Below are positions 1 to 64,000 of a DNA stretch of 64,000 nt, in pieces. Made by a program: the position numbers and the translations under genes. The notes under the pieces are model-generated. The model saw only the letters and a program-made list of their open reading frames with translations, had not been told where the DNA came from and searched no databases. The DNA lies in the NCBI RefSeq assembly GCF_019969685.1, contig NZ_JAHXYZ010000001.1, positions 1,240,001 through 1,304,000 on the forward strand, in the 5' to 3' direction. Source of the DNA: Microbacterium sp. EST19A (GTDB taxonomy: Bacteria > Actinomycetota > Actinomycetes > Actinomycetales > Microbacteriaceae). Numbering within the stretch: the stretch's first letter is position 1; the number at the start of each line of letters is the position of its first letter.

Positions 1-1
1 T

Positions 2-532
2 ACCGGCATCCCCGTCTTCGTGCATCCGTGGGACATGCCGGGCTCTCCCCGGCTCGATCGTTGGATGGCCCGCTGGCTCACCGGCATGCCCGCCGAGACG
101 CACCTGTCGATCATCGCGATGATCCTCGGCGGGGTCTTCGACCGCGTCCCCGCGACGCTCCGGCTCGCGTTCGCGCACGGCGGCGGCTCCTTCGCGTTCT
201 GGCTCGGACGCTTCGAGAACGCGTGGCTGCAGCGGCCCGACCTCATCGGCGTCAGCGAACGGCCGCCGTCCGCCTACCTCGATCGCTTCAGCGTCGACAG
301 CGTCGTGTTCGATCCGACCGCCCTGCGCGTACTGGTCGACACCCTCGGCGCGAGTCAGGTCATGGTCGGCAGCGACTACCCCTACCCGCTGGGCGAGCGT
401 CCCGTCGGCAGCGTCGTCGACCGTGCCGACTTCCTCGACGACGCCCAGAAGCGCGCGATACGCCGAGACAACGCCCTGCGCTTCCTCGGGCGCGACGTCG
501 CCCTCTCCAGCGAACGGAGCCCCTCCGCATGA
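2..532 (+). CDS. ACMSD-like amidohydrolase/decarboxylase, C-terminal part
   Basis: The last 176 residues of an amidohydrolase-superfamily protein; its 5' end lies before the window. It resembles 2-amino-3-carboxymuconate-6-semialdehyde decarboxylase, which removes the carboxylate from the ring-opened 3-hydroxyanthranilate product in tryptophan degradation. Seen: VFVHPWDM (a metal-ligand His in this family), AHGGGSFAFWLGRFEN (catalytic His region) and VGSDYPYPLG (the metal-ligand Asp). The N-terminal HxH motif would be upstream and cannot be checked. Its TGA overlaps the ATG of kynureninase (ATGA), so the two are translationally coupled and the kynurenine context supports the call. A related amidohydrolase such as gamma-resorcylate decarboxylase is the main alternative. 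Confidence 0.85.
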   Translation, partial: TGIPVFVHPWDMPGSPRLDRWMARWLTGMPAETHLSIIAMILGGVFDRVPATLRLAFAHGGGSFAFWLGRFENAWLQRPDLIGVSERPPSAYLDRFSVDSVVFDPTALRVLVDTLGASQVMVGSDYPYPLGERPVGSVVDRADFLDDAQKRAIRRDNALRFLGRDVALSSERSPSA

Positions 533-1806
533 CCACGCCCGCGCTCGGCCGGCCCACGATCGATCGGGAGACCTGCGTCGCCCTCGATGCGGCCGACCCG
601 CTCTCCCGAATCCGCTCCCGGTTCTCGCTCCCTGACGGCGTCGTGTACCTCGACGGCAACTCACTCGGCGCCCTCCCTCGCGACACGGCGGCGCACGTCC
701 AGCGTGTGATCACCGAGGAGTGGGGCACCGGTCTGATCCGCAGCTGGAACGACGCCGGCTGGTTCGCGAAGCCGCAGACCGTCGGCGACCTGGTCGCCCC
801 TCTCATCGGTGCCGGACCGGGGCAGGTGGTGCTCGGTGACTCGACGTCGTCGAGCATCTTCCAGGCGACCGTCGCTGCCGCCCGGCTCCGCCCCGGACGC
901 CGGGTGATCGTCGCCGAGCGCGGCAGCTTCCCGACCGATCTGTATGTGCTGGAGAGCGTGCAGGAGCTCCTCGGTGGAGGCCGTCCGCTGGAGCGGCGCC
1001 TCATCGCCGACGACGGTCCGACCCTCGACGACGTGCTCGACGAGGACGTCGCGGTCGTCCTCCTCACCCACGTCGACTACCGCACCGGACGCATGCACGA
1101 CATGGCCGAGGTCACGCGCAGGATCCACGCGGTCGGCGCCGTCGTCGTCTGGGATCTCTGCCACAGCGTCGGCGCCGTGCCCGTCGACCTCGTCGGAGCG
1201 GATGCCGACTTCGCGGTCGGCTGCACGTACAAGTACCTCAACGGCGGGCCCGGCTCGCCGTCGTTCATCTGGGTGGCCGAGCAGCATCAGGCCGACGCGC
1301 GTCCCGCCCTCACGGGGTGGCACGGACACGCGAAGCCCTTCGACTTCACGGTCGACTACGCCCCGGCATCCGGCGTCGAGCGCTTCCGGGTCGGCACGCC
1401 TCAGCTGCTGTCGATGTCGGCGCTCGAGGTGAGCCTGCGGCTCTGGGCCGAGGTCGACCTCGGCGAGATCCGCGAGAAGAGCCTGTGCCTCACCGAGCTC
1501 TTCATCTCGCTCGTCGACGCGCGCCTCACCCCGCGGTGGGGCGTGGAGGTCGTGACCCCGCGGGAGCCGGCGCGCCGCGGCAGCCAGGTCTCGCTCCGTG
1601 TCGGGTCGGGCTACGAGATCATGCAGGCGCTCATCGAGCGGGGCGTGATCGGGGACTTCCGCGCGCCCGACCTGATCCGCTTCGGCTTCACTCCGCTGTA
1701 CACCTCGTACGCCGACGTGTGGGATGCCGTCGACACGCTCGAGAGCGTCCTCGACGGCGAGGTGTGGCGCGAACCGCGCTTCGCGCGCCGCGGCACCGTC
1801 ACCTGA
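529..1806 (+). CDS. kynU: Kynureninase
   Basis: 425 residues, close to the usual length for kynureninase, the PLP enzyme that cleaves kynurenine or 3-hydroxykynurenine to (hydroxy)anthranilate and alanine. Seen: the N-terminal YLDGNSLGALP substrate loop, DSTSSSIFQ (PLP-phosphate region), VVWDLCHSVGAVPVDL with the Asp that pairs with the pyridine nitrogen, and CTYKYLNGGPGSP whose Lys (about residue 235) should form the Schiff base. The ATG at 529 overlaps the stop of the preceding decarboxylase gene, so this start is preferred over the longer open frame. It converges with the GntR gene. With the ACMSD-like neighbour it points to oxidative tryptophan degradation; the dioxygenase genes are presumably upstream of the window. 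Confidence 0.95.
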   Translation: MTTPALGRPTIDRETCVALDAADPLSRIRSRFSLPDGVVYLDGNSLGALPRDTAAHVQRVITEEWGTGLIRSWNDAGWFAKPQTVGDLVAPLIGAGPGQVVLGDSTSSSIFQATVAAARLRPGRRVIVAERGSFPTDLYVLESVQELLGGGRPLERRLIADDGPTLDDVLDEDVAVVLLTHVDYRTGRMHDMAEVTRRIHAVGAVVVWDLCHSVGAVPVDLVGADADFAVGCTYKYLNGGPGSPSFIWVAEQHQADARPALTGWHGHAKPFDFTVDYAPASGVERFRVGTPQLLSMSALEVSLRLWAEVDLGEIREKSLCLTELFISLVDARLTPRWGVEVVTPREPARRGSQVSLRVGSGYEIMQALIERGVIGDFRAPDLIRFGFTPLYTSYADVWDAVDTLESVLDGEVWREPRFARRGTVT

Positions 1807-1826
1807 GAACGGATGCCGGAGCGCGG

Positions 1827-2558
1827 TCAGGCGTTGTCGCCGGAGTCGGAGGCGGCCTCGGTGAGGAGCGCGATCACGCCGTCGCGCACGCGGTGCAGGT
1901 GCGACTCGAGCACGCGCAGCGCCTCGTCCACGTCGCCGGTCGCGACGACGTCGATGAGTTCGCCGTGCGAGTGGTCGTGGGAGCCGGGCGAGACGAGGCG
2001 CCAGCCGAGCACGTAGCGGCCGAGCTTGAGCCGGAGCTGCTCGATCATCTCCCACATGACCGGACGCGACTGCGCGTCGTACAGCGTCGCGTAGTACTCG
2101 GTGCGGGCTTCGACGAACTCGCCGCCCTCGGAGATGCCGTCGGCCGTCTTCGCGAGCTCACGGAGACGCGTGATGCGCTCCGGGGTGATGTCGGCCATCG
2201 CGAGGCGCAGGGCCTCCTTCTCGAGCAGGGTGCGCAGGTGGTAGACCTCGCTCGCCTCCTCGACCGACAGAGCACGCACCATGGCGCCGCGGCGGGCGTG
2301 GAAGACGACGAGCCCGTCGGCCTCGAGCTGAATCAGGGCGGAGCGGATCGGGAGGCGGGAGATCCCGATGGACTCGGCGAGCGTCTCCTGGCGCAGCTTC
2401 ATCCCGGGAGGGAGAGTGCCGTCGAGGATCGCGTCGCGGATGATGTCGTACGCCATCGCGCCCACCGAGCGGTAACCGGCTCCGTGCCGCTGGGCGAGCT
2501 TCTGCAGCGCGTCGGCCCGTTCCTGCGCCGACGCCGCCGCATTTCCTGATTGCACCAT
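1827..2558 (-). CDS. GntR family regulator (FadR/FCD type)
   Basis: 243 residues. An N-terminal winged helix-turn-helix lies around residues 35-100 (DAILDGTLPPGMKLRQETLA, then SRLPIRSALIQLEADGLV). It is followed by an all-helical FCD effector domain with EVYHLRTLLEKEALRLA and later His residues that in FCD proteins bind a metal or carboxylate ligand. FCD regulators usually repress catabolic genes and are released by an organic acid. It converges on kynU with only 20 bp between stops, so control of the kynurenine genes is possible but unproven. The start ATG has no clear ribosome site; instead TAGCCT lies 6 nt upstream, the leaderless pattern seen repeatedly in this window. Confidence 0.9.
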   Translation of the reverse strand: MVQSGNAAASAQERADALQKLAQRHGAGYRSVGAMAYDIIRDAILDGTLPPGMKLRQETLAESIGISRLPIRSALIQLEADGLVVFHARRGAMVRALSVEEASEVYHLRTLLEKEALRLAMADITPERITRLRELAKTADGISEGGEFVEARTEYYATLYDAQSRPVMWEMIEQLRLKLGRYVLGWRLVSPGSHDHSHGELIDVVATGDVDEALRVLESHLHRVRDGVIALLTEAASDSGDNA

Positions 2559-2564
2559 GCAGCG

Positions 2565-2570
2565 AGGCTA
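2565..2570 (-). promoter_or_regulatory. -10 element of a leaderless promoter (GntR gene)
   Basis: TAGCCT on the minus strand, separated by 6 nt from the ATG at 2558. No ribosome-binding site is visible, so transcription probably begins at or next to the start codon. Confidence 0.5.
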
Positions 2571-2650
2571 TCGGATCACAGCCCCGAACTCTGCATTCTG
2601 GATCCAAAAGTTGCGACGTCGCGGCATCCGCTCTTCGACGCCGGAGACGC

Positions 2651-2686
2651 CGAACGCCCCCTGTCCCGAAGGGCAGAGGGCGTTCG
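2651..2686 (-). terminator. Stem-loop ending the rpsF-ssb-rpsR-rplI operon
   Basis: Outer arms CGAACGCCC and GGGCGTTCG (9 bp) enclose a second paired segment (CTG-CCC with GGG-CAG) around a GAA loop. It lies 11 bp past the rplI stop. There is no T-run, which is common for actinobacterial terminators. Confidence 0.65.
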
Positions 2687-2696
2687 AGCTACCGAA

Positions 2697-3149
2697 CTAC
2701 TTGGCGGCGACGACCTGCAGCGTGATGACTGCGGTCACGTCGTCGTGCAGACGAACGGTGGCCTCGTGGTCACCCGTCGCCTTGATCGGCGAGGTGATGT
2801 GCACCTTGCGCTTGTCGATCGCACCGAGACCGGCAGCCGCGACAGCGTCGGCGACGTGCTCGGTCTTGACCGAACCGAAGAGGCGACCGGACGTGCCCGC
2901 CTTGACGGCGAGACGGACCTTGGTGCCCTCGAGAGCGTTCTTCAGTGCGACAGCGTCGTCACGATCGTGGATCGCGCGTGCCTGACGCGCGGCCTGGATC
3001 GAAGCGACCTGCTTTTCGCCACCGCGGGTCCACGCCGTAGCGAAGCCCTGCGGGATGAGGAAGTTGCGGGCGTACCCGTTCTTGACCTCGACGACGTCTC
3101 CGGCGCTACCCAGCCCGGCGACCTCGTTCGTGAGAATCAGCTTTGCCAT
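2697..3149 (-). CDS. rplI: 50S ribosomal protein L9
   Basis: 150 residues, the standard length for bL9, which binds domain V of 23S rRNA and bridges the L1-stalk base. The N-terminal domain is clear: [20 protein letters not shown] and [15 protein letters not shown], with the Gly/Lys-rich L9 signature, followed by the long connecting helix and C-terminal domain ([20 protein letters not shown]). Last gene of the conserved rpsF-ssb-rpsR-rplI operon, 11 bp after rpsR and followed by a strong stem-loop. Confidence 0.98.
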
Positions 3150-3160
3150 CTCGATACCCC

Positions 3161-3415
3161 TTACCGGCCGGCGCCAGCGTAGGGCAGGAGCGCCATTTCG
3201 CGCGCGTTCTTGATCGCCGTGGCGATCAGACGCTGCTCCTGCACCGAGACACCGGTGATACGACGGGCACGGATCTTGCCGCGCTCCGAGACGAACTTGC
3301 GGAGGGTGGCGACATCCTTGTAATCGATGACACCGACCCGGATGGACTTCGCGGGAGCGGTGGGCTTGCCACCCTTCCGCGGCTTGCGGCGGTCGCCGCT
3401 CGACTTTCCAGCCAT
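3161..3415 (-). CDS. rpsR: 30S ribosomal protein S18
   Basis: 84 residues, typical of bS18, which pairs with S6 on the 30S platform. Recognised by [36 protein letters not shown] and [16 protein letters not shown], the conserved core. The basic N-terminus ([16 protein letters not shown]) is the actinobacterial form. I see no CxxC zinc motif, so this is the cysteine-free version. It lies between ssb (58 bp upstream) and rplI. Confidence 0.98.
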
Positions 3416-3473
3416 TGGTTTTCCTTAATGATGAGCGGATGCCGTGCCCGAGGGCACCGGATCCAGAAGTTGT

Positions 3474-3995
3474 CTAGAAGGGAGTGTCGTCGCCGAAGCT
3501 GCCCGGAGTGCTCCAGGCATCCGCGCTGGTCGACGAGCCGGGCGTGGACCACGGCTCTTCCGACACCTGCTGCGCGGGACGGGACTGACCGCCGCCACCG
3601 GCACCGCCAGCACCACCGGCACCGCCGGTCGATGCCGCACGGGTGACCTGCGCGGTCGCGTACCGGAGCGAGGGGCCGATCTCGTCGACCTCCAGCTCGA
3701 TCGCGGTGCGCTGGTTACCCTCGCGGTCCTGGTAGGAGCGCTGACGCAGACGGCCCTGCGCCATGACGCGCATGCCCTTCGTCAGTGAACCCGCCACGTG
3801 CTCGGCGAACTCGCGCCACACGGACGCACGGAGGAACAGCGCGTCGCCGTCCTTCCACTCGTTCGCGGCACGATCGAAGTTCCGAGGCGTCGATGCGATG
3901 GTGAAGTTCGCCACCGGCAGCCCGTTCTGCGTGTACCGCAGCTCGGGGTCGGCCGTGAGGTTGCCCACAACGGTGATGACGGTTTCGCCGGCCAT
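3474..3995 (-). CDS. ssb: Single-stranded DNA-binding protein
   Basis: 173 residues. The N-terminal OB fold runs to about residue 115 ([80 protein letters not shown]). A flexible Gly/Ala-rich linker follows, with [14 protein letters not shown], and the protein ends in the acidic tip DDTPF that recruits replication and repair proteins. It binds single-stranded DNA as a tetramer. It sits 5 bp after rpsF, so expression is tied to the ribosomal operon as in most actinobacteria. Confidence 0.97.
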
Positions 3996-4000
3996 GGCGC

Positions 4001-4369
4001 TTACGCCTTCGCAGCCTTGGCGGCCTTGCGGGCAGCCTTCTCTTCGGTGCGCTTGGCCTCGAATGCGACCATCGCCTGAGCCTCTTCCGAGCGGAGGACC
4101 TTGGTGCGCATGATCTGCTCGTTCAGCTTCAGCTGACGGTCGAGCTCCTGCGTGGCCTCGCTGGTGGCGGTGAAGTTGACGACGGCGTAGATGCCCTCGT
4201 TCTTCTTCTGGATCTCGTAAGCCAGACGGCGCTTACCCCAGATGTCGACCTTGTCGATCGAGCCACCATCGTTGGTGATGACCTTCAGGAACTTGTCGAG
4301 CGTAGGGGCTACCTGGCGCTCGTCGATCTCGGGGGTCAGAATGACCATGAGTTCGTACTGGTGCGTCAC
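4001..4369 (-). CDS. rpsF: 30S ribosomal protein S6
   Basis: 122 residues. bS6 ferredoxin-like fold with [38 protein letters not shown] and [11 protein letters not shown] Lys/Ala-rich tail ([17 protein letters not shown]) extends beyond the short bacterial form. The start is GTG at 4369, chosen because a strong AAGGAGGTGG site lies just upstream. First gene of the ribosomal/ssb operon. A hairpin in its leader (4396-4418) could be the target of S6:S18 autoregulation, known in other bacteria. Confidence 0.97.
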
Positions 4370-4395
4370 TTACCCACCTCCTTCGGACTAGAACG

Positions 4396-4418
4396 GTTTC
4401 CGCGTATCTCGCGGAAAC
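4396..4418 (-). promoter_or_regulatory. Leader hairpin upstream of rpsF
   Basis: On the minus strand GTTTCCGCG-AGATA-CGCGGAAAC forms a perfect 9-bp stem with a 5-nt loop, about 10 nt before the AAGGAGG ribosome site of rpsF. Candidates are an S6:S18 autoregulatory element or a terminator-like attenuator. It was not matched base by base to the known S6:S18 RNA motif. Confidence 0.4.
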
Positions 4419-4503
4419 AGGAGGGTGTGTGAACGTGCCCGCCAGAAGACGGACAACCTGGACAGTCTAGCGGAGTTCCTTGCGCCCCGCGAACGGGGCC
4501 GGA

Positions 4504-5499
4504 TCACCCCGCGACGACCTCGGCGACCGTGCGTCCGGCCAGCGAGGGGATGCCGAGACCGGTGAGGCGGATGCCGTCGGCCTCCAGCCCCTCCGGGATC
4601 CAGTCCTCGCCGAACAGCACCGCCGCCGCCGCACCGGCGAGCGCGGGCAGCGACGCGGCATTCCGCGGCTGCGCGAGCGCCCCGAGCAGGAGGTCGTCGG
4701 CGCTGGCGGCGGTCGCCACGTGCGCGAGCAGGAAGCCGAACGTCTCGGGTGCCGCGATCGGGTAGCTGTAGACGAAGTCGCCGACCTGCGTGCTCAAGCG
4801 TCGCGCGCGGTCCATCGGTCCCTTCGCCTCGGCCGCCACGCGCAGCGACGACTCGGCCATCCGGCGGCTCCAGGTGTCGTCCGGCAGCTGCGCGACCGCC
4901 AGCCCCACGGCATCCGCGGCGGAGGCACCGTCGATCAGCGCGCCGAACAGCGCCGCCGAGGCCCGTGCGCACCACACGCCGTCGAGCGAGTGGGTGATCG
5001 CGGCATCCGCCTCGGCCGCGTCGACGGCACCGGCCGACCCGTGCACGGCGACCGCGGCGAGCGCGCGCACGGTCGCGATGTCGTCGAAGTAGTGCGCGTT
5101 GTCGTGGCCGGACTGGGGCGGCTCGGCTCCCTTCCGCAGGTTCTGCAGGGCGAGCTTCGTGCCGATGCGGACGCGCAGTCCGCTGTCGGGATCGGCCTCG
5201 AGTTCGGCGAGCTCGCGCCACTCCGTGAGGCCGAGGTCGCGCGCATGCTGCCGCGCCGAGAAGGCGAACCACTCGAGGTTCTCCCCCGGTCCCGGGTGCA
5301 GCACGCTCGGCGGAGCCGCGTGCGTGAACGGCCGTGGCACGGTGGTGGTGCGGTCGTCGTCGCCGAGCTTGGCGAGGATGCGCACGCGGTTGACGCGCTT
5401 CGGCGGCAGGGCGTACACGCGGAAGTCGGCGTTCATCGGCGAGCCGGCCTCGCCGGCGGTGATGCCCCGGGTGAAGAGCTCGATCAGGGGGGTGGTCAT
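4504..5499 (-). CDS. ADP-ribosylglycohydrolase-family paralogue D, probably inactive
   Basis: 331 residues. It aligns along its length with the next gene (5496-6491): LQNLRKGAEPPQSG here matches IDNLRHGIRPPLTG there, and ALAQPRNAASLPALAG matches AVNMGRDADTTAAIAG. All three hallmarks of the family are lost. There is no GDAxG loop, the DDT metal motif is replaced by ENL (about residues 73-75), and the C-terminal D-x-D metal ligands are replaced in RNAAS (about 279-283). It is therefore probably a non-catalytic partner, a binding protein, or an enzyme with altered chemistry. The start is ATG at 5499, which overlaps the stop of the upstream paralogue (ATGA). Last gene of the operon. Confidence 0.75.
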   Translation of the reverse strand: MTTPLIELFTRGITAGEAGSPMNADFRVYALPPKRVNRVRILAKLGDDDRTTTVPRPFTHAAPPSVLHPGPGENLEWFAFSARQHARDLGLTEWRELAELEADPDSGLRVRIGTKLALQNLRKGAEPPQSGHDNAHYFDDIATVRALAAVAVHGSAGAVDAAEADAAITHSLDGVWCARASAALFGALIDGASAADAVGLAVAQLPDDTWSRRMAESSLRVAAEAKGPMDRARRLSTQVGDFVYSYPIAAPETFGFLLAHVATAASADDLLLGALAQPRNAASLPALAGAAAAVLFGEDWIPEGLEADGIRLTGLGIPSLAGRTVAEVVAG

Positions 5500-6491
5500 G
5501 CGCGCGCCTCCTCGACGATGCGGGTCAGGGTGTCGGCGGCGTCCAGGGGGTGGATGCCGGCCATCGAGCGGATGCACGATCCGGCGACGGGGCGGAGTCC
5601 GGCGACCCACTCGTCCGGCAGGTCGTCGATGCCGGAGATCGCGCCGCCGATGCAGCCGGCGATGGCCGCGGTCGTGTCGGCGTCGCGGCCCATGTTAACG
5701 GCGAAGAGGATGCTGTCGGCCGCGCGCCCCTCGGCGTGCAGCACCGAGGCCATCGCCAGCCCGACGGCTTCGGGCGCGAGGTCGGCCCAGAAGTAGTCGG
5801 CGACGGCGAGACGGTCGTGCAGCGCCAGGGCGAGTGCGTCGTCGTCGAGCCCCGAGTGCACGAGGTCGCGGGCGTCGCGCAGGTTGCGGGCGGTCCAGCT
5901 GTCGGCCGGGATCGCCGCGAGTCCCGCCTCGTAGCAGGCGGCGGCATCCGCTCCGGTGAGCGCGGTGGTGACGGCGACCGCCACGACGACGCCCGCCCAG
6001 ATGCCCTCGGTGGTGTGGCTCACGGCGCCGTCGGCCTCGGCCAGACGTCGGGCGAGGTCGACGTCGCCGTCGGCGACGATCCCGAGCGGGCTGACGCGCA
6101 TCGCGAGCCCGTCGCTCCACCCGTGCATGGTGTCTCCGGTGAGCGGCGGACGGATGCCGTGGCGCAGGTTGTCGATCGCGGCCATCTCGCTGAAGCCGCC
6201 GCCTTTGAAGTCGTCGGCCTGCGGCAGCACGTCTTCGATCCAGGTCTGCATGAAATCGTCGGCGGTGGCGCCGGTGCCGACCCGCTGCACGGTCTTCGCC
6301 GTCAGCAGCGCGTACTCGGTGTCGTCGCTGCCGGCGGGCTCCGGGTCGAGGTAGCCGGTCACCCGGCCGTGGGCCGCCTGGATCTCTGCGGCGGAGAAGC
6401 CCTCGACCGGCCGCCCGATCGCGTCGCCGATCGCGAGGCCGGCGAGCGACCCTCGGGCTCGGTCCTGCAGGGTCGGCGTGGGAGAAGTCAT
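5496..6491 (-). CDS. ADP-ribosylglycohydrolase-family protein (paralogue C)
   Basis: 331 residues with complete catalytic motifs: GSLAGLAIGDAIGRPVEGF (GDAIG at 22-26), GSDDTEYALL (DDT at 56-58) and NMGRDADTTAAIAG (RDAD at 269-272). The last two hold two divalent metals in DraG/ARH enzymes, which cleave the N- or O-glycosidic bond between ribose and an acceptor. The native substrate cannot be read from sequence. Because it is co-expressed with a sugar importer, a small imported riboside or glycoside is more likely than ADP-ribosylated protein (inference). The start at 6491 overlaps the stop of paralogue B by 4 nt. Confidence 0.88.
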   Translation of the reverse strand: MTSPTPTLQDRARGSLAGLAIGDAIGRPVEGFSAAEIQAAHGRVTGYLDPEPAGSDDTEYALLTAKTVQRVGTGATADDFMQTWIEDVLPQADDFKGGGFSEMAAIDNLRHGIRPPLTGDTMHGWSDGLAMRVSPLGIVADGDVDLARRLAEADGAVSHTTEGIWAGVVVAVAVTTALTGADAAACYEAGLAAIPADSWTARNLRDARDLVHSGLDDDALALALHDRLAVADYFWADLAPEAVGLAMASVLHAEGRAADSILFAVNMGRDADTTAAIAGCIGGAISGIDDLPDEWVAGLRPVAGSCIRSMAGIHPLDAADTLTRIVEEARA

Positions 6492-7870
6492 GAACGTCCT
6501 TGTCTCTCGGGGGTGAGTCCGTGCGTCGGGAGGAGCGCTGCGGTGCGACGGGCGAGGTCGTCGATGGCGACGCCGTCGAGACCGGGGAGGCTCGTCGTGA
6601 TGCGGTTCTGCAGCGGGTCGGTGAAGTGCGCCGGCAGCAGCTCGAAACCGGCGAGGCCGCCGAGCACCGAGCCGACGGTCGCACCGGCCGAGTCGGTGTC
6701 CCAGCCGGCGATCACGGCCAGCGGCACCCCGCGGGTGAAGTCGCCGCCGCTGCGGGCGAGCGCGAACGCGGTGAGTGCCGCGTTGTTGATGGTGTGCACC
6801 CAGTGCAGGTGACCGTAGGCGGCATGCAGCTCGTCGATCGCCGCCGCGTCGTCGAGGTCTCCTCGGCCGAGCTCGGCGCCGTGCGCGATCGCCGCCGCGA
6901 GTTCGCTGCCCGCGGGGACGGCGGTCGCGGCGAGATCGAGCACCTCGTCGACGGATGCCGCGACCAGCGAGGCCGAGGTCAGCGCCGCCGCCCACATCGC
7001 ACCCCAGAGACCGTTGCGGGCGTGGCTGAGGCGGGCATCCGTCCAGGCCATGCGCGCGGCCTCGGCGATGTCGCCCGGGTTGATCCAGCCGTAGACATCG
7101 GTGCGGATGAGGGCGCCGATCCACTCGCGGAACGGATTGCGCACCCGCGCGGCCTCATCGGGGCGGTAGCCGTCGAGCAGGTTCCGGTACGCGATGCGCT
7201 CGGCCGTGAACGTGCGCCCGGCCGGGAGGTCGGCCAGCCAGGCCTGCGCGATGTCGTCGGTCGTGAATCCGCGGCCCGCGGTCTCGAGCACGCGCAGGTT
7301 CAGCAGCGGGTAGTTGAGGTCATCGTCCTCCGGCATCCCGTCGATGTTCTCGACCAGGGAGTTCACCGATGACCGGCGGTTCCACGGCCACCTCGCGGCC
7401 ACGTCGGCCGGCAGGCCCTGCGCGGTGAAGTAGTCGGTCAGCGGCCAGCGGCCGGTGGCCCGCAGGATCTCCTCGATGCCTTCGCGCGGGATCTTCTCGA
7501 CGGGCTTGCCCCACAGGCATCCGGCGGATCGTCCCGCCCACGCCCCGTGCAGACGGTCGAGCAGCGCGGCGTCTCCCGGCGGCGCGATCGGCGCCGGGAT
7601 GCCGTCGAGCAGGGCCCGCACGTCTCGCCACGTCGTCGGATCGGGCACAGGAGCCGCGACGTCGTCGAGCTCGACGAGCAGCGCGCGGGCGAGGGCCCGC
7701 AGCTCGTCGGACGCGGCATCCGGCGTCGCCCCTCCCCGCACCGGATCGAGGTCGCCGCCGGCGGCCCGCCAGCGCTCCGTGATCGCATCGACGTCCTTGC
7801 CCTCGGCGCGCGCCTGCACGATCTCGTGCGGCAGCAGGTCCTCGGGTTGCGCCCAGGTCAGGCGCATCAC
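6488..7870 (-). CDS. ADP-ribosylglycohydrolase-family protein (paralogue B, N-terminally extended)
   Basis: 460 residues, about 100 longer than its neighbours because of an N-terminal extension (MMRLTWAQPEDLLPHEIVQA onward). In the extension a charged ARAEGKDVDAITERW helix precedes the fold proper at about residue 107. Metal motifs are present: MPEDDDLNYPLL (181-184) and IAGWDTDSAGATVGSVLGG (WDTD at 390-393). The usual GDAxG loop is changed to SAGCLWGKPVE. The family removes ribosyl groups using two metals. The start overlaps the end of paralogue A by 4 nt. The altered loop and extension suggest a different substrate from A and C. Confidence 0.86.
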   Translation of the reverse strand: MMRLTWAQPEDLLPHEIVQARAEGKDVDAITERWRAAGGDLDPVRGGATPDAASDELRALARALLVELDDVAAPVPDPTTWRDVRALLDGIPAPIAPPGDAALLDRLHGAWAGRSAGCLWGKPVEKIPREGIEEILRATGRWPLTDYFTAQGLPADVAARWPWNRRSSVNSLVENIDGMPEDDDLNYPLLNLRVLETAGRGFTTDDIAQAWLADLPAGRTFTAERIAYRNLLDGYRPDEAARVRNPFREWIGALIRTDVYGWINPGDIAEAARMAWTDARLSHARNGLWGAMWAAALTSASLVAASVDEVLDLAATAVPAGSELAAAIAHGAELGRGDLDDAAAIDELHAAYGHLHWVHTINNAALTAFALARSGGDFTRGVPLAVIAGWDTDSAGATVGSVLGGLAGFELLPAHFTDPLQNRITTSLPGLDGVAIDDLARRTAALLPTHGLTPERQGRS

Positions 7871-9015
7871 GCCACCCGCAGGGCCGCGACCCGTCGGACG
7901 TCGGCCTCGGCGCGCTCGGCATCCTTCTCCATGATCTCCACGGCGACATCGGACAGCAGCGCGGCGTACTCGTCGAAGTCGACGCGGCTGGCCTCGGCGA
8001 TCGTGTCGAAGATCTCGGTCGGGATGACCTCGCGCCCCCCGAGCCCTGCGGCGATGCTGCCCGCCATCGACGCGATCGAGTCGGAGTCGCGGCCGTAGTT
8101 GACGGCCCCGAGCACTGTCGGCAGGAACGCGCCGTCGTGTGCGACGAGGAAGCCCAGGGCGACCGGGAGCTCTTCGATGGACTTGGTGCGCGAGGGCACC
8201 CTGGCGTCCATGGCCGGCTCGCGGTACGCGTCGCCGACGGTGTCGAACGGACGAATCGCGTCGCGCAGCGCGAGGCCGATCGCGTCGTCGTCGGCATCCG
8301 CAGGAAGGGCGCGTGCCGCGTCGACGACGGCGCGGATCGCCGCGGCGGTGCCGTCGCGGGCCACACGCAGCACCGCATCGATCACCGAGTCGACGGTGGC
8401 ATCGAGGGCGACGGATGCCGCGACCCCGGCCGCGAACACCCCCGCGGCCTCGCGTCCATAGCTGGACTGGTGGGCTCCGGCGACGTCGATCGCCTCGGCG
8501 TACGCCGCCTCCGGGTTGCCGGCGTTCACGATGCCGACCGGCGCCATGTACATCGCGGCGCCGCAGTTGACGACGTTGCCGACGCCCGCCTCACGCGGAT
8601 CCGCGTGGCCGTACTGCAGGCGGGCGACCAGCCACTTCTCGGCGAGGAAGATGCGCTGCAGCAGGATCGACTCGCGCTCCAGCTCCGGGATCCAGCGGAT
8701 CTCGGTCTGCAGCAGCGGCACGAGCAGCTCGGCGACCGTGAAGGCGTCGATGTGGTCGCGCCGCTCGGCGTACACCCGGATCAGGGCCTGCGTCATCAGG
8801 GTGTCGTCCGTGATGTGCCCGTCGCCCTTGTGGTACGGGCTGACCGGCCGCGCGGTCTGCCAGTCCAGGTGATAGGGCGGCACGATCCCGGTGATGGGAC
8901 CCCCGTACCGCTCCTTGATCTTCTCCGGACTGAACCCCTCGGCCGCCCCGCCCAGGGCGTCGCCGATGGCCGACCCTGCGAGCACGGCCGCCGTGCGTTC
9001 CCGAATCCAGCTCAT
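7867..9015 (-). CDS. ADP-ribosylglycohydrolase-family protein (paralogue A)
   Basis: 382 residues. Intact motifs: LAGSAIGDALGGAAEGF (GDALG at 18-22), GDGHITDDTLMTQALI (DDT at 70-72) and AVNYGRDSDSIASMAG (RDSD at 310-313), the di-metal ligands of DraG/ARH hydrolases. An insert between the first two motifs (PPYHLDWQTARPVSPYH) is longer than in paralogue C. First of four consecutive paralogues, separated from the binding-protein gene by a strong intercistronic hairpin. GAGAGGA precedes the ATG as ribosome site. Substrate unknown; the importer context suggests a small glycoside. Confidence 0.88.
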   Translation of the reverse strand: MSWIRERTAAVLAGSAIGDALGGAAEGFSPEKIKERYGGPITGIVPPYHLDWQTARPVSPYHKGDGHITDDTLMTQALIRVYAERRDHIDAFTVAELLVPLLQTEIRWIPELERESILLQRIFLAEKWLVARLQYGHADPREAGVGNVVNCGAAMYMAPVGIVNAGNPEAAYAEAIDVAGAHQSSYGREAAGVFAAGVAASVALDATVDSVIDAVLRVARDGTAAAIRAVVDAARALPADADDDAIGLALRDAIRPFDTVGDAYREPAMDARVPSRTKSIEELPVALGFLVAHDGAFLPTVLGAVNYGRDSDSIASMAGSIAAGLGGREVIPTEIFDTIAEASRVDFDEYAALLSDVAVEIMEKDAERAEADVRRVAALRVA

Positions 9016-9032
9016 GCCATTCCTCTCCTAGA

Positions 9033-9063
9033 GGTGGGGCGGATGACCGGCATCCGCCCCACC
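9033..9063 (-). promoter_or_regulatory. Intercistronic stem-loop between binding protein and hydrolases
   Basis: GGTGGGGCGGATG and CATCCGCCCCACC form a perfect 13-bp stem with a 5-nt loop (ACCGG). It lies directly after the solute-binding-protein stop and before the ribosome site of paralogue A. No T-run follows. Likely roles are protecting the 3' end of the abundant binding-protein mRNA or partial termination. Confidence 0.6.
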
Positions 9064-9067
9064 GTCG

Positions 9068-10360
9068 TCAACCGTTGACCTGTGCCCAGCCGTCGTCGAG
9101 CTCGGAGGTCAGGCCCTTGTCGTCGATCTCGCCGCCCAGGAACTTCTGGAACGCCGGGGTCGCGACCGTGTCCTTCCAGCGGACGAATCCGTTCGCCTGC
9201 AGGAACACGGGGCCTTCGAGGCCCTCGGCCGACTTCACGATCTCGGGCCAGCCGTTCTGGTCGGCCGTCTCCTCGGCGAGCGCCTCGCGGGCCGACACCG
9301 TCGTCGGGATGAGTCCGTCGGCGATGTTCATCTTCACGAGGTTGTCGGTCTGCATGAAGTAGTCGAGGAACTTGCCGGCCTGCTCCGTGTAGGCCGAGTC
9401 GACGTTGATCGACAGCGTCTGCGGGTTGGCGGCCTGGACCGCTCCCTCGGAGCCGGCGAGCGGCGGCAGCACGATCCAGTCCATGTCGGCCGGAGCGTCG
9501 GTGGCGATGTTGGCCACCTGGTACGAGCCCTGCACGGTCATGGCGGCCTTGCCGGCGTAGAACGTGGCGAGCACGTCGGCACCCGACTGCGTGACGCCGA
9601 TCGGATCGACCGAGCCCTCTTCGATCATGTCGCGCACGCGGTTCGGCACCTCGAGGTCGGCATCCTTGACGTCGACCTTCATGTCGTCGCCCTTGCCGGT
9701 GAAGTACTCCGAGCCGAAGCCCATCCCGAGGCTCATGAACGCGGCGGTCGGGCTCTTCAGGCCCCAGGTGATGCCGTGCACGTCGCCGGATGTCGTCGCC
9801 TTCGCGATGTCGGCGAGCTCGTCCCACGTCATCGAGTCGCCGGTCGGGATCTCGACCCCTGCCGACTCGAGCAGCGTTTTGTTCGCGAACACGACGTAGG
9901 TCTGGAGCTCGGTGGGAGCGCCGATGATCTGGTCGTCGACGGTGACCGACTCGAGCACACCGGGGTCGATGTCGTCGATCGTCTCTTTGCTCAGCAGATC
10001 GCTCAGGTCGGCCAGGTAGCCGTCACGGGCGAAGGGCACGATGCCGAGCACCTCGTAGTGGATGATGTCGGGCGCGACCTCGCCGGCGAACTGCGTCGTC
10101 AGCTTGTCGTCGAGGCTGTCGGTCGGCGCCTGCACGATCTCGACCTGGATGTCGGGGTTGTCGTCGTTCCAGGCGTCGACGATCTCCTTCGTGGCCTGGA
10201 TCGCCGCCGGCTGGTCGGAGAACGACTGGAAGGTGATCGATACGGGTTCGCCGTCGCCGGTGTCCTCGGGGGTGTCGCCGCCCGAGGAGCACGATGCGAG
10301 GGTCAGCGCCGTCACCGCCGCTGCGGCGAGCGCGATGGACGCGCGATGAAGCTTCTTCAC
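9068..10360 (-). CDS. Sugar ABC transporter solute-binding lipoprotein
   Basis: 430 residues. The lipoprotein signal has basic VKKLHR, a hydrophobic stretch and the lipobox LTLASC with Cys at residue 24, then an SSGGDTPEDTGDGE linker. The rest fits family 1 extracellular binding proteins of carbohydrate importers (ITFQSFSDQPAAIQATKEIV, FYAGKAAMTVQGSYQ, VFANKTLLESAGVEIPTG). GTG at 10360 is preferred: AAAGAGG lies just upstream, and the nearby ATG, which is out of frame, meets a stop after two codons. It follows the two permeases and precedes four ADP-ribosylglycohydrolase paralogues. No ATPase gene is in the operon, so a shared MsiK-type ATPase is likely. Confidence 0.92.
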   Translation of the reverse strand: MKKLHRASIALAAAAVTALTLASCSSGGDTPEDTGDGEPVSITFQSFSDQPAAIQATKEIVDAWNDDNPDIQVEIVQAPTDSLDDKLTTQFAGEVAPDIIHYEVLGIVPFARDGYLADLSDLLSKETIDDIDPGVLESVTVDDQIIGAPTELQTYVVFANKTLLESAGVEIPTGDSMTWDELADIAKATTSGDVHGITWGLKSPTAAFMSLGMGFGSEYFTGKGDDMKVDVKDADLEVPNRVRDMIEEGSVDPIGVTQSGADVLATFYAGKAAMTVQGSYQVANIATDAPADMDWIVLPPLAGSEGAVQAANPQTLSINVDSAYTEQAGKFLDYFMQTDNLVKMNIADGLIPTTVSAREALAEETADQNGWPEIVKSAEGLEGPVFLQANGFVRWKDTVATPAFQKFLGGEIDDKGLTSELDDGWAQVNG

Positions 10361-10407
10361 TTCATACCTCTTTCTCTTAGTGGTGGGGGATTGCGGGATC
10401 TGTGGGC

Positions 10408-11313
10408 TCAGCCCTTCACCGCGCCCGAGAGCAGGCCGGTGGCCAGCCGCTTCTGCAGGAGGGTGAAGAACACGATGCTCGGGATGCTGGAGAGCAGGGC
10501 GCCGGCGGCGAGCGGGCCGACCGCGACCTTGCCCTCGCCGCCGACGAACGTGCTGAGGGCGATCGGGAGGGTGTAGTTCTCGGGCGACTGCAGCAGCACC
10601 AGGGCGAAGAAGAACTCGTTGTAGGCCGACACGAAGCTGAACATCGCCGTCGCGACGAGTCCGGGCATCAGCAGCGGGAACACGACGCGCTGCAGCGTTC
10701 GTGCCTTGTTCGCGCCGTCGATCGACGCGGCCTCCTCGATGTCGAAGGGGATCGCGGCGACGTAGCCCTGCAGCATCCACAGCGAGAAAGGCAGCGTGTA
10801 GACCGAGTACACCGCGATGAGCCCGAGCAGCGAGTCGACGAGGCCGGCGGACCGCAGGATGAAGAACAGCGGGATGACGACGAGGATGACCGGGAAGATC
10901 TGGCTGACCAGGATGTAGCCGACGCCGATGGAGCGGAGCTTGCCCTGGTAGCGCGCCATCACGTACGCGCCGGGGATCGACAGCAGGGTGACGATGATCG
11001 TGGTCGCGACGGCGACGATGAGGCTGTTGCCGGCCGCGCGGATGAGTCCCTGGCGCTCGATGGCGGCCACGAAGTTGTCGATCGTGGGCTGCAGCGGGAT
11101 CAGGTTGACGGCGAGCGAGTTGATCTCGGCGGACGACTTGAACGCGGTGGAGATGAGCCATAGCAGCGGGAAGCCGAGGAAGACGAGGAACCCCGCGAGC
11201 GCCAGGTACTGCAGTGTGCGCACCAGCGGCGTGGTGCGCACGCCGCTCCGTGCGCGCTGCTTCTTCTTCGTGCCCTGCGTGACCATGGCCCGGGTCGCGG
11301 TGCTCTCGCTCAT
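10408..11313 (-). CDS. Carbohydrate ABC transporter permease (MalG type)
   Basis: 301 residues with about six membrane helices, the first at YLALAGFLVFLGFPLLWLIS. The cytoplasmic EAA loop that docks the ATPase is clear (EEAASIDGANKARTLQRVVF, then PLLMPGL). The family works as the second half of a MalFG-like heterodimer for mono- or oligosaccharide uptake. The start ATG at 11313 overlaps the stop of the MalF-type gene (ATGA). It lies 47 bp before the binding-protein gene. Confidence 0.93.
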   Translation of the reverse strand: MSESTATRAMVTQGTKKKQRARSGVRTTPLVRTLQYLALAGFLVFLGFPLLWLISTAFKSSAEINSLAVNLIPLQPTIDNFVAAIERQGLIRAAGNSLIVAVATTIIVTLLSIPGAYVMARYQGKLRSIGVGYILVSQIFPVILVVIPLFFILRSAGLVDSLLGLIAVYSVYTLPFSLWMLQGYVAAIPFDIEEAASIDGANKARTLQRVVFPLLMPGLVATAMFSFVSAYNEFFFALVLLQSPENYTLPIALSTFVGGEGKVAVGPLAAGALLSSIPSIVFFTLLQKRLATGLLSGAVKG

Positions 11314-12260
11314 CGTGCGGTCCTCTCCGGTCGCAGCTGACGCCACAGGGCGATCACCAGGATCACGACGAGGAAGATGACGATCACGTCGCCCATCGCC
11401 GCGGCGCCTCCGGTGTTGCGGGTCTTGAAGGCCTCGATGTAGGTGAAGAGCATCGGCAGCATCGTGCGTCCGCCCGGGCCGCCCTCGGTCATGACGTAGA
11501 CGATGCCGAAGGAGTTGAAGTTCCAGATGAAGCTCAGGCTCGCGATCGAGAAGATCACCGGTCGCAGCGCCGGCAGGGTGACGCTGATGAATCGGCGCCA
11601 GGTGCTCGCCCCGTCGACGGCCGCCGCTTCGAGCAGCTCGCCCGGCACCTGCTGCAGCCCGGCCAGCAGCACGACCGTGTTCTGCGGCATGCCGACCCAG
11701 ACCCCCACGAGGATGACCGCGGGGAGGGCGAGACCGAAGTCGCCGAGCCAGTTGATGTTCTGGGGTCCGCCGAGCGATTCGATCAGCCAGTTCAGCGGAC
11801 CGTTGGTCGGCGAGTAGATCATCTGCCACATGACGGCGACGACCACCGGCGGCATGGCCCACGGGATGAGCGCGAGCACGCGGGTGATGCCGCGGAAGCG
11901 CAGGTCGGTGTTCAGCAGCAGGGCGAGGCAGAGTCCGCCGATCAGCTGCAGAGCCGTCACGACGACGGCCCAGATCATGCCGATGCCGAACGACTGCCAG
12001 AACTGCGTGTCGGAGCCCAGCTTGATGAAGTTCTCGAAGCCGATGAACTGCGTCTCGTGGTGACGGGCGAGGCGGGAGTCGGTGAAGGCGGTCGCCACGC
12101 CGATGAAGAGCGGCACGACGCTGAGCACGAGGATCGGGATCAGCGTCGGGACGACGAGGCCGATCGCCTCGTTGCGCCGGGAGCGGGCGAGGCCGCCCTT
12201 CCGTGGTGCGCTCTTCGCGGCGGTCTTCGGGGTCGTGTTCTTCGACGCGGTGATGCTCAT
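11310..12260 (-). CDS. Carbohydrate ABC transporter permease (MalF type)
   Basis: 316 residues. A basic, Lys/Ala-rich cytoplasmic N-terminus (TASKNTTPKTAAKSAPRKGG) is followed by six predicted helices (LVVPTLIPILVLSVVPLFIG first) and the EAA loop (LLEAAAVDGASTWRRFISVT, then LPALRP). It forms the permease with the MalG-type partner. The start at 12260 overlaps the end of the LacI-type gene by 4 nt, so regulator and transporter are translationally coupled. Confidence 0.93.
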   Translation of the reverse strand: MSITASKNTTPKTAAKSAPRKGGLARSRRNEAIGLVVPTLIPILVLSVVPLFIGVATAFTDSRLARHHETQFIGFENFIKLGSDTQFWQSFGIGMIWAVVVTALQLIGGLCLALLLNTDLRFRGITRVLALIPWAMPPVVVAVMWQMIYSPTNGPLNWLIESLGGPQNINWLGDFGLALPAVILVGVWVGMPQNTVVLLAGLQQVPGELLEAAAVDGASTWRRFISVTLPALRPVIFSIASLSFIWNFNSFGIVYVMTEGGPGGRTMLPMLFTYIEAFKTRNTGGAAAMGDVIVIFLVVILVIALWRQLRPERTAR

Positions 12261-13279
12261 GCGGACTCTCCGATCGTCGAGGCGCGCACCACGAGGGTGG
12301 CCTCCACCGTCTCGCGCCGGGTCGGCCGGGACGGATCGGCGAAGCGCTCGCTCAGCATGCGGGCGGCGATTCGGCCGCGGCGCTCGGACTGGAGGGAGAC
12401 CGAGGTCAGCGGCGGGCTGTACAGCGCCGCGAGGTCGGTGTCGTCGATGCCGGTCACGGCGATGTCCTCCGGCACGCGCAGGCCCTGACGGCGCGCGGCG
12501 TTGATGGCGCCGATCGCGATGAGGTCGTTGGCGCACACGATCGCGTCGATCTGCACGCCGCTCTCGCGGGTCGCGGCGAGCAGGCGCTCGGCGGCTTCTA
12601 CTCCCGAGCCGACGGTGAAGTCCGCGGCGGTGACCTGGAGGGCCTCGCTGCGCGCGAGTCCGTGGCGCTCGACCGCGGCCGTGAACCCGGCGCGTCGGGC
12701 GGCACCGGGGTTCGTGTTCCCGGGTCCGTTGATCACGCCGATGTGGGTGCGGCCGATGTCGACGAGGTGATCCACGACCATCCCGACGGCGACGGCCGAG
12801 TCGACGAAGACGCTGTCGATGCTGAGCTCGGAGTGCAGGGTGCCGATGACGACCACCGGCACGACGGTGTCGGCGAGAGCCTGACGCAGCGCGGGGGTGA
12901 CGCGCAGCGGCGAGATGATCAGCCCGTCGCCGGCGCCCATGCTGAGCATGCGGACGAGTTCGACGGTCTGATCGGGACGCCGTCCGGTCGCCGAGACGCT
13001 GATGCGGGTCGTCTCGCCCAGCTCCTCCTCGATCGCGCGCAGCATCTGCACGTAGTTCGGGTTGCCGATGTCATCGACGGCGAAGACCACCTGCGGGTGT
13101 CCACCGAGGCGCAGCGACCGCGCGGTCGCGTCGGGGAGGTAGCCGATGCGCTTGGCGGCCGTGCGGACCTTGCGCACCATCTCCGGGCTCGCGGAACGAC
13201 CGGTGAGAGCACGCGATGCGGAGGCCAGCGAGACGCCGGCGGCAGCCGCGACCTGGTGAAGTGTCGGCTTCGTCCCCAT
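12257..13279 (-). CDS. LacI family transcriptional regulator
   Basis: 340 residues. An N-terminal LacI helix-turn-helix with hinge (TLHQVAAAAGVSLASASRAL, KRIGYLPDATARSLR) is followed by a periplasmic-binding-like sugar domain (VVFAVDDIGNPNYVQMLRAI, AIVCANDLIAIGAINAARRQ, VTGIDDTDLAALYSPPLTSV). First gene of the importer/hydrolase operon, followed by MalF with a 4-nt overlap. Two identical TGGAAACGTTTCCA palindromes sit 17-55 bp upstream of its start, so it probably represses its own operon until the transported glycoside or a product binds. Confidence 0.95.
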   Translation of the reverse strand: MGTKPTLHQVAAAAGVSLASASRALTGRSASPEMVRKVRTAAKRIGYLPDATARSLRLGGHPQVVFAVDDIGNPNYVQMLRAIEEELGETTRISVSATGRRPDQTVELVRMLSMGAGDGLIISPLRVTPALRQALADTVVPVVVIGTLHSELSIDSVFVDSAVAVGMVVDHLVDIGRTHIGVINGPGNTNPGAARRAGFTAAVERHGLARSEALQVTAADFTVGSGVEAAERLLAATRESGVQIDAIVCANDLIAIGAINAARRQGLRVPEDIAVTGIDDTDLAALYSPPLTSVSLQSERRGRIAARMLSERFADPSRPTRRETVEATLVVRASTIGESA

Positions 13280-13295
13280 GGTTCTCCTCGTCGAG

Positions 13296-13309
13296 TGGAA
13301 ACGTTTCCA
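13296..13309. promoter_or_regulatory. LacI-type operator, proximal copy
   Basis: TGGAAACGTTTCCA, a perfect 14-bp palindrome with the central CG typical of LacI-family operators. It lies 17 bp upstream of the lacI-type start. Confidence 0.85.
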
Positions 13310-13320
13310 GCATCCGGATG

Positions 13321-13334
13321 TGGAAACGTTTCCA
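13321..13334. promoter_or_regulatory. LacI-type operator, distal copy
   Basis: An identical 14-bp palindrome, TGGAAACGTTTCCA, centred 25 bp from the proximal copy. Both copies also share a preceding G. The pair probably holds two repressor dimers over the operon promoter. Confidence 0.85.
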
Positions 13335-13385
13335 AATCGGCGCTGGTCGGGCTCCAGGGAATCTAGGCGGACTCCCCCGCGGGTG

Positions 13386-14186
13386 TCAAGACCCTGCGTC
13401 GGCCGCGCGCAGGATCCTCACGGCGCGACCGCGCATCGCAGGATCGACCATCTCGCCCGAGGCCAGGGTCGACACACCACCTGCCTCGAGCGCCGCGAGC
13501 ACCTCCTCCGCCCACGCCCGCTCGGCGGCGGACGGGGCGAACACCGCGGCGATGATCGGAAGCTGCGCGGGGTGCACCGCCATCCGCCCGAACAGGCCGA
13601 GCTCGGCCATCCGGCGGGTGTCGGCGCGCAGACCCTCCTCATCGCGGATCGCGGGATACACCGACCCCATCGGCGCGGGAAGACCAGCGGCCCGCGCCGC
13701 GAACAGCACGGTGAGCCGGGCGTGGTCGAGCATCCGCTCTCCTCCCCCGATCTCGCTCCGTAGGTCGCTCTCGCCGAGCGCCAGCGCGGTGACGGCGGGA
13801 TGATCCGCGATCGGCAGGGCGTTCAGCACGCCGCGCGCCGACTCGAGCAGGGCGATCACGGGGCGTCCGGGCGCGAGTGCGGCGGCGTGGTCGACATCGG
13901 CCGCGGTCTCGACCTTCGGAAGACGGATGCCGACGTCGACGGGGAGACCGGCGACCGCACGCAGATCCTCGTCGTCGCCCGCGTTGACGCGCACCTGCGC
14001 GGCCGCGGTGCCTCGGCCCGGGCCGTTCAGCCACTCCACCACCGCGTCGCGCGCGGCCCGCTTGCGGTCGGGCGCGACGGCATCCTCGAGGTCGAAGACC
14101 ACCAGGTCGGCGCCGCTGCCCTCCGCCGAGACGAACCGATCGGCGCGGTCGCCGGGCACGTAGAGGCCGGTGCGGTGGCCCGACAT
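13386..14186 (-). CDS. HpcH/HpaI aldolase / citrate lyase beta-like protein
   Basis: 266 residues. CitE-like TIM barrel: RTGLYVPGDRADRF, LVVFDLEDAVAPDRK (the Asp/Glu metal pair), AQVRVNAGD, IRLPKVETAADVD and IALLESARGVLN with the Glu metal ligand, then AVHPAQLPII. These enzymes cleave (or form) malyl-, citramalyl- or related acyl-CoA esters. Its start overlaps the stop of the CoA-transferase gene by 1 nt (TGATG), so the two probably act in sequence: activation to a CoA thioester, then C-C cleavage. No hydratase gene lies beside them, so the acid substrate is unclear. Confidence 0.88.
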   Translation of the reverse strand: MSGHRTGLYVPGDRADRFVSAEGSGADLVVFDLEDAVAPDRKRAARDAVVEWLNGPGRGTAAAQVRVNAGDDEDLRAVAGLPVDVGIRLPKVETAADVDHAAALAPGRPVIALLESARGVLNALPIADHPAVTALALGESDLRSEIGGGERMLDHARLTVLFAARAAGLPAPMGSVYPAIRDEEGLRADTRRMAELGLFGRMAVHPAQLPIIAAVFAPSAAERAWAEEVLAALEAGGVSTLASGEMVDPAMRGRAVRILRAADAGS

Positions 14187-15403
14187 CAGACTGCTCCCGA
14201 TGCATGCAGCTCAGCGATCTCGGCATCCGTGAATCCGGCGTCGCGCAGCACGTCGTCGGTGTCGGCACCGTGCCGGCGTCCGGCCCAGCGGATCGATCCC
14301 GGCGTGCGCGACAGGCGGAACAGCACGTTCTGCATCGCCACGTCGCCGAGCTCGTCGTCTACGACGCGCACCACGGTGCCCAGCGCGCGGTACTGCGGAT
14401 CCTCGACCACGCCGCGCACGTCGTAGACGGGGGCGATCGCGGCCGACGCCGCCTCGAACGCGGCAACCACCTCGTCGGCGTCGTGGGCTCCGATCCACGA
14501 CTGCACCGCGTCATCGAGCTCGTCGGCGTGCAGCGCGCGCTCATGACCCGAGCGGAACCAGGGTTCGTCGATCAGCTCGGCACGACCGACCACCGCCATC
14601 ACGCGCTCGGCGATCGACTGCGAACTCGTCGAGACCGCCAGCCACACGTCGTCACGCGAGCGGTAGACGTTGCGCGGCGCGTTGTTGACCGAGCGGTTGC
14701 CGGTGCGCGGCTGCACGGTGCCGAGCTGATCCCAGGCCGTGATCTGCCCGCCGAGCAGCATGAGGATCGGCTCGATGATCGCCATGTCGACGACCTGCCC
14801 CCGGCCATCGCGCTCGGCACTGCGCAGCGCCGCCATCACGGCGTACGAGGTGGCGAGGGCGGCGATGCCGTCGGCCAGTCCGAACGGCGGGAGCGTGGGC
14901 GGACCGTCGGGGTCGCCGGTCAGCGCCGCGAATCCGCTCATCGCCTCGGCCAGGCTGCCGAAACCCGGGCGCGACGAATAGGGTCCGAACTGCCCGAAGG
15001 CCGTGACCCGGGCGAGCACGAGGCGCGGGTTCGCCTCGTGGAGGCGCTCCGGCGACAGACCCCAGCGCTCGAGGGTGCCGGGGCGGAAGTTCTCGATCAT
15101 GACGTCGGCATCCGCCACCAGCCGCAGCAGCACCTCGGCGCCGGCGGCGGAGCTCAGGTCGACGGTCGCCGTGCGCTTGTTGCGGCCGAGCGTCTTCCAC
15201 CACAGGTTGACGCCGTCCTTCTGCGGGCCGTGTCCGCGCGAGGCGTCCGGACGCGTCGGATGCTCGATCTTGATCACGTCGGCGCCGAAGTCGCCGAGGA
15301 ACGTCGCCGCGAGCGGCCCCGCGAACAGCGTGGACACGTCGAGCACCCGCACACCCTCGAGCGGAGGCGGTGGAACAGTTCTCAGATCATCCTGGTCCGA
15401 CAC
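14186..15403 (-). CDS. CaiB/BaiF family (family III) CoA-transferase
   Basis: 405 residues. Family III signature: LDVSTLFAGPLAATFLGDFG with ADVIKIEHP, DVMIENFRPGTLERWG, and GLADGIAALATSYAVMAALR with the likely catalytic Asp at 178. The family moves CoA between acids through an aspartyl-CoA thioester. The start is GTG at 15403; there is no ribosome site, but TATCAT lies 6 nt upstream, the leaderless pattern. It is coupled to the CitE-like lyase by a 1-nt overlap. It begins 54 bp downstream of the siderophore permease stop but probably has its own promoter. Confidence 0.92.
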   Translation of the reverse strand: MSDQDDLRTVPPPPLEGVRVLDVSTLFAGPLAATFLGDFGADVIKIEHPTRPDASRGHGPQKDGVNLWWKTLGRNKRTATVDLSSAAGAEVLLRLVADADVMIENFRPGTLERWGLSPERLHEANPRLVLARVTAFGQFGPYSSRPGFGSLAEAMSGFAALTGDPDGPPTLPPFGLADGIAALATSYAVMAALRSAERDGRGQVVDMAIIEPILMLLGGQITAWDQLGTVQPRTGNRSVNNAPRNVYRSRDDVWLAVSTSSQSIAERVMAVVGRAELIDEPWFRSGHERALHADELDDAVQSWIGAHDADEVVAAFEAASAAIAPVYDVRGVVEDPQYRALGTVVRVVDDELGDVAMQNVLFRLSRTPGSIRWAGRRHGADTDDVLRDAGFTDAEIAELHASGAV

Positions 15404-15409
15404 CGAGAC

Positions 15410-15415
15410 ATGATA
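15410..15415 (-). promoter_or_regulatory. -10 element of a leaderless promoter (CoA-transferase)
   Basis: TATCAT on the minus strand, 6 nt before the GTG at 15403, with no ribosome site in between. Confidence 0.5.
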
Positions 15416-15457
15416 GCCAGACGTCCGGTGCGGATCGACCCCGGTCCGCGCGACGCC

Positions 15458-16480
15458 TCAGAAGCGCCGCCGCGCCGTCCGCACCACGAGGAAGATCAGG
15501 TAGACGCCGCCGAGCACGAGCGTGACGACGCCGACCGGGAGCGCCCGCCCGGGGATGCCGTTCTGCCCGATGATGTCGGCCAGCGACAGCAGCACGGCTC
15601 CGGTGAGGGCGGTGGCGACGAGGTGGAGCGGCCCGTTCTTCACGATCAGCTTCGCGAGATGCGGCGCCGCGAGGGCGACGAAGGCGATGGGTCCGATCGC
15701 CGCGGTGACGACGCCGCAGAGCCCCACGGCGATCGCGATGAGCCCGACCTTGGTGAGGTTCATCCGGCCGCCGAGGCTCGTGCCGATGTCGTCGCCCAGC
15801 TCGATGAGCCACAGTCCTCGGCGCGCGAAGCCCAGGAGCACCATCAGCGCCGTCACGACGATGATCGGCACTGCGGCCTGCGCCCACCCGACGCCGTTCA
15901 GCGATCCGGCCCCCCAGATCGCGGCCGAGATCGCCACCTCGAGCCGTGCGCGCAGCAGCATCCACGCGTTCAGCGCCGCGAGGATCGCGCTCACGCCGAT
16001 GCCGACGATGACGATGCGGTAGCCGAGCGCGCCGCGACCGGCGACGAGGGCGGCGACGAGGGCCGCGGTCGCGAAGCCGCCGAGCACCGCGGCGATCGCA
16101 ACCGCGACGCCCGACGAGCCGCCGGTGGTCATCACGATGAGAGCGCCCGTGTACGCGCCGGTGGTCAGGCCGATCACGTCGGGGCTGCCGAGCGGGTTGC
16201 GGGTGATCGTCTGGAACACGGTGCCGGCGAGGGCGAGGGCCGCCCCGAAGAAGACCGCGGCCAGCGCCCGGGGCAGCCGCCAGTCCACCACGACCATGCG
16301 GATGCCGCCCTGCGTCTCGAACAGCGCCTGGATGACGCGGATCGGCGACAGCACGGTGTCGCCGATCGAGAGGCTCGCGAGGAACGACGCCACCAGCACC
16401 GCGACGAGGATCGCCATCGCCCCGCGCGCCCGACGGCTGAGCGGACGGTGCCGGATCTCGGCCCGGGGTGCGGCGCTCAC
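15458..16480 (-). CDS. FecCD-type iron-siderophore ABC permease
   Basis: 340 residues with about nine to ten membrane helices, starting at AILVAVLVASFLASLSIGD. BtuC/FecCD features include WRLPRALAAVFFGAALALAG, ITRNPLGSPDVIGLTTGAY and the ATPase-contact loop GLCGVVTAAIGPIAFVALAA with PHLAK. It forms a heterodimeric channel with the gene just upstream, overlapping it by 4 nt. No ATP-binding subunit follows; the next gene is a CoA-transferase. The ATPase must be supplied from elsewhere. Confidence 0.93.
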   Translation of the reverse strand: MSAAPRAEIRHRPLSRRARGAMAILVAVLVASFLASLSIGDTVLSPIRVIQALFETQGGIRMVVVDWRLPRALAAVFFGAALALAGTVFQTITRNPLGSPDVIGLTTGAYTGALIVMTTGGSSGVAVAIAAVLGGFATAALVAALVAGRGALGYRIVIVGIGVSAILAALNAWMLLRARLEVAISAAIWGAGSLNGVGWAQAAVPIIVVTALMVLLGFARRGLWLIELGDDIGTSLGGRMNLTKVGLIAIAVGLCGVVTAAIGPIAFVALAAPHLAKLIVKNGPLHLVATALTGAVLLSLADIIGQNGIPGRALPVGVVTLVLGGVYLIFLVVRTARRRF

Positions 16481-17508
16481 AGCTGCACCGGATTCCTGCG
16501 GCGGCCGATCCAGATGAGGAACGGAGCGGCGACGAAGGCCATGACGATGCCCACCGGCACCTCCTGCGGCGCGATGATGACGCGTCCGACCACGTCGCCG
16601 AGCACCACGACGATCGCCCCGATCACGGCCGCGAGCGGCACGATCGCCTTCTGCGACGACCCGACGATCCCGCGCGCGATGTGCGGAGCGGCGAGTCCGA
16701 GGAACGCGACGGGACCGGCGACGGCGGTCGCGGTGCCGGCGAGGAGGGTGACGGAGGCGACGGCTCCGGTGCGGAGCGGTCCGATGCGCACGCCGAGCGA
16801 TGCGGCCGTGTCGTCGCCCAGGGCGAGCACGTCGAGGCTGCGCGTGATCGCGAAGGCCAGCACGAGGCCGACGGCGATCGTGGGGCCGGCGACCGTGAGG
16901 ATCGACAGATCTCGACCCGCGAGCGCCCCCGACTCCCAGCTGCGCATCTGCAGGAAGGCGTGCGGGTTGAGCAGCACGAGCGCGGTCGTGAGTCCGCCGA
17001 GCACCGCGGCGAGCGCGACGCCGGCGAGCACGAGGGTGACCGGGCTGCCACCGCCCGCCGCCCCGAGGAGCACGACGCCGATGGTCGTGACCAGCGCCCC
17101 GACGAGCGCGAAGATCATCAGATGCGGGAAATCCCGGATGCCGAGGGTCGCGACCGCGATGGCCACGGCGACCGAGGCGCCGGCGTTCACCCCGAGGATG
17201 CCGGGATCGGCGAGCGCGTTGCGGGTGAGTCCCTGCATCACGGCACCCGCGGCTCCGAGGGCCAGACCCACGACGATGCCGAACACCGTGCGCGGGACGC
17301 GCGACTCCCGCACCACCAGCTGCAGGTCGCTTCCGTCGAAATCCGTGATCGCGCGGATCGCGGTGTCGAGACCCACGAGCTTGGTGCCGACCGTGAGGCC
17401 GATGCCCGCCGCCACGACCAGTGCAGCGAGGGCGAGCACGACGACGAGCGCGATCCGCCCCGGAGATGTCCGGGACGGATCGCGTCGCGTGCGTGCGACA
17501 GTGCTCAT
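16477..17508 (-). CDS. FecCD-type iron-siderophore ABC permease
   Basis: 343 residues, the first of two permeases. Multiple helices (IALVVVLALAALVVAAGIGL first) with family segments ESRVPRTVFGIVVGLALGAA, LTRNALADPGILGVNAGA and the coupling loop VAGPVAFLGLAAPHIARGIV. The start lies 10 bp after the binding-protein gene, and the stop overlaps the second permease by 4 nt. Together they import ferric siderophores across the membrane. Confidence 0.93.
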   Translation of the reverse strand: MSTVARTRRDPSRTSPGRIALVVVLALAALVVAAGIGLTVGTKLVGLDTAIRAITDFDGSDLQLVVRESRVPRTVFGIVVGLALGAAGAVMQGLTRNALADPGILGVNAGASVAVAIAVATLGIRDFPHLMIFALVGALVTTIGVVLLGAAGGGSPVTLVLAGVALAAVLGGLTTALVLLNPHAFLQMRSWESGALAGRDLSILTVAGPTIAVGLVLAFAITRSLDVLALGDDTAASLGVRIGPLRTGAVASVTLLAGTATAVAGPVAFLGLAAPHIARGIVGSSQKAIVPLAAVIGAIVVVLGDVVGRVIIAPQEVPVGIVMAFVAAPFLIWIGRRRNPVQL

Positions 17509-17518
17509 ACGACCGAGG

Positions 17519-18562
17519 TCACTCCGCGGTGCGGGCCGGGCCGTTCCCTGCGATCGCGTCGGCGAGGGCCGGGACCAGGGCGTCGATCACATACGGGAGG
17601 CTGAGCGGAGATGTGAAGTAGATCGCGCCGGCGGTCACGCCGTCGGTGTAGACCACGGATCCGTTCTTCATCGCCTCGATGGCGGTCACGAACGGCTCCG
17701 CCTCGAGGGCGGTGATGTCGTCATCCGACTCCGTGCCCCAGATGAGCACGTCGGCCGCATTCAGCACGTCGAGGTTCTCGACCGGGATGTAGGCCTGGCC
17801 GCCGGACTCGTCCTCGGGGGCGTAGGCGTCGATCTCCGCGGGGATCGAGAAGCCGAGGTCGGTGAGGAAGTCGGTGCTGAGGCCGTCCTGGTAGGCGATC
17901 GCGGATCCGTCGTAGATCGCATTCTGCAGGAAGACGACCGAGGCGTCGGCGAACTCGGGGTGCGCCTCGGCCGCCTCGGCGAACTGGGCGTCGATGTCGT
18001 CGACGAGCTTCTGCGCGTCTTCGGTGCGGCCGACGGCCTTGCCGATCTGCAGGGTCTGCACGTCCCACGGCTCGAAGTACATCGAGTAGTCGCCGGAGTG
18101 CGCGATGGTGGGCGCGATGTCGGAGAGGCGGTCGTAGTCCTCCTCCGTCATGCCGGCGTTGGTGCCGATGATCAGGTCGGGGTCGAGCAGGGCGATGGCC
18201 TCGAAGTCCAGGCCGTCGCTCGTGCCGAGCACCTCGGGCTCGGAATCGCCGCGTGCCTCGTCGGCCCACGGCCACGACGCGAAGTCGTATCCGCCGTACC
18301 ACTCGGTCACGCCCACCGGCTTGATGCCCAGGGCCCAGAGGGTGTCCTGCTCGGTGTAGCCGACGGTGACGACGCGCTGCGGCTGCTCGGGGATCTCCGT
18401 GTCGCCGTAGGCGTGCTCGACGGTGACGGGGAAGGCGCCGTCGTCGGCGGCAGGGGCAGCGCCGTCGGGGTTCTCGGCGGCCGGCGCGCAGGCGGACAGG
18501 GCCGCGGCGGCGACCGCGAGGGCGAGGAAGGCGGTGAGCGCCTTCGAACGTGTGAAGGGCAT
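17519..18562 (-). CDS. Ferric-siderophore-binding lipoprotein
   Basis: 347 residues. Lipoprotein signal with lipobox AALSAC, Cys at residue 25. Type III binding-protein fold: PQRVVTVGYTEQDTLWALGI, DGLDFEAIALLDPDLIIGTN, IAPTIAHSGD and the helix before GRTEDAQKLVDDIDAQFAEA. This matches the FepB/FecB group that captures iron-loaded siderophores outside the cell. ATG at 18562 begins the signal peptide. A DtxR/IdeR-like box lies 21 bp upstream, so repression by iron is expected. First gene of the iron operon. Confidence 0.93.
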   Translation of the reverse strand: MPFTRSKALTAFLALAVAAAALSACAPAAENPDGAAPAADDGAFPVTVEHAYGDTEIPEQPQRVVTVGYTEQDTLWALGIKPVGVTEWYGGYDFASWPWADEARGDSEPEVLGTSDGLDFEAIALLDPDLIIGTNAGMTEEDYDRLSDIAPTIAHSGDYSMYFEPWDVQTLQIGKAVGRTEDAQKLVDDIDAQFAEAAEAHPEFADASVVFLQNAIYDGSAIAYQDGLSTDFLTDLGFSIPAEIDAYAPEDESGGQAYIPVENLDVLNAADVLIWGTESDDDITALEAEPFVTAIEAMKNGSVVYTDGVTAGAIYFTSPLSLPYVIDALVPALADAIAGNGPARTAE

Positions 18563-18582
18563 GGCGAAACCTGTTCGTCGAA

Positions 18583-18603
18583 GTAAGGGTTGCCTCAGCT
18601 TAC
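18583..18603. promoter_or_regulatory. DtxR/IdeR-like iron box
   Basis: GTAAG and CTTAC arms flank an 11-nt core. The central 19 bases (18584-18602) match 13 of 19 positions of the classic DtxR consensus when aligned by eye. Its position just upstream of the siderophore-binding-protein gene fits iron-dependent repression. Confidence 0.6.
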
Positions 18604-18749
18604 CCAGTGGGCGGCCGTTCTCGCATCCGCGGATCACGATGGGGAGCCGTGCCCACGCGCGGATGTCGGAGGACCCGCCGAACATTTGGCATGCTGGAGG
18701 GCGTGCCCCGATGACCGTCGTCGGGGCATACGACTGAAGGGGGGACGCC

Positions 18750-19451
18750 ATGCGCGTCAACAAATGGGGGGTCGGCGTGATTCTCGCCGCCTCCGTCCTA
18801 CTCACCGGGTGCGCCGGAGGATCCGACAAGCCTGCCGACGAGAAGCCCAGCGGTGCCGCTCAGGAGGAGAACGCTGCTCCTGAGTCCGACTGCCCCGAGC
18901 TGAAGGACGGCGCGACCATCGACGGCGCCGCGCTCTCGGAGTGCGTCACGGAAGCCATGGCCGACTCGGCCGGCTTCGCGGCGAAGATGACCACGCTCGG
19001 CATGGAATCCACCAGCCGCTACAACCCGGCAGAGGCTGCCGTCGCGACGGACACGACCTTCGGATCCGTCGTCGTCATCGGCGAGGACGCCTGGGTGAAG
19101 TCCGCGACCGGCGAGTGGCAGGCCGCTGACACGGCCTCCACCGACCCGACGGTCGTCGCGCTCAGCACGGCCGCGAAGGCCGTCGACGCGTCCGACCCGA
19201 TGGGTGTGGCCGGCACGCTCTCCGGCGAGTACACGGTCACCGGCACGGGCACGCGCCTCGGCCAGGACGTGTTCCTGCTCACCGGCGTCACCGAAGAGGG
19301 CGGCACGTCCGTCGACATGGTCTTCGAGCTCACCTCGGACTACGTCGTGCTCGCCGCCACCGGCTCGACCGAGCTCGAGGGTCAGAAGATCGAGAGCGTC
19401 CAGGAGATCACCGAGTGGGACGTCGAGCAGGACATCATCGCACCGCTCTGA
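18750..19451 (+). CDS. Putative lipoprotein of unknown function
   Basis: 233 residues. Signal sequence MRVNKWGVGVILAASVLLTG with a lipobox (LLTGC, Cys at residue 21), then a low-complexity acidic linker (SDKPADEKPSGAAQEENAAP). The mature part is rich in short beta-prone segments (SVVVIGEDAWVK, GEYTVTGTGTRLGQDVFLLT, TSVDMVFELTSDYVVLAATG). This layout recalls the LppX/LprG type of lipid-binding cell-envelope lipoproteins, but no diagnostic motif is seen. GGGGGAC precedes the ATG. It stands alone and ends in a strong terminator. Confidence 0.8.
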   Translation: MRVNKWGVGVILAASVLLTGCAGGSDKPADEKPSGAAQEENAAPESDCPELKDGATIDGAALSECVTEAMADSAGFAAKMTTLGMESTSRYNPAEAAVATDTTFGSVVVIGEDAWVKSATGEWQAADTASTDPTVVALSTAAKAVDASDPMGVAGTLSGEYTVTGTGTRLGQDVFLLTGVTEEGGTSVDMVFELTSDYVVLAATGSTELEGQKIESVQEITEWDVEQDIIAPL

Positions 19452-19464
19452 TCCAGAGCTGAGA

Positions 19465-19498
19465 ACGACGGGCCGGGGCTGATGCCCCGGCCCGTCGT
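19465..19498 (+). terminator. Strong terminator after the lipoprotein gene
   Basis: ACGACGGGCCGGGGC and GCCCCGGCCCGTCGT form a perfect 15-bp stem with a TGAT loop, 13 bp after the stop and followed by GTTT. Confidence 0.9.
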
Positions 19499-19524
19499 GT
19501 TTCCTCGCCTCGGTTTCCTAAGGG

Positions 19525-19791
19525 TCACTGCTCCTGGCGAGCTTTTCGCTGAGGTGAGAATCGACTGGCGATGCCTGCGCCGAAGAGAAAGGCGAGCAAG
19601 CCGATCACGAGACAGGCGGCCAGCGACTGCACCGTAGGCCCGTCAAGACTCCCTGTCAGACCGAGCCACGCAAGCAGGCCGCACCACGCAAGCACAAGGA
19701 TCGCAGCGAGAGCCGTGCCGATCCTTCGGCCCATTCTCCCCACGATTGCACCCACAACGAGGAGAGTTACGCCTACGACTACATAGAGCAT
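19525..19791 (-). CDS. Small membrane protein, unknown
   Basis: 88 residues from the ATG at 19791; a longer frame begins at 19836. Three hydrophobic segments: MLYVVVGVTLLVVGAIVG, IGTALAAILVLAWCGLLAWL and SLAACLVIGLLAFLFGAGIA. A basic tail follows (SRFSPQRKARQEQ). Neither start has a convincing ribosome site. No family is recognised. It is a single gene converging on the lipoprotein terminator. Confidence 0.55.
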   Translation of the reverse strand: MLYVVVGVTLLVVGAIVGRMGRRIGTALAAILVLAWCGLLAWLGLTGSLDGPTVQSLAACLVIGLLAFLFGAGIASRFSPQRKARQEQ

Positions 19792-20002
19792 GTTCTGACT
19801 TTCGTTTGAGGAGAACGAGGCGTCAGCTCCCCGCATTGAGGCTAGGTGCGAACCAATAGCGCTGTCTGTCCCCTCTTCAGCGGACAGACATTCGGGCAGA
19901 CTTTTCTAGCCGTTGGGATGCGCATCGCCCGCGAGGTCTTTGATATGTCTCGGGCCTGCCCCGACAGTTCAGGCAACGTGTCGCATCGCATCGCATCTGC
20001 CC

Positions 20003-20008
20003 TAGGTT
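20003..20008 (+). promoter_or_regulatory. -10 element of a leaderless promoter
   Basis: TAGGTT, 6 nt before the ATG at 20015, with no ribosome site between. Confidence 0.5.
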
Positions 20009-20014
20009 GTGGTC

Positions 20015-20473
20015 ATGACCGAGGGGAACACGAACGAGGCGAACTCCGCTCTGCTGACCGCGGGCATCGGACTGGCGCTCCTCGGCGCATGGATGACCAC
20101 CTTCTCCTCCGGACCGGTCCTCGGCATCGCCGTCTCGGGGGTCGGCCTCGCCGTCGCCGTCGTGTTCGGGGTGCGGGTCTGGCGGCAGTGGCGTCGCCGC
20201 CCGAAGCGCCCCCGCTCGGCGGAACCCGACCCCGATCGCTTCTGGAATGCGGAGAACCGACTCACCTCGGCTACCTCGATCCTCGCCGTCTTCGTCGTCA
20301 GCGCCGTCGTTCGCGCGATCCTGGAGCCGGCGGAGGATCACCTGCAGATTCTCTGGCTCCTCGGCCCCCTGCTCCTCGGGGCCGTCGTCGCGCTTGTACT
20401 CGTCAAGCGTCACAACCGCCGGAAGGAGGCGCTGCGACGCCCGACCAACGGGCGGTCCTTCGCCGCTGATTAG
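20015..20473 (+). CDS. Small membrane protein, unknown
   Basis: 152 residues. Two hydrophobic hairpins: SALLTAGIGLALLGAWMTTF with LGIAVSGVGLAVAVVFGVRV, then ILAVFVVSAVVRAI with ILWLLGPLLLGAVVALVLV. Basic loops separate them (WRQWRRRPKRPR and KRHNRRKEALRRP). ATG at 20015 is chosen over an in-frame GTG two codons earlier because TAGGTT sits exactly 6 nt before it. A second membrane-protein gene follows within 10 bp, so the two may form an operon. Function unknown. Confidence 0.7.
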   Translation: MTEGNTNEANSALLTAGIGLALLGAWMTTFSSGPVLGIAVSGVGLAVAVVFGVRVWRQWRRRPKRPRSAEPDPDRFWNAENRLTSATSILAVFVVSAVVRAILEPAEDHLQILWLLGPLLLGAVVALVLVKRHNRRKEALRRPTNGRSFAAD

Positions 20474-20476
20474 GCT
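20471..20476 (+). promoter_or_regulatory. -10 element pointing at the ATG at 20483
   Basis: TAGGCT, 6 nt before the ATG at 20483. This supports that ATG as the original start of the following, now frameshifted, membrane-protein gene. Confidence 0.45.
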
Positions 20477-20552
20477 GGCAGGATGAGCAGTTCGACGCGA
20501 CGACGCGTGGATCATCGCCGGGGCGGGTCTCGTCTGCTGCGGCGTTGCGGGG

Positions 20553-21110
20553 ATGCTGCAGAGCAGTCTGATCGGGACCGCCGGGTCGGTGGTCTTGCGA
20601 ACGGTCGCCGACGTGATCTTCGCCACGTCGATACTGCTGTTCTCCTTCGGGCTTTCGCGCGACGCGAGCGTCGTCGACCGCAAGCCGCTCGGAGCCGGAG
20701 CGCTGACCGTGTTCGCGCTCTGGCTTCTCCTCGCGCTCGCCCTCACGCCGGTTCTCGACACCGATCCCTCATCGGGAAGCGGGTCGTGGGAGATCTACCG
20801 TTACGTGACGCTGCTCGTCCCCGCCGCATCGGCCCTCATCGCGGCGTCGCAGATCGCTCGCGGGCGCACCGTTCCCGCACCGTGGCGGTGGGCACCGATG
20901 TGGGTTCTGGGCCTCTGTGCCGTGACCTGGATCATCCCGCAGATCATCGTCGCGACCGTTCGACCTGAGAGCATCCAGGCGTTCGCCGACCTGTTCGTGA
21001 TGCTGAGTGCGCTCGCCTCCCTCGCCGGAACCCTCGGCCTCGGCATCCTCGCCGTCGTCCTCGCGTTGCGGCCGCAGTCCGGCAGCGTCGAGGTGTTCCG
21101 CTCGGCGTGA
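20553..21110 (+). CDS. Membrane protein, unknown; probable frameshift in the 5' end
   Basis: 185 residues from the first in-frame ATG, with about five hydrophobic segments (ADVIFATSILLFSFGL, ALTVFALWLLLALALTPV, YVTLLVPAASALIAAS, MWVLGLCAVTWIIPQIIVAT, LASLAGTLGLGILAVVLAL). The frame stays open and hydrophobic further upstream (WIIAGAGLVCCGVAG), but it has no start codon back to a stop at 20484. The ATG at 20483 has a -10 hexamer 6 nt before it and encodes MSSSTRRR in another frame. Dropping one base near 20495-20507 would join the two into a normal basic leader plus first helix. This suggests a one-base indel, real or from sequencing. Confidence 0.65.
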   Translation: MLQSSLIGTAGSVVLRTVADVIFATSILLFSFGLSRDASVVDRKPLGAGALTVFALWLLLALALTPVLDTDPSSGSGSWEIYRYVTLLVPAASALIAASQIARGRTVPAPWRWAPMWVLGLCAVTWIIPQIIVATVRPESIQAFADLFVMLSALASLAGTLGLGILAVVLALRPQSGSVEVFRSA

Positions 21111-21138
21111 GCGGGTCCACGGTCCCTACGCGTCCGAG

Positions 21139-21978
21139 CTAGTTCAGGACAGCCGGGATCTCGGCCCACACCTCGCGGTCCGCGACCGTCGGTGCGACCG
21201 GGATGCGCCCGGCGCCGTCGGGCTCGGGGATCGCGGCGAGCAGTGCGCGCGTGTACGGATGCTGGGGCGCCGACCAGACCTGATCCGTCGGGCCGGACTC
21301 CAGCACGCGGCCGGCGAACATGACGAACGTGCGGTCGGCGATGCGCCGCACCACGGCGAGGTCGTGCGAGATGAACAGCATCCCGGCTCCCGACTCGGCG
21401 ACGAGGTCGCGCATGAGGGCGGCGACGCTGGTCTGCGTCGACGCGTCGAGCGCGGAGATCGGCTCGTCGGCGACCAGCAGCGACGGTCGGGCGGCGAGGG
21501 CGCGCGCGATCGCGATGCGCTGCTTCTGCCCTCCGGAGAACTGGTGCGGGAAGCGCGCGGCGGACTGCGCGGGCAGCCCGACCCGCTCGAGCCACTCCGC
21601 GACGGTCGATCCCTCGGCGCCGCGGGCGCGAGCGGTGGCGATGCCGTCGGCGATCTGGTCGCCGATCCGGCGCCGGGGGTTCAGCGACGTCGACGGATCC
21701 TGAAAGACCATCTGGATGCCGGTGAGCGCCTTCGCGCGACGACGGATGCCGAGGGGCGACACGGGTGCGTCGCGGAAGAGCACCGTGCCGGCCGCGGTCT
21801 TCTCGATGCCGACGACGGCCCTGGCAAGACTGGACTTGCCGCTGCCGGACTCGCCGACGAGCGCCACGGTCTCTCCGGGTGCGACCTGGAGCGACACCCC
21901 GTTCACGGCGATCACGGGAGGGTTTCCCGGGTAGCGCACGACCACGTCCTGCGCGTCGAGGACGGCGACGTCACTCAT
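21139..21978 (-). CDS. Peptide/nickel-type ABC transporter ATPase (DppF/OppF type)
   Basis: 279 residues. Walker A GESGSGKSSLARAV, Q-loop MVFQDPSTSLNPR, signature FSGGQKQRIAIARALAARP, Walker B LLVADEPISALD and switch His in LFISHDLAVV. The C-terminal APQHPYTRALLAAIPEPDG segment is the Opp/Dpp ATPase hallmark. ATG at 21978 gives MSDVAVLDAQDVVVRY as the first strand; it overlaps the end of the DppD-type gene by 8 nt. Last gene of the operon. Confidence 0.95.
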   Translation of the reverse strand: MSDVAVLDAQDVVVRYPGNPPVIAVNGVSLQVAPGETVALVGESGSGKSSLARAVVGIEKTAAGTVLFRDAPVSPLGIRRRAKALTGIQMVFQDPSTSLNPRRRIGDQIADGIATARARGAEGSTVAEWLERVGLPAQSAARFPHQFSGGQKQRIAIARALAARPSLLVADEPISALDASTQTSVAALMRDLVAESGAGMLFISHDLAVVRRIADRTFVMFAGRVLESGPTDQVWSAPQHPYTRALLAAIPEPDGAGRIPVAPTVADREVWAEIPAVLN

Positions 21979-22810
21979 CTGCATCCTCCTCGTCGGCGAT
22001 CTCGGCGATCTCGGCGATCCGCGAACCGGGAAGCGCTGCGAGCAGCGTCCTCGTGTATTCATGCTGCGGCGAGCGGAACAGCGTCTCGCGGTCGGCGAGC
22101 TCGACGACGCGGCCGTCCTTCATGATGGCGACCTCATCGGCGATCGCGCTCATGACGCCGAGGTCGTGCGTGACGAGCAGCACGGCGAGGTTCCGCTCGA
22201 TCGCGAGGTCACGCAGCAATTGCAGGATGCCGGCCTGCACGGTGACGTCGAGGGCCGTGGTCGGCTCGTCGGCCAGCAGTACCTCGGGGTCGCAGGCCAG
22301 GGCGCAGGCGATCGCGATGCGCTGGCGCTGTCCACCGGAGAACTGGTGCGGGTAGCGCGTGAGGGCCTCCGCCGGATTCGGCACCTGGACCGTCTCGAGA
22401 AGCTCGACGGCGCGAGCACGGGCGGCTGCACCCCTGAGGCCGAGGTGCACGCGCATGTGGTCGGTGAGCTGGCGGCCGACCGGCAGCTGCGGATGCAGCG
22501 ACGCGGACGGGTCCTGGAACACCATCGCGATGCGCTTGCCGCGCACACGGTTCAGCGCCCGACGGCCGAGGCCGATGAGCTCCTCCCCCGCGAGCGTGAT
22601 CGATCCGCCGGTGCGCGCCTGCCGGGGCAGGAGGCCGAGCACGGCGAGCGAGGTCAGCGTCTTGCCCGATCCGGACTCGCCCGCGAGGCCGTGGATGCGT
22701 CCGGGGAGCAGCTCGAGCGAGACGCCCCGCACGAGCGGGCGGCCGATGTCGATCGTCAGATCGCGGATGCTGAGCGTCGCATCCCGCGTCGCGACGGTAC
22801 GGGCGCTCAC
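21971..22810 (-). CDS. Peptide/nickel-type ABC transporter ATPase (DppD/OppD type)
   Basis: 279 residues. Walker A GESGSGKTLTSLAVLG, Q-loop MVFQDPSASLHPQLPVGRQL, signature FSGGQRQRIAIACALACDP, Walker B VLLADEPTTALDVTVQ and HDLGVMSAIADEV. The Opp-type tail RSPQHEYTRTLLAALPGS is present but short, then an acidic end built partly from a 9-nt tandem repeat (AEIAEIADEEDADE). No CxxxxC iron-sulfur motif is seen. It overlaps DppC by 4 nt and DppF by 8 nt. It pairs with DppF to power uptake. Confidence 0.95.
   Translation of the reverse strand: MSARTVATRDATLSIRDLTIDIGRPLVRGVSLELLPGRIHGLAGESGSGKTLTSLAVLGLLPRQARTGGSITLAGEELIGLGRRALNRVRGKRIAMVFQDPSASLHPQLPVGRQLTDHMRVHLGLRGAAARARAVELLETVQVPNPAEALTRYPHQFSGGQRQRIAIACALACDPEVLLADEPTTALDVTVQAGILQLLRDLAIERNLAVLLVTHDLGVMSAIADEVAIMKDGRVVELADRETLFRSPQHEYTRTLLAALPGSRIAEIAEIADEEDADE
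21993..22019. repeat. Three tandem copies of a 9-base repeat inside dppD-like gene
   Basis: TCGGCGATC is repeated three times without gaps. In the coding frame it yields repeated Ala-Glu-Ile units in the C-terminal tail, beyond the conserved ATPase fold, so length changes here would be tolerated. Confidence 0.85.
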
Positions 22811-23718
22811 GCGAGCACCCCCGTCGCCGACGCGTCGTTCTCGGCCTTCTTCTCGTGCACGACCTCTGCGGTCGGGTCGAGCACGTCGCGCATCGCGTCA
22901 CCGAGGAAGTTGAACGCCAGCACGACGGTCAGGATCGCGAGGCCCGGGAAGACGCCGAGCCACCAGGCGTCGAAGTTCTGCATCGCCCCCGAGATCATCG
23001 AGCCCCACTCGGCCGTCGGCGGCTGGGCGCCGAGACCGAGGAAGGAGAGTCCGGAGAGCAGCAGGATCGCCGCGCCGATGTCGAGCGTCGCCAGCACGAG
23101 CACGGGTCCGGCGATGTTCGGGAGGATGTCGACGAACAGCGTGCGCAGCGGCGAGTGGCCGAGAAGCCGCCCGGCGATCACGTAGTTCTGCCCGCGCAGG
23201 CTGAGAACGATGCTGCGGGTGACACGCGAGTACTGCGGCCACGACACCACGATCGCCGCGATCACGGCGTTGAAGAGCGACGGGCCGAGCGATGCCGCGA
23301 CGACCATCGCGAGGATCACGGTCGGGAAGGCCATGAACAGGTCGGTGATGCGCATGAGCGTCTCGTCGAGCCATCCGCCGAAGTAGCCGGCGAGCGCGCC
23401 GATCACGGTGCCGATGATCATGGCGGCGATCACGAGCATGAGCGCGAGCGGAAGACTCACCGTCGCGCCGGTCATCAGGCGGGAGAAGATGTCGCGGCCG
23501 TTGCCGTCGGTGCCGAGCAGGGTGTCGACCCCGGGCGGCTGGAGCCGCGGGAGCACCTGCGCGTTCGGTCCGAAGGGCACCCACCACTGCGCCGTGAAGG
23601 CGACGATGATCCAGGCGCCGGCGATGACCGTGCCGATGATGCCGAGCGGCGTGCGCCAGGCGCGCGGCCAGCGGAAGCGGAACCGGCCGGCCGGCGTGGC
23701 GGCGGCGATGCGGCTCAT
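22807..23718 (-). CDS. Peptide/nickel-type ABC permease (DppC type)
   Basis: 303 residues. A cytoplasmic N-terminus leads to helix TPLGIIGTVIAGAWIIVAFT, then LLGTDGNGRDIFSRLMTGAT, the typical DppC periplasmic signature, and further helices (ALMLVIAAMIIGTVIGALAG). The EAA-type loop follows at VIAGRLLGHSPLRTLFVDIL, then PNIAGP. With the DppB-type partner it forms the channel. It overlaps neighbouring genes by 4 nt on both sides. The tail ends HEKKAENDASATGVLA. Confidence 0.95.
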   Translation of the reverse strand: MSRIAAATPAGRFRFRWPRAWRTPLGIIGTVIAGAWIIVAFTAQWWVPFGPNAQVLPRLQPPGVDTLLGTDGNGRDIFSRLMTGATVSLPLALMLVIAAMIIGTVIGALAGYFGGWLDETLMRITDLFMAFPTVILAMVVAASLGPSLFNAVIAAIVVSWPQYSRVTRSIVLSLRGQNYVIAGRLLGHSPLRTLFVDILPNIAGPVLVLATLDIGAAILLLSGLSFLGLGAQPPTAEWGSMISGAMQNFDAWWLGVFPGLAILTVVLAFNFLGDAMRDVLDPTAEVVHEKKAENDASATGVLA

Positions 23719-24776
23719 GCGATCCTCACTCTCGGGTCGAGGACGCCGTAGAGCAGATCGACGACGAAGTTGATGAGGAGGTAGATGACGCCGACCACGA
23801 GACCGACGCCCATGATGCCCGGCAGGTCGAGGTTGGCGGCCGAGTTGTAGGCGTACGTGCCGAGGCCCGGCCAGGCGAACACGGACTCCACGAGCACCGT
23901 GCCGGAGAGCAGCGAGCCGAAGGCGACGCCGACGATCGTGAGGATCGGCAGCGACGCACCGCGCAGCACGTAGTCGAGGATGACGCGCATCGCCGGCAGC
24001 CCCTTGGCGCGGGCGGCGCGCACGTAGTCGCTGCCCAGCACCTCGAGCACCGAGGTGCGGATGAACCGCGTCAGCAGGCCGATCGTCACGAGCGACAGCA
24101 CCATGACCGGCAGGGCGAGATGGGCGAGAGCGTCGAAGAAGCCGACGCCGTCGCCGTTGAGCAGGTAGTCGACGGTGTAGAGACCCGTGATGCGCGGCGG
24201 CGGCGTGATCGAGGGCGAGATGCGACCGGAGCCGGGCGCGATGCGCAGCTCGAGGAAGAAGACGTAGAAGCTGACGAGCGCCAGCCAGAAGGTCGGCACG
24301 CTCAGGCCGACGAGCGTCACCACGCGGATCGCCTGGTCGGTGACGAGTCCACGACGGTAGGCGGCGAGCGTGCCGAGCACGATGCTGACCACGAGGCTCA
24401 GGATGATCGCGCCGATCGCGATCTCGATCGTCGCAGGCACGGCGGTGGCGAGGTCGCTGGTGACCGCGCGACCGGTCACCAGCGACGTGCCGAGGTTCCC
24501 GCGGAGCAGGTTCCCCATGTAGATGAAGTACTGGACGAACAGCGGCTGGTCGAGACCCTGCGCGCGGATGAACGCCTCGCGGGTCTCGGGGTTCTGCGAG
24601 GCGCCCTCACCGAGCGCCGCCGAGACCGGGTCACCCGGCACCAGGTTGGTGAGCGCGAACGTGACGATCGTCACGCCCACCAACAGGAGCAGGGAGGTGC
24701 CGGCCCGCCGCAGCAGGTACCCGAACAGAGGCGATCTGCGCCGCTGCGCCTGCCTCTGCACCGCCACCGTCGTCAT
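23715..24776 (-). CDS. Peptide/nickel-type ABC permease (DppB type)
   Basis: 353 residues from the ATG at 24776. The N-terminal FGYLLRRAGTSLLLLVGVTI with VTFALTNLVPGDPVSAALGE is the DppB hallmark. Further helices include IEIAIGAIILSLVVSIVLG and MVLSLVTIGLLTRF. The EAA-like loop is RTSVLEVLGSDYVRAARAKG, ending near LPILTIVGVAFGSLLSG. The start lies 12 bp after the binding-protein stop, and the end overlaps DppC by 4 nt. Confidence 0.95.
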   Translation of the reverse strand: MTTVAVQRQAQRRRSPLFGYLLRRAGTSLLLLVGVTIVTFALTNLVPGDPVSAALGEGASQNPETREAFIRAQGLDQPLFVQYFIYMGNLLRGNLGTSLVTGRAVTSDLATAVPATIEIAIGAIILSLVVSIVLGTLAAYRRGLVTDQAIRVVTLVGLSVPTFWLALVSFYVFFLELRIAPGSGRISPSITPPPRITGLYTVDYLLNGDGVGFFDALAHLALPVMVLSLVTIGLLTRFIRTSVLEVLGSDYVRAARAKGLPAMRVILDYVLRGASLPILTIVGVAFGSLLSGTVLVESVFAWPGLGTYAYNSAANLDLPGIMGVGLVVGVIYLLINFVVDLLYGVLDPRVRIA

Positions 24777-24787
24777 AGGGAGGCCGC

Positions 24788-26374
24788 TCAGCCGGCCGGC
24801 GTGATCTCGGCGATGTCCATCTCCCACACGGAGTTGTACACGGCGCCGTCGACGTCACCCGCGGTCGCGATGTTGCGACCCGGCACGATCAGCGGGACGA
24901 ACGGACCCTCGGCCTGCATCGCCTCGGCGAACGAGGTGAAGGCGTCGGCGCGCACGGCCTCGTCGGTCGCGCTGGCAGCACCCGCGGCGATCCCGGCGAT
25001 CTCCGGGTTGGCCTCGGCGGCCCAGCCGGCGCGGAGGCCGACCTTCAGACCGGGGGCGAAGGGCAGGAAGTTCGCGGAGTCCGCGTAGTCCGGGCCCCAG
25101 AACCACAGGCCGAAGCCCTCGGTGCCGTTGACGTAGGCGTCGAGCTCGGTGGCGAACGGCGCCGGGGCGAGTTCGACCGTGATGCCGGCCTCCTCGAGCT
25201 GCGCCTGGATGCGCTCGGCGAGCGGGGTGAACTCCACGCCGCCGACCGGGTAGTCGTTCGGGAACTGCAGCTTCAGGGTCTGACCCGTGTAGCCGGCCTC
25301 GGCGAGAGCGGCCTTGGCCTTCTCGAGATCCTGCTCCACACCGGTGTCGAGGGCGCCCTCGAATCCGGGCGGGATGACGCCGGTCGCCTGGACCGCGCCG
25401 GCTCCCGCGAGCTCGAGCAGCGCGTCGTAGTCGAGGGAGTAGCGGATCGCCTCGGCGATCTTCACGTTCGCGAGCTCGCCGGCGACGGCATCCGACTGGT
25501 TGAGCAGCAGGAAGATCGTCTGGCCGGACGGGACCGACTCGACCTTGAGGTCGTCGCCGAGACCGGCGACCTGGTCGCCGTTGAGGTCCATCGAGACCAT
25601 GGAGTCGCCGCCCTTGAGGTTGGCGAGCTGCGTGGCGCTCTCCGAGACGTTGCGCACGACGACGCGCGAGTAGGCCGACTCCTCGTCGCCGTTGTACTCG
25701 TCGTTCTTCGTCAACACGACCTGCGAGCTGAGGTCGAGGGTGTCGAGCACGAACGGGCCGGAGCCTGCGGACTCGCCGTCGAGGAACCCCTGCGCGGTGT
25801 CGGTGCCGTCGGTGGTGCCGCCGTTCTCGATCACGACGTCGGAGTTGACGATGCCGAGCGCCGGGTTCGCGAGGATCGCCGGCAGCTGCAGCAGCGGGGT
25901 CTCGGAGACGAACGAGATCGTCTTGTCGTCGACCTCGGTGATCGTGAGGCCGCCGAGGAGGAAGTTCGGCTTGGCCTCGGTCATGCCCTGGATGCGCTGC
26001 AGGGTGAAGACGACGTCCTTCGCCTCGATCGGCGTGCCGTCGGAAAAGACGCGGTCGCCCTCAAGCGTGAAGGTGAACTCGGTCGCGGCCTCGTTCTGCT
26101 CCCAGGACGCGAGGCCCGGGACCGGAGTCGAGACGTCGGAGCCCTCGAAGTCGACGAGCGTCTCGTACAGGGCCTTCGCGATCATGTTTCCGGTCGGGTC
26201 GTAGGTGTGACCCGGGTCGGTCGTCTCGATCGAGAACGCGGTGTCGATGACCAGCGAGTCCGAGCCCGAGGACTGGTCGCCGTTGTTGGCGGAGTTGCCT
26301 CCGGAGCAACCGGCGAGCGCGAGGAGCGCGACCGCTCCGATCGCGATGACTGACGTGCTGCGACGTGACGACAT
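24788..26374 (-). CDS. ABC transporter solute-binding lipoprotein, family 5
   Basis: 528 residues. Signal SSRRSTSVIAIGAVALLALA with lipobox LAGC (Cys at 23), then an SGGNSANNGDQSSG linker. Family 5 features: DTAFSIETTDPGHTYDPTGN, ALYETLVDFEG, FTFTLEGDRVFSDGTPIEAK, DVVFTLQRIQ, and IAEAIRYSLDYDALLELAG late in the protein. Such proteins bind peptides, nickel chelates or similar solutes; the ligand is not readable here. ATG at 26374 is preferred over 26401 because it begins directly at the basic signal region. First gene of the importer operon, divergent from an Lrp-type regulator. Confidence 0.94.
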   Translation of the reverse strand: MSSRRSTSVIAIGAVALLALAGCSGGNSANNGDQSSGSDSLVIDTAFSIETTDPGHTYDPTGNMIAKALYETLVDFEGSDVSTPVPGLASWEQNEAATEFTFTLEGDRVFSDGTPIEAKDVVFTLQRIQGMTEAKPNFLLGGLTITEVDDKTISFVSETPLLQLPAILANPALGIVNSDVVIENGGTTDGTDTAQGFLDGESAGSGPFVLDTLDLSSQVVLTKNDEYNGDEESAYSRVVVRNVSESATQLANLKGGDSMVSMDLNGDQVAGLGDDLKVESVPSGQTIFLLLNQSDAVAGELANVKIAEAIRYSLDYDALLELAGAGAVQATGVIPPGFEGALDTGVEQDLEKAKAALAEAGYTGQTLKLQFPNDYPVGGVEFTPLAERIQAQLEEAGITVELAPAPFATELDAYVNGTEGFGLWFWGPDYADSANFLPFAPGLKVGLRAGWAAEANPEIAGIAAGAASATDEAVRADAFTSFAEAMQAEGPFVPLIVPGRNIATAGDVDGAVYNSVWEMDIAEITPAG

Positions 26375-26443
26375 GAGAGCCTCCAGAGGCGAGGAGTACA
26401 TTCGGGTACGGCCGGATCCGAAGTGGACGACCGGTGATCAGAT

Positions 26444-26458
26444 TCGCATCATATGCGA
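26444..26458. promoter_or_regulatory. Dyad between importer operon and Lrp-type regulator
   Basis: TCGCAT-CAT-ATGCGA, 6-bp arms with a 3-base spacer. It is centred in the divergent promoter region. Size and symmetry fit an Lrp/AsnC operator. Confidence 0.55.
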
Positions 26459-26525
26459 CGATGTGTCCAGCGACAGTGCGTCACACCGGCACGCTCTGTC
26501 CAGAACCTCGGATGTCAGGAGCAAT

Positions 26526-27113
26526 ATGTCCAGCAAGGAAGCGGAACAGTCGCGGCATACTGGACGAACTGCTGCCCCTCTGGACGACATCGCGTACAGA
26601 ATCCTCGATGTGCTCCGCGATAACGGTCGTGTCTCGATCGCCGCTCTCGCCGACAAGGTGGGCATCTCGAGGGCGAATGCGTACACGCGTGTCGAGTCGC
26701 TCGTGCACGACGGCGTCATCACGGGGTTCAGCGCGAGGGTCGATCAGGCCAAGGCCGGTCTCTCGATCGGCGCACTCGTCTTCGTGACGGTGCTGCCGCA
26801 GGCCTGGGCGTCGTTCCGCGAGCGCGTGCTCGAGATGCCCGACGTCGAGTGGTGCGCGATCACCACCGGCGAGCACGACGCGATGCTGCTGATCCGCGCG
26901 GTCGACGTGAGCGGCGTGCACGAGTTCTCGACCGGCGTGATCGCCCAGCTGCCCGAGGTGCGGACGGTCGTCAGCGTCGTGGTGCTCGACGAGGTGATCC
27001 GCCGGCCGTACCTGCTCCCCGCGGATCTGCCCGAGCGCAGCCTGGAGGTTCCGCTCGGCATGACGCGCTGGACGCCGGCATCGCCGGGTCGCGATACGCT
27101 GCCGCCGCGCTGA
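26526..27113 (+). CDS. Lrp/AsnC family transcriptional regulator
   Basis: 195 residues. The N-terminal helix-turn-helix is LDDIAYRILDVLRDNGRVSI, then AALADKVGISRANAYTRVES with LVHDGVITGFSARVD. It is followed by an Lrp ligand-sensing (RAM-like) domain (LSIGALVFVTVLPQAW, VEWCAITTGEHDAMLLIRAV, VRTVVSVVVLDEV). AGGAG lies 5 nt before the ATG, giving a clear start. It is divergent from the peptide-type importer with a dyad between them, so it probably controls that operon in response to an amino acid or related ligand. Confidence 0.93.
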   Translation: MSSKEAEQSRHTGRTAAPLDDIAYRILDVLRDNGRVSIAALADKVGISRANAYTRVESLVHDGVITGFSARVDQAKAGLSIGALVFVTVLPQAWASFRERVLEMPDVEWCAITTGEHDAMLLIRAVDVSGVHEFSTGVIAQLPEVRTVVSVVVLDEVIRRPYLLPADLPERSLEVPLGMTRWTPASPGRDTLPPR

Positions 27114-27115
27114 CC

Positions 27116-27472
27116 TCAGTCCGCGATCTCCTCGCACACGCTGAGCTGCGGGAGGCCGTGCATCTCGTAGTGCTCGACCAGGCGGATGCGGCCGTCGTCG
27201 GTGAGTTCCAGCTCGCTCTCGCCGTCTCCGGTCACGACGGTTCCGTCGGCCACGAGGACATGGACGAACGACACCCAGATCGTGTCGCCGGTACGGGTGC
27301 CGACGAACTTGCCGAACGTGACCGTGTCGCCCTCGTATCCGCCCCAGATCGCGCCGTCGCGCTCGAAGTACTCGAACACGCTCGGTGAATCGGGGTGCAC
27401 CGCCGACGTCGTGGACGACACCATCCGGAATCGGCGGCCGTCGAGGGAGGGGATCGTCGTCGTGGCAGTCAC
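27116..27472 (-). CDS. Small protein resembling those labelled N-acetylglutamate synthase
   Basis: 118 residues from a GTG at 27472. Core: LDGRRFRMVSSTTSAVHPDS, FEYFERDGAIWGGYEGDTVT, FGKFVGTRTGDTIWVSFVHV, GESELELTDDGRIRLVEHYE, ending LSVCEEIAD. The pattern of alternating strands with W-Y-G-G and a late R-L-x-E-x-Y matches small all-beta proteins that databases often call N-acetylglutamate synthase. Nothing here shows an acetyltransferase fold, so I would not assign that activity. No ribosome site; CATAAT lies 6 nt upstream. It converges with the Lrp gene (2 bp apart). Confidence 0.7.
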   Translation of the reverse strand: MTATTTIPSLDGRRFRMVSSTTSAVHPDSPSVFEYFERDGAIWGGYEGDTVTFGKFVGTRTGDTIWVSFVHVLVADGTVVTGDGESELELTDDGRIRLVEHYEMHGLPQLSVCEEIAD

Positions 27473-27478
27473 CCCTCG

Positions 27479-27484
27479 ATTATG
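27479..27484 (-). promoter_or_regulatory. -10 element of a leaderless promoter
   Basis: CATAAT on the minus strand (one base from TATAAT), 6 nt before the GTG at 27472. Confidence 0.5.
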
Positions 27485-27497
27485 GGGGATGCCGCCG

Positions 27498-28532
27498 TCA
27501 CTCCGTGATGAGCCCCTTGGCGACCATGCTCTGCGCCGCCGCCGCGATCGCCTCGTGCGGGTCGCGGGACGACCACCCCAGCACATGGCGGGCCTTCTCG
27601 CTCGACAGCTGCTTGCGGTACCCGAGGTCGGCCGCGGTCGCGCGGAGCGCCGGGTTCGACTCCGCCGCGGCCCGCACCTCGGCATCCGGAATCGTGCGCG
27701 TCGGCACACGGCTCGCCGCCGACCCGACGGCGGTGCGGATGGTCCGCGCGATCTCACCGAGCTCGATCACCGGCCCGCTCGACAGCAGGAAGCGCTGTCC
27801 GGCGGCATCCGGATCCGTCATCGCGAGGATGTGCGCGGCGGCGACGTCGCGCACATCGACGATCGGGATGAAGATGCGGGGCAGTCCCGGCATCGCTCCG
27901 CCGAGCATCGACTGGACGATGTGGTTCGACCCCGAGACGGCGCTCCCCATGACGGGTCCCATGACCGCGACCGGCAGCATCGTGACGAGCTCGAGCCCCT
28001 GCCCCTCGTCGGCGACGAACTCCCATGCGGCGCGCTCCGCGAGGGTCTTGCTCTTGCCGTACGCATCGACTCCCGGGCCGTCGAGCACCGTCCAGTCCTC
28101 CTCCGTGAACACGTGGTCGTCGTGCGGGTGTCCCCAGCTCACAGCGTGGAAGGCCGAGGTGAGCACGACCCGCTTCACGCCGCCGTCGCGTGCCGCGCGC
28201 AGCACCCGCAGAGCGCCCTCGCGGGCCGGGATGATCAGGTCGTCCTCGTTGTCGACGTGTCCGGGCTGCACGGGCGACGCGACATGGAGCACGTGGTCGA
28301 CGTCGGCGACGGCATCCGTCCATCCGGCATCGCTCGTGAGATCCGCCGCGACGAACTCCAGGTTCTCGCCGCCGACCATGCCGGCATCGCGCAGCACGTC
28401 GCGCACCGCCCCTTCGCGATCGAGCGAGCGGATGGTGGTGCGCACCAGGTGCCCCTCGGCGAGGAGCTGCACGATGATGTGACCGGCGATGAAGCCGGAG
28501 CCTCCGGTGACGAGGACGCGATTGTGAGACAT
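27498..28532 (-). CDS. NAD(P)-dependent epimerase/reductase (dihydroflavonol-reductase-like)
   Basis: 344 residues. Extended SDR: RVLVTGGSGFIAGHIIVQLL (dinucleotide site at the N-terminus), VDHVLHVASPVQPGHVDNED, the active-site Tyr-Lys in VDAYGKSKTLAERAAWEFVA, and PVAVMGPV. This subgroup reduces aldehydes or ketones on bulky alcohols; the substrate is unknown. ATG at 28532 directly starts the nucleotide-binding strand. It is divergent from an HTH regulator that commonly pairs with such reductases, and a dyad lies between them. Confidence 0.9.
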   Translation of the reverse strand: MSHNRVLVTGGSGFIAGHIIVQLLAEGHLVRTTIRSLDREGAVRDVLRDAGMVGGENLEFVAADLTSDAGWTDAVADVDHVLHVASPVQPGHVDNEDDLIIPAREGALRVLRAARDGGVKRVVLTSAFHAVSWGHPHDDHVFTEEDWTVLDGPGVDAYGKSKTLAERAAWEFVADEGQGLELVTMLPVAVMGPVMGSAVSGSNHIVQSMLGGAMPGLPRIFIPIVDVRDVAAAHILAMTDPDAAGQRFLLSSGPVIELGEIARTIRTAVGSAASRVPTRTIPDAEVRAAAESNPALRATAADLGYRKQLSSEKARHVLGWSSRDPHEAIAAAAQSMVAKGLITE

Positions 28533-28616
28533 GGGTGTCGTTCCTTCCGACGGGCGGGTGCGCTCCGTCGTGAACGAGTCTGCGCGGCCGCCGTCGTGCC
28601 AGCCAGCGCCCCGGCG

Positions 28617-28641
28617 TTCCTGGGGGCGACAGGACCAGGAA
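28617..28641. promoter_or_regulatory. Dyad in the divergent reductase/HTH promoter region
   Basis: TTCCTGG and CCAGGAA arms (7 bp) with an 11-base spacer. The right arm overlaps the expected -35 region of the regulator promoter, so it is a candidate autoregulatory operator. Confidence 0.45.
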
Positions 28642-28659
28642 GCGCGATCGGTCCCGGCG

Positions 28660-28665
28660 TATCGT
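28660..28665 (+). promoter_or_regulatory. -10 element of a leaderless promoter (HTH regulator)
   Basis: TATCGT, 6 nt before the ATG at 28672, with no ribosome site. Confidence 0.5.
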
Positions 28666-28671
28666 GAGGGC

Positions 28672-29535
28672 ATGACCGCGGACGCCAACCTGCTGGGCGA
28701 GTACCTGCGCGCCCGGCGCGAGCTCGTCAGCCCCGACCAGGTGGGCATCCCCGTGTTGGGTGTGCGCAGGGTCGCAGGACTGCGCCGCGAGGAGGTCGCG
28801 ATGCTCTCCGGGATCAGCGCCGACTACTACCTCCGGCTCGAGCAGGGTCGCGACCGGCATCCGTCGACCCAGGTGCTGACGTCGATCGCCCGCGTGCTGC
28901 AACTCGACGAACGGGCGACAGCGCACCTGCTCGGCCTGGCGACCGAACGACCCCGCCGCGCGCCGCGCCCGCGCAGGGAGACGGTGCCGATCGGGGTCTC
29001 CAAGCTCGTGGCATCCGTCCCGTTCCCGGCATTCGTCGAGGGCCGGTACTTCGACGTGCTCGCCGCGAACGGCCTCGCCGCCGCGATCTCCCCGCGGTGG
29101 GCCGTCGGCGGCAATCGCCTGCGCGACGTGTTCCTCGACCCGGACGAGCGCGATCTCTTCCCGCACTGGGAGCTCGCGGCGCAGGGGCTCGTCGCCGGTT
29201 TCCGGCAGTCGATCGGCGCCGACACCGACGATCCCCGCGTCCGGGAGCTCGTCGGAGAGCTCTCGCTCGCCAGCGAGCATTTCGCACGCCTCTGGGCCCG
29301 CCACGACATCGCCGAGCGCAAGGGCGTCGAGATGACGTTCGATCACCCGCAGGTCGGCGAGCTGCGCCTCAACCGCGAGAAGCTCGCGATCGGCGGGACC
29401 GAGGGGCAGATGCTCGTGATCTACCATCCGGATGCCGGGACGGATGCCGCGGAGAAGCTCGCACTCCTCGCATCCATGCACGTCGAGTCGAACGGCGTCG
29501 GTCCCGAGGCCCGCCTCCCGGTCGACCGCGGCTGA
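28672..29535 (+). CDS. XRE-type HTH regulator with MmyB-like ligand domain
   Basis: 287 residues. The N-terminal helix-turn-helix is LLGEYLRARRELVSPDQVGI, then GLRREEVAMLSGISADYYLR with LEQGRDRHPS. A C-terminal MmyB-like domain follows (FVEGRYFDVLAANGLAAAIS, FRQSIGADTDDPRVRELVGE, FDHPQVGELRL, LVIYHPDAGTDAAEKLALLA). Such regulators usually repress an adjacent oxidoreductase gene and bind a fatty-acid-like or aromatic ligand. The divergent NAD-dependent reductase is the likely target. ATG at 28672 is set by the -10 hexamer 6 nt upstream. Confidence 0.92.
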   Translation: MTADANLLGEYLRARRELVSPDQVGIPVLGVRRVAGLRREEVAMLSGISADYYLRLEQGRDRHPSTQVLTSIARVLQLDERATAHLLGLATERPRRAPRPRRETVPIGVSKLVASVPFPAFVEGRYFDVLAANGLAAAISPRWAVGGNRLRDVFLDPDERDLFPHWELAAQGLVAGFRQSIGADTDDPRVRELVGELSLASEHFARLWARHDIAERKGVEMTFDHPQVGELRLNREKLAIGGTEGQMLVIYHPDAGTDAAEKLALLASMHVESNGVGPEARLPVDRG

Positions 29536-29562
29536 TCGTGCCGGCGACAGCCGGTTCCGCGG

Positions 29563-30576
29563 TCACTCGAGATCGAGCGAGAGCAGTCCGGGGAAGTGCG
29601 CGGTCTGCGCGCGCACGGCGAGCAGGAGATCGGTGTAGTCGGGGGTGATCGTGACGCGTGTCGACGCGAGGAGGTGCGTGGTGCGCTTCCCGCCCGCGCG
29701 CTCGAAGCGGATCCGGCGGACCGGGTAGGCGGGCGGCGTCATCCAGATGCGGGTGAGCTGCGCGTACGGCTGGTCGACGTCGTCGAGACGGATGCCGTGC
29801 GTGCTCACCGTCACCTGCGCCGGGATCGTGCGCACGAGGCGCCACCGCTGCACGGCGCCGATCAGGAGGCCGATCCCGGCGATCGCGGTCATGGGGACGA
29901 TCAGCACGAGAGCGGAGAGCTCGCTGTCGAGGAACCCCGGCACGGCCGCCAGGAGGCCGAAGGCCAGGGTCACCGCGAAGAGCACGACCGCGGCGATCGT
30001 GAGGCGCGAGGCGAACCGGCGCTCACCGGTGGCGTCGACGGTGAACGACGACGGCAGGTGCGCCCGTGCTCGTGCAGCCTCCACGGGGTCGGCGACCGGC
30101 GGCGGTGCGATCGGGTTCAGCTGCGCCATCAGCTCGTTGAACGTCGTCCGCGTGAACCCGGGCAGCTCGATCGTGACCTCGCGGTCGCCGCTGTACACGA
30201 CCAGCGCTCGAGTGGTGCCGCTGGGCAGTCCGTTGGTGCGGTGCTCGGTGATCCTCGACCGGAACGCCGTCGTCGCGCGAGGGAACGTCTCCCTGGCACC
30301 CGCTCGTCCGATCTCCACATCGTCCGGACGGACCACCACCCGGATGTTCCGGAACCAGAACGCCCCGACGAACACCGCGATGGTCAGCCCGATCGCCACG
30401 ACGAGCACGACGCTCCCGCGGGTCGAGATGTTCATGGTCCGTGGCAGGAACTGGGGCAGGATGAACAGCGCCGCCGCCGACAAGGCGGCGGCGAGGACGA
30501 GAGCGCCGACGAAGACGCGCAGCGGATGCCGGCGGAAGACGCGCTCGCCGGGACCGACCTGAACCTGATTCACCAT
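29563..30576 (-). CDS. Membrane protein with PH-like domains, unknown
   Basis: 337 residues. Two hydrophobic pairs, one near the N-terminus (FVGALVLAAALSAAALFILP, VVLVVAIGLTIAVFVGAFWF) and one in the middle (IAAVVLFAVTLAFGLLAAVP, ALVLIVPMTAIAGIGLLIGA). Each is followed by a beta-rich segment (NIRVVVRPDDVEIGRAGARE; QVTVSTHGIRLDDVDQPYAQ) of the bacterial PH-domain type. GGGGGAGA lies upstream of the ATG at 30576, which decides this start. It is divergent from the unknown two-gene operon at 30647. No function is assigned. Confidence 0.8.
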   Translation of the reverse strand: MVNQVQVGPGERVFRRHPLRVFVGALVLAAALSAAALFILPQFLPRTMNISTRGSVVLVVAIGLTIAVFVGAFWFRNIRVVVRPDDVEIGRAGARETFPRATTAFRSRITEHRTNGLPSGTTRALVVYSGDREVTIELPGFTRTTFNELMAQLNPIAPPPVADPVEAARARAHLPSSFTVDATGERRFASRLTIAAVVLFAVTLAFGLLAAVPGFLDSELSALVLIVPMTAIAGIGLLIGAVQRWRLVRTIPAQVTVSTHGIRLDDVDQPYAQLTRIWMTPPAYPVRRIRFERAGGKRTTHLLASTRVTITPDYTDLLLAVRAQTAHFPGLLSLDLE

Positions 30577-30634
30577 GAGACGTCTCCCCCGAGACCCTGG
30601 ACTCTCTTCCGCACGCCTCATACCGTATCGCCGG

Positions 30635-30640
30635 TAGCGT
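30635..30640 (+). promoter_or_regulatory. -10 element of a leaderless promoter
   Basis: TAGCGT, 6 nt before the ATG at 30647. Confidence 0.5.
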
Positions 30641-30646
30641 GGTCGC

Positions 30647-31615
30647 ATGCAGTGGATCGCAGACACGAGTTCCGGCGCGTGGCTCGGCGAGCGCCTCGAC
30701 GGCACCCCCTCGACGATGCACGGGGTCGTTCCGCACGGCTTCCCCGCCTACGCCCGGATCTTCCATCCGGCCATCGTCCGATCGCTGCCCGACCGGCCCG
30801 TGCCGACGCCGGCCGAGTGGGAGCGGATGCCGGAGGCGGAGCAGCAGCGCCTCCTCGCGCAGTTCGTCGACGCCCCCACGACCTGGGCCGAGACCGCCGC
30901 GGCCTTCGGCACCACGATGCATCCGTTCGCGCAGTGGAACCGGATCGTCCGCACTCCTGCTGACGGCGACTGGCGCACCCGCATCTCGCCCGATGGTCGC
31001 GAGTTCACCGCGCCGATCGAGGGCGAGCTCGGCGCGCGGCTGCTCTCGGCGATCGCCGCGCATCTCGTCGCCCACACGAGCACCCCCGAGGCCGGATTCG
31101 CGGCTGTCTGGGAGGGGTACGGTGGCCTGCTCGGCTTCTTCGGCCAGACGCCGTCCCGGGCGTTCCTCACCGCCACCGACGATCCGAACCATCAGGCGAT
31201 GCTCGACCGCAGCACGCACGATCCGTTCAACAACGTCTTCCGCAAGCCCACCTGGCAGGAGGGTATCCTCTCGCGGGAGATCTCCGAGGGTCCGCGTCTC
31301 TCGCTGCCCGACCGCGACCATGTGCTGTTCTCCGCGGCGCCACGGGTCTTCGCCGACCCCGAATGGGTGCTGCACGTGCCGTGGCGGGACCGGCCCGCGG
31401 AGGAGCACGGCTTCCCGCCGGCGGCTCTGAGCCCCAGCATCCTCTGGCCGGAGGATCGCTCCTGGGTGATGGTGTCGGAGATCGACTTCGACTCGACGAT
31501 CGTGGCGGGACCGGAAGCCCTCATCCGCGACATCTGCGCCGACGACCGTCTCGAGGCCCTGCAGATCCCGGAGGGCACCGACCTGACCTGGGACGCCGAT
31601 CTGGTGAACCGATGA
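30647..31615 (+). CDS. Conserved-looking protein of unknown function
   Basis: 322 residues, soluble, without a signal peptide or membrane helix. Trp-rich: MQWIADTSSGAWLGERLDG, HPFAQWNRIVRTPADGDWR, WVLHVPWRDRP and SILWPEDRSWVMVSEIDFD. The final part (SEIDFDSTIVAGPEALIRDI, DRLEALQIPEGTDLTWDADL) looks like a compact alpha/beta unit. I do not recognise the family. Its stop overlaps the next ATG (ATGA), so it is made together with the membrane protein that follows. A physical or functional partnership is likely. Confidence 0.75.
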   Translation: MQWIADTSSGAWLGERLDGTPSTMHGVVPHGFPAYARIFHPAIVRSLPDRPVPTPAEWERMPEAEQQRLLAQFVDAPTTWAETAAAFGTTMHPFAQWNRIVRTPADGDWRTRISPDGREFTAPIEGELGARLLSAIAAHLVAHTSTPEAGFAAVWEGYGGLLGFFGQTPSRAFLTATDDPNHQAMLDRSTHDPFNNVFRKPTWQEGILSREISEGPRLSLPDRDHVLFSAAPRVFADPEWVLHVPWRDRPAEEHGFPPAALSPSILWPEDRSWVMVSEIDFDSTIVAGPEALIRDICADDRLEALQIPEGTDLTWDADLVNR

Positions 31616-32733
31616 CGGCGCCCGGGCCCGCGCCGATCACCTTCGACGCCCGGCCGCTGACCGACCCCGTCGACGCGGCGGCGGTGCGGGCATTCGCGGC
31701 CGAGTTGCGCGCACGGCAGGCGACCACCGTCGCGGCCTCGACGATCATCGGCATCGTCGTCGTGATCGTCGCCGGGCTCATCATGGTCCCGTTCTTCGTG
31801 ACGATCATCCTCAGTCTGGCGTCGGCGAGCGGCTCTCCGGGCATCGCCGTCATCCCGCTGGTGCTGATCGGGCTGGTCGTGGTCGCGGTGGTGATGATGA
31901 TCTGGCTCGGGGTGCGCAACGCGCAGGCGGTCCGCTACCGGCTCAACCTCTTCGCCCAGGCGAACGGCATGTCCTACGAGGCGAAGGTCGCCGATCCGCC
32001 GCTCCCCGGCATGATCTTCAGCCTGGGCCGCGCACGCCAGTCGACCGATCTGATCCGCGGCACCCGGCCGCGTTTCGTGGAGTTCGGCAACTACCAGTAC
32101 ACGGTGCAGTCCGGGAAGAGCTCGACGACCTATCGCTGGGGCTACGTGGCCGTGAAGCTCGACGTGCCGCTGCCGAACATCGTGCTCGACGCGAAAGGCA
32201 ACAACGGCTTCGGCTCGAACCTGCCGGCGTCGTTCGAGAAGGAGCAGCGCCTCTCCCTCGAGGGCGACTTCGACCAGTACTTCACCCTGTACTGCCCGAC
32301 CGGCTACGAGCGCGACGCGCTGTATCTCTTCACCCCCGACATCATGGCGCGGTTCATCGACAACGCCGCCCAGCTCGACGTCGAGATCGTCGACGACTGG
32401 CTGTTCCTGTACACGCAGCGCAAGGTGTCGACGCTGGATCCTGCGACCTGGGCATGGCTCTTCGGCGCGGTGGGCGCGCTGCTGACCAAGTTCGATCAGT
32501 GGGCGCGGTGGCGTGACGAGCGCCTGCTCGCCGAGAACGCGGATGCCGTGGGCACGGCATCCGTCGCTCCGGCGATGAGCGCGCAGCTGCCGTTCGCTCC
32601 ACCCGTCGGGCTGCTCACTCCCCCGCCGGGTGTGGCACCGCAGGGACGCCGCCTGCGGCGGAGGGCGACATGGCTGCCGATCCTGGTCGTGATCGGCTTC
32701 GTCGTGTTCTGGATCTGGAGCCGGCTGAACTGA
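31612..32733 (+). CDS. Membrane protein of unknown function
   Basis: 373 residues. A helical N-terminus, then two membrane helices (IIGIVVVIVAGLIMVPFFVT, LVLIGLVVVAVVMMIWLGV) and a large soluble middle. In this, FVEFGNYQYTVQSGKSSTTY, FSLGRARQSTDLI and LEGDFDQYFTLYCPTGYERD resemble the DUF3137-like membrane proteins in overall plan. A C-terminal helix (LPILVVIGFVVFWIWSRL) anchors the tail after a Pro-rich linker. Coupled by ATGA overlap to the unknown soluble protein upstream. DUF3137 kinship is a suggestion only. Confidence 0.78.
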   Translation: MTAPGPAPITFDARPLTDPVDAAAVRAFAAELRARQATTVAASTIIGIVVVIVAGLIMVPFFVTIILSLASASGSPGIAVIPLVLIGLVVVAVVMMIWLGVRNAQAVRYRLNLFAQANGMSYEAKVADPPLPGMIFSLGRARQSTDLIRGTRPRFVEFGNYQYTVQSGKSSTTYRWGYVAVKLDVPLPNIVLDAKGNNGFGSNLPASFEKEQRLSLEGDFDQYFTLYCPTGYERDALYLFTPDIMARFIDNAAQLDVEIVDDWLFLYTQRKVSTLDPATWAWLFGAVGALLTKFDQWARWRDERLLAENADAVGTASVAPAMSAQLPFAPPVGLLTPPPGVAPQGRRLRRRATWLPILVVIGFVVFWIWSRLN

Positions 32734-32789
32734 GCCTGCGTGCCGTCGAGGCCGCTCACGGATCCGCGCGCAGAGGCGGAGAGAGTGTG

Positions 32790-32825
32790 GGGGTGGGTGT
32801 CGGCTGGGGACCGAACTCCCACCCC
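32790..32825. terminator. Hairpin between converging genes
   Basis: GGGGTGGG and CCCACCCC form an outer 8-bp stem. After an internal loop, TCGG and CCGA form an inner stem around CTGGGGA. It lies 56 bp past the stop of the upstream operon and without a T-run. The rest of the 285-bp gap (32734-33018) shows nothing I can name. Confidence 0.5.
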
Positions 32826-33018
32826 ATCCCCCCTCGGGATCGAAAGAAGATCGACTCTCCCTCCGCAGGACGGCTTGCGCCGTCCGCGCCCGCGGTCAGC
32901 TGGGGACTGACGCTGCTCGGCGCATACGTGAATGGTATACCGGAGCACGTTGCAAGCGGTTGCGTCCATGCACCGGAATGCGCTTCCTCCCGAGCCGCCT
33001 CATCGATGCGGTTTCGAG

Positions 33019-34314
33019 TCAGGACAGCGCCCAGCGCGACGCGAGCTCGTCGAGCACGCCGTCGAGGGCGCTCCAGGCGTCTGACTCCCGCATCGCCGCG
33101 CCGATCCGCTCGGCGTGGGTGCGATACGCGGAGTCGGCCAGCACGCGCTCGACGGCCCGCCCCACCTGCGTCGGAGCGACGGTCGTGGCGCGCAGGTTGA
33201 TGCCGACACCCGACCATCCGATCCGGGCCGCGACCTCGACCTTGTCCTCGGTCTGCCCGGCGACGACGATCGGCACGCCGTGGGCCAGCGCCTGCTGCAC
33301 GCCGCCGTATCCGCCGTTGGTCACGAGCACGTCGACGAGCGGCAGCAGCCGGTCGTACGGCAGGTACTCGGCGACCCGCACGTTCGGCGGCAGATCGGCG
33401 GGCAGGGTGTCGACCGGCCGGCCGCCGGTCGACACGACGACAAGGCTGCCGGAGGCGGCGAGCGCGGTGATCGTCGGCTCCACGAGCTGACCGAAGTCGG
33501 AGTTGGCGATGGTGCCCTGGGTCACGTGGATCACGGGCCGCGTGCCGTCGAGGTCGGCCCACCAGTCGGGCAGCGCGACCGTGGAGGCCGGCGCGGGGAG
33601 CGGCCCGGCGAAGTGCACGGTCTCCGGAAGATCGGACCGCGGGTACTCGAACTCCGGGACCGTGAACTGCACGTAGGCGTCGGCACGGCCGGCCCAGTCG
33701 AGCACGAAGCCGCCGAGGTCGCGGCCCGTCTCCCGACGCGCCATCTCGTCTGCCTCGCGCTGGATGCCACCGAAGATGGCCCGTTCCGCGACAGTGCGCA
33801 GCATCGCGTTGCGCAGTCGACCGATCGGACCGGGCATCGGCGTCACTCCGAGACCGAACGGCGCCGCATCCTTGCTCCGCGCGCCGAGCGGGAAGATGCC
33901 CAGCACGACGACGGGCGGACGCTCGTGCTCCGGGAGCAGCTGCAGCAGTGCGCCTCCCACGAACAGCGGCTCGGTCAGCACGGCGTCGATCCGCCGTTCC
34001 GCGAGCTCCGCGCGCACGGCGGCGAGCTGAGCGGCGCCGGGTCGAACGAACAGGTTGCTCATGTCGAAACGCAGGGCCGCCGGACCGGTCAGTCCGACAC
34101 GCTCGGGGAACGCCCCGTCCGCGTCGTCGAGGTCGACGTCGGCCTCCTCCGGCAGCGGGATGAAGCGCGCACCGGTGGCGACGACGCGGTCGGCGTAGCG
34201 GATGCTGGTGAGAAAGCTCACCTCGTGGCCGCGGGACAGGAGGTGGCGGGCGATCTGCAGCAGCGGCATGACGTGACCGTGGGCCGGCGTACAGGTGATG
34301 AGATAACTGGACAT
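33019..34314 (-). CDS. Macrolide-type glycosyltransferase (GT1/MGT family)
   Basis: 431 residues. GT-B fold: an N-terminal acceptor domain (YLITCTPAHGHVMPLLQIAR, HLLSRGHEVSFLTS) and a C-terminal sugar-nucleotide domain (PVIHVTQGTIANSDF, VRVAEYLPYDRLLPLVDVLV, TNGGYGGVQQALAHGVPIVV, AGQTEDKVEVAARI). The His in the TPAHGH segment is the usual catalytic base. These enzymes put a sugar on macrolides, terpenoids or lipids, often to inactivate an antibiotic. ATG at 34314 is chosen because GGGGAAAG precedes it; a longer frame starts at 34332. It is divergent from a TetR regulator, which suggests inducible detoxification (inference). Confidence 0.92.
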   Translation of the reverse strand: MSSYLITCTPAHGHVMPLLQIARHLLSRGHEVSFLTSIRYADRVVATGARFIPLPEEADVDLDDADGAFPERVGLTGPAALRFDMSNLFVRPGAAQLAAVRAELAERRIDAVLTEPLFVGGALLQLLPEHERPPVVVLGIFPLGARSKDAAPFGLGVTPMPGPIGRLRNAMLRTVAERAIFGGIQREADEMARRETGRDLGGFVLDWAGRADAYVQFTVPEFEYPRSDLPETVHFAGPLPAPASTVALPDWWADLDGTRPVIHVTQGTIANSDFGQLVEPTITALAASGSLVVVSTGGRPVDTLPADLPPNVRVAEYLPYDRLLPLVDVLVTNGGYGGVQQALAHGVPIVVAGQTEDKVEVAARIGWSGVGINLRATTVAPTQVGRAVERVLADSAYRTHAERIGAAMRESDAWSALDGVLDELASRWALS

Positions 34315-34336
34315 GGCGGTTTCTTTCCCCAAAGAT

Positions 34337-34359
34337 TGAATGTACCGTTGAAGTATTCA
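34337..34359. promoter_or_regulatory. Imperfect dyad between glycosyltransferase and TetR genes
   Basis: TGAAT and ATTCA arms at the ends of a 23-bp AT-richer stretch in the divergent promoter. It is the only symmetric element there, so it is a candidate TetR operator. Confidence 0.4.
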
Positions 34360-34379
34360 TCACCCTCTGAGGAAAGTCA

Positions 34380-35021
34380 ATGCCTGAATCCGTCCCGCGC
34401 GCCTACCGATCCGAACTGAGGGCGCGTCAGGCGCAGGAGACCAGGGCCAGGATCATCACGGCATCCGCCCACCTGTTCGCGTCGCAGGGCTATCAGGCGA
34501 CCACGATCGCGGCCATCGCCCGCGAGGCCGGCGTCTCGGCGGAGACCGTGAAGACGACGGCATCGAAGGCCGAGCTCCTGATCGCGGCGTTCGAGGTCAC
34601 GTTCTCCGGGTCGGAGGCCGCGGAGACCCTCACCGACACCGAGGTCGCGGCCGGGGTGCTCGACCTGCCGGATGCCGCGTTCCTCGATGCCGTGCTCACG
34701 CAGATCACCACCGCGAACGCCCGGGGACATGCGCTCTGGACGGTGCTGCTCGGGGCCGCCCTCTCGGATCCCGTCGTGGCCGAGGCACTCCGCGGGATCC
34801 TCGAGCGGCGCCGCGCCGATCTGCACCGCCTCGTCGACGAAGCGCTCCGACGCGGCATCGCGCGCGATCTGCCCGACCCGGGTGCCGCCGCCGACGCGAT
34901 CTCGTTCCTGATCTCACCCGAGAGCTACCAGCAGCTCGTCGCCCAGTCCGGCTGGACGCCCGAGCGCTACGCCGTGTGGCTGCGGGCGGCTGTCGTCGCT
35001 GAGCTCACTCCGCGCGGCTGA
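34380..35021 (+). CDS. TetR family transcriptional regulator
   Basis: 213 residues. The N-terminal TetR DNA-binding region is TRARIITASAHLFASQGYQA, then TTIAAIAREAGVSAETVKTT with ASKAELLIAAF. The C-terminal helical ligand domain includes LWTVLLGAALSDPVVAEALR and AADAISFLISPESYQQLVAQ. It is divergent from the glycosyltransferase with 65 bp between starts, the standard layout for a repressor of the neighbouring gene. GAGGAAAG precedes the ATG. The 3' end overlaps the converging DUF779 gene by 17 bp. Confidence 0.92.
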   Translation: MPESVPRAYRSELRARQAQETRARIITASAHLFASQGYQATTIAAIAREAGVSAETVKTTASKAELLIAAFEVTFSGSEAAETLTDTEVAAGVLDLPDAAFLDAVLTQITTANARGHALWTVLLGAALSDPVVAEALRGILERRRADLHRLVDEALRRGIARDLPDPGAAADAISFLISPESYQQLVAQSGWTPERYAVWLRAAVVAELTPRG

Positions 35022-35403
35022 GCCCGAAGTACTCCAGCTCCGCGTCGTTCAGCATCCGCGACCGGATGAGGAACCGCATGCCGGTCGGGCCCTCGACGCT
35101 GAAACCGGCACCACGGCCCGGGACGACGTCGACGGTCAGGTGCGTGTACTTCCAGTACTCGAACTGCGACTCGGACATGTAGATCTCGACCGGCTGCTCG
35201 AGCCCCACATCGAGGTTGCCGAGCAGCACGTCGCCCGGGCCCGTGATGAACATGCCGATCGGATAGCACATGGGTGACGAACCGTCACAGCATCCGCCGG
35301 ATTGGTGGAACATGAGCGGGCCGTGCTGCACCGTGAGATCACGGACGAGGGATGCCGCGGCATCCGTCACGTCCACCCGCTGGTAGGTGCCGATGGTGAC
35401 CAT
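35005..35403 (-). CDS. DUF779 family protein
   Basis: 132 residues. Cys-rich segment MFHQSGGCCDGSSPMCYPIG, followed by DVLLGNLDVGLEQPVEIYMS, QFEYWKYTHLTVDVVPGRGA and GFSVEGPTGMRFLIRSR, the typical DUF779 sequence. DUF779 genes almost always follow an ExaC/AldA-type aldehyde dehydrogenase, as here. The role is unknown; the clustered Cys and Asp residues suggest metal or cofactor handling for the dehydrogenase (inference). It is separated from the dehydrogenase by a strong stem-loop. The 3' end overlaps the TetR gene tail by 17 bp. Confidence 0.9.
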   Translation of the reverse strand: MVTIGTYQRVDVTDAAASLVRDLTVQHGPLMFHQSGGCCDGSSPMCYPIGMFITGPGDVLLGNLDVGLEQPVEIYMSESQFEYWKYTHLTVDVVPGRGAGFSVEGPTGMRFLIRSRMLNDAELEYFGLSRAE

Positions 35404-35427
35404 GTCCTGCCTTTCGCTGCTGTCCGC

Positions 35428-35465
35428 CGAGCGAGCGAGGCGAGAAGAAACGCCCCGCTCGCTCG
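35428..35465 (-). promoter_or_regulatory. Intercistronic stem-loop between aldehyde dehydrogenase and DUF779
   Basis: CGAGCGAGCG pairs with CGCTCGCTCG (10 bp). After one mismatch, GGCG pairs with CGCC around AGAAGAAA. It lies 15 bp past the dehydrogenase stop. It probably protects the dehydrogenase mRNA or partly ends transcription. Confidence 0.6.
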
Positions 35466-35479
35466 ACGACCGATCGAAC

Positions 35480-37030
<1,551 letters not shown>

Positions 37031-37094
37031 CGTGACTCCTTCGACGGGCCGCGGCGTCGGTGCTCTGCGGCTTTCCCTGAACGTACGTCGGGCG

Positions 37095-37131
37095 ACGTTG
37101 CACCCGGGTGCGCAACGTTGCGAGGGGTTGC
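37095..37131. promoter_or_regulatory. Cluster of TTGC/GCAA elements in aldehyde dehydrogenase promoter
   Basis: The segment holds the palindromes GCACCCGGGTGC (37100-37111) and GCAACGTTGC (37112-37121), and four TTGC/GCAA half-sites at 37098, 37112, 37118 and 37128. The spacing suggests several bound regulator dimers, perhaps the GAF-domain activator encoded at 38101. Confidence 0.5.
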
Positions 37132-37212
37132 AGAGGATCGATCGGGGTCTGGTGCATCGCTGCCGCCCGGCATAGCATCCAGGCATATCGCCCGCGATGG
37201 AGGAGGCCGTCC

Positions 37213-38079
37213 ATGCCCCAGCACACGCTCGAACTGCCGGATGTCGACCTCGTCTACGACGTCCACGGGCCGCTGCCGACGGCGGACGGTCGTCCTCCGC
37301 TGCTCATGATCGGCCAGCCGATGGATGCCAGCGGGTTCCGCGACCAGGTGCGGCTGTTCGAGGATCGGACCGTGATCACCTACGACCCGCGGGGCCTGGG
37401 CCGCAGCATCCGCAAAGACGGCGGAGTGACGAACGAGCCGCAGACGCAGGCGGAAGACCTCCACGCCCTCATCGAGGCGCTCGGCGCCGGGCCGGTGGAT
37501 CTGTTCGGCAGCAGCGGTGGAGCGGTGACGGCGCTCGCGCTGGTCACCGCGCATCCGCACGACGTGGTCACCGTGGTCGCCCACGAGCCGCCGATCGACA
37601 GCGTGCTGCCCGATGCCGAAGCCGTGCAGCGCGCCCGCGCGGCCTACACGCAGGTTTACCAGGACAAGGGCTGGGGCGCCGGGATGGCGGCCTTCATCGG
37701 CATGACCGCGTGGGAGGGGGAGGTGACGGACGAGTACTTCGCCCAGCCGGCGCCCGACCCCGCGGCGTTCGGGATGCCGACCGACGACGACGGCACGAGG
37801 GACGACCCGCTGCTGTCCGACCGGTCGTGGGCGGTCTGCCTCTACGAGCCGGACCTCGAAGCGCTGAAGGCCTCTCCCACCCGGGTCGCCGTCGCCGTCG
37901 GCGAGGAGTCGCTGCGGGTCTACACCGGTCGCACCGCGATCGCCCTCGCGGAGCAGCTCGGCCAGGAGGCGACGGTCTTCCCCAGTCACCACGGCGGCTT
38001 CATGGGCGGCGAGTTCGGCTATGTCGGCCAGCCCGAGGCCTTCGCCGCGAAGCTCCGCCAAGTGCTCGACGAGGAGTGA
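37213..38079 (+). CDS. Alpha/beta hydrolase
   Basis: 288 residues. Alpha/beta hydrolase fold with [20 protein letters not shown], the nucleophile elbow [20 protein letters not shown] (Ser at 101), and the late [20 protein letters not shown] with the catalytic His. An acidic residue near [11 protein letters not shown] is the probable third member. The substrate is not readable; it is closest in style to esterases and haloperoxidase-like hydrolases. GGAGG lies 8 nt before the ATG. It is divergent from aldehyde dehydrogenase and converges with the GAF regulator. Confidence 0.9.
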
Positions 38080-38100
38080 GCCGCGTTCGAATCTGCGACG

Positions 38101-39432
38101 TCAGCTGCGGTCGAGTCGCTCGATCCGCGCGACCAGGGCGGCGCGCTTCGGCGACCGCGCGGGGAGCATCTCGAGCGCGAGTCGCAGCGCCTCGGCATCG
38201 CCCTGTCCTTCGGGGATCTCGGCGTAGGCGAGCAGCACGTCGAGGCTCGCCTCGGAGAGCATGACCTCGCGGATCGCGCCGCGCACCGACTCGCGGAACT
38301 CCTCGACGCCGGGCGAGGTCGATTCCGGCAGCACCGGACCGCGGTACGCCGTCAGAGCCACGCGGTGCGCCCCGCGGTCGAGCAGCGAGAGCACGTCGTG
38401 CGCATCGGTCTCGAGCGCCACCGGCAGCCGGTACGGACGGGACTCCGGCACGAGATCCGGGGCGGTCCGTTCCAACACCTTGCGCAGGCGCACCATCTCG
38501 GGCCGCAGGGTGTCGGGAGACACGCCCGGCCCGTAGACCAGTTCGCAGAGCCGTTCGGCGGAGAGGCCCTGGCGATGCACGGCGAGCATGAGCAGGATGG
38601 CGGCGTGCCGCGCGCTGAGCTCGATCATCGACTCGTCGTGCGCGGATTCGGTCTCCAGTCGCGCGCGGTCTCTGCCCAGCACATGCAGGGTCGCCCGTGC
38701 GGTCTTCAGAGGTCGGGCCTTCGTCGGTGTCGGCCGGGGGCGCGGTGCCTCGCTGCGCTCCCGCAGCCGCGACACCATCAGCTCCGATTCGACGGCCCGT
38801 GCGGTCGCATCGACGAGCAGTCGCGCCTGGGTCGTCACCACCTCCGGCCCGCCGGTGATGTCGATGACCCCGAGCACGCGCCGCGTCTCCGGATCGTGCA
38901 CGGGGGCGGCCGTGCACGACCACGGGTGCACGAGGCGGTTGTAGTGCTCGGCGCCGCGGATCTGCACGGAATGCCCGAGGGTGAGCGCGGTTCCCGGGGC
39001 GCTCGTGCCGACGGCATCCTCCGACCAGTTCGCCCCCGCCACGAAGCCCATGTCGTCGGTGAGCGACCGCAGCTGCCGGTCGCCCTCGATCCACAGCAGG
39101 CGGCCGGCCTTGTCGCCGACCGCGATGATGACGCCGGAGTCCTCGTCGGTGTCGGGCAGCAGCAGGGCGCGGATCATGTCCATCGCCGACGCCAGCGGGT
39201 GCGCGCGCCGATACTCGTCGAGCTCGTCGCTGAGCAGGTCGAGCGGCGGGACGCCCTCGGGCCCGACCCTCCCGCGCCACGACCGCTCCCATGACTCGCG
39301 GACCAGCGGACGCACTTCCTGCAGCCGCCGGTCGTCGAGGTTCCCGGCCAGCATCTCCTCATGCGCGCGCTCGATGAGCAGTCGCGATGTCTTCGGAAGC
39401 GAATCGCGTGAAACCTGCCACGGTGCAGACAC
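38101..39432 (-). CDS. GAF-domain transcriptional regulator without AAA+ domain
   Basis: 443 residues from a GTG at 39432, chosen because GGAG lies upstream; a longer frame reaches 39588 but would run across the opposite promoter. The N-terminal part resembles the sensory half of AcoR-type activators (IERAHEEMLAGNLDDRRLQE, VRESWERSWRGRVGPEG, GANWSEDAVGTSAPGTALTL, VHPWSCTAAPVHDPETR). There is no AAA+ sigma-54 module. The C-terminus instead has a winged-helix-like segment (AERLCELVYGPGVSPDTLRP, EMVRLRKVLE) and a helical tail (RVALTAYRGPVLPESTSPGV) recalling SARP/BTAD regulators. It probably controls the nearby aldehyde dehydrogenase genes. Confidence 0.85.
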   Translation of the reverse strand: MSAPWQVSRDSLPKTSRLLIERAHEEMLAGNLDDRRLQEVRPLVRESWERSWRGRVGPEGVPPLDLLSDELDEYRRAHPLASAMDMIRALLLPDTDEDSGVIIAVGDKAGRLLWIEGDRQLRSLTDDMGFVAGANWSEDAVGTSAPGTALTLGHSVQIRGAEHYNRLVHPWSCTAAPVHDPETRRVLGVIDITGGPEVVTTQARLLVDATARAVESELMVSRLRERSEAPRPRPTPTKARPLKTARATLHVLGRDRARLETESAHDESMIELSARHAAILLMLAVHRQGLSAERLCELVYGPGVSPDTLRPEMVRLRKVLERTAPDLVPESRPYRLPVALETDAHDVLSLLDRGAHRVALTAYRGPVLPESTSPGVEEFRESVRGAIREVMLSEASLDVLLAYAEIPEGQGDAEALRLALEMLPARSPKRAALVARIERLDRS

Positions 39433-39500
39433 ATGTCTCCGATCTTCGAAGATGGTGCGTTCTCCCCAGTGTAGGAGCCGGATGCCGCGGACGACACCGG

Positions 39501-39519
39501 TATATCGGTCAAAGATATA
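39501..39519. promoter_or_regulatory. Dyad in the GAF-regulator/trehalose-operon divergent region
   Basis: TATATC and GATATA, 6-bp arms with a 7-base spacer, the only AT-rich symmetric site between the GAF-regulator start and the 97-residue protein start. Confidence 0.45.
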
Positions 39520-39605
39520 GCGTGAAAATCTCGTCCTGGCAATGCTGTTCCCAGAATCTCCGCCGGCTCCTAGCGTGAGCACCATCACCAGAGTCAGGAG
39601 GTCTC

Positions 39606-39899
39606 ATGTCTGTACGCACCCCCGTCCCCACTGGCTCCGAGACACACGTCGCCCACGAGGTCGATGCACCGTCCGCCGCCCCCGAGCTGACCCACCATCT
39701 GATCGACTTCGATCGCTATGTCATCAGCCGCAACGGACCCATCGGCTACGTCGAGGTCGTCGCCCCGGTCTTCGTCTGCTACCTGGGTCACCCCTACGCG
39801 CAGGCCGAGGAGATCGCCCAGGTCCTCGAGTTCGAGCGCGCCGTGCAGATCGTCGCCGAACGGGCCACCCCCTCGCCGCGGCCTAAGCTCGCTCCATGA
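39606..39899 (+). CDS. Small protein of unknown function, coupled to glgX
   Basis: 97 residues. A loose N-terminus (SVRTPVPTGSETHVAHEVDA) is followed by a compact part (LTHHLIDFDRYVISRNGPIG, YVEVVAPVFVCYLGHPYAQA, EEIAQVLEFERAVQIVAERA). No family is recognised. CAGGAGG precedes the ATG, a strong ribosome site. Its TGA overlaps the glgX ATG (ATGA), so the two are translationally coupled. It could be a regulator or partner of the glycogen-trehalose enzymes. A separate -10 element for glgX lies inside its last codons. Confidence 0.75.
   Translation: MSVRTPVPTGSETHVAHEVDAPSAAPELTHHLIDFDRYVISRNGPIGYVEVVAPVFVCYLGHPYAQAEEIAQVLEFERAVQIVAERATPSPRPKLAP
39884..39889 (+). promoter_or_regulatory. Internal -10 element before glgX
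   Basis: TAAGCT, 6 nt before the glgX ATG at 39896, inside the end of the upstream coding region. glgX may have a second, leaderless transcript. Confidence 0.4.
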
Positions 39900-42106
39900 G
39901 TCTTGAGATCTGGCCAGGATCGGCATACCCGCTCGGAGCGACCTTCGACGGACAGGGAACCAACTTCGCCCTCTTCAGCGAGGGCGCCGAAAAGGTGGAG
40001 CTCTGCCTGTTCGACGACGAGGGCGGCGAGCAGCGGGTCGCGCTCACCGAGGTGGATGCCTTCGTCTGGCACGGGTACCTCCCCGTCGTACAGCCGGGGC
40101 AGCTGTACGGGTATCGCGTGCACGGTCCGTTCGACCCCGCCGAAGGCAAGCGCTTCAACCCGAACAAGCTGCTGCTCGACCCCTACGCCAAGGCGGTCTC
40201 CGGTCGCATCGAATGGGGACAGGCGCCGTTCGGCTACGACTTCGGCGACCCCGATTCCCGCAACGACGACGACTCCGCGGCATCCATGGTCAAGGGCGTC
40301 GTCATCAACCCGTTCTTCGAGTGGGCCGGCGACCGGCTGCCGAAGACGCCGTACGCGCAGACCGTGATCTACGAGGCGCACGTGAAGGGCTTGACCGAGC
40401 GGCACCCCGAGATCCCGGAAGAGCTGCGCGGCACCTACGCCGGCATCGCGCACCCCGCGATCATCGAGCACCTCGGCCGCCTCGGCGTGACGGCGCTCGA
40501 GCTGATGCCCGTGCACCAGTTCGTCGATGACTCCGTGCTCGAGGAGAAGGATCTCTCGAACTACTGGGGCTACAACACGCTCGGCTTCTTCGCTCCGCAC
40601 AACGACTACTCCTCGAGCGGTGAGCACGGGCAGCAGGTGCAGGAGTTCCGGGCCATGGTCCGGGCGCTGCACGCGGCCGGCATCGAGGTCATCCTCGACG
40701 TGGTCTACAACCACACGGCCGAGGGCAACCACATGGGGCCCACGATCTCCATGCGCGGCATCGACAACGAGGCGTACTACCGCCTCGAAGAGGACAAGCG
40801 CTACTACACGGACTACACCGGCACGGGCAACAGCCTGAACGCGGGAAGCCCGCACGCGCTGCAGCTGCTGATGGACTCGCTGCGCTACTGGGTGACCGAG
40901 ATGCACGTCGACGGCTTCCGCTTCGACCTCGCCTCGACCCTCGCCCGCGAGTTCTACGACGTGGACCGGCTGTCGACCTTCTTCGAGCTCGTGCAGCAGG
41001 ACCCGATCGTGTCGCAGGTGAAGCTCATCGCCGAGCCGTGGGACGTCGGGCCCGGCGGCTACCAGGTCGGCAACTTCCCGCCGCAGTGGACGGAGTGGAA
41101 CGGCAAGTACCGCGACACGGTCCGTGACTTCTGGCGCGGCGAGCCGCAGGCGCTCGGCGAGTTCGCCGCCCGCCTCACCGGATCGGCCGACCTGTACGAG
41201 CACTCAGGGCGTCGCCCGGTCGCCTCGATCAACTTCGTCACCGCGCATGACGGATTCACCCTGCGCGACCTCGTCTCCTACAACGAGAAGCACAACGAGG
41301 CGAACGGCGAGGACAACAACGACGGCGAATCGCACAACCGCTCCGACAACATGGGTGTGGAGGGGCCGACCGACGACGAGGCCGTGAACCGACGTCGCGC
41401 GCGTCAGCAGCGCAACTTCCTCGCCACCCTGCTGCTCTCGCAGGGTGTGCCGATGATCTCGCACGGCGATGAGCTGGGGCGCACCCAGGCCGGCAACAAC
41501 AACGGCTATGCGCAGGACAACGAGCTCACCTGGATCGACTGGGACGCGGCCGACCAGCCGCTGATCGAGTTCACGTCGGCCGTCGCGCGCCTGCGCCGTC
41601 GGCATCCGACCTTCCGCAGGAGCCGGTTCTTCGACGGCCGTCCGGTCGATGTCGACGATGAGCGCATCGCCGACGTCGTGTGGCTCCGCCCCGACGGCAG
41701 CCCGATGAAGCCGGCCGACTGGGACTCCGGTTTCGGACGACTGGTGGGCATGTTCCTCAACGGTCAGGGCATCCGCGAGAAGGACATCCGCGGGCGAGCG
41801 GTCACCGATGTGAACTTCATCGTGTACTTCAACAGCGGTGACGACCATGTCGACGTGGTGCTGCCGGATGCGCGGCACGGCGAGCACTGGCACGTCGCGG
41901 TCGACACGGCGGGCGAGCTGGCCGACGGCTCCGACCATGCGGCGGGCTCGCGGCTGACCATCGAGGCGAAGGCTCTGCTCGTGCTGCAGGAGGTCGACGG
42001 ACCGGAGCCCTCGACCGACGATTCGGTCGATGCGTCGCTCCGGATGCAGAACGACCAGGCCGACGGGGTGGCTCCGGCGCCGAGAGCAGAACAGGCGACC
42101 ACATGA
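39896..42106 (+). CDS. glgX: Glycogen debranching enzyme GlgX
   Basis: 736 residues, the normal length. An N-terminal CBM48-like domain (YPLGATFDGQGTNFALFSEG) is followed by a GH13 barrel: NHTAEGNHMGPTISMRGID, HVDGFRFDLASTLARE (Asp nucleophile), LIAEPWDVGPGGYQVG (acid/base Glu) and FVTAHDGFTLRDLVSYNEKH. GlgX cuts alpha-1,6 branches of phosphorylase-trimmed glycogen and releases maltooligosaccharides, the substrate of TreY. The start overlaps the small upstream gene (ATGA) and the end overlaps treY by 4 nt. Confidence 0.97.
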   Translation: MSLEIWPGSAYPLGATFDGQGTNFALFSEGAEKVELCLFDDEGGEQRVALTEVDAFVWHGYLPVVQPGQLYGYRVHGPFDPAEGKRFNPNKLLLDPYAKAVSGRIEWGQAPFGYDFGDPDSRNDDDSAASMVKGVVINPFFEWAGDRLPKTPYAQTVIYEAHVKGLTERHPEIPEELRGTYAGIAHPAIIEHLGRLGVTALELMPVHQFVDDSVLEEKDLSNYWGYNTLGFFAPHNDYSSSGEHGQQVQEFRAMVRALHAAGIEVILDVVYNHTAEGNHMGPTISMRGIDNEAYYRLEEDKRYYTDYTGTGNSLNAGSPHALQLLMDSLRYWVTEMHVDGFRFDLASTLAREFYDVDRLSTFFELVQQDPIVSQVKLIAEPWDVGPGGYQVGNFPPQWTEWNGKYRDTVRDFWRGEPQALGEFAARLTGSADLYEHSGRRPVASINFVTAHDGFTLRDLVSYNEKHNEANGEDNNDGESHNRSDNMGVEGPTDDEAVNRRRARQQRNFLATLLLSQGVPMISHGDELGRTQAGNNNGYAQDNELTWIDWDAADQPLIEFTSAVARLRRRHPTFRRSRFFDGRPVDVDDERIADVVWLRPDGSPMKPADWDSGFGRLVGMFLNGQGIREKDIRGRAVTDVNFIVYFNSGDDHVDVVLPDARHGEHWHVAVDTAGELADGSDHAAGSRLTIEAKALLVLQEVDGPEPSTDDSVDASLRMQNDQADGVAPAPRAEQATT

Positions 42107-44451
42107 CGCGGCGGCCCATCTCGACCTACCGACTCCAGATCAGCGAGAGCCTCCCCCTCGACGAGGCGGCGGGGCTCACCGGATACCTCGCCGACCTCGG
42201 CGCGGACTGGGCGTACCTCTCTCCGCTCCTCGCGGCCACGCCGGGCTCGAACCACGGCTACGACGTGATCGATCACTCGCGGGTCGACCCGACCCGTGGC
42301 GGGGAGGCGGGGCTCGAGCGCTTCGCCGCATCCGCACGAGACGCGGGTCTCGGCATCCTCGTCGACATCGTGCCCAATCACGTCGGCGTCGCGAAGCCGC
42401 GGCTGAACCCGTGGTGGTGGGACGTGCTGCGTCTCGGACGCGAATCGCGGCATGCGGTCGCGTTCGACATCGACTGGCCGGCCGGAGGCGGGAGGCTGCT
42501 CATCCCGATCCTGGGTTCGGCGCCCGACGAGGTGATCTCCCGGGACGAGATCGTGATCGACACCGAGCCCGCCGACGACGCGCCCGACGGCACGCTCTCG
42601 TACTTCGACCACGTGCTCCCGCTGGCTCCCGGGTCGGGCGAGCTCGCCGACGATCTGCCGGCACTGCTGGCCGCGCAGCACTACGAGCTGCGGTTCTGGG
42701 AGGACCAGAACACCGAACTCAACTACCGACGGTTCTTCGCGGTCGTCGAGCTGGCCGGCATCCGGGTCGAACTGCCCGACGTGTTCGCGGAGTCGCACCG
42801 CGAGATCGTCCGCTGGGTGCGCGACGGCCTCGCCGACGGCATCCGCGTGGATCACCCCGACGGCCTGGCCGACCCTGCCGGGTATCTGGAGCAGTTGGCG
42901 GATGCCACGGGCGGGGCGTACACGCTCGTCGAGAAGATCCTCGAACCGGGCGAGCCGCTGCCGTCGTGGTGGCGCACCGACGGCACCACGGGCTACGACG
43001 CCCTCGCCGAGATCGACCGGGTGCTCGTCGACCCCGACGGCGTCGAGGCGCTCGACCGCCTCGACGCGCGTCTCCGCGCGGAGACCGGGCTGCCCGAGGC
43101 GGCATCCTGGCCCGACCTCATCCACTCCACGAAGCGGATGATCGCCGACGAGCTGCTCGCGTCGGAGGTGCGGCGACTCGTCCGCACGCTGCCGCACGGA
43201 GTCGTGCACGCCGACGATGCCCTCGCCGAGCTGCTGACCTGCTTCCCCGTCTACCGCTCGTACCTGCCGGAGGGCATCGCCCACCTGCAGCACGCGTTCG
43301 CCGACGCCCGGCGTCGGCGCCCCGATCTCGCGACGGCGTTCGACGAGCTGGAGCCGCTGCTCGCGGATCCGGCGCTCGAGGTCGCGCAGCGCTTCCAGCA
43401 GACCAGCGGCGCGGTCATGGCGAAGGGCGTGGAGGACACCGCGTTCTACCGATACACCCGCCTCGGCACACTCACCGAGGTCGGTGCGGATCCGTCGATC
43501 GCAGCGCTGTCCGTGGACGGGTTCCACGAGGCCCAGGAGGTGCGGCTCGCCACCTGGCCGCATTCCATGACGACGCTGTCGACGCACGACACGAAGCGCT
43601 CGGAAGACGTGCGCGCACGACTGACCGTGCTCTCCGAGATCCCCGATCGCTGGAGCGAGGTGCTCGACGAGCTCCGCGCCGTCGCCACCACGGGGCACGG
43701 CCCCCTCGACGCGATGCTGTGGCAGGCCGCGGTCGGAGCCTGGCCGCTGTCGTCGGAGCGGTTGCTGGCCTACGCCACGAAGGCCGCCCGGGAAGCGTCG
43801 GAGGCGACTGCGTGGCAGCATCCGGATGCCGACTTCGAGGAAGGTCTCGCGGCCATCGCGCGGTCGATCGACGGCGATGCGCGCCCGATCCTCGACCGCT
43901 TCGTCGCCGAGATCGTGGAGCCCGGACGGTCCAACTCGCTGTCGGCGAAGCTGCTGCAGCTGACCGGACCCGGCGTGCCCGACGTCTACCAGGGCACGGA
44001 GCTGTGGGACCTGTCGCTCGTCGACCCCGACAACCGACGCCCGGTCGACTTCGCCGCGCGAGCGCGCCTGCTGACAGAGCTCGATGCCGATGTCGCCCGC
44101 GGCATCCTTCCTCCCGTCGACGACTCGGCGCGGGCGAAGCTGCTCGTGACGTCGCGCGCCCTGCGTCTTCGCCGCGACAATCCCGAGCTGTTCCGCGTAC
44201 ACCGCGCGGCGGTCGTCGAGGGCGAGGCCGCGGAGCACGCGGTCGCCGCCCACCGCGGAGGCGTGACGGTCGTGACGACACGCCTGCCCGTCGGGCTGGC
44301 GCGACGGGGCGGGTGGGGCGACACGGTCGTGATGCGCCCCGACGTGCCGGGAACCGACGTGCTCACGGGCCGGCGGATCGAGCCCGGCCCGGTACGTCTC
44401 GCGGAACTCCTGGAGACGTATCCGGTGGCGTTGATCGAGGACGCCCGATGA
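42103..44451 (+). CDS. treY: Maltooligosyl trehalose synthase
   Basis: 782 residues. TreY signatures: PISTYRLQISESLPLDEAAG, GSNHGYDVIDHSRVDPTRGG, DIVPNHVGVAKPRLNPWWWD, DGIRVDHPDGLADPAGYLEQ, TLVEKILEPGE, and LSTHDTKRSEDVRARL near the end. It converts the reducing-end alpha-1,4 bond of a maltooligosaccharide to alpha,alpha-1,1, giving maltooligosyl trehalose. Overlaps glgX by 4 nt. Its own stop overlaps an ATG that begins a short tandem start repeat before treZ. Confidence 0.97.
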   Translation: MTRRPISTYRLQISESLPLDEAAGLTGYLADLGADWAYLSPLLAATPGSNHGYDVIDHSRVDPTRGGEAGLERFAASARDAGLGILVDIVPNHVGVAKPRLNPWWWDVLRLGRESRHAVAFDIDWPAGGGRLLIPILGSAPDEVISRDEIVIDTEPADDAPDGTLSYFDHVLPLAPGSGELADDLPALLAAQHYELRFWEDQNTELNYRRFFAVVELAGIRVELPDVFAESHREIVRWVRDGLADGIRVDHPDGLADPAGYLEQLADATGGAYTLVEKILEPGEPLPSWWRTDGTTGYDALAEIDRVLVDPDGVEALDRLDARLRAETGLPEAASWPDLIHSTKRMIADELLASEVRRLVRTLPHGVVHADDALAELLTCFPVYRSYLPEGIAHLQHAFADARRRRPDLATAFDELEPLLADPALEVAQRFQQTSGAVMAKGVEDTAFYRYTRLGTLTEVGADPSIAALSVDGFHEAQEVRLATWPHSMTTLSTHDTKRSEDVRARLTVLSEIPDRWSEVLDELRAVATTGHGPLDAMLWQAAVGAWPLSSERLLAYATKAAREASEATAWQHPDADFEEGLAAIARSIDGDARPILDRFVAEIVEPGRSNSLSAKLLQLTGPGVPDVYQGTELWDLSLVDPDNRRPVDFAARARLLTELDADVARGILPPVDDSARAKLLVTSRALRLRRDNPELFRVHRAAVVEGEAAEHAVAAHRGGVTVVTTRLPVGLARRGGWGDTVVMRPDVPGTDVLTGRRIEPGPVRLAELLETYPVALIEDAR

Positions 44452-44480
44452 GCGGAGTCGCACGATGATCGGAGTCGCAC
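44447..44480 (+). repeat. Tandem 17-bp start-codon repeat between treY and treZ
   Basis: Two copies of GATGANCGGAGTCGCAC (44447-44463 and 44464-44480) differ at one base. A degenerate third copy begins at 44481 with the treZ GTG. Start codons fall at 44448, 44465 and 44482. The first two open six-codon frames, MSGVAR and MIGVAR, each ending in a TGA that overlaps the next start. Confidence 0.9.
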
Positions 44481-44481
44481 G

Positions 44482-46230
44482 GTGATCGAGGTCTGGGCGC
44501 CGCGCGCGCGGCGGATGCGGGTGCGGCGGCTCGACGAGCAGGGCGCGACCCTCGAGGAGCGGGAGTTGGATGCCGGCACCGCAGGGCGCTGGCACACCGA
44601 CATCGACCTCGCCGACGGCGACCGCTACGGCTTCCTGATCGACGACTCCGAGCAGCTGCGCCCCGACCCGCGTTCCCGACGGCAGCCCGACGGGGTGCAC
44701 GGGCCGTCTGCGGCGTTCGATGCGGAGGCCTTCACGTGGAGCGACGGATCGTGGACCGGTCGGCAGCTCGCGGGTGGACTGATCTACGAGCTGCACCTCG
44801 GCACGTTCACCCCCGAGGGCACTCTCGACGCGGCGATCAAACGCCTCGACCACCTCGTCGAGCTCGGCGTCGCGCACGTCGAGCTGCTGCCGGTCAACGC
44901 CTTCAACGGCGCGTGGAACTGGGGCTACGACGGCGTGCTCTGGTACGCCGTGCACGAGGGCTACGGCGGCCCGCACGCCTATCAGCGGTTCGTCGACGCG
45001 GCGCATGCGCACGGGTTCGCGGTGGTGCAGGACGTCGTCTACAACCACCTCGGCCCGAGCGGCAACTACCTGCCGGAGTTCGGTCCGTACCTGCGCGAGG
45101 GCAGCCGCAACACCTGGGGCGACTCGATCGATCTCGACGAGCCCGCCGTGCGCGCGTTCATCATCGAGAACGCGCTGATGTGGATGCGGGACTTCCATGT
45201 CGACGGGCTCCGGCTCGATGCCGTGCACGCCCTGCACGACGAGCAGCCCGTGCACATCCTGCGCGAGCTCTCGGAGCGGACGGATGCGCTCTCGGCGCAG
45301 CGCGGTCTCCCGCTCAGCCTCATCGCCGAGTCGGATCTGAACGATCCGACGCTGATCCTCCCGCGCGAGGCCGGGGGCTACGGACTCACCGCGCAGTGGT
45401 CCGACGACTGGCACCACGCCGTGCACGTCGCCCTCACCGGAGAGACGGTCGGGTACTACGCCGACTTCGCCGCGGAGGATGCCGTCGCCAAGGTCTCGGA
45501 GGGCGGCTTCTTCCACGACGGCACGTTCTCGTCGTTCCGCGATCGCCCGCACGGCTCGCCGATCCCGCCCGAGGTGCCGACCTGGCGCCTGGTGACGTTC
45601 GCGCAGGATCACGACCAGATCGGCAACCGGGCCGCGGGCGACCGGCTGTCGGCCTCCCTCTCGCCCGACCGCCTCGCCGTCGCCGCCGTGCTCACTCTGA
45701 CCGCACCCGGCACTCCCATGCTGTTCATGGGCGAGGAGTGGGGTGCATCGACCCCGTGGCAGTTCTTCACCGCGCACCCGGAGGCCGAGCTCGGACGCGC
45801 CGTCTCCGAGGGACGCAAGGCCGAGTTCGCGCGGATGGACTGGGACACCGACACCGTGCCCGATCCGCAGGACCCGGCGACGTTCGAGCGCTCGCACCTC
45901 GACTGGACCGAACTCGAGGATGCGACGCACGCGCGACTCCTCTCGCTCTACCGCGATCTCGCGGCGCTGCGGCGGGCCCGACCGGAGCTGACCGATCCCG
46001 ACTCGCTGCGCACACGCGTGAGCGTGCAGGAGACCGACGGATCGCCGGAGCACCGCGTCTACCGGATCGACCGCGGTGAGCTGTCGGTGCTCGTCAACCT
46101 GTCGGCGACGCCGGCGGAGTTCGCGGTCGGGGCGGATGCCGCAGTGCTGCTGTCGACCGCACCGGTGACGGCGGATGCCGGAACGCTGGTGCTGCCACCG
46201 GACTCGGCAGCGATCTCCGGCCGGGTCTAG
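44482..46230 (+). CDS. treZ: Maltooligosyltrehalose trehalohydrolase
   Basis: 582 residues. N-terminal beta domain ([18 protein letters not shown]), then a GH13 barrel: [72 protein letters not shown] (Asp nucleophile), [10 protein letters not shown] (Glu) and [16 protein letters not shown]. It releases free trehalose from the TreY product. The start is GTG at 44482, overlapping the TGA of the preceding six-codon frame (GTGA). Its stop overlaps the stop of the converging small membrane gene by 4 bp. The order glgX-treY-treZ makes trehalose from glycogen. Confidence 0.97.
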
Positions 46231-46625
46231 CCCCAGAAGACGGGCAGGAACGACGCGACGAAGCCGAGCACGGCGGCGCCGAGCATGACGAACGAGATCG
46301 TCAGGCAGGCACGCTCGACGGGCGATCGCGCCTCGACGCGCATCCGCTCCGGGTCACGGTCCGAGACGTAGCCGATCGGCTCGGGGAGTTCGGCGAGGTG
46401 GCGGGCCTCCGACGACGTGAGCGATCGCGAGCAGGTGCGTCCGCCCGCCGACCACAGCGCCATCGGCCGGTCCTCGAGGTCGTCGAGCACGGCGATCGGA
46501 ATGCGGGTGTGCGGACCTTGCACGCTCCGGGTCAGCAGGCCGATCCCGAGCAGCGGGAGGCCGACGATGAGCCCGACCCAGGCGATGATCTCGCCCACCA
46601 CGCCGACGGCATCGATGATCTCCAC
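46227..46625 (-). CDS. Small membrane protein, unknown
   Basis: 132 residues. Two membrane helices, one at each end ([20 protein letters not shown] and [20 protein letters not shown]), around a soluble loop ([40 protein letters not shown]). No family recognised. GTG start at 46625 with GGGGAG upstream. Its stop overlaps the treZ stop by 4 bp. Confidence 0.7.
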
Positions 46626-46769
46626 GGTCAGCTCCCCGACGGGGTCTGCGGCGAAGTGATCACGAAGCCGAGCCTACCCGCGGTGGACCGTCCGGACGCT
46701 CGGAGCACGGCTGCATGGGTTCCGTGTGGAGGCGTTCCGCTCTCTCCGAGGCGGGCATAGGACAGAGAC

Positions 46770-47339
46770 ATGACCCTCACGGACATCCTGCCCACGATGC
46801 GTTTGAGCATCCCCTCCCCCATCGCCGTCGACGCGTGGCCCGTCCACACGCACCCGACCGTCTCCGACGTGATCGTCGCCGGCGTCTCTCTGATCCGGCT
46901 CGCCGAGAACAGCGGCACCCCGGCCGTGCTCTCGGGGGATCTTCCCCGCCCGGGGCGGCCGCGCGAACGCGGACTCACCGGCGGGACGGACGTCACGGTG
47001 CTGGTGTTCCGGATCACGCTGCGCGTGGACACCCAGGAGGACAAGCGGATCGCGCTGACCGACTGCACGTTCGACGGCGTCACCGCACTGTGGGGCGAGT
47101 GCCGGCTCATCGGACGCGCCTCGTGCAGCCGGAGCACGCGCATCGAGCTCATCCCCGGTGATGTCGGTGACGCGTCGTGGCCGCACCCCGTCGCCCTGCT
47201 GCCGTCAGACCTGCGGGAAGGCGACCTCGTCGCCGTCCCCTGCGTCGGCGCGGCATCCCTCCATGACGTGCGCCCTCAGCTGCGGGGCGAAGGCGTGGCG
47301 GCATCCGTCGGCCGGAGCACGATGAGCCACGAGGAGTAG
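46770..47339 (+). CDS. Protein of unknown function
   Basis: 189 residues. No signal peptide or helix. The middle is beta-prone (SDVIVAGVSLIRLAENSGTP, DVTVLVFRITLRVDTQEDKR, IALTDCTFDGVTALWGECRL, STRIELIPGDVG). Start ATG at 46770 with GGACAGAG upstream. Its last 64 bp overlap the end of the converging methyltransferase gene; both frames look coding there, which is unusual for this otherwise tidy window. Confidence 0.6.
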   Translation: MTLTDILPTMRLSIPSPIAVDAWPVHTHPTVSDVIVAGVSLIRLAENSGTPAVLSGDLPRPGRPRERGLTGGTDVTVLVFRITLRVDTQEDKRIALTDCTFDGVTALWGECRLIGRASCSRSTRIELIPGDVGDASWPHPVALLPSDLREGDLVAVPCVGAASLHDVRPQLRGEGVAASVGRSTMSHEE

Positions 47340-48043
47340 TGCTCGACCACGCGCCCGCCCAGGTCGCGGGCGGCAGAAGCCGCCCGGTCGACCTCTTCGG
47401 CGGACCAGTTGCTGAAGGTGGCGAACAGCCGGCGCACCTGGTCGGCGTCGAGCTCGATGTCCCACCGGAACCGGGAGATGTCGGCGACCGTGAAGAGACC
47501 GGATGCCGTCAGCGATGCCGCGGTCGCCGCGGCATCCTCGGTGTCGGTGCCCGCGTCGTCGGGCGCCTGACGGTCGCGCACGATCCTGACCACCTGCTCG
47601 CGGAACGGCGTCACCGGAGCGGCGGTATCACCGAAGATGTTCCGCCAGACGAGCAGGTGCCCGTCGGCGGCGAGAGCCCGGTGCAGCTTCGGGAGGAGGA
47701 TCCCGAGGTCCATCCAGTGGATGGCGGTGGCGACGACGGCGAGGTCGAACGACTCCGGCGGGAGCTCCACGTCCTCGGCGCGGCTGATGAGCACGGTGGC
47801 CTCGGGATGCCGCATCCGGAGCTGTGCGGCGAGCCGAGGACCCGGTTCGACCGCGGTCACCGACAGCCCCGCCGCCAGGAGCGGACCCGTCGCCTGCCCC
47901 GTGCCGGCGCCCAGGTCGACGGCGCGGCGCCCCGGCTGCAGAACGCCGAGCTCGCGGATGGCATCCCACAGTGCGGGCGGGTAGGGCGGCCGAGCTGCCG
48001 CGTACTCGTCGGCCAGCCCTTCGAAATGCCGGGGGTCACGCAT
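47276..48043 (-). CDS. SAM-dependent methyltransferase (class I)
   Basis: 255 residues. Motif I in GRRAVDLGAGTGQATGPLLA, the ribose-binding acid in SVTAVEPGPRLAAQLR, then SFDLAVVATAIHWMDLGILL. The IHWMD after motif II fits the Methyltransf_11 type that acts on small molecules. The substrate is unknown. ATG at 48043 is supported by TAGGCT 6 nt upstream, the leaderless pattern. The 3' end overlaps the converging unknown gene by 64 bp. Confidence 0.9.
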   Translation of the reverse strand: MRDPRHFEGLADEYAAARPPYPPALWDAIRELGVLQPGRRAVDLGAGTGQATGPLLAAGLSVTAVEPGPRLAAQLRMRHPEATVLISRAEDVELPPESFDLAVVATAIHWMDLGILLPKLHRALAADGHLLVWRNIFGDTAAPVTPFREQVVRIVRDRQAPDDAGTDTEDAAATAASLTASGLFTVADISRFRWDIELDADQVRRLFATFSNWSAEEVDRAASAARDLGGRVVEHYSSWLIVLRPTDAATPSPRS

Positions 48044-48049
48044 GCCGAG

Positions 48050-48055
48050 AGCCTA
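48050..48055 (-). promoter_or_regulatory. -10 element of a leaderless promoter (methyltransferase)
   Basis: TAGGCT on the minus strand, 6 nt before the ATG at 48043. Confidence 0.5.
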
Positions 48056-48072
48056 GCCCCGGCATGCCCTGC

Positions 48073-48666
48073 TCAGACGGCGAGGACGCGGCCGTTGATC
48101 ATGCCTTCGACGGCGCGGACGTAGGCGGTGCCCACCTCGTCATCGGTCACCGGGCGGTGCCCCGGGAAGGCGGCGTGGTAGCCGGGCGAGTTCGCGAGGA
48201 CGTCGGGCGAGACCGCGTTGATGCGGATGCCGCGCGGCGCCTCGGCGGCGGCGGTGAGCACGAACGACTCGAGGGCGCCGTTCGCCATCGCGGCGGCCGC
48301 GCCGGTCGCGATCGGCTCGCGCGCCAGCACCCCGCTCGTCAGCGTGATCGAACCGCCGTCGCGCACATGCGGGAGCGCCTGGGAGAGGACGTCGATCTGC
48401 GCGAGCGTCTTCTTCATGAACGCGGCGAGATAGTCGTCGCGGGTGAGTTCGGTGAGCGCCTTGAAGCCGACGGAGCCGACCGCGACCACCACGGCGTCGA
48501 CGTCGTCGAGTCCGGCGAAGAGCTCGCGGACGGATGCCGGATCGGTGACGTCGACGGAGGGTTCGGAGTTCCGCGAGGCTCGGATGACCTCGTGACCACG
48601 GCTCTCGAGAGTGGTCGCGACCACGCCGCCGATGCTGCCTGTCGCGCCGATCACCAATGTGCGCAT
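48073..48666 (-). CDS. Short-chain dehydrogenase/reductase
   Basis: 197 residues, short for the family. N-terminal dinucleotide site RTLVIGATGSIGGVVATTLE, then DDVDAVVVAVGSVGFKALTE, GGSITLTSGVLAREPIATGA, NGALESFVLTAAAEAPRGIR and INAVSPDVLANSPGY. The catalytic Tyr-x-x-x-Lys is absent: the Tyr position reads as part of ATGAAAAMANGALES. This atypical-SDR trait suggests binding or regulatory use, or a divergent enzyme. ATG at 48666 is set by AAGGGGAA upstream and by the nucleotide motif. Confidence 0.87.
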   Translation of the reverse strand: MRTLVIGATGSIGGVVATTLESRGHEVIRASRNSEPSVDVTDPASVRELFAGLDDVDAVVVAVGSVGFKALTELTRDDYLAAFMKKTLAQIDVLSQALPHVRDGGSITLTSGVLAREPIATGAAAAMANGALESFVLTAAAEAPRGIRINAVSPDVLANSPGYHAAFPGHRPVTDDEVGTAYVRAVEGMINGRVLAV

Positions 48667-48746
48667 GTCCGGGTTCCCCTTCGTCTGAGTCTGCGCACGG
48701 CCGTGCACAGCGCCTCCAACGTACCTCCCGGGGATGTGCGCGCGGC

Positions 48747-49202
48747 TCAGACGACGCGTGCCGCCGTCTGACGCGTCGTCCGCATCGCGAGCGCGTAGGC
48801 CGGCACGGCCACGGCGACGACGACGAGGTGCATCAGCATCAGGGCGATCACGGCGGGCGTGGTCGTGCCCGGGATGAATCCGAAGACGAGGAGCAGCACG
48901 TCGGGCACGAACGAGAGCACTGTGAGCACCGGCACGAGAACCGAGAGCGTGCGACGCGGGTCACGGGCGCGCCGGTGCACGAGCACCCACCCGGCCCAGC
49001 CGGCGGCCACGCCCAGGGTCGTGAAGAGCGCGTAGGCCGGGAAGGTGAGCGGACCGTAGGTCGACGGCGCGCCCGCGGCGATCGCGACGGCCGCGACAGC
49101 CGCGTTCACGGCGACGGCGACGATCACGGCGGCGATGAGGATGACAGCGGTGCGGAGCCGCGGTCGCGAGGCGACCTGCTCGGCGGTGGGTGAGGCGGTC
49201 AT
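48747..49202 (-). CDS. DUF6069-like membrane protein
   Basis: 151 residues. Four membrane helices: TAVILIAAVIVAVAVNAAVA, LTFPAYALFTTLGVAAGWAG with WVLVHRR, LSVLVPVLTVLSFVPDVLLL and PAVIALMLMHLVVVAVAVPA. The order and the short charged loops match the actinobacterial DUF6069 family. Role unknown. It is divergent from a TetR regulator, which probably controls it. Confidence 0.82.
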   Translation of the reverse strand: MTASPTAEQVASRPRLRTAVILIAAVIVAVAVNAAVAAVAIAAGAPSTYGPLTFPAYALFTTLGVAAGWAGWVLVHRRARDPRRTLSVLVPVLTVLSFVPDVLLLVFGFIPGTTTPAVIALMLMHLVVVAVAVPAYALAMRTTRQTAARVV

Positions 49203-49295
49203 GGCGTGCTCCTTGGTCGGATGGTGCGGTCCGACGGAGATTACGGTTCCCGTCAGTCCCGTTATTCGGATACGGTACCAGGCGTTCCCGGAATG

Positions 49296-49301
49296 TACAA
49301 T
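49296..49301 (+). promoter_or_regulatory. -10 element before the TetR gene
   Basis: TACAAT, 8 nt before the ATG at 49310; transcription could start at or next to that codon. Confidence 0.5.
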
Positions 49302-49309
49302 GGGTGCTC

Positions 49310-49897
49310 ATGGACAGTGGCGAAGAGTCGAGGGCATCGGGTCGCCCCCGCGATCCGGAGGTGGAGCGCGGCATCCTCGCCGCCACGCAGGACCTGCTGG
49401 TCGAGAGCGGGTACGCGGGAACCACGATCGCCGGTGTCGCGAGCCGGGCGCAGTGCGGCAAGTCGGCGATCTACCGGCGGTGGAGCTCGAAGGTCGATCT
49501 CGTCGTCGCCGCGGTGCGAGCCCTGCACATCACGACCGAGACTGCGGACACCGGATCGCTGCGGGGGGATCTGGTCGCCGCCGCGATGCACTTCGCCCGC
49601 GCGGACGAGCGTTCGGGACGAGTGCTCGCGAGCCTGCTGAGCGAGATCGGGCGCGATCAGGAGCTGCAGGACGTCGCCTACCGCACGATCGGCGAGCCTC
49701 CGGTGGCCGCACTGGTCGCGGTGATCGAGCGCTGGATCGAGCGCGGCACCGTGCCGGCCGACGTGCCGGTCGCTCTCATCGCGGGCATCGTGCCGACGGC
49801 GGCCTTCGGCAGCGTCGTGCTGCGTCAGCGATCGCTCGAGGCCGCGGCGGTCGAGGAACTGGTCGACTTCGTGCTGCTCCCCGCGTTGCGCGTCTGA
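49310..49897 (+). CDS. TetR family transcriptional regulator
   Basis: 195 residues. The N-terminal DNA-binding part is VERGILAATQDLLVESGYAG, then TTIAGVASRAQCGKSAIYRR with WSSKVDLVVAAV. The C-terminal TetR_C domain includes VLASLLSEIGRDQELQDVAY and PVALIAGIVPTAAFGSVVL. ATG at 49310 has TACAAT 8 nt upstream; an in-frame GTG two codons earlier is an alternative. It is divergent from the DUF6069 gene, its likely target. Confidence 0.92.
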   Translation: MDSGEESRASGRPRDPEVERGILAATQDLLVESGYAGTTIAGVASRAQCGKSAIYRRWSSKVDLVVAAVRALHITTETADTGSLRGDLVAAAMHFARADERSGRVLASLLSEIGRDQELQDVAYRTIGEPPVAALVAVIERWIERGTVPADVPVALIAGIVPTAAFGSVVLRQRSLEAAAVEELVDFVLLPALRV

Positions 49898-49917
49898 AGC
49901 GGAGAGAGGGCTCAGGA

Positions 49918-49942
49918 GGCGTGCGCGCGCATCGCGCACGCC
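49918..49942. terminator. Bidirectional terminator between TetR and manganese catalase genes
   Basis: GGCGTGCGCG and CGCGCACGCC form a perfect 10-bp stem with a CGCAT loop, centred between two converging genes. Confidence 0.8.
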
Positions 49943-49950
49943 CCCGATGC

Positions 49951-50898
49951 TCAGAGGCGGCCGAAGGTGGCGTCGATGTCGGCCATCTCCATGGCCGCCG
50001 TCGCCTCGATGAGTGCGCGGAGCTCGTCATCCGCGCCGGGAGAGAACTCCTCCAGACGCTCGGGCGAGATCGTCATCGGAGCGCCGACCGGCGCCTGCTC
50101 GCTGGCGTCGAGCTCCGTGCCGTCGTTCGAGGGCGATGCACCCTGGAAGATCTTGCCCGCCTCGGACTGCGCGGTGAGATCGAACGAGTACTGCTTGCTC
50201 TGCAGACCCAGATCGAGGAGCTTCTTCACTTCGGGGAAGCTCTCGGCGTTCGTCTTCGGGATCGGCAGCGATGTGCGCCAGTTCACACCGAGGGTCTCGA
50301 GCGCCTTGGCATAGGCGTTCTCATGCGCCTGGTCCCGCACGATGAGGTACGAGATCGTGCTGCGGGCCATCTTGTTGTCGGTCATCTCGTAGAGCCGGCA
50401 TTTCTGCAGGCGCCCGGTCGACTCGAGCATGAGGTTGTAGAGCAGGTCGAGCACGAGGTTGCCCGAGTTGTAGACGTAGCTGCCCGACCAGGGGTTTCCG
50501 ACCGCGTCGACCGGCAGAGCACCCTGCGCGCCCACGAGGTAGTGGTGGATGTTGCTCGTGTCGACGGCGATGCTCAGAGGGGTCGCGCCGCCCGCTCCGG
50601 GCTTGTCCACGGGATCGGTCGGCTTGCCCTGATACTGCGGCGATCCGTCGAGCAGTCGCGAGATGGTCGTGCCGATCAGCTCGACGTGGCTGATCTCCTC
50701 GGTGCCGATGCCCTGGATGAGATCCTTGTACGGCTTGCCGTCCGGGCCGCGGAAGTTGATGCTCTGGAACAGGTACTGCATCATCGTGCGCATCTCGCCG
50801 AACTGTCCGCCGAGACCTTCCTGCAGGGCATTCGCTGCGGCGGGATCCGGCTCGTCCTGCGCGATCTCGTTGATGAATTCTTGAACGTGGAAGTACAT
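49951..50898 (-). CDS. Manganese-containing catalase
   Basis: 315 residues. Four-helix di-manganese core: GGQFGEMRTMMQYLFQS (ligand Glu at 35), IGTEEISHVELIG (Glu 68, His 71), VLDLLYNLMLESTGRLQ (Glu 159) and IVRDQAHENAYAKALETLG (His 192). The spacing agrees with known non-heme catalases, which break down hydrogen peroxide. A longer C-terminal tail (PERLEEFSPGADDELRALIE) is present. ATG at 50898 begins the family N-terminus MYFHVQEFINEI. Two tiny acidic protein genes lie just upstream on the same strand, separated by a large hairpin. Confidence 0.95.
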   Translation of the reverse strand: MYFHVQEFINEIAQDEPDPAAANALQEGLGGQFGEMRTMMQYLFQSINFRGPDGKPYKDLIQGIGTEEISHVELIGTTISRLLDGSPQYQGKPTDPVDKPGAGGATPLSIAVDTSNIHHYLVGAQGALPVDAVGNPWSGSYVYNSGNLVLDLLYNLMLESTGRLQKCRLYEMTDNKMARSTISYLIVRDQAHENAYAKALETLGVNWRTSLPIPKTNAESFPEVKKLLDLGLQSKQYSFDLTAQSEAGKIFQGASPSNDGTELDASEQAPVGAPMTISPERLEEFSPGADDELRALIEATAAMEMADIDATFGRL

Positions 50899-50979
50899 GG
50901 GGAGCCTCCGTCGGCTGTGGGGATGTCGGCTCAGCGTGCGCGCCTGCACGGATATCCGTTCACCCCTCGACGGATCATG

Positions 50980-51036
50980 CACGACGCCGTACCATGGCCG
51001 ACCCTTGATCTCGGGCGGCCGTCGTACGGCGTCGTG
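50980..51036. promoter_or_regulatory. Large inverted repeat upstream of the catalase gene
   Basis: Perfect 13-bp arms, CACGACGCCGTAC and GTACGGCGTCGTG, flank 31 bases that themselves contain a GGCCG/CGGCC pair. It sits between the tiny acidic genes and the catalase start. It may end the upstream transcript or act as an operator or RNA switch. Confidence 0.5.
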
Positions 51037-51045
51037 TCGATCGGC

Positions 51046-51192
51046 TCAGTCCTGCGTCTCGCCGTCGACGACGGCGTCCTCCGCCGCCTCCTCGGCTGCG
51101 GCGCCCTCTTCCGGGGACTCGGCCCCTCCGCTCGAGGCGGATTCATCCGAGGCGGCCTCGTCGGGCTGCCGTGCAGAGTCATTCGCGTTCAT
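51046..51192 (-). CDS. Tiny acidic protein, unknown
   Basis: 48 residues, too short for most gene finders. Composition is extreme: beginning MNANDSARQPDEAASDESAS, then runs of Glu, Ala and Asp (GAESPEEGAAAEEAAEDAVV). There is no hydrophobic core, so it is likely disordered. The start ATG is 5 bp after the stop of a second tiny gene upstream, inside a GGGAGG context that may serve as ribosome site. It precedes manganese catalase on the same strand, suggesting a stress role (inference). Confidence 0.6.
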   Translation of the reverse strand: MNANDSARQPDEAASDESASSGGAESPEEGAAAEEAAEDAVVDGETQD

Positions 51193-51197
51193 GGTCG

Positions 51198-51353
51198 TCA
51201 GCCTCCCGACGGGTTCTCGAGGGGCTTCCCGTTCTCGTCCGTCGTCTCCTCGTCGAGAAGCTTCTGGACGTCGTCGGGAGTGCCGCCGGCTGGTGCGTCG
51301 GCGGCTTCGACCGCATCTGCGCCCTCATTCTGGTTCTTCGGATCGCTTGTCAT
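51198..51353 (-). CDS. Tiny acidic protein, unknown
   Basis: 51 residues from the ATG at 51353. Sequence style MTSDPKNQNEGADAVEAADA then GGTPDDVQKLLDEETTDENG with KPLENPSGG: acidic, polar, probably disordered with one short helix (DDVQKLLDEET). No family recognised. It is followed at 5 bp by the 48-residue acidic gene, so the pair forms a small operon upstream of manganese catalase. A longer frame begins at 51401 but its added residues are basic and out of character. Confidence 0.6.
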   Translation of the reverse strand: MTSDPKNQNEGADAVEAADAPAGGTPDDVQKLLDEETTDENGKPLENPSGG

Positions 51354-51400
51354 CCGGCGAACGTATGCTCTTGGCTCCCGCCGAGGGAGGGGGTTGACCA

Positions 51401-51421
51401 TCGGCCTCGAGCGGAGGCCGA
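51401..51421 (-). terminator. Stem-loop downstream of the SnoaL-like gene
   Basis: TCGGCCTC and GAGGCCGA, a perfect 8-bp stem with a 5-base loop, 10 bp past the stop at 51432; a small ACCCG/CGGGT hairpin lies between. Confidence 0.6.
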
Positions 51422-51431
51422 CCCGTTCGGG

Positions 51432-52412
51432 TCAGTAGATGTTGGACGGCCCCACCGGCTCGTCGCCCCTCGTGCTCGCGATTTGGGTGCGCAGCGCGAT
51501 GTCGTCCCAGAGCCGCACCTCCTTCACGATGCGCCCCTCGTGCAGCGTGAACTGCGAGATGCCGAGCAGGTCGATCGGCGTGCCGGTGAGCGGGCCGTAG
51601 TTTGGCACGCCCGTGTAGTCGCCGACGAACTTCCACGTGACGGCGACGCGCGTGCCGGCGTAGCGCACGTCGTGGTGCGCCTGCACGTCGCGCACCTCGA
51701 ACTGCCCGGCCGGGAACGACTCCAGCAGCGAGAGCAGGGCGCGGCGGTACCCCTCGGGACGGATGACGTGCCGGTTCCCCACGGTGAGCAGGGTGAGGTC
51801 CCGGTGGAAGAACGTCTCGACCGCGTGCAGGTCGCGGTCGTTCCACACGGTCCGGATCATCTCGAGCACCGTCTCTACCTCGGCGCGGTGCTCGTCGGGG
51901 CGGACACCCGAGTCGCCGGCGGAGATCGGATCGGCGGGCGCGGCATCCGCCCAGCTCGCCACGTACCCGCGGAACAGGCACTCACGCGCGACCTCGTCAG
52001 GGTCGAGTCCGTCCTGCAGCGCCTCGGCGAGGGTGTCGCGTACGACCCACTCCTCGACCATGCGACCGCAGCGGTACAGGCAGTTGGCGATCGTGCGGCT
52101 CACCCGCGGTGACAGCAGGTCGCCGACGACCACGAGGTGCGAGCTGAGGAACGCGTCGTCGCCCCGCGCCTCCCACACGATGTCCTCGGTCTGGCTGACC
52201 CGGTCGGGCGCCTCGGCGATGCGCATCAGGGTGCCCTCGAGCACCTCGTCGCGGGTCGTCGCGGTGCCGAAGCCGCCGTGCACGATCGAGTCGGGCTCGT
52301 AGTTCTCGCGGATGAAGCTGATCGAACGGTCGACCCAGATGAGGTCGGTCACCTCGCGGATGAAGTCGTCGGGGTCGGTGTACGGCTGGTAGGCGACGGG
52401 ATCGAGGGCCAC
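51432..52412 (-). CDS. Double SnoaL/NTF2-like protein
   Basis: 326 residues containing two SnoaL/NTF2-like cone domains in tandem. First: FIREVTDLIWVDRSISFIRE, HGGFGTATTRDEVLEGTLMR, VVGDLLSPRVSRTIANCLYR. Second: IRTVWNDRDLHAVETFFHRD, PEGYRRALLSLLESFPAGQF, GTRVAVTWKFVGDYTGVPNY, GISQFTLHEGRIVKEVRLWD. Single-domain relatives are cyclases, hydrolases or dehydratases of small molecules. Last gene after FGGY kinase (54 bp), so it probably acts in the same unknown catabolic pathway. Confidence 0.85.
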   Translation of the reverse strand: MALDPVAYQPYTDPDDFIREVTDLIWVDRSISFIRENYEPDSIVHGGFGTATTRDEVLEGTLMRIAEAPDRVSQTEDIVWEARGDDAFLSSHLVVVGDLLSPRVSRTIANCLYRCGRMVEEWVVRDTLAEALQDGLDPDEVARECLFRGYVASWADAAPADPISAGDSGVRPDEHRAEVETVLEMIRTVWNDRDLHAVETFFHRDLTLLTVGNRHVIRPEGYRRALLSLLESFPAGQFEVRDVQAHHDVRYAGTRVAVTWKFVGDYTGVPNYGPLTGTPIDLLGISQFTLHEGRIVKEVRLWDDIALRTQIASTRGDEPVGPSNIY

Positions 52413-52466
52413 GGTTTCACTCCTGGTTGCGGGGGTCGAGACGGGAAGGTCGAGGCGGGAAGAGGG

Positions 52467-53882
52467 TCAGGCGAGGGAATCGGCGACCGAGCGCCAGCGG
52501 TCGGAGAACTCCGCCGCACGGGCATCCGACCACTGCGGCTCGAACGTCTGCGAGGGCGACCAGGCGACGATCGCGTCCTCGAGGGCGAGCTCCGGGTTCA
52601 TGGCGCAGCGGGCGAGCGCGGCAGCGCCGAGCGGGGTCGCGTGCTGTGACGGATACACGTCGACCGGGATGCGCATCAGGTCGGCCACGGCCTGCATGAG
52701 CACCCGGCTCTGGGTGAGGCCGCCGTCGACGCGCAGTCGCTGCAGCGGCTGACCGAGGTCGGATGCCATGGCGCGGGCGAGCTCGGCGACCTGGGCCGCG
52801 ATGCCCTCCAGCACCGCGCGCACGAGATGCTCGCTGCCGGTCGACAGCGTCATGCCGGTGAAGGTGGCGGTGGCATCCGGTCGCCACCAGGGAGCCGCGA
52901 GCCCGGCGAGCGCGGGCACGCAGAGCACCCCGTGGGAGTCGTCGGCAGCGACCCGGTCGAGATCGGCGGCGGTGTCGATGAACGTCAGCCTCTCGAGCCA
53001 CTGCACGGCGGACGCCGCGGTGTACACCTGCCCGTCGAGGCAGTAGGTGTTCTGGCCGCCCTGCTGCCAGGCGACCGACGACGACAGGCTCGCCGACGAC
53101 CGCACCGCCGTGTGCCCGGTGTTCGCGAGCAGGAACGCGCCGGTGCCGAAGGTGCACTTCGCCTCACCCGGCTGCAGGCAGTTCTGCGCGACGAGCGCGG
53201 CCTGCTGATCCACGATCAGGCCGCCGACGGATGCCGTACCGCCGAACGCGGTGGTGGACCCTGCGATGTCGTCGCACGCGAGGATCGTCGGCATCCGCTC
53301 GTCGCCGAGTCCGAAGAGGTCGAGCAGGCCGGCATCCCACGTCGCGGTGTCGAGGTCGAGCACGAGCGATCGGCTGGCGGTCGAGGCATCCGTCACGAAC
53401 TCGCCGGTCAGCTGATGCAGCAGCCAGGTGTCGGAGGTGGTCACGACGCCTTCGCGGGTGACGTTCCTGCGCAGCCAGGCCTGCTTCGGAGCGCTGAAGT
53501 ACGGATCGAGCACGAGGCCGGTGCGCGCGGCGATGTCGTCGGCGTGGTCCCGCAGCTCCGCGCACACGGACTCCGACCGCCGGTCCTGCCACACGATCAT
53601 GTTCGACAGCGGCAGGCCGGTGTCGGGATCCCACGCGAGCACGGTCTCGCCCTGGTTCGCCAGAGTCACGATGTCGATGTCGGTCCTCGCCTGGTTGGCG
53701 GCGATCCGTCCGGCGCGCAGCACGGAGTCGAGCACCGCCTGCGGATCGTGCTCGACGCCGCCGCCGGGCAGATAGGTCGGGCGCACCGACACCTCGCTGA
53801 GGGCCAGCACCTCGCCGGCCTCATCGACGACGACGGCCTTGGTGCCGGACGTGCCCTGATCGATCGCCAGAACGGTGGTCAT
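52467..53882 (-). CDS. FGGY-family carbohydrate kinase (glycerol-kinase-like)
   Basis: 471 residues, slightly shorter than glycerol kinase. N-terminal phosphate loop MTTVLAIDQGTSGTKAVVVD, DIVTLANQGETVLAWDPDTG, NMIVWQDRRSE, then the C-terminal domain KCTFGTGAFLLANTG, GLAAPWWRPDATATFTGMTL and LRVDGGLTQSRVLMQAVADL. FGGY kinases phosphorylate polyols or sugars. The NQGET segment, where classic glycerol kinase has NQRET, suggests a different polyol. It follows the FAD oxidoreductase with a strong hairpin between, so the product may be oxidised next. Confidence 0.9.
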   Translation of the reverse strand: MTTVLAIDQGTSGTKAVVVDEAGEVLALSEVSVRPTYLPGGGVEHDPQAVLDSVLRAGRIAANQARTDIDIVTLANQGETVLAWDPDTGLPLSNMIVWQDRRSESVCAELRDHADDIAARTGLVLDPYFSAPKQAWLRRNVTREGVVTTSDTWLLHQLTGEFVTDASTASRSLVLDLDTATWDAGLLDLFGLGDERMPTILACDDIAGSTTAFGGTASVGGLIVDQQAALVAQNCLQPGEAKCTFGTGAFLLANTGHTAVRSSASLSSSVAWQQGGQNTYCLDGQVYTAASAVQWLERLTFIDTAADLDRVAADDSHGVLCVPALAGLAAPWWRPDATATFTGMTLSTGSEHLVRAVLEGIAAQVAELARAMASDLGQPLQRLRVDGGLTQSRVLMQAVADLMRIPVDVYPSQHATPLGAAALARCAMNPELALEDAIVAWSPSQTFEPQWSDARAAEFSDRWRSVADSLA

Positions 53883-53903
53883 GGGATTCCTTCGGTGGGG
53901 CGC

Positions 53904-53930
53904 GGGGCGGAGGCTCGATCCCTCCGCCCC
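53904..53930 (-). promoter_or_regulatory. Intercistronic stem-loop between FAD oxidoreductase and FGGY kinase
   Basis: GGGGCGGAGG and CCTCCGCCCC form a perfect 10-bp stem with a 7-base loop. It is placed just after the oxidoreductase stop, as in the two other intercistronic hairpins of this window. Confidence 0.6.
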
Positions 53931-53936
53931 ACGGGT

Positions 53937-55091
53937 TCAGGGGGTGGTGGGGTGACGGTGGCGCGCGGTGCGCAGCCACCAGGGACCTTCGGATGCCGGT
54001 GGCCCGGCGACCGTCGGCGGATGAAGCTCACCCACCTCGATGCCGAGTTCGGGCAGGATGTCGGCGACATGGTCGGCGATGCCGAGCGAGGCCGTGAGGC
54101 CGGTCGAGCGGATCGCGGCGACGTTGATCAGCCGGTCGCTCTTCGCCGACCGGCCGATCACGTAGTTGCTGCCGCGGCCGGCCGGACGCAGGCCCGCGTA
54201 GCTCGCGATCGGCTCGAGACCCTCGAGGGCCGGGAACTGCTGCACGGCCTTGGCGAGGATCTCGTCGTGCGCTTCGGGGCGCACCGACCAGTCCTCCTTG
54301 TCGTCGAGGTCGACAGCCGTGGGCCCGGCGACGACCTTGCCGTCGAGGGTCGGGAAGACGAGCACCCCCTTCGTGCGCTTCGTCGGCACGGGCAGGATGA
54401 TGCGGTCGAGCGTCTGACCCTCGGGCAGCTCGAACACGAAGAACTCGCCTTTGCGCGGGTAGATCTCGAAGGACTCGTCACCCACGAGGCGGGCGACCTC
54501 GTCGGCGTACAGGCCCGCGGCGTTGATGGCGGCCGCGACCTCGAAGCGCCGGCCGTCCGCGGTCGCGAGTGCCAGGCCATCGTCGATCGCGGAGATGGCG
54601 GTGACCCGGGCATCGAGCTCGATCCGCGCTCCCGCCGCGACGGCCGATGCGGCGAGCGCGAGCGCGAACGCGACCGGGTCGCTGACCGACTCCCCCTGAA
54701 CGAGCAGGGCGCCGTCGGATTCGCGCACCTCGACCTGCACCCCGTTCGCTGCCGCGTTCGCGGCGAGTGCGCGCACGGTCTCGTGGTCTTCGGCGGTGCG
54801 CGGCACGAGCTCGGCGCCGGTGGGGATGACCGGCACGCCGAGCGCGTCGAGGATCGCCGGTCGGATGCGGGCGGCGCGCAGGATCAGCTCCGTCTCGAGC
54901 TCTCCCGGCGTCGAGTCGAAGCCGGTGTGCAGGATGCCGGAGTTGGTACCGCTCGCCGCGAGCGCCAAGGCCGGCTCGGACTCGAGGAGCACGGCATCCA
55001 CCCCCCGATGAGCGAGCGTGTAGAGCAGGGCCGATCCCACGATGCCTCCGCCGATGATGGCGACAGGGCGGGACGGAGAGTGCGACGACAT
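53937..55091 (-). CDS. FAD-dependent oxidoreductase (glycerol-3-phosphate/2-hydroxyglutarate type)
   Basis: 384 residues. Dinucleotide fold RPVAIIGGGIVGSALLYTLA, followed by VLLESEPALALAASGTNSGI with LHTGFDS, the DAO/LhgO signature. Later AAAINAAGLYADEVARLVGD, YPRKGEFFVFE, FPTLDGKVVAGPTAVDLDDK and LRPAGRGSNYVIGRS. Relatives oxidise 2-hydroxyglutarate or glycerol 3-phosphate with FAD. ATG at 55091 has GGAAG upstream and is preferred to 55115. It lies between an APC permease and an FGGY kinase, which fits oxidation of a phosphorylated polyol or a hydroxy acid. Confidence 0.9.
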   Translation of the reverse strand: MSSHSPSRPVAIIGGGIVGSALLYTLAHRGVDAVLLESEPALALAASGTNSGILHTGFDSTPGELETELILRAARIRPAILDALGVPVIPTGAELVPRTAEDHETVRALAANAAANGVQVEVRESDGALLVQGESVSDPVAFALALAASAVAAGARIELDARVTAISAIDDGLALATADGRRFEVAAAINAAGLYADEVARLVGDESFEIYPRKGEFFVFELPEGQTLDRIILPVPTKRTKGVLVFPTLDGKVVAGPTAVDLDDKEDWSVRPEAHDEILAKAVQQFPALEGLEPIASYAGLRPAGRGSNYVIGRSAKSDRLINVAAIRSTGLTASLGIADHVADILPELGIEVGELHPPTVAGPPASEGPWWLRTARHRHPTTP

Positions 55092-55123
55092 GGTGGGTCT
55101 TCCTTCGGTGTTCAAGAGCAGTC

Positions 55124-56629
55124 TTACGCGGTCGGGGTGGCGCTGTCTTCAGGAACGCTGTCTTCGTCGAAGGTGCGGTCGACATCGGCCATGTCCGGCA
55201 TCGTCAGGCCCTTCCGCCCGCGGGTCGCGAGCAGGTAGACGAGATAGGCGATGCCGACGACGAGCATGATGCCGATGTACAGCCGCGGCTGCTCGAACGA
55301 CGCGTCGCGGAAGATCAGCAGTTCGTAGACCAGCCAGATGCTCGCCAGGATCAGGACCGGGATCTCCCAGCGGCCGAGACGGAAGCCGCGGCTCGCGGGG
55401 AGCGACTTCCGCTTGACGATGTACAGCAGCACGGTTCCTGCGTAGATGATCGCCGGCAGCAGTGTCGCCGCCGAGAACAGGATGAAGAGGGCGTCGTCGG
55501 TTCCGCTGAAGATCGCGAGGATCGCCTGCGTGATCACGAGGTAGCCGACGGTCGCCGCGATCGGCGTGTGCCGGCTGCGGTGCACGCGGCTCAGCAGCTG
55601 CCAGGCGGGGAAGCGCTCGTCGCGCGACATCGCCCAGATCAGCCGGGTGCCGCTGAGGGTGATGACGAGCCCGCACGAGAAGATCGAGACCACGACCAGC
55701 ACGAGCAGCGCCTTGCCGACGACGGGGCCGAGCACCGCGGTGATCACGGTCGCGACGGGGGTCGCGGACTTCGCGAGTTCGGCGGTGTCTCCGGCGAGCG
55801 CCGTGACGGCGATGAGGAACAGCATCCCGAGCACTCCGAGCGCGATGACGGCCTGCACCATCGCGCGCGGGATGACGCGTTCGGGGTTCTTGGTCTCCTC
55901 GGCGAGGTTGGCGGCCGACTCGAAGCCGACGATCGTGAACGCCCCGAGCAGGAAGGCGAGCGGGAAGGGACCGGCATCCGTGAGGCCGCCGAAGTCCCAG
56001 TAGGCCGCCTCGGCGACCGGCGCCGTCGCGAAGAGCTGGCTGAAGTCCAGGCGTCCGAGGGCGGCGCCCACCGCGAACAGGAGCACGGTGATGCCGATCA
56101 TGCCGATGATCTGCACGGTGACCGCGACCTCGTTGACCCGATTGGTCACCTTGGTGCTGAGGGCCACGAGGATCGCCTGCAGCAGCATGACGACCGCGGT
56201 GATGACCCAGCAGTTGGCGGGTGTCGGACTGTAGCCGAAGAGCTCGGGGAGGATCGTGGCCGCGATCGTGTAGTCGACCGCCACGACGACGATCACGAGG
56301 AAGGCGAACGACACCCAGCCGGTGAGCCAGCCGAGGATCGGATTCGCGAGGCGCGAGACCCACTGGTAGGCGTAGCCGCTGATCGGGATGCGTGCGGCGA
56401 GGGCCCCGAAGATGAGGGCGACCATCGTCTGGCCGACGACCGCGATCGGCCAGGCCCAGATTCCCCGCGGTCCGCTGCTGTTCAGAACGGCACCGTAGGT
56501 CGTGAAGATGCCGGTCGCGATCGAGACGAAGCCGAAAGCGACGGCGAAGGAGGCGTAGAGGCCCAGTTCACGCTTCATGCGGGGCGTGCTCTGACCCGAG
56601 GCAGGTGCGGGGGGTGCGGTGGGTTCCAT
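55124..56629 (-). CDS. APC-family amino acid/amine permease
   Basis: 501 residues with about 12 membrane helices. First segments: ASFAVAFGFVSIATGIFTTY and GPRGIWAWPIAVVGQTMVAL, the Gly-rich helix of APC transporters, then RIPISGYAYQWVSRLANPIL. Also FLLGAFTIVGFESAANLAEE with TKNPERVIPRA. This subgroup takes up amino acids or short amines such as GABA, ethanolamine or choline derivatives; which is not readable. ATG at 56629 follows the double operator at 56652. First gene of the operon leading to the FAD enzyme, FGGY kinase and SnoaL-like protein. Confidence 0.92.
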   Translation of the reverse strand: MEPTAPPAPASGQSTPRMKRELGLYASFAVAFGFVSIATGIFTTYGAVLNSSGPRGIWAWPIAVVGQTMVALIFGALAARIPISGYAYQWVSRLANPILGWLTGWVSFAFLVIVVVAVDYTIAATILPELFGYSPTPANCWVITAVVMLLQAILVALSTKVTNRVNEVAVTVQIIGMIGITVLLFAVGAALGRLDFSQLFATAPVAEAAYWDFGGLTDAGPFPLAFLLGAFTIVGFESAANLAEETKNPERVIPRAMVQAVIALGVLGMLFLIAVTALAGDTAELAKSATPVATVITAVLGPVVGKALLVLVVVSIFSCGLVITLSGTRLIWAMSRDERFPAWQLLSRVHRSRHTPIAATVGYLVITQAILAIFSGTDDALFILFSAATLLPAIIYAGTVLLYIVKRKSLPASRGFRLGRWEIPVLILASIWLVYELLIFRDASFEQPRLYIGIMLVVGIAYLVYLLATRGRKGLTMPDMADVDRTFDEDSVPEDSATPTA

Positions 56630-56651
56630 GAGTCGACCTTCGTTGGACGGA

Positions 56652-56680
56652 TTGGTATAGACCATCTTGGTCTATACCAA
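56652..56680. promoter_or_regulatory. DasR-like double operator upstream of the APC permease
   Basis: A perfect 29-bp inverted repeat with 13-bp arms and a TCT spacer. It contains TGGTATAGACCA (56653-56664) and TGGTCTATACCA (56668-56679). Each differs at one base from TGGTCTAGACCA, the known core of DasR/HutC-type GntR operators. It lies 23 bp before the permease start. Confidence 0.85.
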
Positions 56681-56734
56681 GAAGCTAGTGCTCTCATCGG
56701 ATGCTGTCAACCTCCGCCTCCCGATTGCCAAATC

Positions 56735-56751
56735 ACTACATACGTTGTAGT
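56735..56751. promoter_or_regulatory. Dyad upstream of the DHFR-like gene, first copy
   Basis: ACTACA and TGTAGT, 6-bp arms with a 5-base spacer. The arms resemble BlaI/MecI half-sites, but no such regulator is encoded nearby. Confidence 0.5.
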
Positions 56752-56758
56752 TTGAAGT

Positions 56759-56774
56759 ACGACATCTGTTGTGA
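56759..56774. promoter_or_regulatory. Dyad upstream of the DHFR-like gene, degenerate second copy
   Basis: ACGACATCTGTTGTGA, a weaker version of the site 24 bp upstream with similar arm spacing. Confidence 0.35.
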
Positions 56775-56785
56775 ATGGAGAGATC

Positions 56786-57355
56786 ATGCGTGAACTCGTG
56801 TACTACGTCGCCGTCAGTCTCGACGGCTACATCGCCGGCCCGCAGGGCGAATTCGACGCGTTCCTCATCGAGGGCGACCACATGGACGCGATCAACGACC
56901 GCTTCGCCGACACCATCCCGACGGATGCCGCCACAGCACTCGGCATCCGGCAGGAGCGCACGGAGTTCGACACCGTGCTGATGGGCTGGAACACCTACGC
57001 GATCGGCGGCGCCCCCAGCCCCTATCGCCACCTCCGGCAGATCGTGTTCAGCCGCACGCATACGGCCGAGGGCGAGAACCTCGAGGTGACGGCCGAGGAT
57101 CCGCGATCCGTCGTGCGGCGGCTCAAGCAGGAGGACGGCGGAGCGATCTGGCTCTGCGGCGGCGGGGCACTCGCCGCGACGCTCGCCGAGGAGATCGACC
57201 GGCTCGTCCTCAAGCGGCAGCCGCTGCTGTTCGGCGACGGCATCCCGCTGTTCGGCGACCGGCCGTACCAGCCGGAGCGGTTCGAACCCGTGGAGACGAC
57301 CGCCTTCCGCACCGGCGTCGTCGTGTCGGAGCTGGTCCGCCGACGCGAAGGGTGA
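56786..57355 (+). CDS. Dihydrofolate reductase/RibD C-terminal-like protein
   Basis: 189 residues. DHFR-like fold: ELVYYVAVSLDGYIAGPQGE, FDTVLMGWNTYAIGG, RQIVFSRTH and GAIWLCGGGALAATLAEEID with RLVLKRQPLLFGDGIPLF. This family is widespread in actinobacteria and usually of unknown substrate; true folate activity is unlikely. GGAGAG precedes the ATG at 56786. The upstream region holds two dyads. It is divergent from the APC permease operon. Confidence 0.9.
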   Translation: MRELVYYVAVSLDGYIAGPQGEFDAFLIEGDHMDAINDRFADTIPTDAATALGIRQERTEFDTVLMGWNTYAIGGAPSPYRHLRQIVFSRTHTAEGENLEVTAEDPRSVVRRLKQEDGGAIWLCGGGALAATLAEEIDRLVLKRQPLLFGDGIPLFGDRPYQPERFEPVETTAFRTGVVVSELVRRREG

Positions 57356-57366
57356 CGGCCAGCGGG

Positions 57367-57372
57367 TAGCGT
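57367..57372 (+). promoter_or_regulatory. -10 element before the UTRA-type GntR gene
   Basis: TAGCGT, 7 nt before the GTG at 57380. Confidence 0.45.
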
Positions 57373-57379
57373 GTCAGGC

Positions 57380-58123
57380 GTGAGCACGGACGCGGACCCC
57401 TCCCCCTCGGCGAGGGCCGGCGAGCCCGCGTATCTGCGCATCGCGACCGCCCTGCGCTCCCGCATCGAGTCGGGCGAGTTCGCGCCGGGCGCTCCCCTGC
57501 CACCCGAGCGCGATCTCTGCGTGGAACTCGGTGTCAGCCGCATGACTCTGCGCCGTGCCCTCGGCGTGCTCGAGCACGACGGTCGCGTGCACCGCGATGC
57601 GACCCGCGGCACTTTCGTCTCCGCCCCGCGCGTGCAGCTGCGCCTGGGATCGTTCTCCCAGGAGGTCGTCCGCGCGGGGCGCAACCCGGGAGCCGAGCTG
57701 TTCTGGGCCGAGGAGCGCCCCGCCGACGTCGAGGTCGCCGCCGGTCTCGGCGTCTCCCCCGGGCACCCGGTCTACGCGCTGCAGCGCCTGCGGCGCTCCG
57801 ACGACGAGCCTCTCGCCGTCGAGACGACGTACTACCGCGCCGACCTCGTCCCCGGCCTGCTGGACGGCGACCTCACCGGCTCGCTGTGGGAGGAGATCCG
57901 TCGCCGGTTCGAGCTGCGACTCGCGCGCACCTCGGCCGAGCTCGAGGTCGTCGTGCTCGACAGCGAGATGAGCGCGCACCTCGGAGCCCGCCAGGCGGCC
58001 GGAGGGCTGCAGCTCACCCGCCGCACGTTCATCGACTCCGGCGAATGCCTCGAGTACGCGGTCGACGTGTACCGCTCCGATCGGGTCTCGCTGCTCATCG
58101 AGCGGACCGTGGACGACGAGTGA
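57380..58123 (+). CDS. GntR family regulator (HutC/UTRA type)
   Basis: 247 residues. Winged helix EPAYLRIATALRSRIESGEF, then LPPERDLCVELGVSRMTLRR with ALGVLEHDGRVHRDATRGTF. A C-terminal UTRA ligand domain follows (VYALQRLRRSDDEPLAVETT, YYRADLVPGLLDGDLTGSLW, QLTRRTFIDSGECLEYAVDV). The recognition helix SRMTLRRAL matches HutC-type proteins whose sites contain TGGTCTAGACCA, like the double operator at 56652. GTG at 57380 is chosen because TAGCGT lies 7 nt upstream; GTG at 57371 is possible. The stop overlaps the HAD gene (GTGA). Confidence 0.92.
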   Translation: MSTDADPSPSARAGEPAYLRIATALRSRIESGEFAPGAPLPPERDLCVELGVSRMTLRRALGVLEHDGRVHRDATRGTFVSAPRVQLRLGSFSQEVVRAGRNPGAELFWAEERPADVEVAAGLGVSPGHPVYALQRLRRSDDEPLAVETTYYRADLVPGLLDGDLTGSLWEEIRRRFELRLARTSAELEVVVLDSEMSAHLGARQAAGGLQLTRRTFIDSGECLEYAVDVYRSDRVSLLIERTVDDE

Positions 58124-58758
58124 TCACGGTCTTCGACCTCGACGGGGTGCTCAGCCGCGCCGACACGATGGCGACGCTGGTCTTCACGCGGTTGCGCGCA
58201 CGACCCTGGCTGGTGTTCCCGATCGGGGTTCTCTCCGCGGTCGCGGCACTCGCGACCCCCGAAGGGGAACTGCGGCCGCGGTGCAATCGCGCGGTCGTGC
58301 ACCTCGCGCTGGCCGGGATGTCGGAGGAAGGCTACCGGCGGCTGGCTGAACGGACCGCCCGGCGACTTGCGGCACGACGCGACAACACCACCCCCGAGAT
58401 CGTGGACGCAGCCCGTGCGGCGAGCGACGCCGGGGCATGCCTGGTGACGACGGCGACCGAGAGGTTCCTCGCGCAGCGGTTCCTGGCGGCGATCGGCGTG
58501 CACGGCGCGGAGGTGCATGCGTCCGAGTTCGTCTTCTCGCCCGCCGGGCCGAGGTTCCGGACGCACAACGTCGGGCGGCGGAAGGCCTTCGCCTTTCGGG
58601 CCGCGCATCCGACGGGACGCATCGGACGCTTCTACACCGACTCGGCGAGCGATCTGCCCCTTGCCGAGCTCGCGCGAGATGTCGTCCTCGTCGGGCCCTC
58701 GCGTCGATCGGCGACGGCGTTCGAACGTACCGGAATACGATTCCGCCGGGTCGACTGA
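58120..58758 (+). CDS. HAD-IB family hydrolase
   Basis: 212 residues. Motif I ITVFDLDGVLSRADTMATLV (nucleophile Asp at 6, Asp at 8), motif II LVTTATERF, and motif IV RFYTDSASDLPLAELARDVV. The DS-ASDLPL form is the SerB/HAD-IB style, acting as a phosphatase on phospho-amino acids, phospholipid head groups or similar. A small cap lies between motifs I and II (RLRARPWLVFPIGVLSAVAA). GTG start overlaps the GntR stop, so the regulator and phosphatase are coupled. Confidence 0.9.
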   Translation: MITVFDLDGVLSRADTMATLVFTRLRARPWLVFPIGVLSAVAALATPEGELRPRCNRAVVHLALAGMSEEGYRRLAERTARRLAARRDNTTPEIVDAARAASDAGACLVTTATERFLAQRFLAAIGVHGAEVHASEFVFSPAGPRFRTHNVGRRKAFAFRAAHPTGRIGRFYTDSASDLPLAELARDVVLVGPSRRSATAFERTGIRFRRVD

Positions 58759-58787
58759 GACCCTTCTTCCGACTGTCGCGGATTGCT

Positions 58788-58798
58788 AGCATTATGCT
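58788..58798. promoter_or_regulatory. Palindrome in the toxin-antitoxin promoter
   Basis: AGCAT-T-ATGCT, overlapping a -10-like TAGCAT and lying 16 bp before the antitoxin start. Position and symmetry fit autoregulation by the antitoxin. Confidence 0.5.
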
Positions 58799-58814
58799 GT
58801 CGAGGAGGTGCGGC

Positions 58815-59165
58815 ATGGCTACGGTGACGATCCGTAACCTGAGCGACGAGGTGGTGGCCGCGCTCAAGGAGCGCGCGCGACGCAACTCCCGCTCCATGGA
58901 GGCCGAGGCGCGCGAAGCGCTGATCAAGCTGGTCGAGGAGAACGACGAGAGCGGTATCGAGCAGAACCTCGCACGACGGCTGCCGCCGCCGAGGCGCTGG
59001 TCCGTTCCGGCGGAAGAGATCATGGCGTGGGTCGACGCCAATCCGGCGTCCGAGGAAGAGAAGCAGGCGGCGGCGGAGTGGGTGGAAGAGCTGCGCGCGG
59101 AGCGCGAGAACCCGATCTTCGACTACCGGATCCAGGACCCCTGGAAGCGCAATGCTCCTGCTTGA
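58815..59165 (+). CDS. FitA/VapB-type antitoxin
   Basis: 116 residues, longer than the usual FitA-type antitoxin (about 80). The N-terminal ribbon-helix-helix is MATVTIRNLSDEVVAALKER, then ARRNSRSMEAEAREALIKLV. The rest is an acidic and Trp-containing extension (PAEEIMAWVDANPASEEEKQ) ending in FDYRIQDPWKRNAPA, likely the toxin-neutralising segment. GAGGAGG lies 6 nt before the ATG. It overlaps the toxin gene by 14 bp. An 11-bp palindrome in its promoter suggests autoregulation. Confidence 0.88.
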   Translation: MATVTIRNLSDEVVAALKERARRNSRSMEAEAREALIKLVEENDESGIEQNLARRLPPPRRWSVPAEEIMAWVDANPASEEEKQAAAEWVEELRAERENPIFDYRIQDPWKRNAPA

Positions 59166-59544
59166 CACGAACGTGCTCATCCAGATCAAGGACGTGCGGC
59201 TGCCGTCGGAAGACGTCGTCCTGAGTGCACTCACCTACGCGGAGTTGCGCTTCGGCGTCGAAGGAGCAATCGACCCCCGAGCGCGACGTCGGAGGCTGGC
59301 AGATCTTGCGCGGGTGAACGCGATGTTCCCGACGCCGTGGTTGCCCTTCGATCAGACCGCTGCCGAGTCATACGCTCGCCTTGCCGCCCGTGCGGCGACG
59401 CGGCGCGCATCCCACGCTCGGAGCACCGACATCATGCTGGCCGGCCACGCGAATGCCCTGGGCGCGAAACTCGTCACATTCAACACGAAGGACTTCGAGC
59501 TCGTCGGCGACCTCGTCGAGATCGTGGTGCCCGAGCTGCGCTGA
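59152..59544 (+). CDS. vapC: VapC-type PIN-domain toxin
   Basis: 130 residues. PIN ribonuclease: MLLLDTNVLIQIKD (Asp 5), ALTYAELRFGVEGA (Glu 31), ARSTDIMLAGHANALGAKLV (Asp 93) and TFNTKDFELV (Asn 111, Asp 114). Together they bind Mg or Mn. VapC toxins usually cleave tRNA or rRNA and stop growth when the antitoxin is lost. It starts inside the end of the antitoxin gene (14-bp overlap), so the two are translated together. It converges with the CCA-enzyme gene. Confidence 0.93.
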   Translation: MLLLDTNVLIQIKDVRLPSEDVVLSALTYAELRFGVEGAIDPRARRRRLADLARVNAMFPTPWLPFDQTAAESYARLAARAATRRASHARSTDIMLAGHANALGAKLVTFNTKDFELVGDLVEIVVPELR

Positions 59545-59556
59545 CCGCGCTGCGCG

Positions 59557-60984
59557 TCAGCCCCGCGCCGCCCACCATTCGCGCAGCCGCTGCTCGGCGA
59601 CCTCGGCCCCGAGCACTCCCTCATCGAGCCGCAGATCGAGCAGGAAGCGGTAGGCCTCGCCCACTTCGCGGCCGGGCTTGATGCCCAGCACCTCCTGGAT
59701 GCGGTTGCCGTCGACCTCGGGGCGAATCGAGTCGAGCTCCTCCTGCTCGCGCAATGCCGCGATGCGCGACTCGATGTCGTCGTACGCGCCCGCGAGCCGC
59801 TGCGCCTTGCGCTTGTTGCGCGTCGTGACGTCGGCGCGGGTGAGGATGTGCAGCCGCTCGAGCAGGTCGCCCGCGTCGCGCACATAACGGCGCACCGCGG
59901 CATCCGTCCACGCCCCCTCGGCGTAGCCGAAGAAACGCAGGTGGAGTTCGATGAGGGTGGCGACGGCCTCCGTCGTGTCGGTGTCGAAGCGCAGCGCCTG
60001 CAGCCGCTTGCGCGCCATGCGCGAGCCGACGATGTCGTGGTGGTGGAACGTGACCACCCCGCCGTCTTCGAGCTTGCGGGTGCGGGGCTTGCCGATGTCA
60101 TGCAGCAGCGCGGCGATGCGCAGAGGCACGTCGGGAGCGGCGCCCGGATGCCGAGAATGCTCGAGCGCGATCGCCTGGGTCAGCACGGTGAGCGAGTGCT
60201 CGTAGACGTCCTTGTGGTGATGGTGCTCGTCGACCTCGAGGCGCAGGGCGCTGACCTCGGGAAGGAACTCCTCGATGAGGTTCGTCTCGACCAGTACGCG
60301 GATGCCGCGCACCGGGTCGTCGGACTGCATCAGGCGCACGAGCTCGGACTGGATGCGCTCCGGGCTGACGATCTCGATCGTCGCGCGCAGCTGCTCGATC
60401 GCGTCGAACGTGTCGTCGTCGACGCGGAACCCGAGCTGGGCGCTGAAGCGCGCGGCGCGCAGCATCCGGAGCGGGTCGTCGCCGAACGAGATCTTCGGGT
60501 CGGCGGGCGTGCGCAGGACGCCGGCGACGAGGTCTTCCACTCCGCCGGTCGGATCGACGAGTTTGACCGACGGCACCTGCAGCGCCATCGCGTTGACGGT
60601 GAAGTCGCGGCGCACGAGGTCGCCCTCGATCGAGTCGCCGAACTCGACGGTCGGCTTGCGCGTCACGCCGTCGTAGCTGTCGGCGCGGTACGTCGTGATC
60701 TCGACCTGCTCGCCCTGCACGCGGGCACCGATCGTGCCGAACGCGCGACCGATATCCCACTGCGCGGTCGAGATCGGCTTCACGATGCGGAGGATGTCGT
60801 CGGGCGACGCGTTCGTCGTGAAGTCGAGGTCGTGCGTCTCGCGCCCGAGCAGGGCATCGCGCACCGGACCGCCGACCACGGCGAGGTCGAACCCCGCCTC
60901 GGCGAACGACGTCGCGAGGGTGCGGACGACCGGATTCTCGGCGAGCGCACCGAGACGGAGGAGGCCGTCGGCCATGTTGAGCAT
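59557..60984 (-). CDS. cca: CCA tRNA nucleotidyltransferase
   Basis: 475 residues. Poly(A)-polymerase head: AVVGGPVRDALLGRETHDLD, EFGDSIEGDLVRRDFTVNAM, LRTPADPKISFGDDPLRMLR with AARFSAQLGFRVDDD. An HD domain follows (ALLHDIGKPRTRK, FHHHDIVGSRMARKRL). It adds or repairs the 3' CCA end of tRNAs. TACGCT lies 7 nt before the ATG at 60984, the leaderless pattern. In this bacterial group the gene typically lies near the chromosome origin. Confidence 0.95.
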   Translation of the reverse strand: MLNMADGLLRLGALAENPVVRTLATSFAEAGFDLAVVGGPVRDALLGRETHDLDFTTNASPDDILRIVKPISTAQWDIGRAFGTIGARVQGEQVEITTYRADSYDGVTRKPTVEFGDSIEGDLVRRDFTVNAMALQVPSVKLVDPTGGVEDLVAGVLRTPADPKISFGDDPLRMLRAARFSAQLGFRVDDDTFDAIEQLRATIEIVSPERIQSELVRLMQSDDPVRGIRVLVETNLIEEFLPEVSALRLEVDEHHHHKDVYEHSLTVLTQAIALEHSRHPGAAPDVPLRIAALLHDIGKPRTRKLEDGGVVTFHHHDIVGSRMARKRLQALRFDTDTTEAVATLIELHLRFFGYAEGAWTDAAVRRYVRDAGDLLERLHILTRADVTTRNKRKAQRLAGAYDDIESRIAALREQEELDSIRPEVDGNRIQEVLGIKPGREVGEAYRFLLDLRLDEGVLGAEVAEQRLREWWAARG

Positions 60985-60991
60985 GGGTTCC

Positions 60992-60997
60992 AGCGTA
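60992..60997 (-). promoter_or_regulatory. -10 element of a leaderless promoter (cca)
   Basis: TACGCT on the minus strand, 7 nt before the ATG at 60984. Confidence 0.45.
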
Positions 60998-61031
60998 CCG
61001 GGGCGGGTGCGGGCGTATTCTGACGAGCATC

Positions 61032-61637
61032 ATGCACCTGAGCGATTTCACACCGCCCGCCACGCCCGCCGCCCGCGCGGCCCGGGCTCTGGCAGAGCGC
61101 TACCACTCCCAGTCGATGCAGAACCATGTGATCCGGTCGTGGCTGTGGGCCGAGGCCTTCGCCGCCGTCGAGGATCGCGGCGACATCGATCACGAGCTGT
61201 TGTACGTGTCGGCTCTGCTGCACGACATCGGCATCGTGCCCGAGTACGACAACGTGAACCTGTCGTACGAAGAGGCAGGCGGACACGTCGCGGTCGCCCT
61301 GACCACGGGCGCCGGATGGGAGGCGGATCGCAGCACGCGTGCACTGGAGGTCGTCATCCGCCACAACTGGCCGTCCGTCGATCCGGCGATGGATGTCGAG
61401 GGCTACCTGCTCGAGACCGCCACGGCGCTCGACATCTCCGGCGCGCGCGCCGACGCTCTCCCGGCATCCTTCCTCGATGAGGTGCTCGCCGAGTACCCGC
61501 GCCTGCAGCTCGCGCGCGAGTTCGGCGACGGCGTCACCGATCAGGCCGCGCGCAAGCCGCACACCTCGGCGCGGCGACTCGTCGACGGCGGTGTGGTCGG
61601 AAAGCTGGCGAACCACCCGCTCGAACGATCGGTCTGA
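61032..61637 (+). CDS. HD-domain phosphohydrolase-like protein
   Basis: 201 residues. Metal ligands: SMQNHVIRSWLWAEAFA (His 32), YVSALLHDIGIVPEYD (His 64, Asp 65), then TRALEVVIRHNWPSVDPAMD. It matches the cyanamide-hydratase-like branch of the HD superfamily. The substrate is not certain. It is divergent from cca and followed after 17 bp by an FAD oxidoreductase, so the two may be an operon. Confidence 0.88.
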   Translation: MHLSDFTPPATPAARAARALAERYHSQSMQNHVIRSWLWAEAFAAVEDRGDIDHELLYVSALLHDIGIVPEYDNVNLSYEEAGGHVAVALTTGAGWEADRSTRALEVVIRHNWPSVDPAMDVEGYLLETATALDISGARADALPASFLDEVLAEYPRLQLAREFGDGVTDQAARKPHTSARRLVDGGVVGKLANHPLERSV

Positions 61638-61654
61638 GCAGGAGGGCGTGACGC

Positions 61655-62935
61655 ATGCATGACGTGATCGTGATCGGCGCCGGGCTCGCGGGGCTCCGCT
61701 GCGCCGGGCTGCTCGCCGCACACGGGCTCGACGTCATCGTCCTCGAAGCCGCCGACGCCGTCGGGGGACGCCAGCGCACCGACATCGTCGACGGGTTCCG
61801 ACTGGATCGTGGCTTCCAGGTGCTCAATCCGGCCTACCCGGCGCTCCGCCGCAGCGTCGATCTCGGAGCCCTCGCGCTGGGGAGCTTCCCGGTGGGTGTG
61901 CGGGTCCGCACGGCGGACGGAGTGGCCGAGCTTCGGCATCCGCTGCGGCATCCGCTGTCGATCGTCACGACGCTGCGCAGCGGCCTCGTGAACGGGCGGG
62001 ATGCCGTCGCCCTGGCGCGCTGGGCCGCGCCGGCGTTGCTGCGTCCGCTCTCACGTCTCGCGCAGAACGATGTCTCCCTGCGAGAGGGATGGGATGCCGC
62101 GGGGCTGCGCGGCCCGCTCCGCACGGCCGTGCTCGAGCCGTTCCTCGCCGGGGTCCTGGCAGAGCGAGGGGGCGAGACGTCGAACGCGTTCGCGCAGCTG
62201 CTCGTCGGATTCTTCGCGTTCGGGCGCCCCGGCCTGCCCGCGCAGGGGATCGCCGCGGTCCCCGCGCAGCTCGCCGCACACGCCCGCAGTGCCGGCGCCG
62301 ACATCCGTCTCGGCGCCCGTGTGGGGCGCGTGTCGGCGAGCGGTGACGGCATGCAGGTGGACGTGGCCGGCGGCGATTCCGTCCGCGCAGCGCGGGTGGT
62401 CGTCGCGGTCGGACCGGATGCCGTCGCCGATCTCACCGAGCTGCCCGCCCCGGCGACGAACGGTCTGCAGACATGGTGGTTCGCCGCCGCCGAACCACCC
62501 ACCACGTCCGCGCTCCTCACCGTCGACGGGCGCGGCCGAGGCCGAGGCCCCGTCGTGAACACCGTCGTCATGACCCACACGGTGCCCTCCTACGCCCCGG
62601 CCGGACACCACCTCATCGGCGCGACCTGCCTGCTGCCGCGCGATGGCGATACCGCCGCCGAGCCGGAAGTCCGCCGCCACCTGAGCGAGATCTGGGGTGC
62701 CGACATCGACGCATGGGAGCTGATCCGGCGCGACGACATCCGCGACGCACTCCCCGCTCAGCCGGCACCGCTGGGCGCGGCACGATCGCCGCGCCACGCC
62801 GATCGTCTGTACGTCGCCGGTGACCACCGGGATACCGCCTCGATCCAGGGTGCCCTTGCGTCGGGCGAACGGGCCGCGCGCGCGATTCTGACGGAAGTCG
62901 GCGCCCTGAGGAGCGCGGTCACGCCGCTCAGCTGA
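61655..62935 (+). CDS. FAD-dependent amine-oxidase/phytoene-desaturase-like protein
   Basis: 426 residues. MHDVIVIGAGLAGLRCAGLL with ADAVGGRQRTDIVDGFRLDR, the dinucleotide and GG-R-doublet of the flavin amine-oxidase/CrtI superfamily. FLAGVLAERGG lies in the middle. The C-terminus carries SPRHADRLYVAGDHRDTASI and QGALASGERAARAILT, the second FAD-contact region. Relatives include protoporphyrinogen oxidases and carotenoid desaturases. The substrate is unknown. AGGAGG lies 11 nt before the ATG; it follows the HD gene. Confidence 0.9.
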   Translation: MHDVIVIGAGLAGLRCAGLLAAHGLDVIVLEAADAVGGRQRTDIVDGFRLDRGFQVLNPAYPALRRSVDLGALALGSFPVGVRVRTADGVAELRHPLRHPLSIVTTLRSGLVNGRDAVALARWAAPALLRPLSRLAQNDVSLREGWDAAGLRGPLRTAVLEPFLAGVLAERGGETSNAFAQLLVGFFAFGRPGLPAQGIAAVPAQLAAHARSAGADIRLGARVGRVSASGDGMQVDVAGGDSVRAARVVVAVGPDAVADLTELPAPATNGLQTWWFAAAEPPTTSALLTVDGRGRGRGPVVNTVVMTHTVPSYAPAGHHLIGATCLLPRDGDTAAEPEVRRHLSEIWGADIDAWELIRRDDIRDALPAQPAPLGAARSPRHADRLYVAGDHRDTASIQGALASGERAARAILTEVGALRSAVTPLS

Positions 62936-62941
62936 CCCCTG

Positions 62942-63148
62942 TCAGTCCTTCGGGACGTTCCGGACGTTGATGAGGTACGTGAACAGGGTGAGAACGGCGA
63001 AGATGCCGATCATTCCCCACGGGGCGAACGAGAGATCGTGCTGAGAGAACAGTTCGGCCACGAGGTAGCCGAGGGCGGCGGCGATGCCGGTGATGATGGC
63101 CCAGAGCAGAACTCGACCCTTGGAGCTGTATGCGTTGCGGCTGGTCAA
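62942..63148 (-). CDS. Small two-helix membrane protein
   Basis: 68 residues from a TTG at 63148, chosen because GGGGGAT lies 6 nt upstream; a GTG at 63190 (82 residues) is the alternative. Two membrane helices (VLLWAIITGIAAALGYLVAE and APWGMIGIFAVLTLFTYLI) separated by LFSQHDLSF, ending NVRNVPKD. No family recognised. It is divergent from the aldo/keto reductase gene. Confidence 0.6.
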   Translation of the reverse strand: MTSRNAYSSKGRVLLWAIITGIAAALGYLVAELFSQHDLSFAPWGMIGIFAVLTLFTYLINVRNVPKD

Positions 63149-63293
63149 GATGATCCCCCGGATCGTGTCGGTGTGCCTGTCGGTGCTCACCCTAGTGAGA
63201 TACGGGCACCGATGACCACTGCCGGGGCGATCGCCCATCTTCGCGCGCACCCGCCGTCGTGTCCACCCCATCGGCTCAGCGATGTGCCGCCCC

Positions 63294-63299
63294 TACGAT
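63294..63299 (+). promoter_or_regulatory. -10 element of a leaderless promoter (aldo/keto reductase)
   Basis: TACGAT, 6 nt before the ATG at 63306, no ribosome site. Confidence 0.5.
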
Positions 63300-63305
63300 C
63301 GCCTC

Positions 63306-64000
63306 ATGCACACACGCACAATCGGCAACGACACCACGGGCCGCGTCGACGTCGGGGCGATCGGTCTCGGCCTCATGACCTTCGACCAGACCGGCCGCCA
63401 GCCCCGGGAGCAGCTGCGCGACACGGTGCGCGCTGCGCTCGATGCCGGCGTCACCCTGTTCGACACTGCCGACGCCTACGGGCCGGGTGAAGAACTCGGT
63501 GCCGACGCGCAGGGCGAGAACGAGAAGCTCATCGCCTCGATCCTCGACGAGCTCGGCGTGCGCGACCGTGTGTACCTCGCGACCAAGGGCGGTGCGTTCC
63601 GCACCGACGGCGGCGGTTGGGCCATGGACGGGAGCCCGGAGCATCTTCACCGCGCGGTCGACGCGAGCCTTTCCCGACTCGGCGTCGACCAGATCTCGCT
63701 GTGGCAGCACCACCGACCCGACCCGAAGGTCGACTATGCCGAGACCATCGGCGCGCTGACCGAGATCGCCGCGAGCGGCAAGGTGCGGATGATCGGGCTG
63801 TCGAACGTCGACCCCGGACAGATCCGGGCGGCGCACGAGGCGCTGGGCGACAGTCTCGTGAGCGTACAGAACCAGTTCAGCCCGAAGTTCCGCAGCAGCC
63901 GGCCCGAGATCGACGCCTGCACCGAGCTGGGTCTGGCGTTCCTCCCGTGGAGTCCGCTGGGTGGGCTGTCGGATGCCAAGGAGCTGGCCGAACAGCATCC
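63306..64000 (+). CDS. Aldo/keto reductase, N-terminal part
   Basis: The first 231 residues of an aldo/keto reductase, continuing past the window end. TIM-barrel features: DVGAIGLGLMTFDQTGRQPR, GVTLFDTADAYGPGEELGAD (catalytic Asp and Tyr), RVYLATKGGAF (catalytic Lys), SLWQHHRPDPKVDYAETIGA (catalytic His) and VRMIGLSNVD, then VSVQNQFSPKFRSSRPEIDA. It reduces aldehydes or ketones with NADPH; the substrate is unknown. The frame is open to the last base, so it is truncated only by the window edge. Confidence 0.93.
   Translation, partial: MHTRTIGNDTTGRVDVGAIGLGLMTFDQTGRQPREQLRDTVRAALDAGVTLFDTADAYGPGEELGADAQGENEKLIASILDELGVRDRVYLATKGGAFRTDGGGWAMDGSPEHLHRAVDASLSRLGVDQISLWQHHRPDPKVDYAETIGALTEIAASGKVRMIGLSNVDPGQIRAAHEALGDSLVSVQNQFSPKFRSSRPEIDACTELGLAFLPWSPLGGLSDAKELAEQH

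Follow-up and report, generated by a model that had tools for sequence, protein, structure and literature searches.

A widespread gene cluster with four ADP-ribosylglycohydrolase-family paralogues and a possible role in the use of a ribose-containing conjugate

Gene content and layout of the locus

The window analysed here is a 64,000-nt stretch of the genome of Microbacterium sp. EST19A. Gene calls and profile matches place eight genes on its minus strand, in the order given in a preliminary description of the same DNA: a LacI-family regulator, two sugar ABC permeases, a binding lipoprotein, and four members of the ADP-ribosylglycohydrolase (ARH) family, named ARH_A to ARH_D. Upstream, adjoining lacI on the same strand, lie genes for a CoA-transferase and an HpcH/CitE-family lyase, both of which belong to the conserved cluster; these two genes had been overlooked previously, as had the fact that ARH_D no longer has its metal site. 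From upstream to downstream, the features are:

14186..15403, minus strand: CaiB-type (family III) CoA-transferase, 405 aa (Pfam CoA_transf_3, 1.2e-115)
13386..14186, minus strand: HpcH/CitE-family CoA-ester lyase, 266 aa (Pfam HpcH_HpaI, 7.8e-33)
13321..13334, no strand: candidate LacI-type operator, perfect palindrome TGGAAACGTTTCCA (sequence scan)
13296..13309, no strand: candidate LacI-type operator, perfect palindrome TGGAAACGTTTCCA (sequence scan)
12257..13279, minus strand: LacI-family regulator, 340 aa (profile match)
11310..12260, minus strand: sugar ABC permease 1 (MalF/UgpA type), 316 aa (profile match)
10408..11313, minus strand: sugar ABC permease 2 (MalG type), 301 aa (profile match)
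9068..10360, minus strand: solute-binding lipoprotein, 430 aa, GTG start (SBP_bac_1, 4.3e-35)
7867..9015, minus strand: ARH_A, 382 aa, metal motifs intact (PF03747, 4.8e-43)
6488..7867, minus strand: ARH_B, 459 aa from ATG or 460 from GTG, metal motifs intact (PF03747, 1.2e-43)
5496..6491, minus strand: ARH_C, 331 aa, metal motifs intact (PF03747, 4.7e-52)
4504..5499, minus strand: ARH_D, 331 aa, metal site lost (PF03747, 3e-15)

Neighbouring genes overlap by 4 nt at the LacI/permease 1, permease 1/permease 2, B/C, and C/D junctions, while the A/B junction overlaps by 1 nt with the ATG start of B and by 4 nt with its GTG start; these coordinates bear out the 4-nt overlaps described earlier for most junctions. 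The ARH lengths first given (331, 331, 382, and 460) agree with ours, ARH_B reaching 460 residues only from GTG. The binding-protein gene is flanked by gaps of 47 and 52 nt, and 15346 is a possible alternative to 15403 as the start of the CoA-transferase. The four ARHs are 28–31% identical to each other, all score above the Pfam PF03747 cut-off of 26.2 bits (ARH_D through profile positions 90–286 only), and are the only four PF03747 genes found in this genome. ARH_B has an N-terminal extension of ~100 aa, and in its metal motifs Asp replaces Thr76.

The preliminary description also mentioned operators; the two candidate sites stand upstream of lacI, and a search allowing up to one mismatch returned just these two TGGAAACGTTTCCA sites in the 4.45 Mb genome. 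A scan of 33 loci in relatives gave comparable palindromes upstream of lacI; it has no chance control, and some of its palindromes are plain GC-rich matches. When compared with named models, the regulator was closest to RbsR, GntR, and CytR, all far below their cut-offs. The term 'ADP-ribosyl' is absent from the main text of a survey of LacI regulons (PMC4052901).

Recurrence of the cluster across genera

A survey of how often this gene order recurs, as the preliminary description had proposed, yielded related clusters in 59 tabulated loci from several genera, among them other Microbacteriaceae, Nonomuraea, and large actinomycete genomes, with a reduced form on Rhizobiales plasmids. Since the four paralogues recur together in other genera, the run goes beyond chance, and a fortuitous or one-strain arrangement is ruled out. 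Presence in the table was defined by identity thresholds of our own choosing, within 11 kb of ARH_A, and absences in the alignment match lists were not used as evidence. Loci were retrieved via A, B, or D, and co-occurrence counts are therefore conditional on those genes. The 59 loci include one duplicate (L046, the same contig as L006), one locus ending at a contig edge with an ARH fragment there (L022), and one with broken frames (L014).

ARH_A was present in all 59 loci, B in 57, and C and D in 48 each, the latter two in identical loci. Eleven loci (the window, L006–L014, and L020) were retrieved through D; among the remaining 48, C and D were both found in 37 and both missing from 11. The CoA-transferase and lyase were linked in 54 of the 59 loci, in varied gene order, and the LacI and ABC genes in 45. 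A ribokinase-type gene was a member of the cluster in 42 loci, and in five of the nine close relatives it comes after D; the window is one of 17 loci with no linked kinase, ribokinase-like genes being located elsewhere in its genome.

Counterparts of the transferase were 69–70% identical in three genomes (G072, G169, and G157). Five loci had no linked transferase, and of four genomes searched, two (G157 and G339) carried a 65–70% identical copy on another contig. Two others retained A, C, and D: the whole genome of G005 returned no transferase, and that of G708 only a 31% identical paralogue. None was seen near the cluster in L013 and L096. All six Rhizobiales plasmid regions read contained LacI, two permeases, the binding protein, and ARH_A (LacI and ARH_A being in pieces in L085), with transferase and lyase following in two (L084 and L085) and a whole ribokinase gene in one (L080). 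No account of this cluster appeared among the literature matches listed, subscription papers being mostly outside coverage; this is apparently an undescribed catabolic cluster, widespread in actinobacteria and present in some rhizobia.

ARH paralogues and the C-D/c8 alternation

In the window, the metal motifs read TDD/DSDS in A, DDD/DTDS in B, and SDD/DADT in C. The binuclear metal ligands (T/S-D-D and D-x-D-T/S) are kept in these three proteins, and in their relatives with small changes; the state of A was taken from this motif comparison because the automatic alignment of the D rows offsets the A motif by one column. In the phylogenetic tree, A, D, and C formed single groups (100, 99, and 94, respectively), with C and D as sisters (90). 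Of the four paralogues, ARH_C came nearest to DraG and MJ1187, aligning through both motifs, and A and B had no good match to any solved structure (the predicted ARH_B model has a pLDDT of 71 and a pTM of 0.77). Under the NCBIfam equivalog cut-offs, C scored 59.3 versus 337.05 for DraG and 45.6 versus 490 for Tri1; A scored below C, and B and D had no match to either model. Median dN/dS was 0.105 for A, 0.158 for B, and 0.054 for C.

At the metal-motif positions ARH_D of the window carries ENLEW and RNAAS, and the binuclear ligand set is lost. Across 47 aligned D rows (46 genes, L029 being in two pieces, and including L072 from outside the 59 loci), the Asp314 position (ARH3 numbering) was changed in all 47 and the Glu41 position in 46, with a gap in the remaining row; most Microbacteriaceae rows had five of six ligand positions altered. 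The predicted structure nonetheless keeps the ARH fold (Z 22.1, rmsd 3.4, 265 residues aligned to ARH3 7aks; unrelated chains ≤5.4; model residues 23–69 unreliable). Decay of the gene is ruled out by a median dN/dS of 0.153 (28 pairs from eight Microbacterium copies, leaving out L013, a Leifsonia, and L014, with its broken frames). We therefore predict that ARH_D is a conserved, catalytically dead pseudoenzyme, whose likeliest role is that of a non-catalytic partner to C. Alternatively, D may catalyse hydrolysis by a different mechanism, or may serve as a sensor or binding protein that has nothing to do with C. Outside Microbacteriaceae the Asp77, Asp78, and Asp316 positions are kept in 35 of 36 rows, so that one metal could still bind; however, with Asp314 lost throughout, so many ligand positions changed in Microbacteriaceae, and D never found without C in the 59 loci, we consider this alternative unlikely.

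Every one of the 59 loci contained either C-D or an unrelated protein of ~650 residues, c8. With L046 and L022 set aside, 35 loci had C-D only, 12 had both, ten had c8 only, and none had neither (Fisher p = 1.5e-5, relatedness ignored); within Microbacteriaceae, 12 had C-D only and nine c8 only. The sole match of c8 was a C-terminal FGE-sulfatase (formylglycine-enzyme-like) domain, and its N-terminal part is, at a guess, a glycosidase-like barrel.

Candidate pathway and competing explanations

Our main reading, to which we assign a probability of roughly 55%, is that a widespread set of genes for the catabolism of a ribose-containing conjugate is seen here in the form that it takes in one lineage. 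Judging by protein families, a MalFG-type ABC transporter would import the compound, with the LacI repressor acting at the two local operators. Inside the cell, the metal-dependent ARH-fold hydrolases A, B, and C would cut the glycosidic bond or bonds, C doing so together with D, which lacks the metal site. The freed ribose would be phosphorylated by a ribokinase; most relatives have its gene within the cluster, and here one of the ribokinase-like genes elsewhere in the genome may take its place. By analogy with CitE-type lyases, the freed acid may be a 3-hydroxy acid, which the CaiB-type CoA-transferase would activate and the HpcH/CitE lyase would split as its CoA ester, acetyl-CoA plus an oxo compound being the probable products. 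A fuller version, an actinobacterial and rhizobial pathway in which DraG-fold glycosidases act on an imported 3-hydroxy-acid ribose conjugate, the acid is burned via the transferase and lyase, and C-D forms a complex interchangeable with c8, is tentative, and we lean slightly against it as a whole.

The preliminary description had proposed an uptake operon in which ARHs sit where glycoside hydrolases would be expected, the four copies suggesting stepwise or multi-substrate hydrolysis of an imported riboside or similar N-/O-glycoside. The uptake operon and its placement of the ARHs are supported, and the riboside-class substrate gains support because the ribokinase-type gene belongs to the cluster in 42 loci. 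The stepwise part did not hold: with D a predicted conserved pseudoenzyme, with metal ligands missing from each of 47 rows, and co-occurring with C, the 'four hydrolases' reading is probably wrong. TIGR02152 (ribokinase) was the best NCBIfam match for all 13 kinases scanned, four of them above its cut-off. The transferase was nearest to SUGCT, YfdE, and formyl-CoA transferases, and the lyase to the RipC (135.4 versus 375) and CitE (116.4 versus 443.4) models. As both enzymes miss all equivalog cut-offs, the matches do not single out malate, citramalate, or HMG as the acid half; we infer only that an acid aglycone is processed through CoA.

Several observations count against the main explanation. 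Seventeen of the 59 loci, the window included, have no linked kinase; nine of the 13 kinases fall below the ribokinase cut-off; the LacI models lie far below theirs; and A and B are remote from solved structures. The transporter and binding protein are of the oligosaccharide type, MalFG-type transporters being commoner for oligosaccharides than for nucleosides. The loci with no linked kinase, the kinases below the cut-off, and the transporter type speak for a general glycoside-use system, in which the ARHs would act on a glycoside built on another sugar, or on more than one glycoside, and the PfkB-type kinase would take a different pentose or hexose. We think this improbable, though worth taking seriously, given that TIGR02152 is the best model for every kinase, that a B-like ARH adjoins a nucleoside hydrolase in L021, and that the ribose diol is held at the metal centre in solved ARHs, as described in PMC8141533. 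Far less probable is that the ARHs remove ADP-ribose from proteins or nucleic acids, or recover it for reuse, and that their location in a sugar operon is of secondary importance. DraG, ARH1, and ARH3 exemplify the ADP-ribosylhydrolase chemistry of the PF03747 family, and C aligns with DraG, but no ADP-ribosyltransferase occurs among the ten neighbouring proteins scanned, scores are far below the DraG and Tri1 cut-offs, there is no PADLOC match, and the genes are closely linked to a transporter, transferase, and lyase. An anti-phage role was ruled out, six proteins giving no PADLOC match.

The CoA-transferase and lyase might also handle a substrate of their own, their linkage to the riboside genes reflecting no more than, say, a shared inducer. 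They lie upstream of lacI in the window, outside the main run, and G005 and G708 keep ARHs with no orthologous transferase. The result for these two genomes, the lack of a transferase near the L013 and L096 clusters, and the sparse rhizobial regions (transferase and lyase in two of six, ribokinase in one) also speak against the main reading. We doubt that the pair has a separate substrate: it is linked in 54 of 59 loci, with varied gene order, and again on two rhizobial plasmids.

Bacterial ARH-family proteins are, to our knowledge, mostly named for a protein-modification activity tested in few of them, and a neighbourhood conserved in dozens of genomes offers a concrete alternative role. Because it names uptake, ribose phosphorylation, CoA activation, and C–C cleavage, the substrate becomes findable; the cluster points to an unrecognised ribose-bearing compound usable by soil and plant-associated bacteria. 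With DraG, ARH1, and ARH3 it shares the PF03747 family, the binuclear motifs of A, B, and C, the alignment of C with DraG and MJ1187, and the ARH fold of the D model. It differs in being a sugar-uptake operon with three motif-intact copies and one without, in the distance of A and B from every solved member, in scores far below the DraG and Tri1 equivalog cut-offs, and in that the partner transferase of a DraT-DraG-type system was not found among the ten neighbouring proteins. The E. coli yegTUV operon, described as a putative nucleoside transporter, ARH, and sugar kinase (PMC10819704), has a similar combination, but with an MFS transporter, a GntR-type regulator, a single ARH, and no CoA-transferase or lyase among its three genes. 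The itaconate, citramalate, malate, and HMG routes use the same CoA-transferase and CitE-like lyase families, whereas here the pair is joined to a glycoside-uptake system and scores far below the equivalog cut-offs. As described for the vertebrate pseudoenzyme ADPRHL1 (PMC4990356), ARH_D is a conserved ARH-fold paralogue with active-site loss; unlike ADPRHL1, it is bacterial, lies in a metabolic operon, and adjoins its intact sister paralogue C, making it a predicted bacterial example of a conserved pseudoenzyme in this family, one for which a candidate partner is obvious.

Layout and regulation of the operon in the window

The eight-gene run is present at its stated position on the minus strand, comprising lacI, two sugar ABC permease genes (perm1 and perm2), a binding-lipoprotein gene and four ADP-ribosylglycohydrolase genes (ARH_A–ARH_D, hereafter A–D). 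As claimed in the preliminary description, most junctions overlap, four of them by 4 nt and A/B by 1 or 4 nt, while the binding-protein gene is flanked by gaps of 47 and 52 nt. All four ARHs pass the Pfam cut-off for PF03747, and a whole-genome search returned exactly these four; with pairwise identities of 28–31%, they are old paralogues. The stretch separating lacI from the lyase gene upstream of it holds two perfect 14-bp palindromes, and a genome scan allowing ≤1 mismatch found no further copies, which suggests that LacI is a dedicated local regulator. Comparable palindromes occurred upstream of lacI in relatives (33 loci scanned, without a chance control). Neighbouring features of the window are:

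2697–4369: apparent rplI-rpsR-ssb-rpsF cluster, identified by reading, abutted by the operon end
13386–14186: HpcH/CitE-family CoA-ester lyase gene
14186–15403: CaiB-type CoA-transferase gene
15458–18829: ABC operon of FecCD type that includes a binding protein; it lies upstream of the CoA-transferase gene and was judged unrelated
39896–46230, plus strand: three consecutive genes resembling, by eye, a trehalose set (treX, treY, treZ)

Conservation, partners and spread of the cluster

The cluster is real, conserved and catabolic, and wider than first described; the transferase, the lyase and a ribokinase-type kinase also belong to it. Gene presence was scored in 59 loci by tblastn, with genes of the cluster as references.

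Gene presence in the 59 loci
A: 59
B: 57
C: 48
D: 48
Kinase: 42
c8 (protein of ~650 residues, unrelated to C-D): 23
CoA-transferase: 54
Lyase: 54
LacI and ABC genes: 45

Gene order varies, being A-B-C-D in the window and C-D-A-B elsewhere, so that the linkage reflects more than inheritance of one fragment. C and D form sister groups (support 90) and were found in an identical set of loci; 36 loci carried C-D only, 12 both C-D and c8, 11 c8 only, and none neither, counts that include L046, a duplicate of the L006 contig, and L022, truncated by a contig end. As every locus carries one or the other, we infer overlapping jobs for C-D and c8. In L072 (9046–13528), a divergent C-D pair lies apart from A, facing a cluster of LacI, B-like ARH, ABC and kinase genes without ARH_A; the same genome also has a full cluster (L049).

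The window transferase gene, upstream of lacI, is the counterpart of the cluster transferases: across seven genomes searched, a single copy in each of G157, G169, G072 and G339 showed 65–70% identity to it, all other matches being ≤39%. In G157 and G339, this copy and the ARHs lie on different contigs. A genome search of G005 gave no match, and the sole match in G708 had 31% identity, which counts against strict dependence.

With D as query, nine loci were found in public genomes (eight Microbacterium, one Leifsonia), all with the eight genes in identical order. In one of them, L014 (105–10983, Microbacterium sp. Se63.02b), the CoA-transferase, lacI, C and D frames are broken, perhaps through sequencing errors. 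A ribokinase-type gene directly follows D in L008–L011 and L014, and was not found in L006, L007, L012, L013 or the window, whose genome has kinase genes of the same family elsewhere (best identity 38%). Downstream, rpsF (and ssb) also follow the operon in L006–L011 and L014, and were not found in L012 and L013. Within the window's own genus D is rare (2/35 sampled genomes, G000 and G005); a third, weak match in G009 is to a B-like protein. In a class-level sample of 296 genomes, B had matches of 1e-20 or better in 55. At 1e-40, A matched in 90/121 genomes of one large genus (g44), 13/199 of the family (10/78 genera) and 14/396 of the phylum. In L077 (8706–12893; G294, genus g44), where the kinase, transferase and lyase genes adjoin C and D, ARH_A and ARH_B are reduced to fragments. 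Nonomuraea gerenzanensis has the order LacI-perm1-perm2-SBP-C-D-A-B-kinase, with transferase and lyase absent from the 25 kb read.

A plasmid search with ARH_A reached a second phylum and yielded 20 relatives at 42–45% identity in Ensifer, Sinorhizobium, Rhizobium, Agrobacterium, Nitratireductor, Phyllobacterium and Pseudochrobactrum, besides Nonomuraea and two weak matches; in the tree, the rhizobial sequences nest inside the A group. LacI, two permeases and the binding protein precede ARH_A in all six plasmid regions read (LacI and ARH_A being in pieces in L085). Five of the six have a second ARH gene, which encodes ~700 residues except in L085, where it is shorter; five have an annotated UgpC ATPase. 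Transferase and lyase are present in L084 and L085 (the L085 transferase split in two), with neither found in L081, L082 or L083; L080 has a ribokinase. In L084 (Ensifer, 16777–19218), the gene after the CoA-ester lyase encodes a protein of 813 residues that matches no Pfam model at 0.001.

Candidate substrate and pathway

The analysis shows which genes the cluster contains, their motifs, the operator sites, the tree of the paralogues and conservation. In the proposed pathway, the compound would be imported and A, B and C(-D) would hydrolyse a ribose-bearing conjugate; the released ribose would yield ribose 5-phosphate, and the aglycone acid would become a CoA ester and undergo C–C cleavage. 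The riboside reading of the preliminary description gained support, mainly from the kinases: TIGR02152 was the best model for 13/13, including two from outside the 59 loci (L021 and L080), with its cut-off passed by four. Further help comes from L021 (6420–8770), in another genome of the window's genus, where a B-like ARH (39% identity to ARH_B) adjoins a nucleoside hydrolase (PF01156); LacI, ABC and ribokinase-type genes are also present. The expectation of a 3-hydroxy acid derives from the known chemistry of CitE-type lyases. The sugar ABC operon, the ARH family and the CoA-transferase–lyase pair are known kinds, joined here in a combination for which no description appeared among the papers listed by our literature searches.

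Active sites and the status of ARH_D

ARH3 holds two Mg ions through Thr76, Asp77, Asp78, Asp314, Asp316 and Thr317 (PMC8141533). These metal ligands are kept in A, B and C, with Asp for Thr76 in B. In D, the Asp314 position is changed in 47/47 rows, and that of Glu41 in 46, with a gap in the other. The 11 Microbacteriaceae rows also have Asp316 replaced by Ala and Asp78 by Asn, Ala or Gly, and nine have Glu for Asp77; the other 36 mostly keep Asp77, Asp78 and Asp316, so that metal-site loss is graded. In ARH3, the D314A substitution is reported to cost one Mg and to weaken ADP-ribose binding 44-fold (PMC8141533). The earlier proposal of four hydrolases probably does not hold. Median dN/dS of D (0.153) is similar to that of B (0.158). 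An ARH pseudoenzyme has been described in vertebrates, namely ADPRHL1 (PMC4990356).

The D model (pLDDT 78, pTM 0.83; residues 23–69, near the N-terminal metal loop, unreliable) aligned to ARH-fold structures at Z 19.5–22.1, to two mitoribosome-linked ARH-like chains at Z ~14 and to other chains at Z ≤5.4, with a best Foldseek E of 1.1e-4. One chain of the chloroplast Orf2971/Ycf2-FtsHi motor (8xks_Q, 8xqw_G) aligned to the D model at Z ~19.5 and so seems to share the ARH fold.
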